Source of the DNA: Oidiodendron maius Zn
Taxonomy: Eukaryota; Ascomycota; Leotiomycetes; Myxotrichaceae
Assembly (NCBI GenBank): GCA_000827325.1
Contig: KN832904.1
Location: forward strand, 1 to 64,000
Direction: 5' to 3'
Length of the DNA: 64,000 nucleotides
Shown: positions 1 to 64,000 of the stretch, in pieces
Position numbering within the stretch: position 1 is the stretch's first letter
Layout: every line of letters begins with the position of its first letter
Notes under the pieces: generated by a model
What the model saw: the letters and a program-made list of their open reading frames with translations, nothing else
Database searches by the model: none
Told to the model about the DNA's origin: nothing
Program-made: the position numbers and the translations under genes

Positions 1-334
1 TTCTCAGGCCCCGGTAGGGCCTCCTAACCGTTTTTGCCAGTGTCTCGATGGTGGTTCGCAGGTTGTTCAACTCTGTCGCGGTGCTGGCTCCTAGCGTGTT
101 TTGACGCGTCGCGAGGACCTCCCTCAGCATTACAATAAAGCCCTCCTCTTTACCTGGTATCACATAGTCTTTGAATGGTCGCAAGAGATCCTCGTGATTA
201 CCCTCCAGCCCCCCTTCTCCCTCATCGCCGCTGCTTCGCTGGGTCTGCGCATGCATACTTGCGCCTGCCAGTGGGTGGTGCACGCTTTGCTCAAGACCAG
301 CGTATCCGTCGTCGACCACCATTGGAGCCGCCAT
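1..334 (-). CDS. N-terminal part of LINE ORF1 (gag-like), open at the window edge
   Basis: Starting from the ATG at 334 on the minus strand, about 111 codons are open to base 1 with no stop. The protein begins MAAPMVVDDGYAGL and is polar, with an acidic, glycine-rich stretch followed by a helix-prone segment. I recognise no domain in the visible part. ORF1 of Tad1-type fungal LINEs usually carries a zinc knuckle further downstream, which would be outside the window. The role as ORF1 is inferred from its place at the 5' end of the element. The same frame in the mutated copy near 7700–7373 is full of stops. Confidence 0.55.
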   Translation of the reverse strand, partial: MAAPMVVDDGYAGLEQSVHHPLAGASMHAQTQRSSGDEGEGGLEGNHEDLLRPFKDYVIPGKEEGFIVMLREVLATRQNTLGASTATELNNLRTTIETLAKTVRRPYRGLR

Positions 335-457
335 AACGCCGGAGGGACGCAGGTGACTCGAAGGGTAGTAGAACCAGGGTCGCTAGTTCCAGATTTCGTA
401 GTTATTTAATTTTATATTGAGGTTTAAGGTTGAATGTAGGGTATAAATTAAAATCGC
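1..457 (-). mobile_element. 5' end of a LINE-type retrotransposon copy, not RIP-mutated
   Basis: This block matches 7373–7830 almost base for base in order. The other copy has lost most CpG and CpA/TpG dinucleotides, while this one keeps them. Read on the minus strand it starts at 457 with a short AT-rich leader followed by an open reading frame from 334 that runs off the window. The other copy is the 5' end of an element whose reverse transcriptase is readable on the same strand, so this is inferred to be the 5' end of a second, younger LINE inserted into already mutated DNA. The rest of the element lies left of the window. Confidence 0.75.
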
Positions 458-2740
458 TTATAATTAAATAACTTTAAACTAGTATTTATCTATAGTAATA
501 ATAGACTAGATAGCTAATATAGATATCTAACTATCTTTAAGCCTTTATATAGTTCTAGTATATCTAACTAAATATATCTTAAAGTCTAAAAAGTTATCTA
601 TCTTTTATATAAAGCTTTAGATATAGAAAGTTATCTATAAAATTATCTATAAAGTTATCTATCTTTAATAAAGCTTAAGTCTAAGTCTTACTATATATAA
701 ATAGCTATATACTACTACTTTCCTTTATATTAAAGATATTTAATAAACTAATTAGTAAATATAATTAGTCTATATAAAAGATAAACTATATTCTTTTAGG
801 TTTATTAGTCTAAGACTTCTTTTACTAGATTATTATATTTAATTACTAGCTTAAAGAGGTCTAGAATAATATAATTATAGTTAAAGAGGAGGCTATTATA
901 GCTATATAGTCTCTATTATAATACTACTAGAATCAACTAATAGATTAGATTAACTAGACTTTAGCTAGTATAATGTTTTTTAACTAGCTATAGATATAGA
1001 ATTAGATAATATAAACTATATAGCTATATACTTCTCTATAGATAATTAATTACTTTTTATAATATTTAAGTAATTCTAGCTTTTAAGACTATAACTACTA
1101 CTACTATATATAGCTTATACTTTACTATCTATTTTAGTGTTTTATTAACTTTCTATCTTTTAATAGATATACTTATAGATTATATATTAATATCTTTTAG
1201 ATTTATAGAAGGCTTTATATATATCTAAATAACTTCTATATAGACTAAAGAGCTAATAATCAAGATATAGATAGTAAGGATAATAAATCAGTCTATAATA
1301 AAAGTAATATTAAGTATCTTATAGACTTTAAGCTCTTTATTTACTAGTAGTCTAATAATAATAACCTTATCTATAGTTTTATAGATAATCTAAAGAGCTA
1401 TAATCTTAATTATATATATAACTAGATATTATATATAGATTATAATATACTAATAGATAAGGTTTAAGACTAGTTTAAACTCTTTAATTATATAGAATAA
1501 GCTATAATAGTTAATCTAGACCTAGATCTATTAAATATAAAGTAGTAGAAACTATATAATATTATTATAGTCTAATATATCTAAAAGCTTATCTATAATA
1601 ATCTACTATAGTTACTTCTTTTTAATATAGATAGTATTATAGAGTCTAGAAAGATATATATACTTCTTAAGATATATATATAGCTTTAAAAGCTAGTTAA
1701 ATAGTCTAGAAAGAATAACTCTATTATCTATATAGCTTTAACTAGTATAGTAGTATTTAATATTATTAAATAGATACTATATAGCCTTTTTTAGCTATTT
1801 ATAAAGCAGAAGATATTAGATCTATTAACTACTATACATTAATTATTATAGACTTTATTTTAAGATATATAGTTTATAATTATAGATAAAAAGTTAATAA
1901 TTAATCTTAATATACTATCTATAATTAATAACTACTTATAGCTTATCTTTTTAGATAACTTAGACTAGGCTTTTAGAGAATTAAATATACTACTTTATAG
2001 GGATTTCTTTTAGTTATTATCTATTAATAGTTATCTACTTTATACTATAAAGATAATAGATCTAGTAACTATAAAGGGTTAAAGCTTATATTAATCCTTT
2101 AACTATATAATCTATTTAATATAGATAATATAGTAATAAAAAAAGGATAAGACTATAGTTTAGTTCTAGATAGCTTTAAATAAGTTATAGAAGTTAAAGC
2201 TATCTTAATTAAGCTAGAAGCTCCTTTATATCTATATCTAGAACTAGCTTCTTTTAGATAAGGTTAATAGCTTCTAGTTAGTTTTATAGCTTTACTTTAT
2301 AAATAAGGAGGTTTATAAATATAATTATAGTTAGTTTATAGCTATAAATTAGCCTATAAAGAAGATTCTAATAAAGTATATAGACTAGAATACTTTAAAG
2401 ATATTAGATAAAGAGACTAATAATCTACTAACTAAACTATTAGTCTATATTAGTATATAAGTTATATTTATAATTAATCTCTAGACTAAAAATAGACTTA
2501 TAAATAGTTTAATTAGTATAATTATAGATATTATATAGAATATAGGTCTAGATCTATCTATAAGTATATTATCCTTACTTCTTATATATTTTAATAAGTA
2601 TTCTAGACCTAATTTTCCTTTATATAAACTAAAAATTATTTTAATATTTCCTATAAACTATTAGTTTAAGTATAAAGGTATCCTTTATAACTATATATAG
2701 TTTCTAATATTTATTTATTATTTATTATTAATACTCTGTT
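458..2740. repeat. Very AT-rich, RIP-like mutated DNA of unknown origin
   Basis: The stretch consists largely of TA, AT, CTA and TAG steps. CpG is essentially absent, and CpA and TpG are nearly so, while CC, CT, AG and GG steps survive. This is the footprint left by C-to-T mutation at CpA and CpG on both strands. No open frame of useful length exists on either strand. It is more AT-rich than the LINE relic to its right and I could not read any protein motif in it, so the original element is not identified. Confidence 0.7.
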
Positions 2741-5700
2741 TAGCTATCTAGCTATAGAACCTCTACTAGAAATATTATAAGGTAAACTATACCCCTTAAG
2801 ACTAGATAAAACCCTTATATATTAGTCTCTATATATATAAAGTGTCTTTACCTGGTCCTTACTACTATTTAGCTAGTCTTACTACTAACTATATAATACT
2901 ATCTAGAGCCTCTATAGCCCCCTTTCTTCCTCTTTCTTCTCCTAGTCCTGGATTACTATATACCTATAGGCTTGCTGGAATTTAGGGAGGTAGCTAATAG
3001 CTAGCAGCTACCTTACTACTATCCCTGTATAGGCTAGGTCTACTATTACTGCTATAAAGTCATAGATAGTTTAAAGGGGGTGTAGCAGGAGGGCCCTCTA
3101 GAGCTCCTCTCTTTCTTATTATAGTTCTAGGTAATAGAGGACTATATAGGCTAGCGTTTCCTCTATAATACTATAGTAACAGAGTAGTATATTCATTTCT
3201 AGGACCCTTTACTAGAATAGGAATACTTGGAGCCCTATCTTGTCTATATAGATCTATATAAGAAGGGAGCTTTTATACTTCTTAAGGCTCTAGTATTTCT
3301 AGAGTACTTTCTTCCCTTTAAATTTAGGGTCTATATCTACTAGTTCTATACTAGGTCCTCCTTAGGACCTTGCCTATATTTTAATCTTACCTTCCTACTA
3401 TAGTCTCTAGTCTCTCTTTACTGCTTTATCTATTATTAGCTCCTCTTTAGTATACTATCTACTTGCCTACTTTACCTTCTATTCTCCTCCCTTAAGTAGG
3501 AGTTGTAGTCCTACTAGCCTAATTCTTATCTTCTATTATTAGAGGCAGGTTACTACTATAGTATAGATACTATATACCTTCTTGGCTATATCTATATATT
3601 TAAGCCTTGATTTAAATTCTATAACTCTCTTATTAAGGTATATATAGATTAGTAGAGTAGCTGCTTTAACCTTAAGGTATTAAATCTAGATTATATAATA
3701 TCCTCTAGTTACTATATAGAGGTAGTTAGACTATACTATACTAAGGTAGTTAGTAATATCTTTAGGGTTTACCCCTATCTTGCTAGGTTTATACTATATA
3801 GATACTCTATATACTATTATTACTCTTATTACCTTAATATAGATTTCTCTTATATAGACTAGACTATATCTCTAGACTAATACTATAAGCTTTATAAATA
3901 TAAGCTTCTAGATAGCTAGCTTTTTCTTGACTTCTTTTAGATAGTGACTTTACTAGAGCTTTCTATCTAGCTAGACTCTAAAGAATCAGGCTAACTCTAC
4001 TAGATTGATTATATATCCTACTAGATAAACTACCTTTAAGAACCCTATATACTTCTAGATAAAGTATATAAGTTTATTCTTTTAAGGAGTAAACTCTATA
4101 TCTCTTGTTTTAGTCTAGTATTTATAGACTTTAAATATACTCTTGAGTTGCTAGTAGTTCTCCTAGATATTATAGCTAGCTATTAGAAGGTTTATATTAT
4201 CTATAAATCCTATAATTATTAGGTTTCTATATTTCTCTAGGGTTTTATAGAGCAAGGCTATATAGAATAGGAATAGAATTAGTGATAAGAGGGATCCCTA
4301 TAAGACCCCTACTCTAATCTATATCAGCTTTAATGCTTTACTATTAAATATAAGCCTTATAGAGTATACTTTAAAGTAGCTATTAGTCTACCTTATTACC
4401 TATATTAAGAAGCTCTATTTATATAGAGTATCTAGAAGCCTAGTATAGTTGACTATATTAAAGGCTCCTTTAATATCAAGCTAGAGTAGTAAGGCTACTA
4501 CTCTATAGCTTCAGATTATCTATACTACTTTAGTAACTAGGTATATAACAAGTTCTATAGACTACTCTTTTCTGTTCCCTGTTTAACCCTCTAGTAGTAA
4601 TTGCTATAACTCTACTATATCTATAATTTAACTCTCTATTACCTCTTTAATAAGTTTTCTAACTATACTTAATAGAGAGATTAGTCTCTAGTCTCTAGCT
4701 ATTTGTTACTATATTAGTATCTTGTCTAGTTTTTTAAGGACTACTACTCCTATACTATAGAACTGCTTTAGGAAGTATTTGAGATTAAAGCTAGTTTAGG
4801 TTATAGCTATAAGAATTATTAAGAGGGGTCTACTATATACCTTCAGGAACCCTACTAGGAGGTTATTACTTGATTCTAGTACTTTCTAGACTCTCTACTT
4901 AAGTCTTTCCTTTATTTCCTCTATAGTAACTACCTTTTTAATAGAGAATTACTACTAGATTAAAGCCTCTTTCTAGATAGTATCCTTAATATTCTAGAGG
5001 TCTACTTTACTACTAGAGAAGAACCTCTCTACTAAAGTTTTACTCTTTTCTTTATAGGTAAATACTAACTAAAGGGTATCCTTGCTTTAATATAGTAGTA
5101 GTATTATTAATAGCTCTTAAGGAGTATAACTTCTTAGTTATACCTACTATTAGAGTTTCTAAAGGGTCTTTAGCTGCTTTAAAACCCTAATAAGGACTAG
5201 TCTTTAATACCTTATTTATATTTCTTAGATTACTTGCCTTTGTTTCTAGATAGCTTCTTAAAGCTTTATCTATATATATTATAATACTACTATATAGTAG
5301 CTATATTATACTACTGATACCTCTACTACTATCTTATCTACTTCCTTATTCTACTATAGTTTGCCTTAACTATAGCTAGTCTTATACTATAGGGTTGAAA
5401 CGTTAGTGATTCTCTAGAGCTACTATATAAACTAATTGGTTATATAATTAAGGGCTTCTAGAGAGTTAATAGAGAGGGGTATTTTTAGAGTTTTTGCTTC
5501 TATTACTATTAGGTCTTTATCTATCTTTGTCTATAACTACTCTAATAGTATACTAAAAGGTTACTAGTACTATATACTTTTAACTTATATAAGTTAGGCT
5601 ATATAGTCTAATCTAGTATAGTCTAGGCCTCCCTTATAGTATACCTATAGTATCTCTATATACTATATAAGGTCTAATATTCTATCTCTATCCTTTCTAT

Positions 5701-7830
5701 ACTCTATATTTCTCTATCTAGTAGATTCTTTCTATAGTATAGCTAGTATAAGGTTCTAGTATTATATTATTAAGAGAAGTACTTCTATATATTATAAGAT
5801 TCTCCCTTCTCTATTCTATTATAAATAGTAGAGGTTTATATTATTAACTACTAGATAGTAACTCTCTAGTAGTCTTTTAGGGAGTATCTAGAGAGGGCTC
5901 TACTAGTCTAATCCTTTATATAGTAAGTATATTAACTATATTATTAGTAGTTTAGACCTATCCTTAAAGGTAACCCTATACTAGTTTATCCCTATAGCCT
6001 ATAACTACTCTATAATCCTATAGTATTTATAGATATATAGCACTATCTAGCTGTTGCCTCTATAGACTAGATAGTATTTACTATTAGCTAGATAATAGAG
6101 TTGTCTAGTTTCTAAGCTTCTAGCTAGTTCCTATATAGCTATTATATTATATTTACTATAATCCTCTAGTATAATTAGTACTACCTTTTGGTTCTTTTTT
6201 ATATTCTAGTATACTACTAATAGTATTATTAGAAGGAGTTAGAGCTATTTACTATAGTATTTTAGGTGTTTTATATTCCCTAGATCCTTACTATACTTAT
6301 ACTATAGCCTTATTAGGTAAATATTATAATATCTTAATATATCTTTACTATCTAAATAGTTTCTAGAGGTCTTCCTCTCTTAGCTACTAGCTAGCTAGAG
6401 GTATACTAGAAGCTCTCTGGTTATAATAGTCTTTTATATATAACTAAACAGAAGCTATCTATATCTTCTTTTAGTTATAGAGCTAGTATATTGCCTATAT
6501 TACTACTACTGTTTCTCTAGATAACCTTAAACTAGAGTAGCTAGTATAGATATATCTAGTAGGCTCTACTACTCTCTTGTTTAGTAGTAGGGTAGTCCTA
6601 GTCCTATATAGTATAAGCTTCTCTATAGTTAATATATCTCTTCTTACTATTATCTTCCTTCTTTAGGTAGTTAGCTTCTCTCTCTTTATATACTATATAG
6701 GTATAGTAGCTATACCTAGCCTGTTTAGTATAGTACTATCTAATATACCTAAAGGTATAGTATCTAAAGTATTACCTTATCTATACTTCTATATAGTAGG
6801 GTTTAATATTGAAAATTTAGGCCTTAAATATAATACCTCTTTAGTAAGCCTCCTAAGTAGTAATTATACTGCTTATATATAGGACTATATTAGTGAATAG
6901 TCTATAAGGGGTCTTAGGGAGCTATATTTTATACTAGATAATACTAAGTATATATTTCTTTAGTTTAATAAGGAGCTCTACTGGATTATAGATATTATAT
7001 AGTCTAGAGGCTACTATTCCTTTTACTATAACTATAAACTCCTTATATTTTACCTATATCTATACTCTAAATATAGTTACTATCTATACTGTCTTTTTAG
7101 TAAAGCCTTTTATATTTCCTATAAATATTAGGACTATATTGCTACTCTATATTCTCCTTGCTACTACTATACTATCCCCTTCTAGTACTTTATTGACTAC
7201 CTTAACTACTTAGATAAGTGTTCTTTTAGCTAGATCCTTACTTTACCCTAGAGCTTATACTATAATTTCCTGGGTTTATTACTCTAGAATAACTACCTTT
7301 AGTATATATACTACTCCCTTACTAGTACTATATACCCCTATTACTACTACTGCCTATATCTTCTTGGATATATTCTTAGGCTCTAGTAAGGCCTCCTTAA
7401 CTGTTTTTGCTAGTGTCTTAATAGTAGTTTATAGGTTATTCAACTCTATTGTAGTACTAGCTTCTAGTATATTTTAATATATTATAAGGATCTCCCTTAG
7501 TATTATAATAAAGCCCTCCTCTTTACCTGGTATTATATAGTCTTTAAATAGTTATAAGAGATCCTTATAATTACCCTCTAGCCCCCCTTCTCCCTTATTA
7601 CTACTGCTTCACTAGGTCTATATATATATACTTATATCTGCTAGTAGGTAGTATATACTTTGCTTAAGACTAGTGTATCTATTATTGACTACTATTAGAG
7701 CCGCTATAATACTAGAGGGATACAGGTAACTTGAAGGGTAGTAGAACCAGGGTCGCTAGTTCCAGATTTTGTAGTTATTTAATTTTATATTAAGGTTTAA
7801 GGTTGAATATAGGGTATAAATTAAAATCGC
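2740..7830 (-). mobile_element. RIP-degraded LINE (Tad1/Jockey-type) relic
   Basis: On the minus strand, reverse-transcriptase motifs can still be read through the stops. They are LDIKGAFNIVN (about 4449–4486), then VGVL*GSLLSLILFLFY at about 4255–4310, corresponding to the family's GVPQGSPLSPILF box, and GFIDNIN at about 4190–4216, corresponding to the FVDD active-site box with Asp changed to Asn by a G-to-A change. The order along the minus strand is the order in a LINE reverse transcriptase. The 5' end is at 7830, matching the unmutated copy at 1–457. The left (3') boundary near 2740 is set only by a change of base composition. Nearly all CpG and most CpA/TpG steps are lost except in the last ~110 bp. 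It cannot code for protein now. Confidence 0.8.
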
Positions 7831-8760
7831 GAAAAATTATAGAGCTATAGTTTCTAATATATCTAGTATATATAATTATAGTTTATAAAAGCTAGAGTTT
7901 AATACTCTTATAGACTGTTTTAAATATTAACTAAAAGGAGTACTATTTAGGCCTTTTATATATTACTATATTATAGGTAAAGATATTAGATAGATTAATA
8001 TTTAAGTCTCCTTTTGATTTTAGTTGTTTTACTCTACTAGATTCTCTTATAGCTTATAATTAAGAGTTAGATATTAGTATTAGAAATAAACAATTACTAT
8101 AGTATTAGAGTTATAGATACTTTATAGATACTTTATAGACCCCTTATAGATATCCTATAGACTATAAGAATAGAAGAAGCAAGCTTTCTACTCTAGTATA
8201 TAGAGAGGAGGTCTAGAGAGGCTATAGGTTACTCTAGTTAGAAAGCTTGCTTAACTCTTAAATCCTAACCTCTTTATAGGAGTACTACTCTATAGCTGTT
8301 ATATAATAGAGTCTATAAGTAATTGGCTAAGAAGAGTATACTGTTATATAGACTTCTATTATATAGATAGGCTGTTTTTCTTCTACTACTAGCTATAAGG
8401 GGGGGTTTAGGGGGTCTTCCCCTGATATAATATTCTACTCTATAGCTTTAATACTCTAAAAGAAGGGGAGGTTAGGGGGGGATACTCCCCTAGATTTAAA
8501 GACTTAAATAATATAGTACTAGATATTATAATATACCTTATATATAAAGGGGGGAGGAAGAATTTAAGAGGGAAAAAGCAAGCTTTAGTATATTATCCGG
8601 GGGAGTCTAGGGGGGGCGGCCCTCCCCCAGCTATACTCTTACTTTAAGGTAGACCTCTTATAGTAATAGTAAATAAGGCAAGCTTTCTATACTGGCATAT
8701 GGCAGGGGGGTCTGGAGGGGCTGCAGGTCACTCTAGTAGGTATAAAGAATATACTAGATA
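7831..8760. repeat. AT-rich DNA with G-rich and HindIII-like repeat units
   Basis: The stretch contains three G-run blocks (around 8398–8424, 8463–8495 and 8598–8630), each a run of G, a TTAG or CTAG, a second run of G and a C-run. It also has two versions of a ~68-bp unit that begins GCAAGCTTTCTA (8179–8246 and 8678–8746). The first version differs from the second mainly by G-to-A and C-to-T changes and ends in the inverted sequence AGAAAGCTTGCTT, so it can fold on itself. No coding frame is visible. The units look like copies of a short repeat or element terminus, the left one RIP-mutated. Confidence 0.5.
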
Positions 8761-8929
8761 TATAGCGATCTATATACTCTATATCCAAATAGGTCACCTG
8801 ACGTCCTTATAGACACCGATCAGCGGTCTGTAGAGCCACCCACATGACGTCTTGCAGGCTATTTAAGCTCGACTTTCTTCCTATATTCTAAACCTTCTCT
8901 CAGTTTAGAATCCTCGTATAGACAACGCA

Positions 8930-9106
8930 ATGAGTTCTTGCGGTCACTACAAGATAGACAAGAAGAAGATTCTTGAGGAGAAGGCGAAGAGGGCTCGAGA
9001 GAATAGATTCAATAATAGTAATAATAATAATACTGTTAATTCTTTTGTCCTGAAGGAAATCCTAGAGTACACTGATAGGGTATATAATAAACAGATGTAT
9101 ATATAG
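8930..9106 (+). CDS. Small 58-aa basic ORF, possible remnant
   Basis: The ATG at 8930 opens 58 codons ending at TAG 9104–9106. The product is lysine/arginine-rich in its first third (KKKILEEKAKRAREN), then has an asparagine run from an AAT repeat, then a short helical end. Upstream lie two TGACGTC motifs (near 8810 and 8843), a TATTTAAG box near 8860 and a pyrimidine-rich leader, which is promoter-like. It sits where the AT-rich block returns to normal composition. I do not recognise the protein. It may be the start of a lost gene or of a repeat-encoded protein. Confidence 0.25.
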   Translation: MSSCGHYKIDKKKILEEKAKRARENRFNNSNNNNTVNSFVLKEILEYTDRVYNKQMYI

Positions 9107-9272
9107 TAAGGGAGATTTTTCTTCTTCCTAATTCTTGAAAGGGGAGATAACCTCTGGAAAAGGGAAACATGTTATGGCTCTGACCAAGACCTCGCTTCGG
9201 CTGGCCTGACTAGCCTCTTGTATATATCGCTGCAGCCTCTCTTCCTCTTGTTCTCTCCTTAGCTTGATCTCC

Positions 9273-9614
9273 TGTTACGATGGTTGATAGTCGAACACAC
9301 CTGTGATTAGACTCTGCCTTCGTACGTTCTTGCCCTACGGATCAAGGTCCCTGTTCCTCTTGAGCCGTCCCAAAACGTGTGACGGCTCGAATCGAACAGG
9401 GAGCTAGGTCCGCTGGCAGAGAGGGAGCAAAGGTATATCCAATTATCAACTATCTTAAACAAGTGAATAGGCTAAAGGGAGAAGAATAGAAAAGGAGAGC
9501 GCAATACAGCTGTCGCGAATATGTATACGCTCTGTAGGTGACGTGACTGCTTAAGCGACAGGTCGCAGCTAGCTTGTGGTCGTAATCTAGTCGTAACCTA
9601 GCTAGTTCGTGACA
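9273..9614. mobile_element. LTR-like block, no target duplication seen
   Basis: The block begins TGTTACGA and ends TCGTGACA, an 8-bp terminal inverted repeat with one mismatch and the TG…CA ends of an LTR. Its length of 342 bp is usual for fungal LTRs. The flanking 5 bp (TCTCC on the left, TTATA on the right) do not match, so it is either a truncated or rearranged element or chance ends. Neither flank shows a polypurine tract or polyprotein. Confidence 0.4.
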
Positions 9615-10021
9615 TTATATCAAATTTTCAATCTAAGCGCCATGCTATTGTAATACGTTGTATTGACTAGGATAGAAGAGTGTAGGGGATATGCCACTAA
9701 TTTTAATAGGGGCCGCAGCGAGCATATGTACCCTACTACGATCTACTACGTTATCAATAAAATAAAAGCATCAACTATAATACTACGTACTTAGAATATT
9801 ATTGGTATAAAGGGGCCTATATTCCTATTCCAATAGACTACCTCACTTACTTCTATAATATTACTGTACTAATCTCGCGTTATCTTTGATCACGTATATC
9901 TACCCTGTATACTTCTATATTAAAATAACCTACTTAAATTTTAATAGAAAATATATAGGTATTACCTCCCTAACGCTTTCTTTTTATATATTTATTTACT
10001 TTATGTACTATCTTAGGCAGT
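9615..10021. other. AT-rich intergenic DNA
   Basis: No convincing gene, repeat or regulatory site is seen here. A 97-codon open frame at 9886–10179 overlaps the next ORF in another frame and has no recognisable features. Confidence 0.4.
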
Positions 10022-10498
10022 ATGGGAGAGCCAGAACAACAGATAACGTCACGCTTATTTCTATATCAATTGCAGAGCTACCAACGCCAAGAAGCTATTA
10101 TCGGGACATTGATGATGTGTCTATCAACGCTCTCCGCACAATTTCTCATCCAAAATATCTACTCTTGGCAAATATGTAAAGAAAATCCAGAACGTCTTAC
10201 CCAAAATATCTACTCTCAACAACAGCGGCAAGAGAGTGAAAAACTAGCATTACTGTCCTTTCTCGTTATTGTCTTTGAGACAGTACTATGGGTGATTGGG
10301 CTTATTATTTACTTTCAAGGTTTTGAAAATAAAGGGCAAAGGGATATAGCAGCAAGGAACAAAGGACTTATCTACGGACTTGGAGCAATAAATATATCTC
10401 TTGTGATGATTATAATATGGCCTGGGATTAACGAAAGGATAAGCTTTGCGATTAAAGTTTTGCCGGCGTATATTGGGATAGTAATTGGGAATTTGTAA
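10022..10498 (+). CDS. Hypothetical multi-span membrane protein
   Basis: The 158-aa frame has three clear hydrophobic spans, at about residues 76–99 (ending WVIGLIIYF), 116–136 and 142–157, and a weaker one at 25–45. A polar glutamine-rich loop separates the first two spans. This loop contains a repeated QNIYS segment, from a 16-nt direct repeat (CCAAAATATCTACTCT) at about 10149 and 10200. I do not recognise a family. It stands alone between repeats, with no conserved neighbour. The alternation of hydrophobic spans and basic/polar loops argues for a real protein, but it could be a chance frame in AT-rich DNA. Confidence 0.4.
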   Translation: MGEPEQQITSRLFLYQLQSYQRQEAIIGTLMMCLSTLSAQFLIQNIYSWQICKENPERLTQNIYSQQQRQESEKLALLSFLVIVFETVLWVIGLIIYFQGFENKGQRDIAARNKGLIYGLGAINISLVMIIIWPGINERISFAIKVLPAYIGIVIGNL

Positions 10499-11107
10499 TA
10501 AACAATTAGGATGAAATATCCTATGGAAAACAAAAGATAATCACCCTTAAGATAGGGTTATAGATTGGCAAGATCATGAAATATTATTAGTTAAGTTATA
10601 TAGTAATAATACACACGAGGCTCGTGAAGCCTTAGGAACGAGGCAGGGACTCATTAGGCGAGGGTTGCCAAACAGAAAATCTTCTCCCTCTCGTGAAAAT
10701 CTCTTCCTCCTTTCCCTTCTCTAGAGAAGGATAAAATCATTAAGGTAAGTCCCTATCCCTCATAAGCCATCAAAAGCTATTCGAATTCATCGAAATTCAT
10801 TGAGATTTAATATTTCCCATTCTCTTCAGTCCAAAAATAGTATGTCGCATTCCTGGATTGTGGACTTTGGATTGGTTGGCTGACGCTCACAGATTCATCA
10901 CGGTTCTTCACCGCCTCCGTAAGTGGCGCTCCTCCCTTGATTCGTGACCGATTGGTCAGATCCGATTCAGCATATATGCGGCCGGTTTCTCTCTATGCGA
11001 CTAGTCCCTATCGTCCCAATCGTCCCAATCGTCCCACTGATTCGATGGCATAATATAATTTGATCGTCATACAATGACTAACAGGAGTATAGAATACAGT
11101 AACAACC
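10499..11107. other. Intergenic DNA with short repeats
   Basis: No gene is seen. The stretch holds a three-copy 9-bp tandem repeat (TCGTCCCAA, 11011–11036) and the first copy (10679–10707) of a 29-bp sequence that recurs exactly at 11625–11653. Confidence 0.45.
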
Positions 11108-11138
11108 ATGTCATCCATGACTAGTAAGTTCCCCTATT

Positions 11139-11492
11139 TTGACAGAACTGTATTCTGGACTGAAAAATCATCTAACTTGTCTCGAAGAGGTCAACCCCGT
11201 CGCCGCCGGCGCCTCCGCCGGTTCGTCTGCGGGCACCTCCGTCGCCTCCTCCTCACTCCTCGCCGCCTCCTCTGTTGTCTTGGCAGTCGCCGAGTCTTGC
11301 CTGGCCGCCGCTGCCAGCGCCTGCCCGACCCCCAGCGCTTGCCCGGCCTGCCCCGGCCCCCCCGACGCCTTGCTCTTCTTGTGGATAGCTGGCATAGCTG
11401 GCACAACCTTGCTGGCTGTTTTTTTGTCGTTCTGTTTTTTTGTGTGCATGAGCAAGTACGTATACATAGCACACTCGATGATATTGTTCTAA
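11139..11492 (+). other. GC-rich low-complexity island open in several frames
   Basis: Between about 11191 and 11385 the DNA abruptly becomes CG-rich and repetitive, so four frames on both strands stay open for 80–150 codons. The plus frame 11139–11492 (117 aa) reads as an Ala/Ser-rich stretch followed by one membrane span (about 78–103). The minus frame 11168–11467 reads as a Lys/Ala/Glu-rich protein. Composition alone can keep these open. If one is real, the plus frame with a single C-terminal span is the better protein, but I cannot choose with confidence. Confidence 0.2.
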
Positions 11493-11554
11493 CAATTAAA
11501 ATCATAGATGTCTCTGAATTACAGCCTTTGCTGTTTTGCTTTATTTTGGTTTGA

Positions 11555-12266
11555 AATTTTTTTTAAATGAAATTCTTTTCGTTTACTTTCTTCTTTCACA
11601 CGACGTATTTAATGAACTGTAAGGATCTTCTCCCTCTCGTGAAAATCTCTTCCCTCTCTTCCTTCTTAACAACTATGCTTAAGAGATAAGTCTTTCCTAT
11701 ACATTATGTTAGGAAGGTATGAATAGAGTAACACTATAGCGTAATAAAAGAACCAGCTCTAGGTATGCCTTGTAACTATATTAGCCTTACAAACGTCTCG
11801 GTATTTTGGTGCCACTTAGTGAATGTAGCAACTCTTAGAAGCCATCTCCCTATGCCGGCGTATACCTGGCCACGAATTCTGTAAAGTTCTCCTTCATAAA
11901 TCTTTAGTGAAATAGTTTGCTTAATAACTGTATAAAGTATCACGTGTATATGAGGGAATGTAGATCTAAAAATAGCTCCAGAGGGGTCCTTACTTGAGCC
12001 AAAAATGGACTCTGCCCCTAGAGACAAGACGAGGAAAGTGTAACCGGGCCTTAAGAGAGATAAGGCGAGCCACTGTGGGTACTAAAATAGCCTCCTAATG
12101 CGTGCTTATGCTGAATCTACCCCTGAGTTGGTATTTCTCACCATAGCTCCCCCGTTTCTCGCCTTCGCCTCACCCTTACTCATCGTAGCTCACCCAGAGT
12201 TACCGATAAAGCAGCCCTGCTCACCTTTCCGAATAGAAGCAGATTTCGTGCAGGTGAGGATTTAGG
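11555..12266. other. Intergenic DNA with second copy of a 29-bp direct repeat
   Basis: The second copy of the 29-bp repeat lies at 11625–11653. An 83-codon minus-strand frame (11776–12027) has no features I recognise. The rest shows nothing. Confidence 0.35.
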
Positions 12267-13100
12267 TTAAACAACCAGCTGTTTCACGTCATCTAAAGAG
12301 ACCTCTGCCACTTCTCTTCCTTGACGATTCTCCCGATCTTTTGCTAGAGCTATCGCAATCTGCAATGCTAGATTGAATTCTAAGCAACTCGAAGGTTTAA
12401 TCAGAATATGGAATAGCTCACCGTTGCGAATTTCACGTCCGTTCATGTCTATTGATCGTTTCTTCATCCTCAACTTAGCACTGAGCTTCTTAGGAAACGC
12501 CAATGTCTTTACTTTCTTCTCGAATTTTTGTAAAGAAACAGTGCCAGATTTCTTTTTGTGATTGGATATCAAGCTTTTTATACGTGATGGCAACTTGTAT
12601 TCTAGACAAGAAGGCATCATCAAGATGGCCAACTCGATATGTTGTCTAAGACATCAGCCTCATCAATAAGGAGAATTGCTCCCCATTTTATGGCTAGATT
12701 GAACCATGTTCTCTTCTTCGGTTCCAATATCTGCAACACCTAGAGTAATTAAAGGGCGACCCGTAAATTCAGCTACACATTCTAAAATATTCAGTATCGA
12801 CATATATATTAGGTAACAACATTTCTCACCGACGGTAAACGTCTTTCCAGTTACAGGGGAACCTAAAGAGAAGGGCAGAATGATTAAAGCAGAGAAGTGT
12901 AAATTCCCACCATGGAGAAGTAATACCATTCCTTCACTTTTCTTGTCTATAAAGCCCGCGAATTGAAGATTTGCGTTAAGGTGATTTCGGGCAAGAGCTG
13001 TAATGAGTTGAAGGTCCTCAGTGGGTAGTATTAGATTATCCATAGCAGCATTTTGCTCCTCACGCACAAAATAAGCAGCGCAATCTAGTTCAAATTGCAC
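12267..13100 (-). pseudogene. Broken AAA+ ATPase gene
   Basis: Pieces in changing frames follow the order of the fungal AAA+ ATPase family: the lead-in (DNLILPTEDLQLI, then EGMVLLLHG), Walker A GSPVTGKT completed across a 48-bp intron (12863–12910), a second 48-bp intron (12782–12829), the segment CVAEFTGRPLITLG, Walker B ILLIDEADV, the arginine-helix region FDDAFLSRIQVAI and the closing MNGREIRN box before another intron. Damage is clear. The frame changes just after GTEEEN. A second shift and the loss of roughly 35 codons lie between Walker B and the SRIQ segment, removing sensor 1. The N-terminal half of the usual protein is missing. An acidic-rich open frame just upstream (13227–13475, minus) could be a remnant of that half, but I cannot show it. 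Confidence 0.75.
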
Positions 13101-13475
13101 TTACAGTAAGTTAGCAGTTACACATTGTAGGTGAACGTACGCTCAGTGGAATATGCTTACTCCATAGTTTGTGCTTCAAAACATACCATTTTAAACGTGT
13201 TGGGAGTAGAGTCGCTTGATGGGGAGTCAATTAACAGCCGATGGATCTTCACATTGACGTGTTGTCAGCGTTTTCAACTCAGCCATTGGACCAAAAACAC
13301 CCCTATCTTCGTCATCGATAACTTCAGCATTGGATTCGTCACTGGAGTAACCTCCATCACTCGAGATTTCCAACCCACCTTCTCTCTTTGATCGTTTAAT
13401 TGCCTCCTCAACGAGGGCTGCCTGTCTTGATTTCTCCATCCCAGGACTGAGGATCAACGATATGAAAGTATACAA

Positions 13476-13830
13476 TTTATATATTTGTTTTCAATATGAA
13501 GTATAAATTTTACGCTGTTGATTAAAATAAATGAAAATAGATTTAAACCAAAAAAAGACAGGAAAGTAAACCTAAAATATAATAATTGAATACCATGTAA
13601 CTATTCTTATCAATAACTAAACCTATTGATTGATTGATTGTTTATTGATTGAATCTTACTCCAGCTAGCTAAAATACAGCTATTTACTCCTAGATAGAAT
13701 AAAACCCTCGGCTCTGTCTACCCATTGATTTAATAATCCCTTATACTCATTTTCAACTAGAGTAATGCGTGATAAGGCCCTGGCCACCTACAACTAACTT
13801 AGTCGGCCTGACTATACGATCTAATACGCG
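13476..13830. other. AT-rich intergenic DNA with ATTG repeats
   Basis: A short, imperfect ATTG/GATT tetranucleotide run lies at about 13622–13656. Nothing else is recognised. Confidence 0.4.
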
Positions 13831-13835
13831 GCTAC

Positions 13836-14133
13836 TGTGACGACCCAGCCGGTGGGCTAGGGTGGTGTGGTTCTGCCGGGCTGGCTGGGGATCAGGATGT
13901 AGGCTGTGGTGGTTGAGGAGCGTTCGCGACGAATTAGGACTAGCGTCATATAACGGGCGCAAGTGATTCGCTATACGCTTCAGCACTAGGCTTAATCCGG
14001 ACCGAGCTGTATTTAGATGGTTGTGCGCGCTGTACTAAGTCCTTTTCTCCTTAGCTTATTTGTCTTCGTCAATACAGCACCTTTTACCAGCTACTGCCTC
14101 CTTCGTGTGACTTACAGTAGCTAGGCTGTCACA
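13836..14133. mobile_element. Solo LTR with 5-bp target-site duplication
   Basis: The 298-bp block begins TGTGACG and ends CTGTCACA, so it has inverted TGTGAC/GTCACA termini. It is flanked on both sides by the identical 5-bp sequence GCTAC (13831–13835 and 14134–14138). An LTR with matching target duplication and no internal region is the product of recombination between the two LTRs of a retrotransposon. LTR families with 5-bp duplications include Ty1/copia and Ty3/gypsy, so the superfamily cannot be told. Orientation is not determined. Confidence 0.8.
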
Positions 14134-14138
14134 GCTAC

Positions 14139-14837
14139 TCCGCTCCCTCTGGAGTATCGAGTAGCCGGGTGGGATTGATCCCTCCTCTACCTGATAGTGG
14201 CGCAGTACACGGTCTAAGGTCTCCTCCCATCCGCATTGGCAAACAGGGGATTTGTATTCTGCTACCCTAGTCCAGTACGGCTAGAAAGTCCTGTTCGGCC
14301 CGTAGGGAATTAGATTCTGGCGCGGTTTTAGGATTGTATGACCTAGAGGCGTCATCGAATAAGATCTTAGTAAGCCTCCTCTTCTTGTGCCTCTTATTAA
14401 CCCCTTAGTTTACACTGTTCTGCTCCCCTTCCTACCTCTGTGTCTATTCCTGTAGTATCTGTTTCTCTTCTATACGACCCTCTTGGTCTATAGCCCTTTA
14501 TTCTGCCCACTCCTTCTAGAGCCCTCATTATGCCTTAGCTATCTCTACTACTTTTGATTTTAGCCTAGCTCGGATTACTGAGCTAGTTCTTTGATTGTAT
14601 CGTACAAGCTAGAATTTTCCACCCATCTCTAGAAGGCTGTGACTGTATCGCTCAGGTATATATCCACTAGGGGATATAAGTCTCGACCTCAAGACTTCAA
14701 ATCGGGGTTGCCTTTAGGCTCCCGCTATAGCACGAAGACATCTATTCTGTATTGTCCAGAGACGGGGGAACTAAAGCTATTTACTATAATACTATTAAAG
14801 TTATATATTCATTTTAACGGTTGTCTTCTATTACTAT
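14139..14837 (-). mobile_element. Decayed fragment resembling the C-terminal end of a LINE polyprotein
   Basis: On the minus strand at about 14160–14290 a frame reads YWTRVAEYKSPVCQCGWEE followed by TLDRVLRHY. This resembles the cysteine-rich tail behind the RNase H domain of fungal LINEs (CxCG…ET…H…C pattern), with the final Cys changed to Tyr. The surrounding frames are broken and the solo LTR lies immediately beside it. Assignment rests on this motif alone. Confidence 0.4.
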
Positions 14838-15959
14838 CTATAAAACCTGATCTAAAAACGTATGTACGTTCGCAAATGTCTGCTGTGCTGAGCTATGCAT
14901 CATTAAAGTATGGCCAGTATTGCTAACCGCAGTGTACCCGAATTTTGTCACACGAGGGAACAATTCCTGTGTACTGCTCAGTATCGACTGGCACGCTGAC
15001 AACGGCGCCTCACAGAAGAGCTTATCGTTCACGCCCGTCGCAAGGTACAGCGGACCGGTGTAGCTAGGCGGCGGCACTACGAACCCCAGGTTGCCCGTCT
15101 CCCCGATGGTCCATGTGTCTTCTAAGGCATAGTCCGCCAAGGCAACCGTTTTGCTGTACGCGCCTGCGTAGAAATCCGCCTCGCGCTGGGATTCCAGCTC
15201 GAAGGTGATGTATCCAAGCGGCAAGCCGGGTAAGACGGCGGGTCGTAACCTAGAGTAAGACTCGAGCTCGGCGAACGCAAAAGGGGTGAAGTTCACGGCA
15301 GCGCTGAATCCAGTCAGCACCATAGCGTCGGCATCGGTCGGATAGGCGTTTGCGAGGCCAATTCCCAGCCATCCGGCGTACGAGTGGCTGACATAGATCA
15401 CCTTGTTGAAGGTACGGCCGAGTGGGTTTGCCGACTGTGTCCTGACGGCATTGATGATCTGGTGGATGATCTCGATTTGCATGCGACCCTGGACCACGTT
15501 CAGAGGGTCGGGATGTTGCGGGTTGGTGCCATGTCCAAGTCGGTCGATGGCGAGTGTACAGTAACCCCTGCTTGCTGCATACGATTGCCAGTTGTAGGTG
15601 TTGCCCTGGCCGAGGCCGGACCAGAGGGCTCTGTTGTAGCTAATGCCATGCACTAGAACCTCGAGGACAGTGCCTTCATTGCACGGGCCGGGACAGCAGT
15701 AGGTGCCATCGATGGTGAAGGTTCCGCTCACGGAGGTGGTCCCCTTCACCGCGGGGCCGGTACCATTGGCGAGACCGACATAGAAAAAGTTAAGGACCTG
15801 TGTCTCGTTGTTTGGGTTGGGAGGCGAGAGAAAGACCTCGTTCTGAGCTGTGGCCGAGACCTGAAATGACACTGTAGAACAGACTGGAGTGGCAGCACTG
15901 GCCGTGGCGGTGGCAAAAGGGACGAGCCAAGCAAGTGATAACGCCTTGAACTGGTGCAT
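14838..15959 (-). CDS. Secreted alpha/beta-hydrolase
   Basis: The single-exon 373-aa protein starts with a signal peptide (hydrophobic to about residue 22, Ala-X-Ala region). The alpha/beta-hydrolase fold signs are present: LVHGISYN as the oxyanion-hole HG (102–109), a nucleophile elbow VSHSYAGW with Ser193, an acid candidate in GVNDKLFC, and the His of the SNTGHTLM segment near the C-terminus. Several N-glycosylation sequons and paired cysteines fit an extracellular enzyme. It probably cleaves an ester, but substrate cannot be read from sequence. It sits beyond the P450 at the edge of the polyketide cluster. Membership in the cluster is possible but not shown. Confidence 0.8.
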   Translation of the reverse strand: MHQFKALSLAWLVPFATATASAATPVCSTVSFQVSATAQNEVFLSPPNPNNETQVLNFFYVGLANGTGPAVKGTTSVSGTFTIDGTYCCPGPCNEGTVLEVLVHGISYNRALWSGLGQGNTYNWQSYAASRGYCTLAIDRLGHGTNPQHPDPLNVVQGRMQIEIIHQIINAVRTQSANPLGRTFNKVIYVSHSYAGWLGIGLANAYPTDADAMVLTGFSAAVNFTPFAFAELESYSRLRPAVLPGLPLGYITFELESQREADFYAGAYSKTVALADYALEDTWTIGETGNLGFVVPPPSYTGPLYLATGVNDKLFCEAPLSACQSILSSTQELFPRVTKFGYTAVSNTGHTLMMHSSAQQTFANVHTFLDQVL

Positions 15960-16971
15960 GGTGTTGACCCTCTTCGACCCTCTGAAGCAAGAGCAGGTTC
16001 TCGGAGACGAAAAGCAAGCTGCACGACCAAAATCCGGACGGAGTCGGCCGTCTACCTACTTATATCTGTAGACTGTACTGGGGTATGGGCAAGTAGTCCC
16101 GTAATTTCGCAATCCTTCCGGCCGCATGTACAGTTACAGCGAGCCACGAGGGAGGCTGAAAGCGACGCTTCCGATATGACGCCTCTTAATAGTTCTGTGT
16201 TACTTGCGCGGTTTCGAATCCCTGCGCAAAAGATGGGGAGCGCGGAGATTGCTAAAACAGCGTTCCCTTGGTTGACCTTGTAGGTGTTGTGCGGCACAGC
16301 GCACGTGGGACGCAGGGTGATCAGATGTGATGGGTCTTGCTGTTGGCTGATACGAAGCTTACCTGCGGGAATACACCAGGGCTCATTGTTTACAGATGCC
16401 AAAAGCAGGTAGTTGGGACCTAAGTGGGAGCATTGGGCCGCGACTGACAGCTTTGGCCGCATTTGGTGAGAAAGGCCACGAGGCACTCAATGCGTTGAAT
16501 GACCTGAAGAGAAAACATGCCAGATGTGACCTTGTACGGGTGGGCCATTGGATACATTTTTACATTAAAATAGAGCAGAATGACAGAGCCATTGGCTTTG
16601 AACATGATGCATACTATGGCTTCTTAGGCATACAGCAGGTCTTCGTGGCTGAGAGTAAAATGACCTGGCCATGTGATTACGTAGAGGTCGTTGTCACCGG
16701 GTAGCAGGGTAGTGTGATTCTCCAAGGGTAGCTAGGCAGCTCGAGGTTCTTTCGAGGAGTAGCTTTAAAGCTTAGCTTTATCGTTACACAGAGGGCTGGG
16801 CGGCAAAGGCGTCAAAGACACCAATGAGATGATAATCTTACACCAGCGGTTTCTTTTACGGGTACGTTTTGTAGCTCAGTGATGTTAGTGCCTCTCCATA
16901 ATGTTTGCCATTTATTATGGCATCGCAAGCACGAAGAGGAGAATACGGCATGCCTAGACTGTAGCACCCCT
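15960..16971. other. Intergenic stretch, no gene recognised
   Basis: Several open frames of 60–144 codons exist on both strands (for example 16052–16486 minus and 16396–16704 plus), but none has recognisable domain, membrane or signal features. The stretch includes the upstream region of the secreted hydrolase, with a TATATC-type box near 16062–16070. Confidence 0.4.
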
Positions 16972-19096
16972 TCAGGCCGTCTTCCGACTCTTCAGGGTGA
17001 CATCGAACGGGCCCGGAGTCGTCGTGAAATAGTCAGTCGCCTGTGTGAATAGCTTAGTCCCGTCCTCTCCGGGAGCTATCTCTACGTCGAACTGGGATAG
17101 CGTTAATGCGGCAGCTACGCGGATCTCCATCAGACTCAGGTTCTTGCCCAAGCAGGCCCGTTTGCCTATTTCATCCGACCGTGGTTAGCCCTCACAAATC
17201 CATTCGCGTGTGCTATTCAACTCACCTATAGTCCAAGGCACGAAAGCGCTCTTATTTAAAATAAGCTCGGGCCGGGTGGTGAAGCGCTCAGGAATCCACT
17301 CCTCGGGCTCGACGAAGTTGGCTTTGTCTATTTCTCCTGATCAGTTTTCTAACGCGTCGCTGCAATCCCATTTTATTGACACTCTGTACCAAACAACTCA
17401 CCTCTGAAGAGACTGTACTGCGGTGTACAGATCGTAGTTCCCTCTGGGATAAACGTGCCGTTCACAGTCATGCCCCCTTTGGGCGGGTTACGTAGGCCGG
17501 CCGAGGGAACGGCTGGGTTGAGGCGCAATGTCTCGTTGATACAGGCATTGAGATGCTTGAGGCGCTGCACTGCGTGGTAGTCGCGGATGTCGATGGAACC
17601 GAGCTCTTCGCGCACGAGGGCAAGCTGTGACGGTTGCCGCAGGAGGTAGAATATCAGGCAAGGAAGGACTTGGCGCACAGGATCGCTAGGGGTTGGATTA
17701 GTATGCGCGTTGACGAGTGATGGTCGACCTAATCGAGAACTTACCTGCCGGCTGCAACTACAAGGACAAAGTCGCCCAGGATCCAGTTCCAATTCTTCTT
17801 GATGCCGCCGTGCTCCTTCGCGTCGCGGAGGACGAGGCCGATGATGTTCGAGCGTTCGCCTTTATTGTCCTATAGTGTCCATTCAACCAGTGTCAGCAAG
17901 CAAACATCCCCCGTGATTATCTCACCCAGTCTGGCCGGGTAGTTGATACACCGCAGGCGCTGAACTCACCTGAATATTCCTCTGGAGCTCATCGTTCGCC
18001 CAGGTCATGAATTGGTGATAGTATTTCATGCGCTCGACAAAGGGTATGCCCATCAACAGGTGTTTGATCCACGGTGCGTAGTTGAGAGCACCCAGCTTCT
18101 TGTGTGCGACGTGCCAGAGCCATAGGATTGGATGTTCGCCTTCGCGTAGATTTTTGAAGTCAATCGTGAGGCCGAGCATGCCCATCAAGTCGAAGCTGTA
18201 GTACTCGAACCACAATGAGAGATCGATGGGGGTGCCTAGGCGCTTGTGTAATTGCTCAACCAGCGAGTCGGCATATTCGTACACGAGAGATAGGTTCTGG
18301 TCGAGTGCTGGGTGCGTGATGTTAGCGGTGCTTGAATTTAAGCTGCGGAAGGATGCGAACTATGAAATTTTGAAATGTCAGATACCTTTGATGCTGAACG
18401 CATGTTCCCATAGCTTACGGCGGGAGGCATGGGCGACTGGATCTCGCGTGGTATCTAAAGACACCATGGGATGCAGGATGTCGTAGTATGCTGAGCGTTC
18501 GCATGTCGACTCGGGACCGTGGATCTGGTAGTAGGCCTCCCACCCGAACAGGGTAACTTCATTTGGGCCTGATATCATGCAATGTCAGTTTTTTATCCCT
18601 GAAGAGTTCAAATCAATCAAGGTAGCCGGATGAAGAGATTGATGCCCAGCCAAGGACCTTGAATATTTGTAAGTCGAGGGCAATACTAACCAGTCCGAAC
18701 CACATCACCATACTCCGCTCTCAGGTCATTCAGCATTTTACAATTCGGGAGGGTAAGATCCATGTTTGTCCACACATGTACCAGTTTCGAGATGCGCATG
18801 GCAAAAGGGCCAGGGACATTCCGTAACGGAGATAGGAAAATACGGTAGAAGACGATGCTGATAAACAGAGCTACGACATACGCAGTATCTAGGATGAAGC
18901 TCTCCCGGATGGCCTGTCTCGCCGACAGGTCTTCGAGCTGACATTTGAGATAGGGAAGGACGACGGCGGCCAGGATGTGGATACGCGCGATGTTGGCAGC
19001 CTGTAGGTCGCGCTCTCCGTGGACAAAGTAGCCCCAGTGTGCGATAAGGCCCGCCGCCGCGGCACTGATGATCTGGTTGGTGAAAGGGATAAACAT
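16972..19096 (-). CDS. Cytochrome P450 monooxygenase
   Basis: Seven exons on the minus strand can be joined with consistent phase: 19096–18691, 18568–18386, 18307–17970, 17869–17745, 17685–17402, 17336–17226 and 17165–16972, giving 546 aa. The N-terminus has several hydrophobic segments before the proline hinge (RNVPGPFA), placing it in the ER membrane. The K-helix reads ETLR, the PERF segment is present (EEWIPERF), and the heme-binding loop is PWTIGKRACLG with the ligand Cys. The I-helix reads AGSDPV, where most P450s have AG-x-[DE]-T, so the oxygen-activating Thr is replaced by Pro. It starts back to back with the methyltransferase gene and most likely oxidises the polyketide. The family is certain, the substrate unknown. 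Confidence 0.92.
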
Positions 19097-19372
19097 CTTC
19101 AGAGAGATTAGAATCTTCCACCACACTGGTACTGACAGTCCGTTAGGTTGGGAAGTGATGCTCACGGAGGAGACTAGAGCGGGAAGGAGACGAGGGCAGG
19201 GAGGGGAGCAATGCAAGAAGCTCGAGGTACCAAGTCTCCTCGTCCACAAGATTAACCCGGACCCGCCGCTGGGTGCATATATATCCGGGCCGTCCGCCTC
19301 GCTCTGGATGCCGCGGCGGCGCAAAAAATCATTCTCCTGAGCTTCTGTCTTCTAACCGGCAGTCAACCCACC
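19097..19372. promoter_or_regulatory. Shared divergent promoter of P450 and methyltransferase
   Basis: The 276 bp between the two start codons must hold both promoters. A TATATATC box lies at about 19279–19286, oriented to serve either gene. GC-rich direct repeats flank it. Co-expression of the two genes is inferred from the arrangement. Confidence 0.5.
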
Positions 19373-20378
19373 ATGGCCTCATCAAGGCCCGATTACGTTT
19401 TCCCTCGAGACTACCTCGACAACAACCGGTCTGGCCCCACTCGACTGGCCGAGGAAAGCTAACAAGGTAGCTAACCTGCATCAACAGCATGAACCTGCAG
19501 CACGCCCACTGGATCGAGCTGTTTGGCTACCTTATGCATCCAACCATCTCGACTGACGATATTCACATGCGGATCGCTGATGTTGGCACGGGCACGGCGT
19601 AAGAATCCCGCATCGTCCCCTGTGTCCCCTGCGTCTCTGCTCCGCTTCCCTGCAGCCAACACTCGTACCTCCACTAACCGACGGGCATTAAATGCCGTGT
19701 AGGACCTGGCTGACAGATCTCTCCTCCCGCCTGCCTAAGACGGTGCAACTCGAGGGCCTCGACATCTCATTCTCTGCTGCGCCGCCGCCACAATGGTTAC
19801 CAGCAAACGTAACACTACGACGCTGGGACGTCAAGGACGCCGTGGTGCCGGCCGAACTGCACGGCGCCTATGATGTGGTTCACGTTCGCAACTTGGCCTT
19901 CGTACTACGTGACGACGACGTGCCCGGCGTGATCGAGCGACTGATCTCGCTGCTCCGCCCAGGAGGCTACTTGCAATGGGGTGAGCCAGATGTGTCCTCG
20001 TTCCGCATCGAGACGATCCGTCGGCCCGAAGCGGAAGAACCAGTCAAGACAGAGGCGCTGGCGCGCCTGCTCGCCCTATCCCAGCCTCAGGACCCCCGTC
20101 TGCGGCCAACGTGGGTTCCGCGGCTTGCGTACTTGTGTCGAACGGCCGGCCTGGACGCAGTGCGGGCAGACGTTCGAGAGGCACCGCCACACCTGGCGCT
20201 CGCCATGCACGAGTGCAATCTGCCCATCCACGAGCTGGTCGCGCGCAAGAGCGGCAACGCGGCCGTGTTGCAGGCCGTGGAAGATTTGATGCCCCAGGTT
20301 GTGGCTGAGACGCGCCAAGGGGCCTGCTGGGCATTTACGCGCTGGACGGTCGTCGGCCAAAAGAGACACGGCAGCTGA
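19373..20378 (+). CDS. Class I SAM-dependent methyltransferase
   Basis: Three exons (19373–19428, 19488–19598 and 19703–20378) join in phase to 280 aa. The first exon encodes only MASSRPDYVFPRDYLDNN, and the second contains motif I, ADVGTGTATW (the glycine-rich SAM loop), split by intron 2. Later motifs are VHVRNLAFVL, then LLRPGGYLQWGE, the post-II/III region of small-molecule methyltransferases. The family resembles the fungal LaeA/UMTA-like fold used in secondary metabolism. It probably methylates an oxygen of the polyketide, although the PKS has its own C-methyl domain. The first intron begins with a weak donor (GTCTGG), so the 5' end should be confirmed by RNA. Confidence 0.85.
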
Positions 20379-20884
20379 GGGTAGTTTAGGGATCCCCGGT
20401 CTAGCGTAGGAATGGGAATCTTAACGATCTACACATCCCATGTGCTGTACAAGGGCAGGGTATACGTGCATGATGTACTGTACAGTAAAACACACTAATG
20501 AACTACTTACCTTACGGGGTAAATAGTACTGTACAGAATCCCTGGTCAGTGGAGGATCCGGGGTGATCTACAGTAGATCAAAAACCCGAGAGCTGCCCGT
20601 TGGCGGCGTGTACAGCCCACGTACCCTGATTCGCTCTGTCGCTTGTGATTGCTGATTACCGTCCCTGAAGCAGTATGCCCCGCGATGGTGTGGCACTCCA
20701 GAGAATATCGGACGAGGGGTTATCCGGAGGGACGGCCGACGGGCACGGAAATTTTGGGAGGAGAGATACAGAGAAACGGAGGGAGCACGTGTGATAAGAT
20801 AATCTTCTATCTAGCAAGGTGCGACCTGATGTACAGCCCGGTCTCTTGGTCTAGCAAGAAAGGAGCACAAAATCCCACCGGAAT
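20379..20884. other. Intergenic DNA
   Basis: The 3' regions of two convergent genes meet here. The sequence TGTACTGTACAGTA (near 20473–20487) and related TACTGTACAG further on form short palindromes. No gene is seen. Confidence 0.4.
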
Positions 20885-21728
20885 CTAGCCTTCCACAACC
20901 TTGTTGACGGCGTCGACCACGCCAGCGGTGGCCGTTAGGTTGGGGGAATGTCCTGTGGCCAGCTCAAAGGTCTGCACGGGACGGCCGGCCTTCTCCATGC
21001 CATCGACGAAGCTCTTCTGGTAGTCCAACGGAACGGTCATATCCGCCGTGCAGTGGATGTACGCCACGGGGATCTCGCGCCATGCGGCGTTCTTGATGGG
21101 CAAATACATCGCCTTGCCGTTCCAGCGCACCAGCGTGGCCAGGTACCGCTCGACCTCCTCGTCAGGGACCTCGCTGGGGCCGACCAGCAGCGTCTTGGGG
21201 TCATTGTTCAGGCACGTATCGTCCTCGGCAAAGCTGAAGGCGATTGGTACGAGGTCCATGTGGCCGAATTCCTTGACCTTATCCATCATCGCGGTGCCTT
21301 CTGGAACCGCGAACGCGGCCATGTAGACCAGATGAGAGACGCCGCCGTGGAGGCCCTGCGCCGCCCGGTCGGCGCGGCCGAGGCCGACGAGCGCGTTGCT
21401 CCCGACCTGTCCACCGTACGAGTGCAGGAGGGCGACAACGGTGCGCCCGGCTCGCACGAGGCTTGAGACGTACGAGCGGACGATGTCGGAGTCTGTGTAG
21501 AGGTCGGCATTGGGAGGACGGGTCTGCCTCACTGAGTTAGTGGCCAGGGGTTGGACGGTGACGGTACGGCACGTGGGCGGGAGGGGCATATACCTGGTTT
21601 GTGGTCGGGAGACGCGGGCAGTGGACTTCATAGCCAGCTTTCTCGAGGGCCGTGATGAGCTTTTCGTAGCTCTCGGGGACGTGCCAGCCACCGTGGACGA
21701 GGACGATGGTGGGTTTAGCGGCGGCCAT
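20885..21728 (-). CDS. Alpha/beta-hydrolase (Abhydrolase_6 type)
   Basis: Two exons (21728–21594 and 21523–20885) join in phase 0 to 257 aa with no signal peptide, so the enzyme is probably cytosolic. VLVHGGWH near the N-terminus forms the oxyanion hole, LLHSYGGQVG is the nucleophile elbow with Ser80, TADMTVP supplies the acid and ATGHSPNL the His. The HGGWH start and short length match small esterases and hydroxynitrile-lyase-like hydrolases of fungi and plants. In fungal clusters such enzymes hydrolyse or cyclise intermediates. Here it lies between the methyltransferase and the PKS. Exact reaction unknown. Confidence 0.85.
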
Positions 21729-23160
21729 GGCTCCGGACGGTTCTTCTTCCGTGTTCAGGATGCGCAGGTACGAAACTTGGAGATGTGGAAGAGAACTGGT
21801 GCCCCGACGGAGCTCTTGCTTGGAGGTTTTATCGCAAATTTACATATGGCTGTTGCAGGGGATGCTGGGCCGAGGGAAAGGGGTGAAGTGAGGGATGCAA
21901 AAATGTGAGACATTTGATGAGGCTGTTATTGGCCATCTCTTAGCTCTGTACTACCTCACGAGGCAGTGGCACAAGGTTTTGTACGAGCCGGAAGGAGGCG
22001 GAGGTCTAGATCCGCAACCCCTCGAAAGCGGCCTACCGTCAGCTAATTAAGGGTAAGTAAGTAATGCTCTGGAGCACAGGTCACAGCAAACAGTTATGCC
22101 TTCAACCGGCAGCCTAAAACTAGCGTGTCAGGGCCCAGACGAAAAGCCTTGTCCGAAGTTGGAAGTAGCCTCTCTGCATTGATACCATAATAGGCGAGAC
22201 CATAGCGGGAGACCCATTTACATAGCCCCCTTAGCCAAACTCTGTCGGATAGGAAGACCATGGTTTAGCACTAAGCTCTTGCGTGCAGTAGCTACCGTTA
22301 TGGTCAGTTGGTTATCACTTGTACTGGTGCTCTCCCTCCCCCCTAAATAAAGGTAACAGGGGGTCTAAAGAGCACAGACATTCTTCCATACTACCCCCCC
22401 CACCCCCACCCCCAATGAATAAATGTCGCCTCCTCACTTGAGATCCTTTGAACCGTTTAACTCAGACTATAAAATGAAGGATTTTTGCGCTGCACATCCA
22501 ACCAGAGCCTACAGAATCCTTCAAGACATACTCTTACAGCTTTAGGGCGAAAAGTGGGAAGGTGGCCTTTTATTCGAGGGGGGGATAGTAGCTAACTTAC
22601 CTCGTTCGCAGTTTACCGTGCCTCGTACATACGGAAAATTGCCTAAAGAGCGTCTAACGGTTTTCCTGTCCGGAGTTAACCAACCTGTACTCAATACGAT
22701 CTGCTAACTTCGCCATGTAACTCTAATCCAACCCCGGCCCCCTGAATGCAGTAGTATTCCCGCTAACCCCAAACCCTGGTATACGCTACTTTCACCTGCC
22801 CGCAGCTATTTTCATCCAGGGGATAGTACGCAAGAACCGAAGTGGCTCCGTGTCCCCTCTAAACCCTAGCTGAAGTTCAACTACCATCCTACGTGTCGTA
22901 GACGTTTGTCTACTGTACGAGGTATGCAACCCCAGCCATCCTCCTGCACGAGCGTGGCAATGAGAGTGCTTCTCGGTCTGAAAGCACCTGATAATCATGT
23001 TACCAACAGCGAGGATGAGGGCTGTGATCATGTTCTTCTTCACCCCCAATCGACCCGTAATCTTGTCTCTTGTCAACGGAGGGGTTTGCCTGATCGCCGT
23101 CTGTCTTCCTCCATAACTTCTCTTTCCGTCTGACAGAGTTATTCTTGAGCATCGTCCATC
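21729..23160. other. Long intergenic stretch, no gene recognised
   Basis: A poly-C tract with CCCCCAC repeats lies at about 22389–22414. Open frames on both strands (for example 22792–23289 minus) have no family features. It holds the divergent upstream regions of the hydrolase (minus) and the rhodopsin-like gene (plus). Confidence 0.45.
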
Positions 23161-24362
23161 ATGTCCACTGCCACCGAGATCCCAACGCTGCACCCGGACA
23201 AGATCAGCCATGGCTATCTTGTCTACGACATCGTGGCCTGCATCCTCACCTTCCTGGCGATCGTGTGCGTTGCGCTGCGGTTTATTCACCGCGCCCGCAC
23301 CAACGACTTCAGATGGGACGACTGGGCCATTCTCGCGTCCCTCGTCTTCGCTGTGGGCGTGTTGGTCGGCACGCTGCTAATCTCAGTGCCTTCTATCGCT
23401 GGCGCGGGCTACCACATCACCACCTACACCATCCCCCAACTTAATAACTACTTCAAGCTCGCGCTGGCGTCCGATGTCCTGTACAACTTCAGCGTCGCCG
23501 GGTCGAAAGCTTCCATTCTCTTCTTCTACCGCCGCATCTTCTCCATTGATGGCCAATTCCTGGTCTTCATGCGAATCATAGGCGGCTTGATTGTGGCCAA
23601 TTGCCTGGCCGCTGTCCTTGGTCTTATCCTTTCTGACAATCCTGTCCAGGCGCAGTGGAATGTCGGCATGCCTTACACCACCATTAATGGCCCGGCCTTC
23701 TGGACCACCATGGCCGTCATGAACATTGTCCTGGATATCTTGATCCTCGGCATTGCTCAGGTCAGAGTGTGGAAGCTGAACATGTCCCTACAGCGCAAGT
23801 TATTGATCTCTTCGCTTTTCGTACTTGGCGCCTTGTAAGTGTGATCCGGCGCAATCGTATATGGGAGCATCGAAGCGCTAATGTTGGAGTTCAGTACTAT
23901 TATAACCAGCATCCTCCGCATTGTGTACCTTCTCACGGTCGATCTATCTGATCTCACCTGTGAGTGGTACCCGATACCCTCGTTATATGCTATGTATACT
24001 AAACACTTCCAGATACTCTTACCACCGCAGGGTTGTGGACCAATGTGGAGATGAATCTGTCCATCATATGTGTCTGCATCCCTGTTATCTACAGCCTCAT
24101 CAACATCCGGAGGGCCGGCATGCAGTCAGGAACAGCACAGAGTTCGGCCTGGAAATCTGGGAAGAGATCGGGACCGTTGATCACCATTGGAAGCGGGCGA
24201 CCCTCGTACAAAAGCGACATTAAGAGCGGCCAATACCTCAGTAGTGAGGCTGGATTATCCCACTCCGCAGCCTACCAGACCATTGTTGAGACAGATGGCG
24301 AGACGCATAGCTTGGAGCCTCTGGATCCAATCCACGTTCGAACCGAATATCAGGTAACCTAG
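23161..24362 (+). CDS. Fungal rhodopsin-like integral membrane protein
   Basis: Three exons (23161–23834, 23895–23959 and 24013–24362) join in phase to 362 aa. The protein has seven hydrophobic spans in its first ~270 residues, with family marks such as RTNDFRWDDWAILASL after the first helix, ASDVLYNFSVAGSKASILFFYRR-type helix 3 and TTAGLWTNVEMNLSIICVCIP as helix 7 with its conserved Trp and Glu. The C-terminal ~90 residues are a polar serine-rich tail. It belongs to the large fungal rhodopsin-domain family without a retinal-binding lysine role shown. Function is not established. It may act as a surface receptor or transporter-like protein. It lies inside the polyketide cluster, which has no recognisable efflux pump. 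Confidence 0.85.
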
Positions 24363-25057
24363 GCATCTATTTCCTTGAATATGGTCATGGCCACGCGATA
24401 AGAGGTGGATACAATGGTCACGCGCTAGATGACATGTAAAGTTGTTGATAATTGGCGGAAGCTTGCATCGCAGTGTTCATGTTGAATATGGCGTTATGAA
24501 ATCCTATACCTGGAGGAGGCATATGCGAGCAACTAGAGCACGATTAGTTGGCCTGAAAGGAACGTTTCTCGAATCTTGAAATGGCATAGCATAGTTGTAG
24601 GATTATAACAAGAAATAAGCTGCCTGGTTTCACAACTCACTTTCGCATACGTGAACCTCAAATTTCCTTATTAACAAAGCCCTGAGTTTGCTATGGTATC
24701 AGCGTCTGCGCCTTTTCGGCTGAAACCGAAAGGGGATTCGGGCAAATGACACTGCTAGAGCGGGTTTCATTTCCTAAGAAGGAAGGTACCACAGCAAGTA
24801 AGTTGTGTGATGGGTGGCTTCCGGAATATCGGATCTCGAAACAAAGCAGCACCACTTGATGCAGCACATAGAAGTGTGGTACCTGGAACGTACAGTAACT
24901 TACTTACAGTACCAAGACTGCAAGAGATGCATGTTGAAACCCTAATCATGCTTGTCCCTGCTTGTCTTGCCGCCAGTCCCTATTTTAACTCTGTCATCTC
25001 CTCTCTGATTTCACACCAGCGCCCTTGCTGCATGTGTGTCATCGGATCTTCTCTGAC
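24363..25057. other. Intergenic DNA
   Basis: The 3' region of the rhodopsin-like gene and the promoter of the FSH hydrolase. A direct TACAGTAACTTACTTACAGTA-like duplication lies at about 24890–24911. No gene is seen. Confidence 0.4.
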
Positions 25058-25935
25058 ATGGTATCATCCAATGGAGTTTCAGTGCCAACAGAGCGAAAGT
25101 TTAAGATCCTCTGTCTGCACGGAATCGGGACCAACGGTGATGTGCGTACACTCCCCAACTGACTGAATCCGGTCTCCGATCCCACGCTGACACCGGCCCG
25201 TCCACCTGGGCACTACGTCGCAGATTTTGGAAGCACAAACAGGTATTTGCGACTCTTAACCCCGTATCTCTCTTTCGTATTATACAATAAGACTAACTAG
25301 CCGGGAAAGCCTCGCTCCGCTACCACCTTGGTGATGGTTATGAGTACGACTTTATTGACGGTGCGCATCCCTGGCCTGCCGCGCCCGGAATCGCAGATTT
25401 TTTTGGCGACCAGCAAGCTTGCTACTCGTACTTCGACGGGACCGCTTCCACTGCACTCGCCGTCATCGACGACCTGGCCGCTTATCTCGTCGAGAATGGA
25501 CCATTCGATGCTGTCCTTGGCTTCTCGATGGGCGCCGCACTAGCGGCTACGCTCCTTCTCCAGCCCCGCGACGACGACAAGCCGACACATGCCTTTGCGC
25601 GCAGCATGATCCGCAGCGCTGTCTTTGTATGCGGGACCTTGCCCGTTAACTGCGACGAGCTGCGGCAGGGGCAAATGGGCTGGCTGGAACCAGACCAGGT
25701 TGGGGCGGAACCCAGGTTGTTGTGGCGGCCGGTAGATGTCCCCACTGTGCATGCATGGAGTATGCAAGATCTAGATCAACCTGGCCAGAGCCAACAGCTG
25801 ATACGCATGTGCGCTGAGAAGGGCCGGGTCGAGCTCCTGCACAGTGCAGGGCACGGGTTTCCGTCCAAAGGAAATGAGGTGGCTAAATTGGCTGGAGCGG
25901 TCCGGAAAATGCTTACTGCCCTCAGAGATAGCTAG
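25058..25935 (+). CDS. FSH-family serine hydrolase, candidate PKS-releasing esterase
   Basis: Three exons (25058–25141, a 19-nt mini-exon 25224–25242, and 25310–25935) join in phase to 242 aa. The N-terminus KILCLHGIGTNG, the segment YEYDFIDG, the nucleophile elbow LGFSMGAA and the C-terminal His in SAGHGFP are the marks of the FSH1 serine hydrolase family. Members such as LovG act in trans as thioesterases that free products from highly reducing PKSs lacking a TE domain. The PKS that starts 1.2 kb downstream on the same strand has no TE, so this role is likely here. The role is inferred from family and position; the family is clear. The mini-exon makes automatic gene models likely to fail here. 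Confidence 0.88.
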
Positions 25936-27177
25936 CAGGGCCCACGTATAATTCTTTTTCTCTAACACTCTGGCGAGGCCAATTTCCCGATCAAGCGTTG
26001 CGTTCTTCGGTATCTTGTCGTCCCCACCCAGTAAATGTACATACACTCCACTTCGTGGCTTAGCTTACTATAACTAGTAAGTGGAATGTTATTATCACTT
26101 TATATGCTTTTCCTAGTTAGACCGTCGCAGCCATAGAAAGTGGAGCATGTACAATAATTAGCGTGGGGTAGTAGTGTGCCCTCCATGCCCTCCAATCTTT
26201 CTGTCATAGGCTTGCATGGGCCTTTTTTCTCACTAGATCGCAGACCTTCGACACTTAGTCGGAATCCGAGAAGAGTGTCGTATTCGTGATCTGCATGATA
26301 TCCGGGGTTGATCAATGTTCCATTCTAGATTTATGTGGGTAGCGAAGGTACAAGAGGCACAGGAGGCACAGCAACGAGGACAAGGGCAGAGAGTTAGGGT
26401 TGCAGACGAGGAAGATCACTACGTGCCGTTCCATACCAAACTCCGACGAGAAAAAATAACCGGCCAAGACGACCAATGGCACCGCTTCGCGTCCCGTTCC
26501 CTAGTAATCATCTAACTTTGAGGTTACAGTAACTTCTTCGATTTCGGCTCACTCTACCCACTATGGAATGATGAGACTCCAGGACCAATTCAGAAGCCGC
26601 GGCCCGAAGCAAGGCACCCCTTTCAGCGCTCATTAACGCAATGATTGGATCTATGGTAGACGCAGGTCTGGCCGATGAGGCATCTGATGCTAGACAAAAT
26701 CCACATGTCAGACACATTCTAACGAACCAGCCATCCAGAATGCCCTGCGAATCTTCTCATCAGACGACTTGCATGTAGCGGAGGACTTTTGGGTCAGACC
26801 CACCAGGACTCTCACTACAACTTCAGGCTTGAGGTTCACTCATTTTGCCAGGGTGTAAGTGGACGTTCTAACCGCCCCGTTCCAACTTACAATTGACAGT
26901 TACGCTCGCTAGGAGATGGAGGTTCGGATTCAACATACGGGCTGAAGTTCCCTTGTCAACTCAAGTTCAAATGTGGCAAGGGTTGGCGGAGCTGGCATTC
27001 TGGTATTGGAGTGTTAGAAGAGTCTCGCAGCCTACGTGGCTCTATCTATCCACTTGGCAGCTGTCCTCGACCTGTTATTTACAGCCAGAGCTAGCTTTAA
27101 ATTATCCTAGATTCCTCTCTACCTAGTTACGACGCTCGATCAGCAGCATCGACTAAGATCAAGCCGACTGACAGATA
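25936..27177. other. Upstream region of the PKS, no gene recognised
   Basis: Short open frames occur on both strands but none has domain features. An AT-rich stretch TTTAAATTATCC about 80 bp upstream of the PKS start may be the core promoter. Confidence 0.4.
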
Positions 27178-30100
27178 ATGGAGGCCGAGAGGCCCAGAAG
27201 CCATGGAGATGGCAGGGACATACCCATCGCCATCATTGGGCTGGCCTTCGAGTTCCCCCAAGGAGCGACTTCGGTGGAAAGCTTCTGGCAGATGATCTCA
27301 GAGGGGCGATCAGCCAGCACCGAGTTTCCTTCGGATCGGCTGAATATTGACGCGTTTTACCACCCAGATGAGAATCGTCCAAGTTCGGTGAGATACTCAA
27401 GGACCGTCGAGAGAAGTAAGTAGCGATACTGATATATAATGCCCCGTCCAGATACCGCTTCGAGGTGGACACTTTGTTACGGAAGACCTCGGCGCTTTTG
27501 ACGCACCGTTTTTTTCTATCACTCCAGATGAGGCAGCGTGCATGGATCCGCAGCATCGGCGGATACTTGAGACGACATACCATGCTCTTGAAGATTGTAG
27601 GTTCCTGCGAGAGCCTTTGTGTCTCGTGATCATGGTCTAATACTTCATAGCGGGTATCCCCATCAGCAAATGTTCTGGTTCGAACACATCTGTCTACACT
27701 GGGTGCTTCACAAACGACTATCTCAGTATCCTACAGCAAGACTATGATGCTGAGCAGAGGCATGCCGCCATGGGCATCGCGCCTTCTATGTTGGCCAACC
27801 GGCTGAGTTGGTTCTTTAACTTCAAGGGAACTTCGATGAATCTGGATTCTGCTTGTTCTAGCAGTCTGATCGCACTGCACCTTGCCTGCCAAGACCTTCA
27901 TGCAGGGGGCTCTGAAATGGTACAGTATCATGGCCATCGTGGAAAACTGCCCTGCCTTTCTTAGACTAACTGATTTCGCAGGCAATTGTTGGAGGAGCAA
28001 ATCTTGTCTACCACCCCAACTTTATGAAGATTATGTCTGACTTCAATTTTCTTTCGCGAGACAGCCGCTGCTGGAGCTTTGACCAGAAGGCTAACGGCTA
28101 CTCGCGTGGTGAGGGGAGTGCGGTCATCGTGATCAAGCGCCTAGATCGTGCTCTGCAGGACGGCGACACGATCCGCGCCGTAATCCGCAATACGGGATCA
28201 AACCAAGATGGTCGGACGCCTGGAATCACGCAACCAAGCCAGGAGGCACAGATTGATCTCATCCGGCAGACTTACCGGCAAGGAAACATTGACATGGAGC
28301 CTACAAGATTCTTTGAAGCCCATGCAACAGGTACCCCCGTAGGTGATCCAGTGGAGGGAAATGCCATTGGCGAAGCCTTTCGAGAGTACCGCAGTGAGCG
28401 TGATCCGCTATACATCGGTGCCATTAAAGCCAACATAGGACATCTGGAAGGCTGCAGCGGCCTAGCCGGAATTATCAAGGCCACGCTGGTCCTTGAAAGG
28501 GGAATTATCCCACCCATTGCAGGCTTCGAATCGCTTAATAGTCGGATAGATGCAAAAAGCTTGAACCTTCATGTGAGTTCACTAACATAGGGTCGCATAT
28601 GTCACTCGCTGACCTTGCCAGTTCCCAACTGAGTCTGTGCCCTGGCCATCAGCTATTGTCCGTCGAGCTTGTGTAAGTAACTAGTAACTAGCTCCCTCAG
28701 ATTTCGTTATGCTCTGTGATTCATTCTATCTTCATAGGTTAATTCCTTTGGTTTCGGCGGTACAAATGCAGTTGCAATCCTCGATGACGCGTACCATTAC
28801 CTAAAGCTCAACGGCATGAGTGGATTTCATCGGACACGGCTTCCATCACTTGTGAATGGACATGGGGGTAGACCAAACGATCAGTCAAGCAACCAGATAA
28901 ATCTGGAGAATGGCGTCCACAATGGAGTAGGCAGCTCTGTCACTAATGGTATCAATGGATCGGTCACTACTGGTATCAATGGATCGGTCGCTAACGGTGT
29001 CAATGGATCGGCTACTTATAGTGTCAACGGATCGGTCACTAATGGTGTCAATGGATCAGTATCTAATGGCATCAATGGATCAGTCCCTAATAGTATTAAT
29101 GGATATGTCACTAGTGGTATCAATGGATCTGTCAATAGGCATGGATTGAAGGCCGAGAATCATTCTCAGAACGAGTCTGCCTACGCTGATTCTGATGGCG
29201 CGAATGGAAGGATGAGGAACGGTACAACAGATCCAGCCTACGAGGCAAGCCTTGCGAGACTACTTATTTGGTCGGCATCAGACCAAGATGGAGCTCAGAA
29301 GCTGTCCGATGCTTATAAACACTACATTCACAACCAGACACCTAAAATAGACGATCTGGCATATACCTTGGCCGTCAGAAGAAGCCATTTCAAATGGAGA
29401 AGTTTTACGGTGGTTGATTCGAATAACGGAACACCCCTTGTGGGCACCACGACCTCTGCTCCAGTCAAAGCTACGGCCAGTGATGGGGGAATCGCATTCG
29501 TCTTCACCGGACAAGGAGCCCAGTATCTCGGCATGGGCCGCCAGCTTGTCGCCTTTCCGATTTTCCGGGACAACCTCGCGAAATCAGACGATTGTTTAAG
29601 GCGGTTGGGCTGTCAGTGGTCACTACTCAATATCATTGCCGGGAGAGTCGACGTAGATATCGACAGACCCGAGTATAGCCAGCCACTGACCACGTGCCTT
29701 CAGCTTGCTCTGGTGGATCTGCTTCGGAGCTTTGATATTGTGCCTTCGGTGGTCATGGGTCACTCTTCAGGGGAGGTTGCTGCGGCATATGCTGCTGGCG
29801 TGTTATCACAATCTTCTGCCACGAAGATTGCCTATTATAGAGGCCAATTATCATCTCAACTTGCTAGTCAAGTAGAGGGCCTGACGATGATGGCGGTCGG
29901 TCTCTCGAAGGAGAATGTCATTCCATATCTAGACCGATTGCGTAAAGCTGATGGAGTGCTTAATGTTGCAGTTGGCTGCGTGAATAGTCCAAAGAGCGTT
30001 ACATTAACCGGCGAGGCAAACCAACTGTCTAGACTCGAGTTATGGCTCAAGGAGGACAGCATATTCGCTCGGAAGCTCCATGTTCGCATCGCATACCACT

Positions 30101-33100
30101 CTCGCTTTATGGATCCAATTGCAAACGACTACAGCAAAGCAATTGAAGGACTCGAAATAGAGCAGAGCTCGGGATTCGTGTCGATGATTTCGTCCGTCAC
30201 TGGCGATATTGTGACGGCTGCAACGCTTGCTTCGGCCGACTATTGGGTCCGCAACCTGACCTCGGCCGTCGAATTTGAGGCAGCATTCGGAAGGCTCCTA
30301 ACTCGGGCAAACACGAAACCACGCAAGCAACTGGGTAAAACAGTCGTCGCGAACCCTTTTGCTGTGAGTCATGTGCTTGAGATTGGTCCCCATGGCGCAC
30401 TCCAAGGTCCTATTCGTGAAAGCTTGCAGGCCTTTGATGGTGCCAAAAAGCCAGGCTATATCGCCTCTCTGAATCGCAATCAAGATGCCTGTCTTGCCTT
30501 GCTAAACGCGGTGGGTTCGTTATATTCTGTCGGGTACCCCGTGAATCTCCTTCGTGCGAACGGCCTTGACGACTCGCCTCGGCCTGCTCCGGCAGATATG
30601 CCTAAATATCCCTTCAACCATTCACAATCACATTGGAGGGAGGGCCATTTGAGCCGGAATTTCCGTTTCAGAGAGAAGGCTCGACACGACCTGCTTGGAA
30701 CACGCTGCTTAGACTGGAATCCCCTCATGGCGCAGTGGCGCAATGTGATGCGACTGGACGAACTGCCCTGGCTGGAAGACCATACCATTGGTGGGGAGAT
30801 TGTCTTCCCGGCGGCTGGCATGACTGTCATGGCTATAGAAGGCCTGAGAGAGCTTTTTGGCAACTTAGCTTCCCTGCGTGGCATAGTCATCCAGAACGCA
30901 ACCTTTTCCCATGCTATTAGCTTCCCACGTGGAGTTGACAAGATCGAGACCCAGTTGACTCTATCACGACAATCTCAGTCTTCTGATCTCTCGACATGGT
31001 CCCAGTTCCGTCTCTTCGTCTTGGAGAATGGATCTTATATCGAATGTTGCAGCGGACTTATTCGAGCTGTTGTTGACGAGCAAGACCAGGACAGTATCAC
31101 CTCGTCGGGTCCATGGACGGGTGGAACACTTGAGGATTGGATTGCTCGCGTCAATCAGGCTTGCCACAGCCCTGAAAAAGATCCATACGATGTGCCTGCG
31201 GAGATAGAGGTACGCTACGGCCCAGTTTTCCAGAATCTTGAGCACATGCGCCTCGGCGCGCAAGGCGAGGCCGTGGCCCAGGTCAACACAGAGACTTGCG
31301 AGTTGAAAACATCAGGACCGCTTGCACCATCTTTTGCGGTCCACCCTGCCACACTGGATGGCCTAGCGCAGCCTCTGCTGCAAGCCCTTCTCGCCCAAGA
31401 GCGTGAAGTCCTGCCTACTATGGTCCCTGTACGCCTTGCCAGCCTCTGGGTTGACTGCAGCAGCAATGCCTTGCACGAAGGAAAACTCAACGTTACGGCA
31501 AGATGCTCATTCCGGGGTTATCGTGGAGGGTCTGCTGATGTGGTGGCCACGGCGATAGATTCTAGCAAGCCACTCATCTTCCTGGAGGGGCTTGAAACGA
31601 CATTCATCAGCAGCACCGAACTTGAAAAACCTCAACGAACTGTTGACCATCGCTTACTATGCACAAAACTAGTCTGGAAACCAGATATTGACACAATGAC
31701 GCATGAGCAGGTGCTTCTCCATTGTATTCGGGGCAGGCCGAAACTACCAGCCGACGCGGTCGAGAGCTATCAGTCGCTAATGGTTGCTATCCTGTGCTTT
31801 GTGCTGGACACGATAGCATTTATGGACGAGAATCCCGGCATAAGATTATCTCGACACCTACAAGCATACATCGGCTGGATGAGGTACCAACAAGAACGAC
31901 TTCGAAACGGCGAGTCACTTGTTACGCAACAGTCAGTCCAGCAGGTTCTGGATGATAGCGAGGCTCGAGAACACATAGTTAGCCAGATCGAGAACTCGGC
32001 AGTTGACGGCTTCTTCTTCATGCAAATCGGCCGTAATGTCACCAAGATGCTTCGTGGAGAAATCGATCCTCTAGCATTCATGTTCCACGACGGGTTGGCC
32101 GATAGATACTACGAGAAGATGCTCGCCAATGACCATCACGCATATCCCGCCTCACAATACATTGAACTCCTCTCTTTCAAGAACCCATCCATGAACATCC
32201 TTGAGGTTGGTGCTGGCACAGGCGGCCAAACAATGCGCCTCCTGGAAGCCATGAGCAGCGATGGCGTGAAGAAGTGGGCGCGATACGACTACACAGACAT
32301 TTCACCGGGCTTCTTCAGCCAGGCACGAACCAAATTCCACAAATATCTCGACCGGATGAACTTCGCGGTTTGCGATATCTCCAAATATCCCATCTCGGAA
32401 TCATTTGAGGCAGGTACTTACGACCTAGTTGTTGCATCTCACGTCCTTCATGCAACCGATAATCTTCGCCAGTCACTACGCAATATAAGAAAGCTGCTCA
32501 AACCCAACGGCAAGCTGCTCTTATTTGAGACAACACGGACTGAAGCCATCCAAGTCAGCTTTGCCTTCGGTCTGCTGAAGGGATGGTGGGATCCGCTGGA
32601 GTACGAGCAGCGTTCTCTTCATAGCCCGTGTTTGACTGTTGCGCAATGGGACGAATGGCTGCGGGAGGCCGGCTTTTCTGGCGTTGACGTTGAGATCCCA
32701 GGCCAGGAGATACCGCTGTGCCGAGACAGCAGTATCATCGTCTCCAGTGCAGCGAGTTCGGTGGCTAGCGCAATAGCCAAGGCCATCCCACAAGTTAACA
32801 TCGTCGTGGATGGTGAGGTGGAAGCTCAACGAGCCCTCGCAAAACTTCTCGAGTCGCAACTTCCTGAGAGCTTGGGTACCTCGTGTGAGACGTTCACGCT
32901 GGAAAAGTTAGCCCAAGCTAACATTCCTGTGCCATCTGTAACCATCTTCCTCAGAGAGATTGACGCTGTGTTCCTCGATGGCATCTCGGAGGTTGATTAT
33001 CAAAACTTACAGTCGATCTTGGTTAAGGCTAAAGATGTCATTTGGGCCACAAGAGCAGGTTCACTAGATCGAATGGAGCCTCGACATCACCTTGCTCTTG

Positions 33101-35707
33101 GTCTGGGCCGCACCCTGATGTCCGAGGACTCTTATCGCAAATTTTTGTTGCTTTCCCTAGATGGATACGATCGTGGTGCGGAACAGGTCGCCAATGTCAT
33201 CTGTGAGCTCTCGCAACGAGTTATTGAGTTGCCAGTGGAGGGTATGGAAGACTGCTACGTTGCTGGCGATGGCACGCTCCAGATATGCCGTGTCTCCGAG
33301 AATGTCGACATGGACACGAAGGTGGCCCAAGCAATCCTGCCTCGCCAGACAATCGAGTGCAAGCTTACAGCAGACACCCCCGTGACACTTCGCCTAGGAG
33401 CACCTGGGCATCTCGATACACTTGAGTGGAAGGAAAGCGACGATGAAGGATTACGTGGAGCGGAGTCTATGAATCCAGACGAAGTCGTGGTGCAGGTCTG
33501 CGCAATCGGCCTCACATTCCGTGATCACCTAGTTGCCAGCGGGCAGCTGGATGAATCCGAGCTAGGGACTGAATGTGCTGGGGTTGTTCAAGCTGCCGGC
33601 GATAATTCAGGTCTCCAGGTCGGTGATCGCGTCTGTCTTCTCGCCACTTCGACGTGTCGCTCCGTCCTCCGCACCGCTGCGAGTGGGGTCGCAGCCATTC
33701 CTCCACATATGAGTTTCGCCGAGGCTGCTTCATTGCCTACAGCACTGTGGTTATCATACCGAGCCCTTGTTGACGTCGCGAGGGTCGAGAAAGGTGAGAC
33801 CGTCCTGATTCACCGAGCATCCAGCTGCATGGGCCAGATAGCTATACAACTAGCCAAGCAACTTGGCGCCCGCGTCTTAGTCACCGCCCCGTCAGGTGCC
33901 AGCAGCGAACTGCTTCAGAAGCGGTTTATGGTTCCCGAGACGGATATCTTCGACACCGAAGATGGCTCCGCGGTAAGCAAGATATATAGCAGGACAGACA
34001 GAGCAGGCGTCGATGTCGTTATTGGACCGCTAGCAAAAGATGGGCATCGTATTACTTTTGACTTCTCAGCATGTCTGGCGCCGTTCGGCCGGCTTGTCGA
34101 CATCAGCTTGTTGAGAGCCTCCGATTCTACGCCAAGCCAGCTGCAATTCGGAAACAGAGCATCCGTGAATATCTCCCGAGCATCTATAAACATGGTCGAT
34201 CTCCTGCAGAGAAAACCTTCACTAGCTCATGCAACCTTTCAAAGAGCCGCTAAGATGGCCTTTGAGCCATCTTTCAGGACTCCGCAACCACTTCATGCTT
34301 TTGGAGCTAGCGAAGTCGAGGCTGCGTTCCGTAATTTTAATGCTCCTGATGTGATAGGAAAAAGCGTTATCGAGATGAATCCAGATATGAGTGTCACGGT
34401 ATGTATTGATCTCTGCTCTAGAACCTATGCTTCACTACCCGCGGAGTGCTGACCAGCTACAATCTAGGTCAATATGAGAAGTAGACCAAGATACAACTTC
34501 CGCTCGGACGCCACCTATGTTATTGCTGGTGGGCTTGGCGGTCTTGGCAGGAGCTTTGCCCGGTGGATGGTCAGCCGTGGCGCACGTAACCTGATCCTCT
34601 TATCGCGCTCTGGTGCAAAAGTTGCTGCTGCAAAAGCCCTCGTCGTGGAACTCACATCGCAGGGTGTCTGTGTCGCTACACCACCCGTCGATATCAGTAA
34701 CCTGAGCAGTCTGAAACAGGAGATGGAGAAGCTTGAGGAGCACATGCCGCCGATTCGGGGTTGTATCCAGGCCACTGTTGCCTTGAGGGTTCGTATTGTA
34801 CCATATTATCCTTTAAGCATTCCTTCTAATTAACGCACCCCTTCTCTAGGACAACCTTTTCCCCAATATGACATACGAGGACTGGGTTATCGGGACAAGC
34901 TCCAAAGCTACCGGCTCATGGAACCTGCACGCCGCTCTGCCCTCGGGCCTCGACTTTTTCGTGCTTCTCGCGTCCCTCAATGGCATCGTGGGTGGCCGCG
35001 CGCAAGCCAACTATGCCGCCGGCAATACTTTTAAGGACGCGCTCGCCCACCACCGCATCTCGCTCGGCGAAAAGGCCGTCTCAATCGATTTAGGGCTGAT
35101 GGTTGCAGAAGGTGTAATCGCCGAGAACGAGATCCTGCTAGCTAACATGCGCCGCCTCGGCCACCTGATGGACATCAGCCAGGAAGAGTTGATCGCCTTG
35201 CTGGACTACTACTGCGACCCGGCGCTGCCCCTGCTGACGCACGACCAAGCACAGATCCTCGTCGGCCTCGAGACACCAGCAGCGGTGCTGGCCAAAGGCA
35301 TTGACCTGCACCATTCAATCCACAGGCCAATATTCCGCCAGCTCTTCCGTATGAGCTCGTCAGCAGAGTCCGCCGAGTCCGCCGAGTCTTTGGAACAAAA
35401 GTTGGAGAGAAATCGCGCCGGTGTCCTCCGACGCGCGGCCACCGACGAGGAGGCCAGCGAGCTAGTCACTGGCTGGTTTGTAGCCAAGTTGGCACAGGTA
35501 CTCGGTCTGGACGTGGGCGACGTGGACCCAGACAAGCCGGTTCCTGCGTACGGCATCGACTCGCTCGTGGCAATCGATCTGAAGAACTGGTTCGCGCGCG
35601 AGATTAGCGCAGAGGTGCAGGTTTTCCTACTCCTAGGGAACACGCCTATAAGACAGGTAGCCACGGAGGCGGCAGCAAGAAGCGCGCATCGTATAAGTGC
35701 AGCTTAA
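27178..35707 (+). CDS. Highly reducing type I polyketide synthase (KS-MAT-DH-cMT-ER-KR-ACP)
   Basis: Eight exons (27178–27387, 27452–27596, 27651–27919, 27982–28572, 28622–28672, 28738–34398, 34468–34788, 34850–35707) join in phase to 2701 aa. KS: Cys187 in DSACSSSL, His322 in EAHATGT, His362 in NIGHLEG. MAT: Ser765 in GHSSGEVAAA. DH: His1104 in HTIGGEIVFP and Asp1296 in HPATLDG. cMT: ILEVGAGTGGQT near 1578. ER (about 1960–2300): HRASSCMGQIAI replaces the usual GGVGQ nucleotide loop. KR: GGLGGLG near 2330 and Tyr2471. ACP: Ser2654 in YGIDSL. No TE or other release domain follows. The enzyme builds a reduced, methyl-branched chain; a weak ER would leave double bonds. A repeat-filled linker lies between KS and MAT. 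The FSH hydrolase upstream probably releases the product. Function by family is certain, product unknown. Confidence 0.95.
28933..29133 (+). repeat. 24-bp coding minisatellite in the PKS KS–MAT linker
   Basis: Eight complete 24-bp units and a partial ninth lie head to tail in frame, each coding for a variant of GSVTNGIN (unit starts at 28933, 28957, 28981 and every 24 bp to 29125). Units differ by a few bases, mostly in codons 4–7. The encoded Gly/Ser/Asn-rich peptide is expected to be a flexible, disordered tether. Confidence 0.92.
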
Positions 35708-36054
35708 TTCGTTGTTGAAAGTTGATTACCCTATTAGTGCGAATCCTCGTTCCCAGCCACCTATTCATGTATATATAGAGAGACTGCTCCCGCTCCTTAC
35801 CTCTTCATGCAACGCAATATAACTTACATTTCAATAGCCGCTTTTCAATGTCCATGCGGTATGTACTCTTGGCATGAATGTATCACATACTGATCGCACA
35901 CCTAATTTATGGCAACTGGAAGCCTTTGTTGAATGGATGCCGGGAAATATTTGAACATGCATATAAAGGATCTATTAGCTACCTCTTCATGTACTTTCCA
36001 TAGCTGCCAAACCTAATCACCTGGCTCGTAGGTATTGTCGTATTGATACCGCCT
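35708..36054. other. Convergent 3' intergenic region
   Basis: The tails of the PKS and the zinc-cluster gene meet here. A TATATATAGAG box lies near 35769. No gene is seen. Confidence 0.4.
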
Positions 36055-36575
36055 TCAGGTAGCTGTCCCAATGCCATTAAAGTTTGTCTGACCAAGCCAA
36101 TTGGCGACTCTCTCATACGTCGCGCCATTCCTGAGAAGTGTGAGGATTGCGGAGGTATCCTGGTCTCCGGATAGCGCTCGCAGGATCTGCTCAGAACAAT
36201 AGATTCTCTTTTCCAGTTCGTCAATTTTCATGATCAGTTGCTCTTTCGTGCGTCTGGTGTGGGCCTGGTATATGCAGTGAGGGGTATCTGTTCGTGACGT
36301 ACATCTCCTACATGGCTGTTGCCCGTCACACTACAAACCGTCAGTCAGAGTCGCTCCGTATACAATGCGGCTTGAATACAGTGCAAATATCGCCTAGCTG
36401 AACGATAAGATACCTTTGCGCGAGCCTTCTGACAGCTAAGACATGCGTTTTGAGTTATCGACCCGGGAATCCTGCGACGTTTTGGACTGGGGCTGAGAAA
36501 CCCGACATCACTTCCGTTCTGTGAATAAATGATCAGAACCTTCACGCCTTGCTTGCGAAGACTTAAATGGCTCAA
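36055..36575 (-). CDS. Small Zn2Cys6 transcription factor, 5' end unresolved
   Basis: On the minus strand an exon ending at 36414 joins, over an 83-bp intron (36331–36413), to an exon 36330–36055. The join completes a perfect zinc cluster: CLSCQKARAKC then DGQQPCRRC then TSRTDTPHC, i.e. C-x2-C-x6-C-x5-C-x2-C-x8-C, preceded by the basic stretch PKRRRIPG. A short helix with heptad-like leucines follows (IDELEKRIYC) and the protein ends about 85 residues after the first Cys of the second exon, so there is no fungal-specific middle domain. The frame is open to 36575 but has no ATG, so the start is probably in a further upstream exon. Next to the PKS it is the natural candidate for pathway regulator. 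Confidence 0.75.
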
Positions 36576-37377
36576 CGCACAGCAATAGAAGCCATCATAA
36601 AGATTTATCTGCTTGCGACTTTCAATATGTTTTGGTCCCCGAATCCTGGTCTGTCATGAGGCTAGTCAGCTAGATGATGATTGACGGTCATGGAGATTTT
36701 GGATTGGAGATTTTGGATCGGAAAAAGCACCCCAACAGGGAGAAACGAACATAGTGTATATAGTTCTAGACCGCTCTAGACTGCTGATATGGGTGGGGGT
36801 TAGATATGGTCTAAGCATTACCCCTCCTGTGTCCTTTGTAGTGAGCCATGCCATTGGTGCACCATGCATGTGGCAACAAAATGCATCTCGGAGGAAGGTC
36901 CGACTCCGCACTTGAGTTTGCGGATTCAGGCCATGATTTGATTAAGTTGAATTGTAAACTTTTGAAAAATATCCATAGTATGACAATTGTTAAGACGAAT
37001 CTACTAAGGAATGTGACATGTAAGTTTAGGAATATAGTTTACTGGTTCGCTGTGCTGCCTTGAAAGAATGTTTCGCACATAGCATTTCAATTCCAGAGGG
37101 CATAATATAAATAGATGTCATTGTCAACACTTAGAATCCTCACGAGCCATCAACAGCTTTCTATAGCTCTCCATCGCACCTAGGCTGCGCAATGGGTACC
37201 CATTTGCGCACAAAAGTTTTGTGTAACCATACAAAATATAGGAATAATTTCCAATAATTAGTTTATAGGAATCGCTATAATTACAGTACTACGGTTAACC
37301 TAAAAATTACTTTAAATCTGCTATCTCTGGCTTAAAATTCGCAAAATAAAGGCAAAATATTTTGATTGAGTCTGGGT
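36576..37377. other. Intergenic DNA, no gene recognised
   Basis: AT-rich from about 36940. The missing first exon of the zinc-cluster gene may lie in the left part. Nothing else is supported. Confidence 0.35.
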
Positions 37378-37895
37378 AGAATGGCACCCCTACAGAATGC
37401 TTGTGCGGATCTCTGGTCGATACAGTTCTCGCCCAACTACACGATCAGCTTAAGAAGTGAGATATCATCCTTGACGGAGGGAACGAGCATTATCGTAATA
37501 CGGAACGTCGCCAAAATTGAATTGAAGAGCAAGGGAGTTACATGGATAGGTATGGGTGTTTCTGGAGGTTATCAGGCTGCGCATCATGGACCAAGCATGT
37601 CTCTGGGGGGGGGGGGGTAGTATTTGCTATCGAAACAGTATTACCGCTGCTCGAGAGGTATGCAGTAATGGAATCCAAAATTAACCAACTGTGAGTTGCT
37701 TATATTGGGCCTCATGGGAGCGGCCACTTCGTAAAGATGGTACATGATAGGATTAAAAATTGGATGCTCTCAACTACTATATGCGGGCTTGGGACTTGCT
37801 CAACGAGTGCTGTGACGAAATCAGCAATATCCTTGCCAGCTGGAATTCCACCGGAGATCTGAAGCATGCATACATCATACAAATCGGGTCCGCGG
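37378..37895 (+). pseudogene. Broken 6-phosphogluconate dehydrogenase fragment
   Basis: Three frames carry successive pieces of a 6PGDH-like protein. 37378–37619 ends in GVTWIGMGVSGGYQAAHHGP, then SMSLGG, the family's substrate-binding GMGVSGG segment. From about 37615 another frame gives ETVLPLLERYAV, a stop, and YIGPHGSGHFVKMVHD, which holds the conserved catalytic Lys region (H-x-V-K-M-V-H). From about 37777 a third frame gives WDLLNECCDEISNILASWNS and the TGDLKHAYIIQIGS end. The first frame break coincides with a 13-base G run (37606–37618). At least two frame changes and one nonsense codon exclude function. Most of the Rossmann half and the C-terminal half are missing. Confidence 0.85.
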
Positions 37896-38464
37896 TATGC
37901 TCCAGACAGAAAACAGCGAAGACTTATATAAAAAGAGAGCAGAGAAAACGAGCAGCATCACTTGCTCTCTGAGGTCCTCGACATAGTTGTTCAAGACGAC
38001 GATGATACGGAAGGCACCCCTACTAAAGTGTCTCGGTATTAGATTATCTTCTAGCTCTGATTTAGTCAAATCTTGGACTCAGGGAGGGCTTTACACATTA
38101 GTTGCGATTCTAGGGAAGCCATATTTAAGAGGATACGCTGTATACAACACACTATACTAGGTGGGAGTATCATGGTGTTGTTTAAATTCTTGCAAAACAT
38201 TGGTATTCTAGAGGGTTCTAAGGTACATCAGTAGGGGTGGTATAAAGGTGGAGTTAGGGGGTGGATAGGAAGAGTGGTTCTTAAGTTATATATTTAATAT
38301 AATCTACATGTCTAGTAAGTAATGCAGGTTTGTATAAACGTATCCTTCTAGCGGGATTCCACATGGAATACTATTTCTATCCTTATGGATCTTAGAGGCA
38401 ACTGCATCGTCTATATATATCTTCCCTCAACTCAAGACATCTCGTGTTAAATTTGCGCATTGCT
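37896..38464. other. Intergenic DNA
   Basis: AT-rich, with no recognisable gene, element or regulatory site. Confidence 0.4.
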
Positions 38465-39364
38465 TTAGGTTGGATCGTCTCGGTGTTCAGGAGAAGTGCG
38501 GCGGTCGAGGCAAAGTACAAAAACCTCTATAAATGGTACCTCTCTGCCTTGCGGTAAACACTTTTCGACCAATAGAGCAATATTATTTTCAACCCTTGAC
38601 GGACGCAAGTTATACAGCTTCATCATAGGAATATCAAGGGGCTTGAAAGGAACAAGGCAGCCCCTACGCCGCTCTCCAAGCCCTAACGGGTCGATATACA
38701 GATCGAGCATCTGCAACGCAGGAAAATTTCGCAGCCAAGAGTTAAAAAAGCCAGCCGGATGAACATCGTCCACATTGTCGAAATCAGGAATGAGCTGCGT
38801 GGTCAGCATAAATAACGGATTGAGAGTTAGAGCGAGGTTAACAAGTGATTGCAAGCCTGGGTGCGGCCGTTCCCGTTTCTCGGCCAGCCATTTAATAAAT
38901 GATTTATGACTGCGGAGGTATGCTAAACCGGGGAGGTATAAGGTGTCTGTGGCCGGGTTCCAAAGTTCAGTATTCCATTCCTCGTTCGATTCTATATCTA
39001 AGGAGTAGATTTTGCCCGCAACTGCTCTCGACTTGCGACATGTGTGAAAGAGTGAAAATACATCTTCTTTGGTGCTAAAGCCCCTGGACCTTCGATAAAT
39101 ATATTTATGATCGTCTTTGCTCCAATTATCAGGTGAAACCACATCTATCTCACTTGACAGATCTTTGAGCCCATCTATGCACGATAGGATTGCCCGTGGT
39201 CTGGAGAGATCAAAGTTAACAAACACTAGGATCGCCTCCGGGACGTCGCGTGGGCAGGGCAGGGCAACCTCCCATATCGTGAGCTGGATTTCGGGCGGTA
39301 AGCTCCCGAATACCGTGAAGGCGGAAGGCTTGGGTTCTGTCATGGTAGTGAGGTCTTGGCGCAT
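38465..39364 (-). CDS. 2EXR-domain protein
   Basis: The single-exon 299-aa protein contains near its start FGSLPPEIQLTIWEVALPCP, the signature of the fungal 2EXR domain, which begins with an F-box-like leucine/proline segment. The SLFHTCRKSRAVA helix and WNPATDTLYL strand further on also belong to that family. There is no signal peptide or membrane span. The family is abundant in ascomycete genomes and its molecular role is unknown. The start could also be the second Met (MTEPKP). It lies between the two biosynthetic clusters and probably belongs to neither. Confidence 0.85.
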   Translation of the reverse strand: MRQDLTTMTEPKPSAFTVFGSLPPEIQLTIWEVALPCPRDVPEAILVFVNFDLSRPRAILSCIDGLKDLSSEIDVVSPDNWSKDDHKYIYRRSRGFSTKEDVFSLFHTCRKSRAVAGKIYSLDIESNEEWNTELWNPATDTLYLPGLAYLRSHKSFIKWLAEKRERPHPGLQSLVNLALTLNPLFMLTTQLIPDFDNVDDVHPAGFFNSWLRNFPALQMLDLYIDPLGLGERRRGCLVPFKPLDIPMMKLYNLRPSRVENNIALLVEKCLPQGREVPFIEVFVLCLDRRTSPEHRDDPT

Positions 39365-41136
39365 GGAAGATCGGTTCGCGGACTCAACGAAGCAAGATAT
39401 CGATACGGGTCTGCAGGCAAGCAGTCGACGATGTAGGAGATGTAGTATTGGGAACTAGAGCAGCAAAGTAAGCAACGGACAGACGAAAAAGAGAAGCAGT
39501 GCCTTACTTGGGTGCTTCACAATGACCAGCTGTATGTTTACCAGCTCCAACGGCTTTTGTAGATTTTGTGCCCACCCACTGGGCTTATGCCACGTGTAGT
39601 TGAGACAAATTGCTGCGATGGAAGGAAGATGGGGCAAGATGCAGTACAGTAGGCATCAACGACTCGCTTTACTGTCAGTAAGCGAGCTGCTCACTGCTGC
39701 GCCGCAAAATCACAATCTTATTATTCTGACGACAACCAACTTCAACATCATGCCCCTTTCCTCCTCTCTTTCTTCCTTATTAATATCAGATTATAATTTA
39801 CATTGGCCATCATGGCCCTCTCACCTTCATTCCGTCGACTTCTGAAGCTGTTCATCCTTACCGCACTCGTTACGAGTCTCTTTTGCCTCGGACTCTCCCT
39901 TTACTGCGGTATATTCATGATTCCATACCTTACTTATTTTTAAATTCCTAAACATTAGTTGTATATAATTTTTAATTCTACATTAAAATATTAAGAAATG
40001 GCTAAGGTATTGCAGGTTTAAAATCGTGATTTTTGCGATAAAATTAGCTAACCGGCTCACTGATATGACCGGCTTACTGATGGACTACGTTAGCCTCTAA
40101 AGTTAATTAGAACTCTATTTTACTCCTTTATTCATCTCATAGGGCCAGTTGAGGGCAGAGAGAAGCCTCAAGTAGCTTAGTTGAGCAAGATAAAGGGATT
40201 CAGACTTAGAAGTATATAATATGGAAATAGACCGTGGTAGGATAACTGAAAATAGGGTGGAAATACTTTTATATAATAATACATAATGTTGAATAATCTA
40301 TTCATGTCCCTTCTAGCTGTAGTTGTGGCATAAAAGTACTTCAATTTATTATTTTAATAATGGGATGTAAAATTAACGAATTTGTACACGTAATATACGT
40401 GAAAACCTCCTTGTTATCTTATTCTATAACCTAGAACGCAACTTAAACATATATTATAATCTATAAATAGGTTAGAAAGGGGAAATAAGACTACAACCGA
40501 GTTATTACACTCTGACGTTTTAGGCCAGAGTTGAGTAAACATAGAAAAGATATTCACGTTATTGCTGATCTAGTATCTAATCAATTTGAAGTGAAGTATC
40601 ATACGAGTTTTTGGGGCTTTACAGTTAAATATCGCGTTATGGAATACAGGGGGCTTTGAAATTTCAAAAAGTACAAGCTTCTATTTAGGAACGAAAACTG
40701 TCAGCGAAGGTTGGACTTTGCTGACATGACGTGACATAACATGACATGACACGGCAGGATCATGACATCCATACACTCTTGTTCAAATTTGTCTCACTTT
40801 CCTGGGGTCAGAATCACTAAAAGTTATGGCGACTCCAAACCCTAGTAATATGGATGAAGACAAATGAAGAGTGGTCAATCTTTTTCATTCTGGCGCTAAG
40901 CTGGGGAAGCTGACATGCGGATACTTGAACACAAGTCCACCTCTGATGATTTGAGCATATCGATCCCTGTTCATATTATTACTTTGTAAGACTTTCTTTA
41001 TTTATTGCGAAGTCTGGTTACCTAACGTACAATCTTCTAAGGAGTTGGAAATCTAACAAATCACGAGCCAAAAGCTCACAAAGAGAAGAGAAATTTACCC
41101 AGATATACCCGCCGATCTAAATAGTCGGCAAGTAAA
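39365..41136. other. Intergenic, partly AT-rich, with a possible orphan first exon
   Basis: At 39812 an ATG opens 41 codons encoding a basic N-terminus and a hydrophobic span (FILTALVTSLFCLGLSLYCG), followed by a possible donor (GTATAT) and then AT-rich DNA without a continuation. It looks like the signal-anchor exon of a lost gene. From 39950 to 40700 the DNA is AT-rich and featureless. Confidence 0.3.
40720..40920. promoter_or_regulatory. TGACATG/GCTGACATG motif cluster upstream of oxygenase 1
   Basis: GCTGACATGAC begins at 40720 and is followed by TGACATA, ATGACATGACA and CATGACATC within 50 bp. A separate GCTGACATGCG lies at 40909–40919, 217 bp before the oxygenase start codon. The second one matches the 11-bp motif found three times between oxygenases 2 and 3. 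Role as a binding site of a regulator is inferred. Confidence 0.45.
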
Positions 41137-42215
41137 ATGGACTTTCCTGTTCTCGACTTTCAAGAATTTGTGATGGGGGACGAGGAGCATATGAACAAGT
41201 TCGCCGCAGCAATTGTCAATAGTTTTGAATTATATGGCTTTGTCAAGGTTATCAATCATGGACTCAGCACTCCTAAAATTGAACAAGCGTTTGCGTGGGT
41301 GAGTTTTTTGACTCGGTCAATCTCAAAATTTGAACTGAATGGCTTTCGCAGAGCCGTCGCTTCTTTGCTCTTCCCTTGGAGACCAAAATGAAATCGAAAC
41401 ACCCACCCAAATCAAACCCCCACCGAGGATATAGTTATGTCGGCCAGGAGAACCTATCTGCGCTCACCCGTGCAGATAGAAACTCGCCAAGACTATATGA
41501 CCTCAAGGTTAATGTCTCAAATCCGCTCCGGTGGGAAGTTATTCTGACATGTCAATAGGAGAGTTGGGATCAAGGTGCAACTGATGATCTTGAAAATCCC
41601 AATTTATGGCCAGAATATTCCGACATTCCTGGCTTTCAAGAGTTTATGGAAGTGTTTTTTCATGAGTGCCACGAAACGGAGGTGGCTCTACTTGAAGCAG
41701 TCGCGATGGGTCTGGGCTTGTCCAGAAATCATTTCGACTCTATGCATACAGACCGCGTGAATGAATTCAGGCTATTGCATTATCCTGAGGTTGAGGTCAA
41801 AGAGCTGCAATCAGGCATAAATACTCGTGCCTCCGAACACACCGACTTCGGTACCATCACTTTACTCTTCCAGGACTCCGTGGGCGGTTTAGAAGTAGAA
41901 GACCAATCTCAAATGGGTGTCTTTCGTCCTGTTGAAGCAGTGGCACCGATTATGGTAGTCAATATTGGCGACTGTATGCAAAGGTGGACAAACAACCGAC
42001 TGAAATCAGCATGCCATCGCGTAACTATCCCACCAAGGTGTAGCGATGGATGTGATGTGATTGATGAGAGATACTCGATTGCTTTCTTCGGGAAACCCAA
42101 TCGAAATGCTGAACTATATCCTCATCCTTTATTCATAAGTATTGATAACCCAAGCAAATATGAGCATACCACAGCGGGAGAATATAATCAAACCAGACTT
42201 GTCAAGGTGTATTGA
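41137..42215 (+). CDS. 2-oxoglutarate/Fe(II) oxygenase 1 (isopenicillin-N-synthase-like)
   Basis: Three exons (41137–41298, 41352–41507, 41559–42215) join in phase 0 to 324 aa. The N-terminal DIOX_N region includes GFVKVINHG and the segment PHRGYSYVGQE, seen in fungal amino-acid-oxidising members such as those of the echinocandin pathway. The iron site is HTD in ASEHTDFGTIT with the distal His in ACHRVTIP, and the 2-oxoglutarate-binding Arg in ERYSIAFF. It uses 2-oxoglutarate and O2 in the cytosol. It stands upstream of the NRPS on the same strand, and I propose that it oxidises a free aliphatic amino acid or the peptide. Family certain, substrate inferred. Confidence 0.9.
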
Positions 42216-43370
42216 CATTTAGGTATTTTGGATTTTAGTAAAGAAACTATTTCATGTCATTTAAAATTACATATCGAACACATGAGACGCTGAGCATTTC
42301 AACTCTACGGGTGAATTTGACATTTAATCTTAATGCTTGACCTCTGATAGATGAATTTAAGCCCATGAGATATAGAGATAGCTTTTCCCTTACCATTTAT
42401 AAATTTAAAGGCACTAAATAAATATCTAGGGGCTACAGGATTACATAAATCCAGCTACATTATTGTGAAAGAAGGCCCTTGCTTTCCGAATAAAGCCTGT
42501 AGGTAGGGACTGGCAAGAATTGGTGGAAGTTTAGCGGAAAATGCTCTAATGCAGTGGCCAGCGTGTAAGTTACCAACTTGTCAAAGTAGCCTATTGAGGT
42601 GAAGTTCGTCGGGCACTAACCAATAAAGAGGACTCACAAGTTCCCAGGACGACTCCAGAGGCTAGCGGCAAATGTTTGACATATTGACTGTCGGGACTAT
42701 TATTTACATCGTCAGGATTACTTTACGTTGCCTGTCAGATGTATTTATGCTGGTTATATTGTCGTCAACCCCATCATGCTAGGTCATGTCATGTCAGTCA
42801 TGTCTGGTCAGCACAGCTACAACGCTGCAACGCTGCAACGTAACGTACGAATTACTACGTCAGAAGTCATGTCACTACGCTAGACAGGGGGTATTCTGGC
42901 AAAGCAGCGGTTACAGCGCATTTACCAAATTTTAGTGATCGGTAGGGGCTTTATGTGCTATAAAATTAGGGCGTATAAGCCTATAGCTCACTAAATTTAC
43001 AGTGAACTTGGTTACTACTGTACGCAACTTGTAAGCGAGACAAACTACCTACAAAATAAGCCGATCCTTGTCTAGCGTAGTGACACGACTTTTCACGTAC
43101 AGTACGGCAGTATTTCGTAAGTAAGACGTTGACTATTATCGCGTTGGATTAGATTGAACACCTGAGGCATGCATCTGAGGGGAGTTTACGGAGACCTTAC
43201 TGTATGGAGACTGTAGCAAGCTTTTTTACTGTCGTATAGCTTCTTAAACTGCAAGTAGGTATTTGAGCACATCCAACTAGATGTTCGTGGCCGAGTTTAG
43301 TACCAGCTACTAGATTGTACTAATAAGTATTCCTATAGCTTAGAATAAGAGGCCGTACGCAAGGGTTCAA
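42216..43370. promoter_or_regulatory. NRPS upstream region with CATGTCA/GTCAGC motifs
   Basis: A run of CATGTCA repeats lies at 42784–42804 (the reverse complement of the TGACATG motif upstream of oxygenase 1), followed by GGTCAGC at 42806–42812. A tandem CAACGCTG pair lies at 42829–42842. No gene is seen in the 1.15 kb. The NRPS start itself has no clear TATA box. Confidence 0.4.
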
Positions 43371-46300
43371 ATGCCGGACTTAAACGGAGTTTCGCCAGAA
43401 TTGGCTGTCAATGATGAGAATGCATCAAATGCATATTGGAAGAATATTACCAAAAGTCTGCCATCGGCTATGCTGCAGATACCCGGGCAGAGGCCTCAAG
43501 TGCACGATGTCTGGCTGCCAACAACGGTGGAAATGGCTACAGCAGATGCTCGAACCCATATAATATCTGAGTCCATTATTTTGGTAGCCTGGGGTCTGCT
43601 TCTCCGAAGCTACGTTGGTGGTGGTGAAGTTTGCTTTGGATACACGGCGACCGAACATCCATATCGCAAAGAGGAGTCCACGCTCACTCCCGAAAAGGCG
43701 GTAAACTTACTCATTTGTCAAATGAAAGTCGAAAATTCAGATTCTATTCTTAACACCTTACAGACCGCGGAGATGCATTACAAAGAAGCTTTGCAATATA
43801 TTAACCACTCTTTAACTAGTGGAGAACTTGGCCTTGGATCTTCAAATACTTCTCTGTTTAATACCATGGTTCTTCTCAGGAAAAGTGATGGGCTGGAACA
43901 GTCTCGGTGCACAGATGATGCCTCTTCGGTAGGTTCCAAAATTCAATGCTTGTATCTGACAATGCATTGACCAAATCGTAGATTTTATATCCAGATGCTC
44001 ATATGATATTAAGCGTCGATAATATTAAAACATCTGGGATAACTCTGTGGCATAACGCTTCATACTTTGGGTCTACTCAAGCTTTATCCATTGCTCGCAC
44101 CCTGGAGAATATTCTGAATTTCTTGTTAAGTGATGACAGTTCTCGAGAAATTGGGAATATGGAAATATTACCCAACATTGACAGAGATCGCATTCGAGAG
44201 TGGAATCGATCGATTACTCTGCCAATGGGCTTATGCGTTCATCAACTAGTTGAGCGGCAGGCAATTCTTACACCCAACGCAACAGCGGTGTGCTCTTGGG
44301 ATGGTAATTTATCTTATGGCGATCTGGATCGCATGTCTACCCGCCTTGGCCATCATTTAGTTCACCAACTTGACGTCAAAATCGAATCTTTGGTTGGATT
44401 TGTGTTCGAGAAGTCCTTGCTAGCCGTAGTAACGGCCATAGGTAGGTTACTGTATATGTCAAAACTGCCACCGACGCTGATCCAGTTGTTAGCGATCTTA
44501 AAGTCCGGGGGAATCTGCGTGCCGCTTGATACCCGTCATCCTCAAAGCAGACTTAACAGTACAATGAATGATTCCGGAGTCAATATCGCTTTAAGTTCAT
44601 CGGCGTTTGGTGACCGAATATCGGGTAACACATCGAGAAAACTGCTCGTAGTAGACAATGCACTTTTTGCTGAGATGCCGGATTACTTTCCTAACGAAGC
44701 ATGCTCGGCTGTTCGGCCTGAGAATGGCGCATTCTTAATGTTTACTTCTGGTAGCACTGGTAAACCTAAGGGAATTTTAACAGAGCATGATGCTTTCGCC
44801 ACGAGCTGTCGCGACCACGGTGCAGCAATGCAGATTACAAGCCAATCACGCACCTTTCAATTTTCGGCGTATAGCTTCGACTCGAGTTTCAGCGATATGT
44901 TCTGCACATTCATGTCTGGAGGATGCGTATGTGTGCCATCTGATCATGATCGACTGAACAATCTGACCGATTCTATCAACCGTCTGAAAGCAAATGTCTT
45001 GTCTATCACACCAACCGTGGCAGATCAATTACTTCCGGAGGACTTAAAGACTTTGAAGGTACTTGTTGCTGGTGGTGAGCCTTTAACGGAGAGTATTGTG
45101 TCAAAATGGGCTGATCGAGTCACATTGATAAACATTTACGGCCCTACAGAATGTGTAAGTGCTTCTTACAACTTTCACTCGCTATTGTGGAATGATCATG
45201 ATACTTACTACGGAGATTTGTTTTAGGCTGTCTGGTGCATAGCGACGGATCGTATTCAAATAAGCCATGCTGCTAGTAACATAGGACGCGCGGTATGTGG
45301 GCGTACATGGATAGTGGACAGCTCAAACTATCAGAGCCTTGCGCCAGTTGGGGCCATTGGAGAGCTTCTTATTGAGGGTCCAATTTTGGCTCGCCACTAC
45401 CACAAACTTCCAAATGAAACCCGAGATGCGTTTGTCGATGCCCCTGACTGGATTAATAATACTAGTCATGGGTTAAAGCGACGGTTATACCGGACCGGCG
45501 ACCTGGTGCAGTATTGTGAAGATGGTACGATTAACTACATCCGCAGGATGAGCACGGAGGTGAAAATCGGTGGCCAGCGAGTCGAGCTGAGTGGAATTGA
45601 ACATGCAATTAAATCTTGTCTCCCACTTGGTACTGATGTTGCTGTGAGCCTCGTAAAGGTCACGGCAAAGAAGCCCATACTAGTATCGTTTATCTGCCTC
45701 AAAACCATACCTGGAGATGATGATCTGGCTATCAATAAGCGATCAATTCACATAATCGCAGACTTGAAGCGCGATCTCGCTGAATTGCTGCCAGCGTACA
45801 TGGTCCCGTCCTCAATATTCTCTACAAGACGTATTCCATTGACAAACTCTGGCAAATTAGACCGGGCCCGTCTGAATAAAATAGCCCTCAGCCTGCTTAT
45901 GGAAGATGCCAATGGGAACAATCACGTCCTGAATGGACAAAAGTACAACTTCACAGCACAGGAGAGTCAATTAAGACAGCTATGGGCTCTTTCACTCGGT
46001 GTGCCCGAAGCGGCTATAAAAGCAGAGTCGAACTTTCTGTCTCTCGGAGATTCAATAGCGGCCATGAAACTTGTTGGACTGGCACGTAGGAGCGGCCTAG
46101 CTCTCACCGTGGCCGATATTTACAACTTTCCGGTTCTCTCGGAGCTGGCCCTTCGTGGTGTTCAGACTCTGGGCGGGAGCGGGGAAGAACAGGAAGTAGT
46201 TCCTTTTGTTATGTTAAAGGGTAGCGCAAATCCTCTTAGACAGGCCATGTCGCAGTGCAATCTGCAAGCAGATGTTATTGAGGACATATATCCATGCACG

Positions 46301-49300
46301 CCGCTCCAAGAGGGACTTATGGCCCTCTCGGCGAAGGAACCAGGAACCTACCTCGCACAATATATCCTAAAGCTGAAGTCCACTGTCAGTACATCGCGGT
46401 ATAAAGACGCTTGGGATCACGTCATTCAGACCAACGGTATTCTGCGCAGTAGAATGTTTCAATCCGACAACCAAATTCTCCAGGTCGTGGTGAAAGAACG
46501 GCTTAAGTGGCAGTCTGTGACAGATCTTCAGGAATATCTCCTCGACGATAGGAAAACCACAATCGGGTTTGGAGATCCTCTGGTCCGCCTGGCAATGGTG
46601 AATCAAAATGGATGTCCAGCCGTCGTCGTCCTCACACTTCATCATTCTGCCTACGATGGTTGGTCGCTCCCTTTGATGTATAAACAAGTCGAGAACGCAT
46701 ACCATGGACTGGTACAGAATCCACCGCCTTCGTTCAGCATATTTATACGGCACCTGGCCACGGCTGATAGAAATATCTCAGAAATGTATTGGCGTACGCA
46801 ACTTCGTGATGCTAAGGCTCTCACATTTCCTTTGACATCCGCTTCTCACGGCCTCCAACCGCGTGCGAGAAGCACCGTGGGACAGAATTTAAGTTTTGCT
46901 AAGCCAGCACAATCTGAGATCACAACATCCATTCTCATCCGCGCAGCATGGGCACTATTGATCTGCCAACATTGCCTCACCGACGACGTGGTAGTAGGAA
47001 CTACGCTCTCGGGACGTAATGGTCCAGTTGCAGGTGTGGGCGAGATGGTGGGACCGACAATTACCACAGTGCCCGTAAGAATCCGGCTGGTGGCATCACA
47101 AACTGTAGAAGATTTCTTGCGACAACTTCAGGACCAGGCTACGGAGATGATACCGCACGAACATTATGGACTACGTGATATCAGCCGCCTTGGTAATGAA
47201 GGACAAATTGCATGCAGCTTTCAAAGTCTTCTACTCGTTCAGCCCCCCAATGAGCCATCCACAGAAAGACTCTGTGACTTTGACACTGCGCCGGAAGAGG
47301 CTGAGGAGATTGGCACATATATCTTGACCTTGCAAGTATGGACTGAAGACACCGGCGCACAAGTATTTGCCAGTTACGACGCAAATATAATAGACGGTAT
47401 TTACGTACAGCGGCTTCTCTACCAGCTAGAACATATCATTAAACAATTGTGCGCCCAGCCGCTGGCCTTCGTTCAAGACGTCAAGGCAATCAGTCAGCAT
47501 GATATACATCAGATCAGGGCATGGACAGGCGAGGGGCCTGAATTCATTGACCGATGCGTAAATGACATTTTTAAAGACAGAGTCCTCGAGAATCCAGATG
47601 CAGCCGCAGTTGATGCCTGGGATGGCGCTGTGTCTTACGGTTTGCTGGATGAATTGTCTTCTCGACTCGCCTGTCACTTGGTACATCTTGGCATAGGCCC
47701 AGAGATTACAGTTCCCCTGCTATCCGAGAAGTCCCTTTGGGCACAAGTGGCCCTCCTTGGCATTATCAAAGCCGGTGGAGTTTTTGTTCTCCTAGATCCT
47801 GACCATCCAGTAGCCCGCCTGCAAGAAATAGTCAGAGACGTCAATGCAAAATTGATTGTGAGCTCTGTTCAATACGCACAGTTGTGCTCTTCCTTCGGCC
47901 CAAGTGTTTGCACTGTCAGCAAGTCCATGATAGACGAACTCCCCAAATCTCCAGGGTCACCACGCACCAACTTGACTCCTAGAAATGCATTATACATTCA
48001 TTTCTCCTCAGGAACAACAGGGAAGCCAAAGGGCACAATTATCGAGCACTGCTCATATGCGACATCCGCCCATGCAACCGGCAGAGCTATAGATCTCAAC
48101 CGAACTCCTACTTCAAACAAAAGGGTATTCCATTTTGCTTCGCAAAGCTTTGACCCGTGTATTGATGAAATGCTTGGCACCCTCATACGTGGCGGCTGTT
48201 TATGTATTCCCTCGGATTTCGATCGGAATAATAATCTCGTTGTGGCGATCAACCGATTTGACTGCAACCACGCTACATTCACTCCATCTTTCGGGCGGTT
48301 GATCTCACCGAAGGATGTCCCAGGTCTACGAGCAGTGGTACTCGGTGGCGAATGCCTGACGGATCAAGACGTGGAACACTGGAAGGGGGTGGAACTGTTC
48401 AATGCATATGGGCCTAGCGAAACCACAGTGACATGCAGCGTCAAACGCTCTCCAGGGATTAATGGCAGTGATGCGCGAAGCCTAGGCTTAGCAATTAACT
48501 CCGCCAAATTTTATATTGTGGAACCGCAGAATCACCATCAACTCGCGCCAATAGGGGGTATTGGTGAGTTGGTAATTGATAGTCCAACGGTTGGGCGTCA
48601 TTACTTGAACGACCCTATTAAAACAGAGCAGGCCTTTGTGGAACGGCCAGCATGGGTTGGGAGAGATGCAGTACCGTTGGACCGGAAACTTTATCTTACC
48701 GGCGATTTGGTACGTTATGCGGCTAATGGAGAGTTCATATTTCTTGGACGCAAAGATCTCCAAGTCAAGCTCCGGAGCCAAAGACTCGAATTACCGGAAG
48801 TTGAGGACCATATCCAGAGAATTCTTCCAATTACAAGTGAGGTTGTAGCAGAGCTTGTTACTGCTCTGGATGGAAAGAGTCCCATATTGATAGCATTTGT
48901 GCGAGTTGAGCCGGACGATGAGGATATAAAATCATTTTCGGATGATCGAATAGCTTTACGAAATGACTGGGTAAAACTGGTCAGGGAGATAGAGATCCAG
49001 CTTGCAAAAGCAGTTCCTGTTTATATGATACCGTCTGCTTATATACCTTTGAAGCAGATCCCATTTACAAACTCGCGCAAAATCGATCGACAGGCTCTCA
49101 GAGCTATGGCGGCAAGCTTAACAACAGATGAACTAGCCGCATTCTCTGCTGCCCATAAATCGAAGAGGCTAGTGTCATGCGATTTAGAAAGAAGAATGCA
49201 GCGTCTCTGGTCTGTTGTTCTGGGAATCCAACCTTCCAGTATTGGCATGGATGATAGCTTTTTTCGGCTTGGCGGTGATTCCATCGACAGCATGAAACTC

Positions 49301-52300
49301 GTCTCAGCAGCCCGTGGCGAAGGTCTTTCTCTGACAGTAGGGAATGTCTTCCGCTATCCACGCCTATCCGAAATGTGTATGATGCTCAGTGCCAGCACCT
49401 CGGTCAACGATGAGAGTGAGGTGAATGCTTATTCCTTACTTGAGTCGGAAGATTCCATTAATTATACCCGAAACGAGGCCAGCCAGCAGTGCCAAATAGA
49501 TATTAATTGGATTGAAGATATCTATCCGTGCACGCCACTCCAGCAGGGCCTATTAGCTGTGTCCATGAAATACCCGGGTATGGAAATGGCGCAGAGCGTT
49601 TTTCCACTGCCGAGAGATGTAGACATGGCTCGATTCAAAGGAGCCTGGGAAGCTGCGGTGCGACGAAATGCAATCCTTCGGACTCGAATAATACAGACAA
49701 AGTTGGAAGCTTTGCAGGTCGTCACCTTAGAACCTATTCCTTGGCTCTCTGGTCATAACTTGGCCACTTATTTAACCGATGATCGGCGGAAGATAATGCA
49801 GCTCGGAGAAAGATTCTGCCGCTTTGCAATCATCGAAGAGGAGAAGTCGAATCTCTATCACTTCTGCCTCTCGATTCACCATTGCCTTTACGATGGATGG
49901 TCTTGGAACTTGATGATCAAGGAAGTTGAAGATATTTATCAAGGGAAATTATTGGCCAAGTTCCCCCAATTCAACAAGTTCATTGAGTATATACAAGCTC
50001 AAAACAGCGATGGCAAATCCAAGGATTTTTGGAAATCCAAATTCTCTGATCTTAGCGCATCCAGTTTCCCGAAGCTGCCATCTATTTCATACATGCCTTG
50101 TGCAAATGCCCTCATAAGGAGACTGGTTCCATTATCAACAGCCGTTTCCAAGGATATAACTATTTCAAACATGATTCGAGCAGCATGGGCAGTAATCATG
50201 TCAGCATACACAGAGAATGACGATGTAGTATTTGGATCAACAGTCACTGGTCGTAACGCTGCCATTGTGGGTATCGAAGGCATCGTTGGACCTACATTTG
50301 CAACTGTTCCCTTGCGAGTCCAGTTGGACAAGACCCAGAGCGTTGATCAGTACCTGCAGGATCTACAAGCCAACTTCAATGGAATGGATGGTTTTGAGCT
50401 GCTAGGCTTGCAAGCTATCAAGCAAGCTAGCATGGAGGCTGCAATGGCCTGTGAATTTCAGAGCATTATTATCGTTCAACCTCAGACGACCGATGATAAG
50501 AGGACGGGTATTCTGCAAGGACAACAAGATCGAGAGGAGATGTCTACCTTCAACAATTACGGTATAATGCTAGAGTGCGAGCCAAGTTCAGAAAGTGTCT
50601 TGATCAATGCAAGTTTTGACTCGAATGTCGTAGGAAAATTTCAGATGTCCAGAATCCTTGGGCAATTCTCACACGTTCTTCAGCAACTGCAGCTCGGTGG
50701 CGCTTTAAAGCTGATTGATATTGAGATTATTAGCCCTGAGGATTATGAGCAGATTGGAAAATGGAATAGTGACGATCCAGAAGTCGTCCATGAATGCATC
50801 CATAATGTCATACATGACCAAGCAATTTCGAGCCCAGATGCTCAGGCAATCTGTTCGTGGGATGGCAACATGACATTCTCAGAATTAGATCAAGTGTCGG
50901 ATCTTCTTGCGGCACAATTACGAGAACTTGGAACCGGCCCTGGATGGACGGTGCCACTGAGTTTTGCTAAGTCTAGATGGGCTATCATTGCCATGATGGC
51001 TGTGATGAAAACTGGTAGCGCATTTCTCCTACTTGACCCAGTCCACCATCCAGTACAGCGATCAAGTAGTCTCATAAAAGAAGTTTGTGCTAGAGTTTTG
51101 ATATCTGATCCCGAATACTCCAACGTGTTCGAATCGATAGTGGATTCGGTTGTCGTCCTGTCACCAACACATGCAGAGGCTCTTCTCCGACGCAATATAG
51201 TGGCTGGAAATGATTGCAATCCGGATAATGCACTCTGCGTATTGTTCACCTCTGGAAGCACGGGAAAACCAAAGGGGATCGTCCACACACATTCTGGATT
51301 ATGCTCCAGCTTCAAAGCCTTTGGGCCTGGATTGTTCCTCGACTCAAGCTCGCGAGTTTTGCAGTTTGCGGCGTACGCCTTTGATGCATCTATTGGTGAT
51401 ATTCTTGCGACCCTGATGCATGGAGGTTGCGTTTGTATTCCATCCGAGCACGACCGGATGAATGATCTTGCTGGCTCCATTCAAAGGCTGGACGCGAACT
51501 GGGCCCAATTTACGCCATCGCTCGGAAGGACGATAGATCCGTCAACGGTTCCAACTTTGAAGACTGTTGTGCTTGGTGGTGAGGCATTACTTCAAGGAGA
51601 TGTGAATCTCTGGGCTGAGAAGGCACATTTAATCTCCGCATATGGTCCAGCGGAATCATCGCTTTGCATTGCTGGAACCCTGCAAAATGGAAAGCGCTGC
51701 CCGCCAAACCTAGGATTCCCTCTTGGATGTCGGACCTGGGTTGTCGATATATTGGACAATAATAAGCTATGTCCTATTGGCGTGGTTGGAAACTTGGTAA
51801 TCGAGGGCCCTGTGAATGCTGCTTTGGGTTATTTGAACGATCCCGAGAGGACTGCTGCATCCTTTCTAGACTCTCATGCTGCAATCGAAGCAGTCTGCGG
51901 GACACGACCTCACAGAATGTACAATACTGGTGATTTAGTCCGATATAGTTCTGACGGAAGTGTCGAGTTCGTGACCAGACGTGACACACAAATCAAGCTT
52001 CGCGGTCAACGAATCGAACTGAGTGATGTTGAGTTTAACTTACACGAAATCCTTGCTGCTAAAGGCCATGCTGTTGATTCAGCGGCAGGAATGATTTTTA
52101 TCAATGGAAATAGCACCAAGACGATGCTGGCAGCGTTCGTATGCAACGAGAAATGGTGTGAACCCTCAACTGAACCGGGAGCGGAAGCAGACTTGAATAA
52201 CTTGCACTCATACATGACAACCACCATGTCATCTAAGCTACCAAATTATATGATACCTTCCATTATTATCCCAGTCAAAAAAATGCCCCGAACGACATCC

Positions 52301-55300
52301 GGGAAGATTGATCGAAAAGCGCTTTCTAGCTATGCCATAAACTTAGGTCCAGATCGGCTTATGGCGTACACACGGACGAAGAGAACTGGAGAACCAATCA
52401 AGACGGAACCGGAAAGAAAATTGCGCTCATTATTTGCCAGATGTCTGGACTTGAGTGAGACTGATATTTATGCCGACGACATGTTTGCCAGACTTGGTGG
52501 TGACTCAATCCAGGCAATGCGCCTGGTGGCTATGGCACGAGATGAAGGCCTGTCATTAACTGTGGCTGATATATTTACCCTGCCAAATCTGTCCGCTCTT
52601 GCCATTTCCTGCTCTTCGGAAGCCCGTAGCAGTAATATGGTAGATCCGAATCGGATTTCTGATGACCTTGCAGTCGATAATTTATCAAAATCGCCTGAGT
52701 TAGAAAGCATTATTCTAAATTATGGCCTGAACCCAGATAAAATCCAGGATATTTACCCGTGCACCCCGCTCCAAGAAGGATTGATGTCTTTATCCATTAT
52801 ACGAGATGGATCCTACGTTGCGTATAACGTATTTGAACTACCACCAAACTTGGACGTTGTAAAGTTCAAGGATTCCTGGATAAGAACTGTCCGCCTCAAT
52901 CCAATTTTACGAACTCGATTTATCCAAATCAATAAACTCATGATACAGATTGTGATCGATGAAGACTTAGACTGGCGGACTGGGTGCGACCTTATTGAGG
53001 ACGTCAAAAAGGAACGCGAGTCAATCATGGCCTTCGGAACTCCACTGAATCGCTTCAAACTAGTTTCAGATACGAAAACGGACAAAACTTTCTTCTTGTG
53101 GTCATCCCATCATGGCACATATGACAGTTGGTCTATGAATATTATACTTAAACAAGTCAAAGATTATTATAAAAACGCCATGGTCACAGAAGGCCCTAAA
53201 TTCAGCTCTTTCATCAAGTATGTGTTAAATACAAACAAAAGTTCAGCAGCATATTGGGCAGATCAATTTGAATTTGGCGCTCCTTTGAGTTTTCCATTGC
53301 TTCCAACTACAGCTTATCAACCCAAAGGAAGATCTTCCATTCATTCTTCGATTTCGTTAGAAAGAGTTACAGGCTCCAACATTACAACGTCAACAATAGT
53401 TCGTGCTGCCTGGGCAATATTGCTAAGCCAGTATTCCAATGATCCACGCAACGTATTGATGGGCACCGTTCTATCAGGCCGTTCAGTCCCTGTCGTTGGC
53501 GTGGAATCTATTGCAGGCCCGACAATATGTACTGTCCCTATCGCTGTTCAGATCGATCAATCGCAAACAACTAGACGTTTTCTTGAAGTAATTCAGCACC
53601 AGTGGTTAAAAATGATCCCACATGAGCATTTTGGTCTTCAGAATATTGCTCGCTTGAGCAGCGGTTGTAAAGCTGCATGCAACTTTCAGAATCTGCTTGT
53701 TATTCAACCAACAGAGCAGGGTGATTTGCAAAATACCGATGTGATGGGCAAATGTATAGACATGGACGACGGGTCAAATTTCTACACTTATGCATTAACG
53801 ATGCAATGTACCATTGCCCAGTCAGGTATCCACATTTCGGCTACTTTTGACGACAAATTGACAGAACCAAACCATGCGCAGAGGATTGTCAACCAATTTA
53901 GCCATATTATTTCCCAACTTTATTTAGAGAGTTCTAACCAAATTATTGCAGATTTGGAAGTTATTAGCCCGGAAGACAAACGCGAATTGCAAATGATCCA
54001 GGCCGAAACTTCCAAAGCCTATTGGCAGAAGGAATTCGAAGATTGGACACCACAACCATTTCCCTTACTACCGAGTTTAGAGTATAAACCATTCGCGAGA
54101 TCAACTTACCAAAGTGAAATCAAGTTTGACCGAAAGCGAAATTCACAATTTACAAACTCCACTCTTGTGCACGCCGCTTGGGCACTTTTAGCTTCTCAGT
54201 ATATCAATTCGAATGATGTGGTTTTTGGATCTACATTATCAGGACATAATCCATCCGTCTTATCAGCTGAAGACATGAGTTCAATCCGGAATACAATACC
54301 AGTCCGTGTTAAAATTGATACAGAACGCAGCATGAGCGGATTTCTACAAGATCTTCAGCATCAATCAACAGAGAGAATTCCATTCGAACAAACAGGGCTT
54401 AACAAGATCAAAATATTTAGTCAATTATGCCAAGAAGCTTGTAATTTTCAGAGTCTTCTTAAGATACGAGATTTTCAAGAAGCAAAGTCCTCAAAGGAGG
54501 GAATGTATGATGTTGATGAATCTCCCACCGATGTCGAGTCATTCAATCAGTACGCCCTATTCGCATCTTGGAGTCTCAGTCATGCTGGCGCAGAGGTAGT
54601 AGTTTACTTCGATGAAGAGGTTTTGGATCAGCACCAAGTGCAGAGGCTCATGAGACAATGTGGTCATTTGCTAAACGTCCTTTCCATCGAGGACGACAGA
54701 CCACTGAAGGACCTTAAATTAATCAACGAATTCGACTTCAAAGAAATTGTAGACTTAAATAGGAACGTTCCTATCTTGCAACAAATCTGCTTGCAGGATC
54801 TGATTAAGCCCGGATTCAGCGAGCCACAAGCCACGGCAATCGATTCTTGGGATGGTTGTTTCTCATATGCTGAGCTGGAAGAGTTATCGAGTCTCTTAGC
54901 ATCGTACTTAACCACGCTTGGCGTAGGTCCTGAAGATATTGTGCCGCTTTGCTTCGATAAGTCCAAGTGGGTAATTGTTGCTGCACTTGGAGTGATAAAA
55001 TCTGGAGGTGCATTTGTTTTCTTTGATCCCCATCACCCCAGGGCTCGACTCGAATTTAACATCAAAAACCTCGAAGCAAAGGTTATTTTGAGTACGAAGA
55101 GTTATAAAGACATCTGTGGCCTAGACGTGACAATACAGCGTGTCATTCTTGATGCCGAACTACTTTCTGGCCTCAAAATGACATCTAAATCAGCCGTCCA
55201 AGATATCAAGGTCCAGCCTACCAACACTGCATATGTTCTCATGACATCTGGTACTAGTGGAATGCCCAAAACAATTGCTCATGATCATGTCTCTGTCTGT

Positions 55301-58209
55301 TCCAGCATTGTTGCGCATTCTAAAATTTTTGGAATTTCGAAGACTTCTCGTGTATTGCAAATTGGAGGTCTAACCTTCGATGTCATTCTCACGGAAATAT
55401 TCCTTACTTTGATGAAAGGTGGTTGCATCTGTATCCCTAGTGACGAGCATGGAATTAGTGGTGTTGTTGATTTTATTGAGCTCTTTCGAGTATCGTGGGC
55501 TTTCTTTACTCCTTCTGTCGCTCGTAGTATCAGACGAGACTGGCAGAAATTGGAAAAAGTAGATTCAAGTACTTTGAAAACGCTAGTTTTAGGTGGTGAG
55601 CAAGTTACTATCACCGATATACAGGACTGGGAGAAGAGTGTACGTCTGCTGCAGGCCTATGGAACCAGCGAGGTAAGCCTCTCCATTTCTTAAACAATAT
55701 CAGCCGCTCGAAACCATCTACACGAACTAGTCCTATCCAAATTATTAATGTCAATGCGGTAACCGATGAAAAATCCTATCGACATTACAAATTACTGTTG
55801 CTACGTTTGTGTATTAACTTGACTTTTCAATAGGCTCAGGGTTGGATTATCGGGGATTATTCTGATGGCAGCCAAACCCACAGCCAAACTGGACGTGGTG
55901 TCGGCATTGTACCATGGATTATTGATTCGAAAAACCAGTTGCTACCTATCGGGGCTATTGGTGAACTCGCCATCTCTGGGCCCACAGTTTCAAAGGGTTA
56001 CATCAAAGACCCTGCGTCGACAGCCAAGACTTTTGTTGATCGTATAGCTTGGCTACCAACGTCGGATGCTAGTCGACGGATATATAAAACCGGAGACCAA
56101 GCACGAATGAATTCCAACGGAACAATCTCAGTTTTTGGGAGAATCGACAAGCAAGTTAAGCTTAATGGACAGAGAATATCCTTAGAAGAGATCGAGATAT
56201 GTCTAAAACGTATCCTCCCAAGCTTTGTGCAGGTAGTAGTAGAAATCATTAAGATCAGGGGCGAAAGCTTGACTTCGAACTTGGTGGCTTTCGTTAGCAT
56301 AGCCCCCTCCAGCAATGGAGTCGCTATCAATGGCATTAGTACTGATAGAGTCACCAACGGGAATGGAGAAATATCCGGCGATAATGAGATTGACTTCAGA
56401 CAGCTCGTCAAGAATGCACAAACTCAGCTGCTAACCATTCTGCCTTCTTATATGGTCCCTGGGATATTTGTTCCCTATGGTACCTTTCCGATCAACAAAA
56501 ATGGAAAGTTACAGCGAGAGGAACTTCGACATTACGGTAGCACTCTGCCTCTACGGCAACTACTAAAATACACAAGCGACGAATCCGATGATGATCTGAA
56601 GAAAATCTTACGCCCGGATGAGGAAGTAGCTCTTGGCGTCAATGCAATGGTAGTTGATATTATATCTGATTTCGACACTATCTACGCCGATACCCTACGC
56701 GGGCGAGACGTCGTAATATCTAGCACTGGTCTTGATTCTATTGCAATAATCTCACTCGCCACAGCCGTAACTCGCACTTATAATGTGATTATACCGGTGG
56801 GGAAATTCATGTTGCACAACCTCAGAGTTAGAGATGTGGCTCAGCTTATCCAGGAAGCAAAATCGAGCAATGGCCATTACCATTCAACTCACTTGCAGAC
56901 AAAGGTAGATCTAAGAAGGTTTGAGGATGGTCAGTTCAAAACTAGAATGGATTTAAGATCTGAATTCTTAATTCTCGATGCCCAGCTAAAGAAAGGCGCC
57001 TCAATGCTGGGCGATGGCCCCGAAATACTGTCTACGGTTTTCTTGACAGGCGCAACCGGCTTTCTTGGAATTCAAATCCTAAGACAATTATTAAGTCACG
57101 TAAAAGTCAAAAAAGTTATTGTGCTCGTACGTGCAGATGATACTCGGGAAGCAAGGGCCAGGATTCTGAAGGCTGCTGCTGCGGCAAGATGGTGGTCACC
57201 GAGACTCTTATCATCTTTGGAAGTCTGGACCGGCGATCTTGCAAAGCCCCGTTTTGGGTTACATGATGATGAGTGGAATTGTCTGAATGGCTCTACCAGC
57301 AAACTAGAAGACAGGGTTGATGCGATTATACACAACGGTGCAGTTGTCCACTGGGGTCTGAGCTACGAGAGATTAAAAGCGGAGAACGTGCTTAGCACTT
57401 TACAACTATTATCTCTTTTATCTTCATCCTCAACCTTACAAGGATTTACTTATGTATCGGGAGGTCAGTCCGGGAATAATAACAATAGCTTGGACATTGG
57501 TGAAGAGTCATCAACAATGAATGGATATAGCCAGAGTAAGCTATTATCTGAACTTTTAGTAAAGAGCTATGCAGAAAATTACGCTCAACCTCATCAAAAC
57601 GTCAAGATCCTCAAGCCTGGACTGATCGTCGGAACCCGTCAAGAAGGTGTTTCGAATACTGACGATTTTCTCTGGAGAGTTGCTGCCGGCGCTGCAAGAG
57701 TTGGTGGATTTAGTTCCAGTGAAAAGAACTCTTGGATATCGGTTGCCGGTGTCGACAGGGTCGCAAGCTTGATAGTCGAGAGATGTTTAGATTCCAAGGT
57801 TGACAAGGAGATCATGGTCTCTCTCGACTATGGCTTATATGTCAGCAAATTCTGGGAGATCATCAGCACCACTTTGGGCATAGATTTGCGGCCGATGAAG
57901 CAGTTAGAATGGATCGATTCCCTACAAAGAGACATCAAATCCACGGGGAAATTGCACCCTATGTGGCCTGTCATGCATTACTTAGAAATAGGAGACGGGT
58001 ATATCGGCGAGGAAAATCATGGTTTGATCGAGTCTCAGCAACAGGCAGAGAAAGAGGAAACAGTCTCTGCGATCCAGAAAAGCGTCGAGTATCTTGCTAG
58101 TATAGGATTTTTCTCTAAGGATGAGCAGTGGGCTTGCACTTGTTCCACTGGGACTCAGATATTCAAGCGTTCTAGTGTCCTTTCAGCTGTCCTTAAGGGG
58201 ACCGCCTAA
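43371..58209 (+). CDS. Four-module non-ribosomal peptide synthetase with terminal reductase
   Basis: Exons 43371–43928, 43982–44441, 44493–45154, 45227–55672 and 55834–58209 join in phase to 4833 aa. Order: partial C (no HHxxxDG), A1, T1 (Ser836), C1 (HHSAYDG at 1032), A2, T2 (Ser1912), C2 (HHCLYDG, 2111), A3, T3 (Ser2987), C3 (HHGTYDS, 3188), a second partial C (about 3484–3738), A4, T4 (Ser4344), R (TGATGFLG at 4447, Tyr4607/Lys4611 in GYSQSK). A1–A3 have normal ATP loops; A4 has TSGTSGMPKTI and YGTSE in place of YGPTE. Hand-aligned pocket codes are DSSSVGIVW, DPDTVGAVT, DAGQVGALC and DVTFVGAGW; I assign no substrate from them. There is no epimerisation or TE domain, so a linear tetrapeptidyl chain should leave by NADPH reduction as an aldehyde or alcohol. 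The 51-bp intron in A1 is in frame and easily missed. Confidence 0.95.
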
Positions 58210-58870
58210 TGCCCTAAGCATCATGATGAATTGGGTGGCAAACTCAGGCACGATAGATTAATGTATTTACATATGCCAGCCCCCTTCATGGTAGCTTAAT
58301 TTTCATCGATACTCTCATTTCCGAATCTACAGTTTATGATTCAATAATCAAGGAAGCTTGACGGCCTAATGTGCAGCTATTTCAAACTCAAGAGTCAGGC
58401 TCTGGGCGCATGAATTTGCTTTATTTATCCGACTTCCGGAAGATTCTTTCATCAATGAGGCTATACTATTTCCTGTCCGTGATACCCACTCAAGTCATAG
58501 GTCGAATTGGACGTATGCAAGCCGTTCCATTTGGAGAGTCGACACGCTATAAAGCTTGATTCGCGTGCAATATGTCCAAAGAATTGATACTGAGACTATT
58601 TTGTTTGATTCAATGTAACTAACTAATTAATTACTAGATTCCTAGATGTTTTAGTACTAAGATATTATTGGTAGCCGCATATGCAAAGTCATTAAATTAT
58701 GTTCAGGTCAGCATCTGCGTAACCGCGTCATCAAGATGCTCCTATAGTCGTCACGTTAGCAACGTGTTACGGAACTACTACATAACTCATAATTTTGCTG
58801 CTATAAAATTCTCTACTTAGTAAATATCACTTTGCCATTTCTCTAAAACTGATATATCCACTCTCCGGGC
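58210..58870. other. Intergenic DNA between NRPS and reductase genes
   Basis: AT-rich. A GGTCAGCATC (reverse of GATGCTGACC) lies at 58706–58715 and shares the GCTGAC core with the other cluster promoters. No gene is seen. Confidence 0.4.
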
Positions 58871-59854
58871 ATGAATAAATCACTACCCAACGCCGAAGAT
58901 CTGGTGGTAACTATTCTTGGATGTGGTACAACACGAAGTCAACCCTATTTCCCCGAGAAAATCTAGTTAACCAGAAAAATAGGAAAATTGGGCACCGCAA
59001 TTTTAACAGGCTTTTTAAAATCACATCAAACGTCAAATGGCGAGTCCACGTCGAATGACTCGGGGCCAAAAGCCCATGCTCGTCCGCTCAAACATTTCAT
59101 AGCCTGCGTCCGGACCGAAAAGAGCGCGGCTCGCCTCAAGGCCTTATTTGATGCTGAGTCCAGTATGGTGACTATTTTGACTGGCGAAAATCTTAAGGGT
59201 GTCCAGCAAGCCAACGTGATAATAATCGGCTGCGAGCCTTCTGGATACCACGAAATTCTCAATTCTTCGGGAATTTGTGAAGCAGTGAGCGGGAAAACTC
59301 TTATCAGCATTTTAGGAGGAGTGACAGTTGAAATGCTCACGGTGGCACTCTATAGCCGTCAACCCTCTACGCAGATTACCCATCCCTGCAATATAATCCA
59401 AGTGATGCCAAATATTGCTGTGGCTATCTGTAAAAGCATTACTACGATTACAAAACCAAATCCTTTGCAGTCATCCGATGCCATTGAAATTGCCCACAGC
59501 TTGTTCTTACGTCTTGGGCACGTCAGAACTTTGCCGGAAAACTTTGTCGATACAGCCACTGTGGTGACTGCATCCAGTCCTGCATTCTTCACCGTTATGC
59601 TTGATGCGATCGCGACCGAAGCAGAAAGAGCAGGCTTCAGCAGAACGGAAGCACTAGAATTATCAGCAAGAGCTATGAGCAGTGCAGCAGAGTTAATTTT
59701 ACATGGTGAGGCTCCAGATGGAGTGTGTAAAAAGATAGCTACGACAGGAGGATCTACGGCGAGGGGGCTGAAGGTCCTCAAAGATGGCAACATACTAGAT
59801 CTCATTGGTGATGCATTCAGGGCAACACGACATGGTCAGCATTCAAATTGTTAA
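58871..59854 (+). CDS. Pyrroline-5-carboxylate reductase (cluster paralogue)
   Basis: Two exons (58871–58925 and 58983–59854) join to 308 aa; the 57-bp intron splits the Rossmann glycine motif, which reads LGCGKLGTAIL once joined. The rest follows the P5CR family: PSGYHEIL, the segment GKTLISILGGVTVEML, CNIIQVMPNIAVAI (the conserved RxMPN region, here Q-x-MPN), and the dimer-domain end DGVCKKIATTGGSTARGLKVL. P5CR reduces a pyrroline-5-carboxylate to proline with NAD(P)H. A 2-kb neighbourhood of NRPS and oxygenases suggests that it reduces a substituted pyrroline made from an oxidised branched amino acid. The Arg usually before MPN is Gln here, a possible sign of changed substrate. Family certain, role inferred. 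Confidence 0.9.
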
Positions 59855-60213
59855 CAAGTCTCTATTCTAGACAATTATTAATCCGGTATTTATAGAGCTG
59901 AACATAATGGTAATAATTTGTTGTCTTTATTTACTTTTTAATCTTACATGCTTTGCAAAGAGAGCCACCTGTTAAGGCCAAGTGCAAAGCCAGCTGGCTA
60001 TGTAAATTTAGCAAATCTTGTGAAAGTACAAATTCACGTGTATTTCAAATCGAAAGTCGTTAATAATCACTCAGCAAGGCTAAGAAAAGCCTCAGCAACT
60101 GAAGATGTATTGACTGGTTTAAATGCAAACGCTGCATAGAGTCATTTAATTCTGATTATTTAATCCCGCCTCTTTTGTCTGTCTAAACAAACCCCATACA
60201 TCTCGAACCCTAC
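59855..60213. other. Convergent 3' intergenic region
   Basis: The tails of the reductase and oxygenase 2 genes meet here. A 63-codon open frame (59948–60139) has no recognisable features. Confidence 0.4.
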
Positions 60214-61312
60214 TTAATAAGCAGTTAGTAACCTTTTCTGATGATATTCGAGAGCCGTCATATCCTCATAACGCGTAATCTCACTATCCTTTACAAAATA
60301 CGGCAATGGCCCCACCGATATATCTCGATCTGCTTTGCAGAGGTATGCTACTGAATAGCGCTCTGGGATTTCTCCGTCCTGTAGTCCTTTCATATGCTGG
60401 GGAATCGTCACTTGGTGGAGTCCGGCGGGAAGTCTGTCGTTAGTCCACCGTTGCAATGTTTCACTAACATTAACAATCATTTCCGTCTGCAGCTCAGTCT
60501 CGACAGGTATAAATGTGCTAGGCTCTTGTCGATTCTCAAATTCCAGGCCCCCCACAGTGTCAGCAAAGAGAAGTGTAATGATTCCCAAGTCGAAGTGCGG
60601 CCAGATCCGATTAACGTTACCAGCTCGCATCTCCTCCAAGGTAATAGGTGGGTAATAGTTGAGCCGCATCTCACTTGCATTCTCCTTGCAGCGATTGCGA
60701 AATGTTCCAACGGGCAAATTAAGAGCCTCTTCTAACCCTTCAAGTATTTCCAAGCTGGCTCTCTCGCAAAGTAAAAAGTACGTCTCCATAGACGACTGAA
60801 ACCCAGATATTTGATCCTCTGCAGGCCATCTATTAGGGAATAATGGATCATCTTTTCTGCCTTGGTCGAAATGTTCCTACATATGTCAATTTGGGAAAGA
60901 CTGGACCAAAGGGTTTAAAATTTACCCGCGCATCTTTAAGATCAGGTGAAACCAACTGACCCATCATCTTTCCATATAGACTTGAAGTCTTTTCCATACC
61001 AATACTACTCCATCCACGTTGTGGATTTGGGCCGGGCGGATTGGAAATGGTGGCTTTTACTTTGGTTGGAAGAGCGAAAAAGCGTTTACTCTATAAAATT
61101 ATGTCAATTTTGGATTTTAAACTGGGCTCAGAACTCATTGAAATACTTACCAGCTCAAAGAAATCTTTGACAACGTCATCTAGAATGCCATGGTTTGACA
61201 ACCGAACGACTCCATGAGCAGATAGACTTGCACAGAGATCTTGCACATACTTCTTACGAAGTGATGGTGATCCGCTACGAAAATTAGATGCATCAAGGAG
61301 AGGAATGCCCAT
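60214..61312 (-). CDS. 2-oxoglutarate/Fe(II) oxygenase 2
   Basis: Three exons on the minus strand (61312–61151, 61090–60926, 60876–60214) join in phase 0 to 329 aa. The protein has the DIOX_N region with LSNHGIL and NPQRGWSSIGMEK, the iron site HFD in IWPHFDLGII, the distal His in AGLHQVTIP and Arg in ERYSVAYL. Intron positions match those of oxygenase 1, so the two are paralogues. The threonine or serine after HxD in most relatives differs, and the pocket segment around MEKTSSLYG differs from oxygenase 1, fitting a different substrate or a later step. It is transcribed away from oxygenase 3 from a shared upstream region. Confidence 0.9.
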
Positions 61313-62006
61313 AGTGAGTTGTCTTGAGAACGAGTCGTTTTGAAGTTGTTGATTTTGTACCTAGGGGTCGAATAGAAACTGACAAGACGATTCCTGACTT
61401 TGCTCCTCAGTACTTGTTCATTAACTCCAGAGAACAATTGGAGTCGGTCTACAATATGTCTCCTGAATATTCTTCAGCCTCTGAATGGTTAATTGTCACT
61501 AAAGCTCGGGCTTCGGAAGGCGGGGGTTTTCATTGTACAAATGTCTAATCGATAAGGTGATACTCAATAGTCGGTCTCATCCGACCTCTGCCGATCTCAA
61601 TAAGGACCGGAAATAACTCGGTCGTATCTCATCCTTGTGTCTCATATGCTGATATGATCTTATGCTGACACGCTAGAGTATTATGCTGACATGCTAATAT
61701 GCTGACACGCTGACCCAACAGATTCCGCATTGTCAGCCTTCGTTTAAGAGACTCTCACTAACTCTCAGCATTCCATTGACAAAAAGTAAAACTCTACGTC
61801 TTTTCTGTTGGTGAAGATGAATATAGACGTTTATCAAAGCCCTGCAAGTCGCCCTTTGTTGAGTTAGGTCATGCTAAGGTCGACCTCGAACAAGAATAGC
61901 GTCCCATAGTCCAAATCATATGTTATGCTGGTAGAAGGAAACTCATGTGCTATGACTGTCACGCAAATCTATATATTTATTTTCTCATATAGCCTCCTAT
62001 CATCGT
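61313..62006. promoter_or_regulatory. Divergent promoter of oxygenases 2 and 3 with a triple 11-bp motif
   Basis: GCTGACAYGCT occurs three times in one orientation at 61664–61674, 61685–61695 and 61701–61711, with a related GCTGATATG just before. This is 350–400 bp from the oxygenase 2 start and about 300 bp from the oxygenase 3 start. TATATATTTA at about 61972–61981 lies close to the oxygenase 3 start. Binding of a shared regulator is inferred. Confidence 0.55.
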
Positions 62007-63136
62007 ATGCCTAATATGGAACTTTCTCTCTTAGACCTCTCGCTCTATACCAATGGCTCACCTAACGAGTGCCAAATCCTGTTCGAACAAGTTCTCCTGA
62101 GTTGCGCAAGCAGTGGATTTGTTAAGTTTGTCAATCATGGAATTCCTGACGAGAAGATTTCTGAAGCATTTGAATGGGTATAAATTACTTTCCAGGTATC
62201 AACTCTTGATCACAAAATTGACATTCAATGCAGAGCCGAAGATTCTTTACACTTAGTGATGCAGCTAAATCAAAAGCTGCTAGACCTTCACGGCTAGGAC
62301 CAAATCGTGGTTGGGCGTCTATTGGCCAGGAGAAAATTTCAAAGATTACTGGGGTGATAAAAGGAGAGACATCTTCTGTTGCCATTGAGGACATGAAGGT
62401 AGAGTTTTCAAACATGCCAGAGTTGGATCAATGCTCATATATTCCATTAAAGGAGTCCTTTGACCTGGGACCTCATGATGATCCTATATTTCCTACACCT
62501 TGGCCAGCTGAGAGTGATATACCTTACTTTAAATCTTTCATGCAGTCATTCTATGATGACTGTCACGAGGTCCACATGCTGATTCTTCAAATTCTTGAAA
62601 AGTCTCTGGGTCTCGAAAAAGGAAGGCTTAGCTCTCTTTGCGGAGATGGCAATGCGGAACTTCGAATCGCACACTATCCTCCGATTGAGATTAGGAGTAT
62701 TACATCTGGTAAAGTAATGCGAATTGCAGAACATACAGATGTTGGAACAGTAACACTTCTATTTCAGGACTCCGTAGGAGGTCTTGAAGTTGAAAACCAA
62801 AAAAGACCCGGTACTTTTATTCCTATACACAGTTCTTCAACGAGTGAGATGATTGTCAACATAGGCGATACACTCCAGAGGTGGACAAATGAAGTTCTTT
62901 GCTCCGCCAACCACAGAGTCACTATTCCAGTGAATATGCAACATTTGTCTGATGGCCTGATCTCTGCAAGAATATCCATTGGCTACTTTGGAAAAGCAAA
63001 TCGAGACATTTCACTCCGACCACTTACTGAGTTTGAGGGCAATGGTGGCTCGCGATTTAATGATGAAATCCAATCTCAGGACTACTATACCGGAATCCAC
63101 GAAAGGTCTTATCCAGCTCCAGAATTATTAACCTGA
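62007..63136 (+). CDS. 2-oxoglutarate/Fe(II) oxygenase 3
   Basis: Two exons (62007–62177 and 62234–63136) join in phase 0 to 357 aa; translation could also begin at the fourth codon. GFVKFVNHGIP and PNRGWASIGQEK mark the N-terminal region; the iron site is HTD in IAEHTDVGTVT, the distal His is in SANHRVTIP and Arg in ARISIGYF. It keeps the first intron position of oxygenases 1 and 2 but lacks the second. The C-terminus is about 25 residues longer and ends in a polar tail. Its core is closer to oxygenase 1 (LLFQDSVGGLEVE shared exactly) than to oxygenase 2. Likely role: oxidation of an amino acid precursor or of the peptide. Confidence 0.9.
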
Positions 63137-64000
63137 GGAAGCCGTATACAGAGATGCACAAGAAATAAAATCACTAGGCCGTCTCCGCCTACAGTTTTTA
63201 ATATTTCCCATTTTGATGATTTTTCAATAGGTATCCTTGAAGTGTAAAGGTGAGTGATATATCTGTGACTAGAGTTCAAAATATATAAATAAGACCATTA
63301 CTAGAGAAGTAGCACAAAGTGGGCCATAAATATTATTTGTGTAGAAAATTTACTTCCATTTGTGGAGTACAAAGTAGATGAATTTCTTATACTAGCAATT
63401 ATTAATTAAGAACCCCGAGCCTTGGTAGTGTCAAGTGGATTGCTTTGGCTCCGCGCCATATCACGCATAAAGCGAGTTATGGAAAAAAAAAATTACAACA
63501 TGGGCCATAGGTCCGAACTGAGTGCCCCTATAAAAGTTCAAAAACATATTTAGCTATTTCAGATATCTTGAAGAATTGTACAATACATCAAAGCGCCGGT
63601 CTCATTGCGAATTTGATTTATTACTAAATTGTCGTGGTGGCAAAGTGCTTCTCCTAAGAGCAGTGTTTGGAACGGAAGACGAGGTACTACCTTTGAGGAA
63701 GGGTTATGCGTATGGAGGTTAACAGGCCGTGAGAATTATTATCGGATATTTATTTATCATGAAGAGAATAATGATAATAAGTAGTATTATGGTGATAATA
63801 TAAGAAGAATTAAGTAGTTCTATTATATTGATTAAAAATTATAACCAAAGAGAGAAGGAGAAGAAGGAAATCTAGCATATAATTATACGAGGTCTACTTC
63901 TTATGTGAGTGCCTTCTATCAGTGAAAGGGTATACTCTTAGGCCTCTGAAAATCGAGAATGTATATCTCTTTGGTTGGTTGGAGGTTGATACCCTGAAAG
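63137..64000. other. AT-rich 3' flank with trinucleotide-like repeats
   Basis: An imperfect ATA/ATG/AAT-rich repeat lies at about 63750–63830, followed by a purine-rich AGAGAGAAGGAGAAGAAGG tract (63849–63867). No gene is seen up to the window edge. Confidence 0.4.

Follow-up and report, generated by a model that had tools for sequence, protein, structure and literature searches.

The locus at positions 41137-63136 raises the question of whether a fungal NRPS cluster can carry both its own methylproline supply and the means to release its product reductively. It lies in the window, i.e., the first 64 kb of the 150 kb contig C35 in a genome of 45.9 Mb, and runs from the start of oxy1 (41137) to the end of oxy3 (63136). 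Between these limits are three intact 2OG-Fe(II) oxygenases (oxy1, oxy2 and oxy3), an NRPS of 4,833 residues and a P5CR-type reductase, in the order oxy1, NRPS, P5CR, oxy2 (minus strand) and oxy3 (Table 1). We read the gene models from the DNA, splicing exons by eye, and found all five frames open; they were compared with the rest of the genome, PDB entries, family libraries (Pfam, NCBIfam) and published papers. Single-sequence structure predictions (n=2) were unusable (mean pLDDT 36.6 and 37.2). We lean towards an affirmative answer: taken as a whole, a cluster with its own methylproline supply and reductive release is the reading that we judge, on balance, to be probable.

Table 1. Positions of the cluster genes, NRPS domains and neighbouring elements (window coordinates unless the contig is given).
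Feature	Position	Strand	Details
Upstream of oxy1	39983..41136	.	2 TGACATGA and 1 TGACGTGA (40727-40734)
oxy1	41137..42215	+	2OG-Fe(II) oxygenase; exons 41137-41298, 41352-41507, 41559-42215; 324 aa
oxy1-NRPS intergenic	42216..43370	.	4 TGACATGA
NRPS	43371..58209	+	exons 43371-43928, 43982-44441, 44493-45154, 45227-55672, 55834-58209; 4833 aa
C-lobe-only condensation half-domain	53984..54736	+	directly before A4; residues ~3480-3730
R (thioester reductase-type) domain	57028..58110	+	C-terminal in the NRPS; residues ~4441-4800
P5CR-type reductase	58871..59854	+	exons 58871-58925, 58983-59854; 308 aa
oxy2	60214..61312	-	UcsF-like 2OG oxygenase; exons 61312-61151, 61090-60926, 60876-60214; 329 aa
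oxy3	62007..63136	+	2OG oxygenase; exons 62007-62177, 62234-62398, 62453-63136; 339 aa
Ankyrin-repeat gene	C35:70.9-72.1 kb	-	ankyrin by Pfam; basic region ERRKVQNRISQRLHR by eye; ~13 kb from the NRPS

The cluster is real and its frames are intact. The oxygenase family PF03171 is found at 24 places in the 45.9 Mb genome and three of these fall inside the cluster, where about 0.01 would be expected by chance in any given 22 kb. An earlier note on this DNA had described a four-module NRPS ending in a reductase, three oxygenases with intact iron sites and a P5CR within 22 kb; all of these are present, and Pfam confirms the families. We did not recognise this gene set in the literature searched, which lay mostly outside the subscription journals.

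The NRPS contains four A domains, four T domains, three full C domains, a half C domain before A4 and a terminal R domain, arranged as (half C), A1, T, C, A2, T, C, A3, T, C, half C, A4, T, R. The serine is intact in all four T domains, as is HHxxxD in the three full C domains. The half-domain before A4 is 30-36% identical to the C-lobes of C1, C2 and C3, and its sequence reads as if it were the remnant of a lost module. The half C at the N terminus is a tentative assignment (24-29% identity over 35-91 residues, with no Pfam match). The T1-A2 and T2-A3 gaps hold one C-sized domain each, so an epimerase would not fit there. Using a residue numbering that we presume to be the right one, the codes of the A domains are DSSSVGIVWK (A1), DPDTVGAVTK (A2), DAGQVGALCK (A3) and DVTFVGAGWK (A4); on this numbering no substrate could be read from any of the four, and none matches the code of the related locus on contig C22 (DVWFSGIVPK).

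The terminal R domain matches NAD_binding_4 (PF07993) with 146 bits (cut-off 20.1) and the thioester reductase family TIGR01746 with 222.9 bits, above the NCBIfam cut-off of 213.35. Its nearest PDB relative is 6nki (2.6e-65; 37% over 353 positions), an entry labelled just NRPS that we take to be the reductase domain of PhqB and a domain of reductive release. Of the catalytic Ser/Thr-Tyr-Lys set, Tyr and Lys (YxxxK) are kept and the Thr position is occupied by Gly; that position is Ala in 6nki and Thr in MxaA. The Gly would suit an R domain that does not reduce, being inert or acting in ring closure while the product is freed otherwise. We consider this unlikely: Tyr and Lys are retained, the TIGR01746 cut-off is passed, 6nki presumably works in reductive release although it lacks the Thr as well, and Pfam found neither a thioesterase nor a further C domain in the last NRPS exon. 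Reductive release is the probable function of this domain, judging by its sequence.

All three oxygenases have a 2OG-FeII_Oxy domain (PF03171) in their last exons (Pfam; 64.6 bits in oxy1, 50.4 in oxy2 and 60.9 in oxy3; cut-off 23) and keep the HxD...H and RxS residues. The match of oxy2 to UcsF (PDB 9ktp) joins residues 1-329 to 1-333 (E 2.6e-103, 348.7 bits), with 52% identity over the whole length, and the segments WPHFD, SETLQRW and LPAGLH around the iron are common to both. UcsF is said to act on isoleucine. The iron surroundings of oxy1 and oxy3 are EHTD with LKSACH or LCSANH, without the WPHFD and LPAGLH of UcsF. The best PDB match of oxy3 is UcsF (9.8e-52); that of oxy1 is thymine 7-hydroxylase (3.8e-59), with UcsF second (6.9e-50). 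We rejected a thymine 7-hydroxylase identity for oxy1 because contig C15 holds a closer match to that enzyme (65% to 5c3p) and oxy1 falls within the UcsF clade.

This clade was obtained in a tree of nine rows, where oxy1, oxy3, oxy2, UcsF and the copies on contigs C22 and C38 group together (support 99/98); oxy2 joins UcsF and the C22 copy (93/91), and then the C38 copy (99/97). Both oxy1 and oxy3 are deeper branches than oxy2, in a tree whose rooting is unsure owing to one very long row. The C22 and C38 rows consist of the last exon only, and four of the six other oxygenase loci, which yielded no frame by the motif filter, were excluded. Sequence comparison thus gives good support to a methylproline role for oxy2, alone among the three. 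The iron surroundings that oxy1 and oxy3 have to themselves would also fit oxygenases that act on the peptide, whether still on the NRPS or already finished, in which case free methylproline is never formed; the likeness of oxy2 to UcsF, which extends along the entire protein, counts against this scheme, and we find it very improbable.

The P5CR and oxy2 genes lie tail to tail, 359 bp apart. The reductase has a P5CR_dimer domain (PF14748; 72.4-74.9 bits, cut-off 25), its model opens with GCGKLG, i.e., the GxGxxG nucleotide motif, and its score against TIGR00112 (bacterial-type proC) is 153.1 bits, below the equivalog cut-off of 196.75. PF14748 identifies four P5CR genes in the genome, those on C1 (126.2 bits), C22 (98.0) and C18 (90.6) and the cluster copy, which scores lowest and is respectively 35%, 33% and 27% identical to the others. 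The C1 gene, probably the housekeeping copy, keeps the GSGPAF loop, which is changed in the other three (ASSPAF in the cluster, ASGTAF in C22 and GPSGVF in C18). The changed loop speaks against the cluster gene being a mere spare copy; the loop of C18 is changed too, so such changes are not confined to genes in clusters.

A changed loop would also agree with a reductase that acts after release, on a cyclic imine formed from the peptide aldehyde and an amine, and nostocyclopeptide aldehydes do close to macrocyclic imines according to the available part of PMC7551626. Since a UcsF-type oxygenase forms a pyrroline that needs a reductase, and the oxy2 and P5CR genes adjoin, we give this scheme hardly any credence. 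Another possibility is that the P5CR supplies pipecolate by reducing the piperideine carboxylate formed from lysine, as its counterparts do for apicidin F and KK-1, which would leave just tailoring to the oxygenases. In the apicidin F cluster, too, a P5CR and a bANK factor accompany a four-module NRPS, and deletion of its APF3 swapped pipecolate for proline (PMC4109984, available in part); kk1I of KK-1 was read likewise as serving pipecolate supply in the portion of PMC10512319 at hand. However, the apicidin F gene table, as far as it is contained in the accessible text, has no 2OG oxygenase, and here oxy2 is of UcsF type and adjoins the P5CR; the R end of the NRPS counts against pipecolate as well, and we regard this explanation as decidedly unlikely. 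Because a UcsF-type oxygenase adjoins a diverged P5CR, the route from isoleucine to methylproline is the best reading of these sequences. The proposal of the earlier note that a 2OG oxygenase and the P5CR supply methylproline is upheld in this respect for oxy2; action on free amino acids is less well supported for oxy1 and oxy3, whose iron surroundings differ.

Related genes occur elsewhere in the genome. On C22, the oxygenase is orthologous to UcsF (78% in a comparison of 226 residues) and adjoins an apparent PKS-NRPS (by eye) that has an R domain; a P5CR is ~20 kb off. We discarded the idea of a second copy of the R-ended NRPS cluster at C22, as the locus reads as a PKS-NRPS of UCS1025A type; this fungus may make methylproline from two distinct loci. 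On C38, a UcsF-like oxygenase is found near a PKS-like gene (by eye), and BLAST of the cluster NRPS and P5CR against 50 kb of this contig matched nothing further.

The intergenic DNA offers some indication of common regulation. The word TGACATGA has seven copies in the 6,893 bp of cluster intergenic DNA (mean 0.235 and maximum 3 in 200 shuffles), and together with its shifted twin it leads the count of all 8-mers there; 0.12 and 0.19 copies, respectively, are expected from C35:8001-104000 minus the cluster intergenic stretches. The word is not over-abundant in the genome (1,481 in 45.9 Mb, against 1,638 for the reversed control), where its frequency corresponds to ~0.2 copies in the cluster intergenic DNA. 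The excess is modest if the word is not named beforehand: the top count of any 8-mer containing two or more G or C had a mean of 4.3 and a maximum of 6 in 200 shuffles, against the 7 observed. Outside the cluster, TGACATGA was not found in C35:1-39982, C35:73001-104000 or 50 kb of C38, and it occurs once in 60 kb of C22. It is one base away from the Api-box TGACGTGA, whose exact form occurs four times in the window (a number matched in 3 of 100 shuffles) and once in cluster intergenic DNA, where the ToxE box was not found. The relaxed form TGAC[AG][TC]G, a word picked post hoc, occurs 16 times in the 6,893 bp (shuffle mean 2.0, maximum 8; n=200). The case for shared control by this promoter word is fair for oxy1 and the NRPS and thin for the remaining genes, because TGACATGA is present in three of the seven stretches and missing from the other four, being neither beside the P5CR nor between oxy2 and oxy3.

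To the right of the window we found an ABC transporter gene (ABC_tran and ABC_membrane by Pfam) and the ankyrin-repeat gene of Table 1. The bANK factors that serve apicidin F and HC-toxin combine a basic region with ankyrin repeats, as described in the accessible part of PMC4109984, and the predicted product appears to be a bANK-like regulator. Left of the cluster are a reducing PKS and other genes in DNA of higher G+C (~0.52 vs 0.44) devoid of TGACATGA; we treated this region as separate from the cluster.

The gene content, the intact frames, the domain order, the families in which oxy2 and the R domain are placed, and the promoter word of some genes form the observed base for a pathway. In the pathway we propose, oxy2 would oxidise the terminal carbon of isoleucine to an aldehyde that closes to a methyl-pyrroline carboxylate, which the cluster P5CR would reduce to 3-methylproline, to be loaded by at least one of the four A domains. 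The other two oxygenases, oxy1 and oxy3, might have another amino acid as substrate, or else act on the proline ring or on the peptide. Four residues would be joined by the NRPS and the chain freed reductively by its R domain, most probably as an aldehyde, which might go on to cyclise; the ABC transporter would export the product and the bANK-like factor turn the genes on. A bolder version, which is speculative and unlikely, gives each of the three UcsF-family oxygenases its own aliphatic amino acid or site of attack; they would share one dedicated reductase and feed several substituted prolines to one four-module NRPS, and the reduced end would close on the peptide as a cyclic imine. This would be a fungal counterpart of the nostocyclopeptides whose proline supply evolved independently. 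The proposed pathway would be a further fungal case in which the making of a rare amino acid, the assembly of the peptide and its release by reduction are encoded jointly, and the locus draws attention to oxy1 and oxy3 as enzymes of the UcsF family. Substituted prolines stiffen peptides and are wanted building blocks, and there is a use for enzymes that form them from ordinary amino acids.

How does this locus compare with known systems? The paraherquamide cluster (PhqB, PhqC, PhqD) has an R-ended NRPS, a 2OG oxygenase and a P5CR, used for methylproline. The present locus shares these three elements, and its R domain is nearest 6nki; it differs in having four A domains instead of two and three oxygenases of one family. 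The prenyltransferase PF11991 is found at three places in the genome (C14, C26 and C3), none of them on C35, and a paraherquamide-like alkaloid cluster was ruled out on this ground. The apicidin and HC-toxin NRPSs have a cyclising terminal C domain and no reductase end, whereas the NRPS here ends in R. The likeness to apicidin F and HC-toxin, as far as their available descriptions go, lies in the four-module NRPS, the P5CR (apicidin F), the putative bANK regulator and the word close to the Api-box, and the difference in the R end and the three 2OG oxygenases found here. No aminotransferase, fatty acid synthase or P450 gene turned up in a scan of part of the ORFs at 41-72 kb. In the UCS1025A cluster, UcsF has a P5CR-type partner, and the present cluster likewise combines a UcsF-type oxygenase with a P5CR. 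The assembly enzymes differ: a PKS-NRPS makes UCS1025A (PMC7421883, in its accessible part), in contrast to the four-module NRPS here.

Outside fungi, nostocyclopeptide clusters place methylproline genes, an ABC transporter and an R-ended NRPS together, as appears to be the case here, and their product aldehyde closes to an imine; they are bacterial (cyanobacteria), have seven modules and employ a Zn-dependent dehydrogenase in the place of the 2OG oxygenase (all from the available text of PMC7551626). In Beauveria felina, the 2OG oxygenase DetxE and a P5CR turn isoleucine into 3-methylproline, the supply proposed here, but what could be consulted of PMC8384895 describes that P5CR as belonging to primary metabolism and the NRPSs as six-module depsipeptide enzymes. 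The echinocandin parallel drawn in the earlier note is a looser fit, since the reductase lies outside the cluster there; the NRPS has six A domains against four here, and an echinocandin-like cluster was ruled out on both counts (PMC7778625, seen in part). P5CR-like genes also occur in swainsonine-type clusters (accessible parts of PMC13293291 and PMC8403587), and the leucinostatin cluster is without nos-type MePro genes in the section of PMC4946873 available. To call the combination unrecognised, as the earlier note did, is too strong, given paraherquamide and the nostocyclopeptide precedent in the part of PMC7551626 at hand. The chemistry has precedents; the arrangement in this fungus looks new.

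The extra C-lobe half-domain of the nonribosomal peptide synthetase (NRPS) is perhaps the scar of a module that has since been lost. Elsewhere on the contig, the further reductase-type domain lies on the opposite side from the NRPS cluster. To the left of this cluster, the reducing polyketide synthase (PKS) probably constitutes a cluster of its own, apart from that of the NRPS. An FSH1-type hydrolase is found immediately upstream of the PKS.

Features around the NRPS cluster and related loci (C35, contig of the window; C22 and C38, other contigs of the same genome; L labels, stretches of this genome; A4, fourth adenylation domain)
Feature	Position	Strand	Remarks
P450 fragments	window 17376-18359		second fragment under Pfam cut-off
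Reducing PKS	window 25297-35707		several exons; KS, AT, DH, methyltransferase, ER-like, KR, ACP matches
Zn2Cys6-like cysteine pattern	window 36058-36653	minus	in pieces
2EXR-family gene	window 38468-39454	minus	between PKS genes and NRPS cluster
C-lobe half-domain of NRPS	window 53984-54736		between full C domain and A4
AMP-binding and carrier-domain frame; hexapeptide-repeat protein	L010:2796-8094		~5-10 kb past NRPS cluster
Reductase-type domain	C35:132307-133032 (L018)		within 1,350-residue frame
UCS1025A-type locus (as read)	C22:1-50000 (L025-L029)		PKS-NRPS with R domain, UcsF ortholog, P5CR
UcsF-like oxygenase	C38:50-66 kb (L046-L047)		close to PKS-like gene

The Zn2Cys6-like pieces, which gave no Pfam match to a Zn2Cys6-type domain, are apparently interrupted by an intron. 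Two alpha/beta hydrolases accompany the P450 fragments at positions 14838-23838 of the window, a stretch that also encodes a fungal rhodopsin-domain protein and a methyltransferase-like frame (score under the cut-off). The contig begins with an AT-rich block (window 1-8000) whose dinucleotide ratios are RIP-like (TpA/ApT 1.6-1.9); no telomere repeat was found within the 64-kb window.

Relatives of UcsF, the 2OG oxygenase of the UCS1025A pathway, occur on two other contigs. Nothing similar to the window NRPS or its pyrroline-5-carboxylate reductase-type gene (P5CR) was found near the C38 oxygenase. The C22 locus reads as UCS1025A-type, with its UcsF ortholog at 78%.
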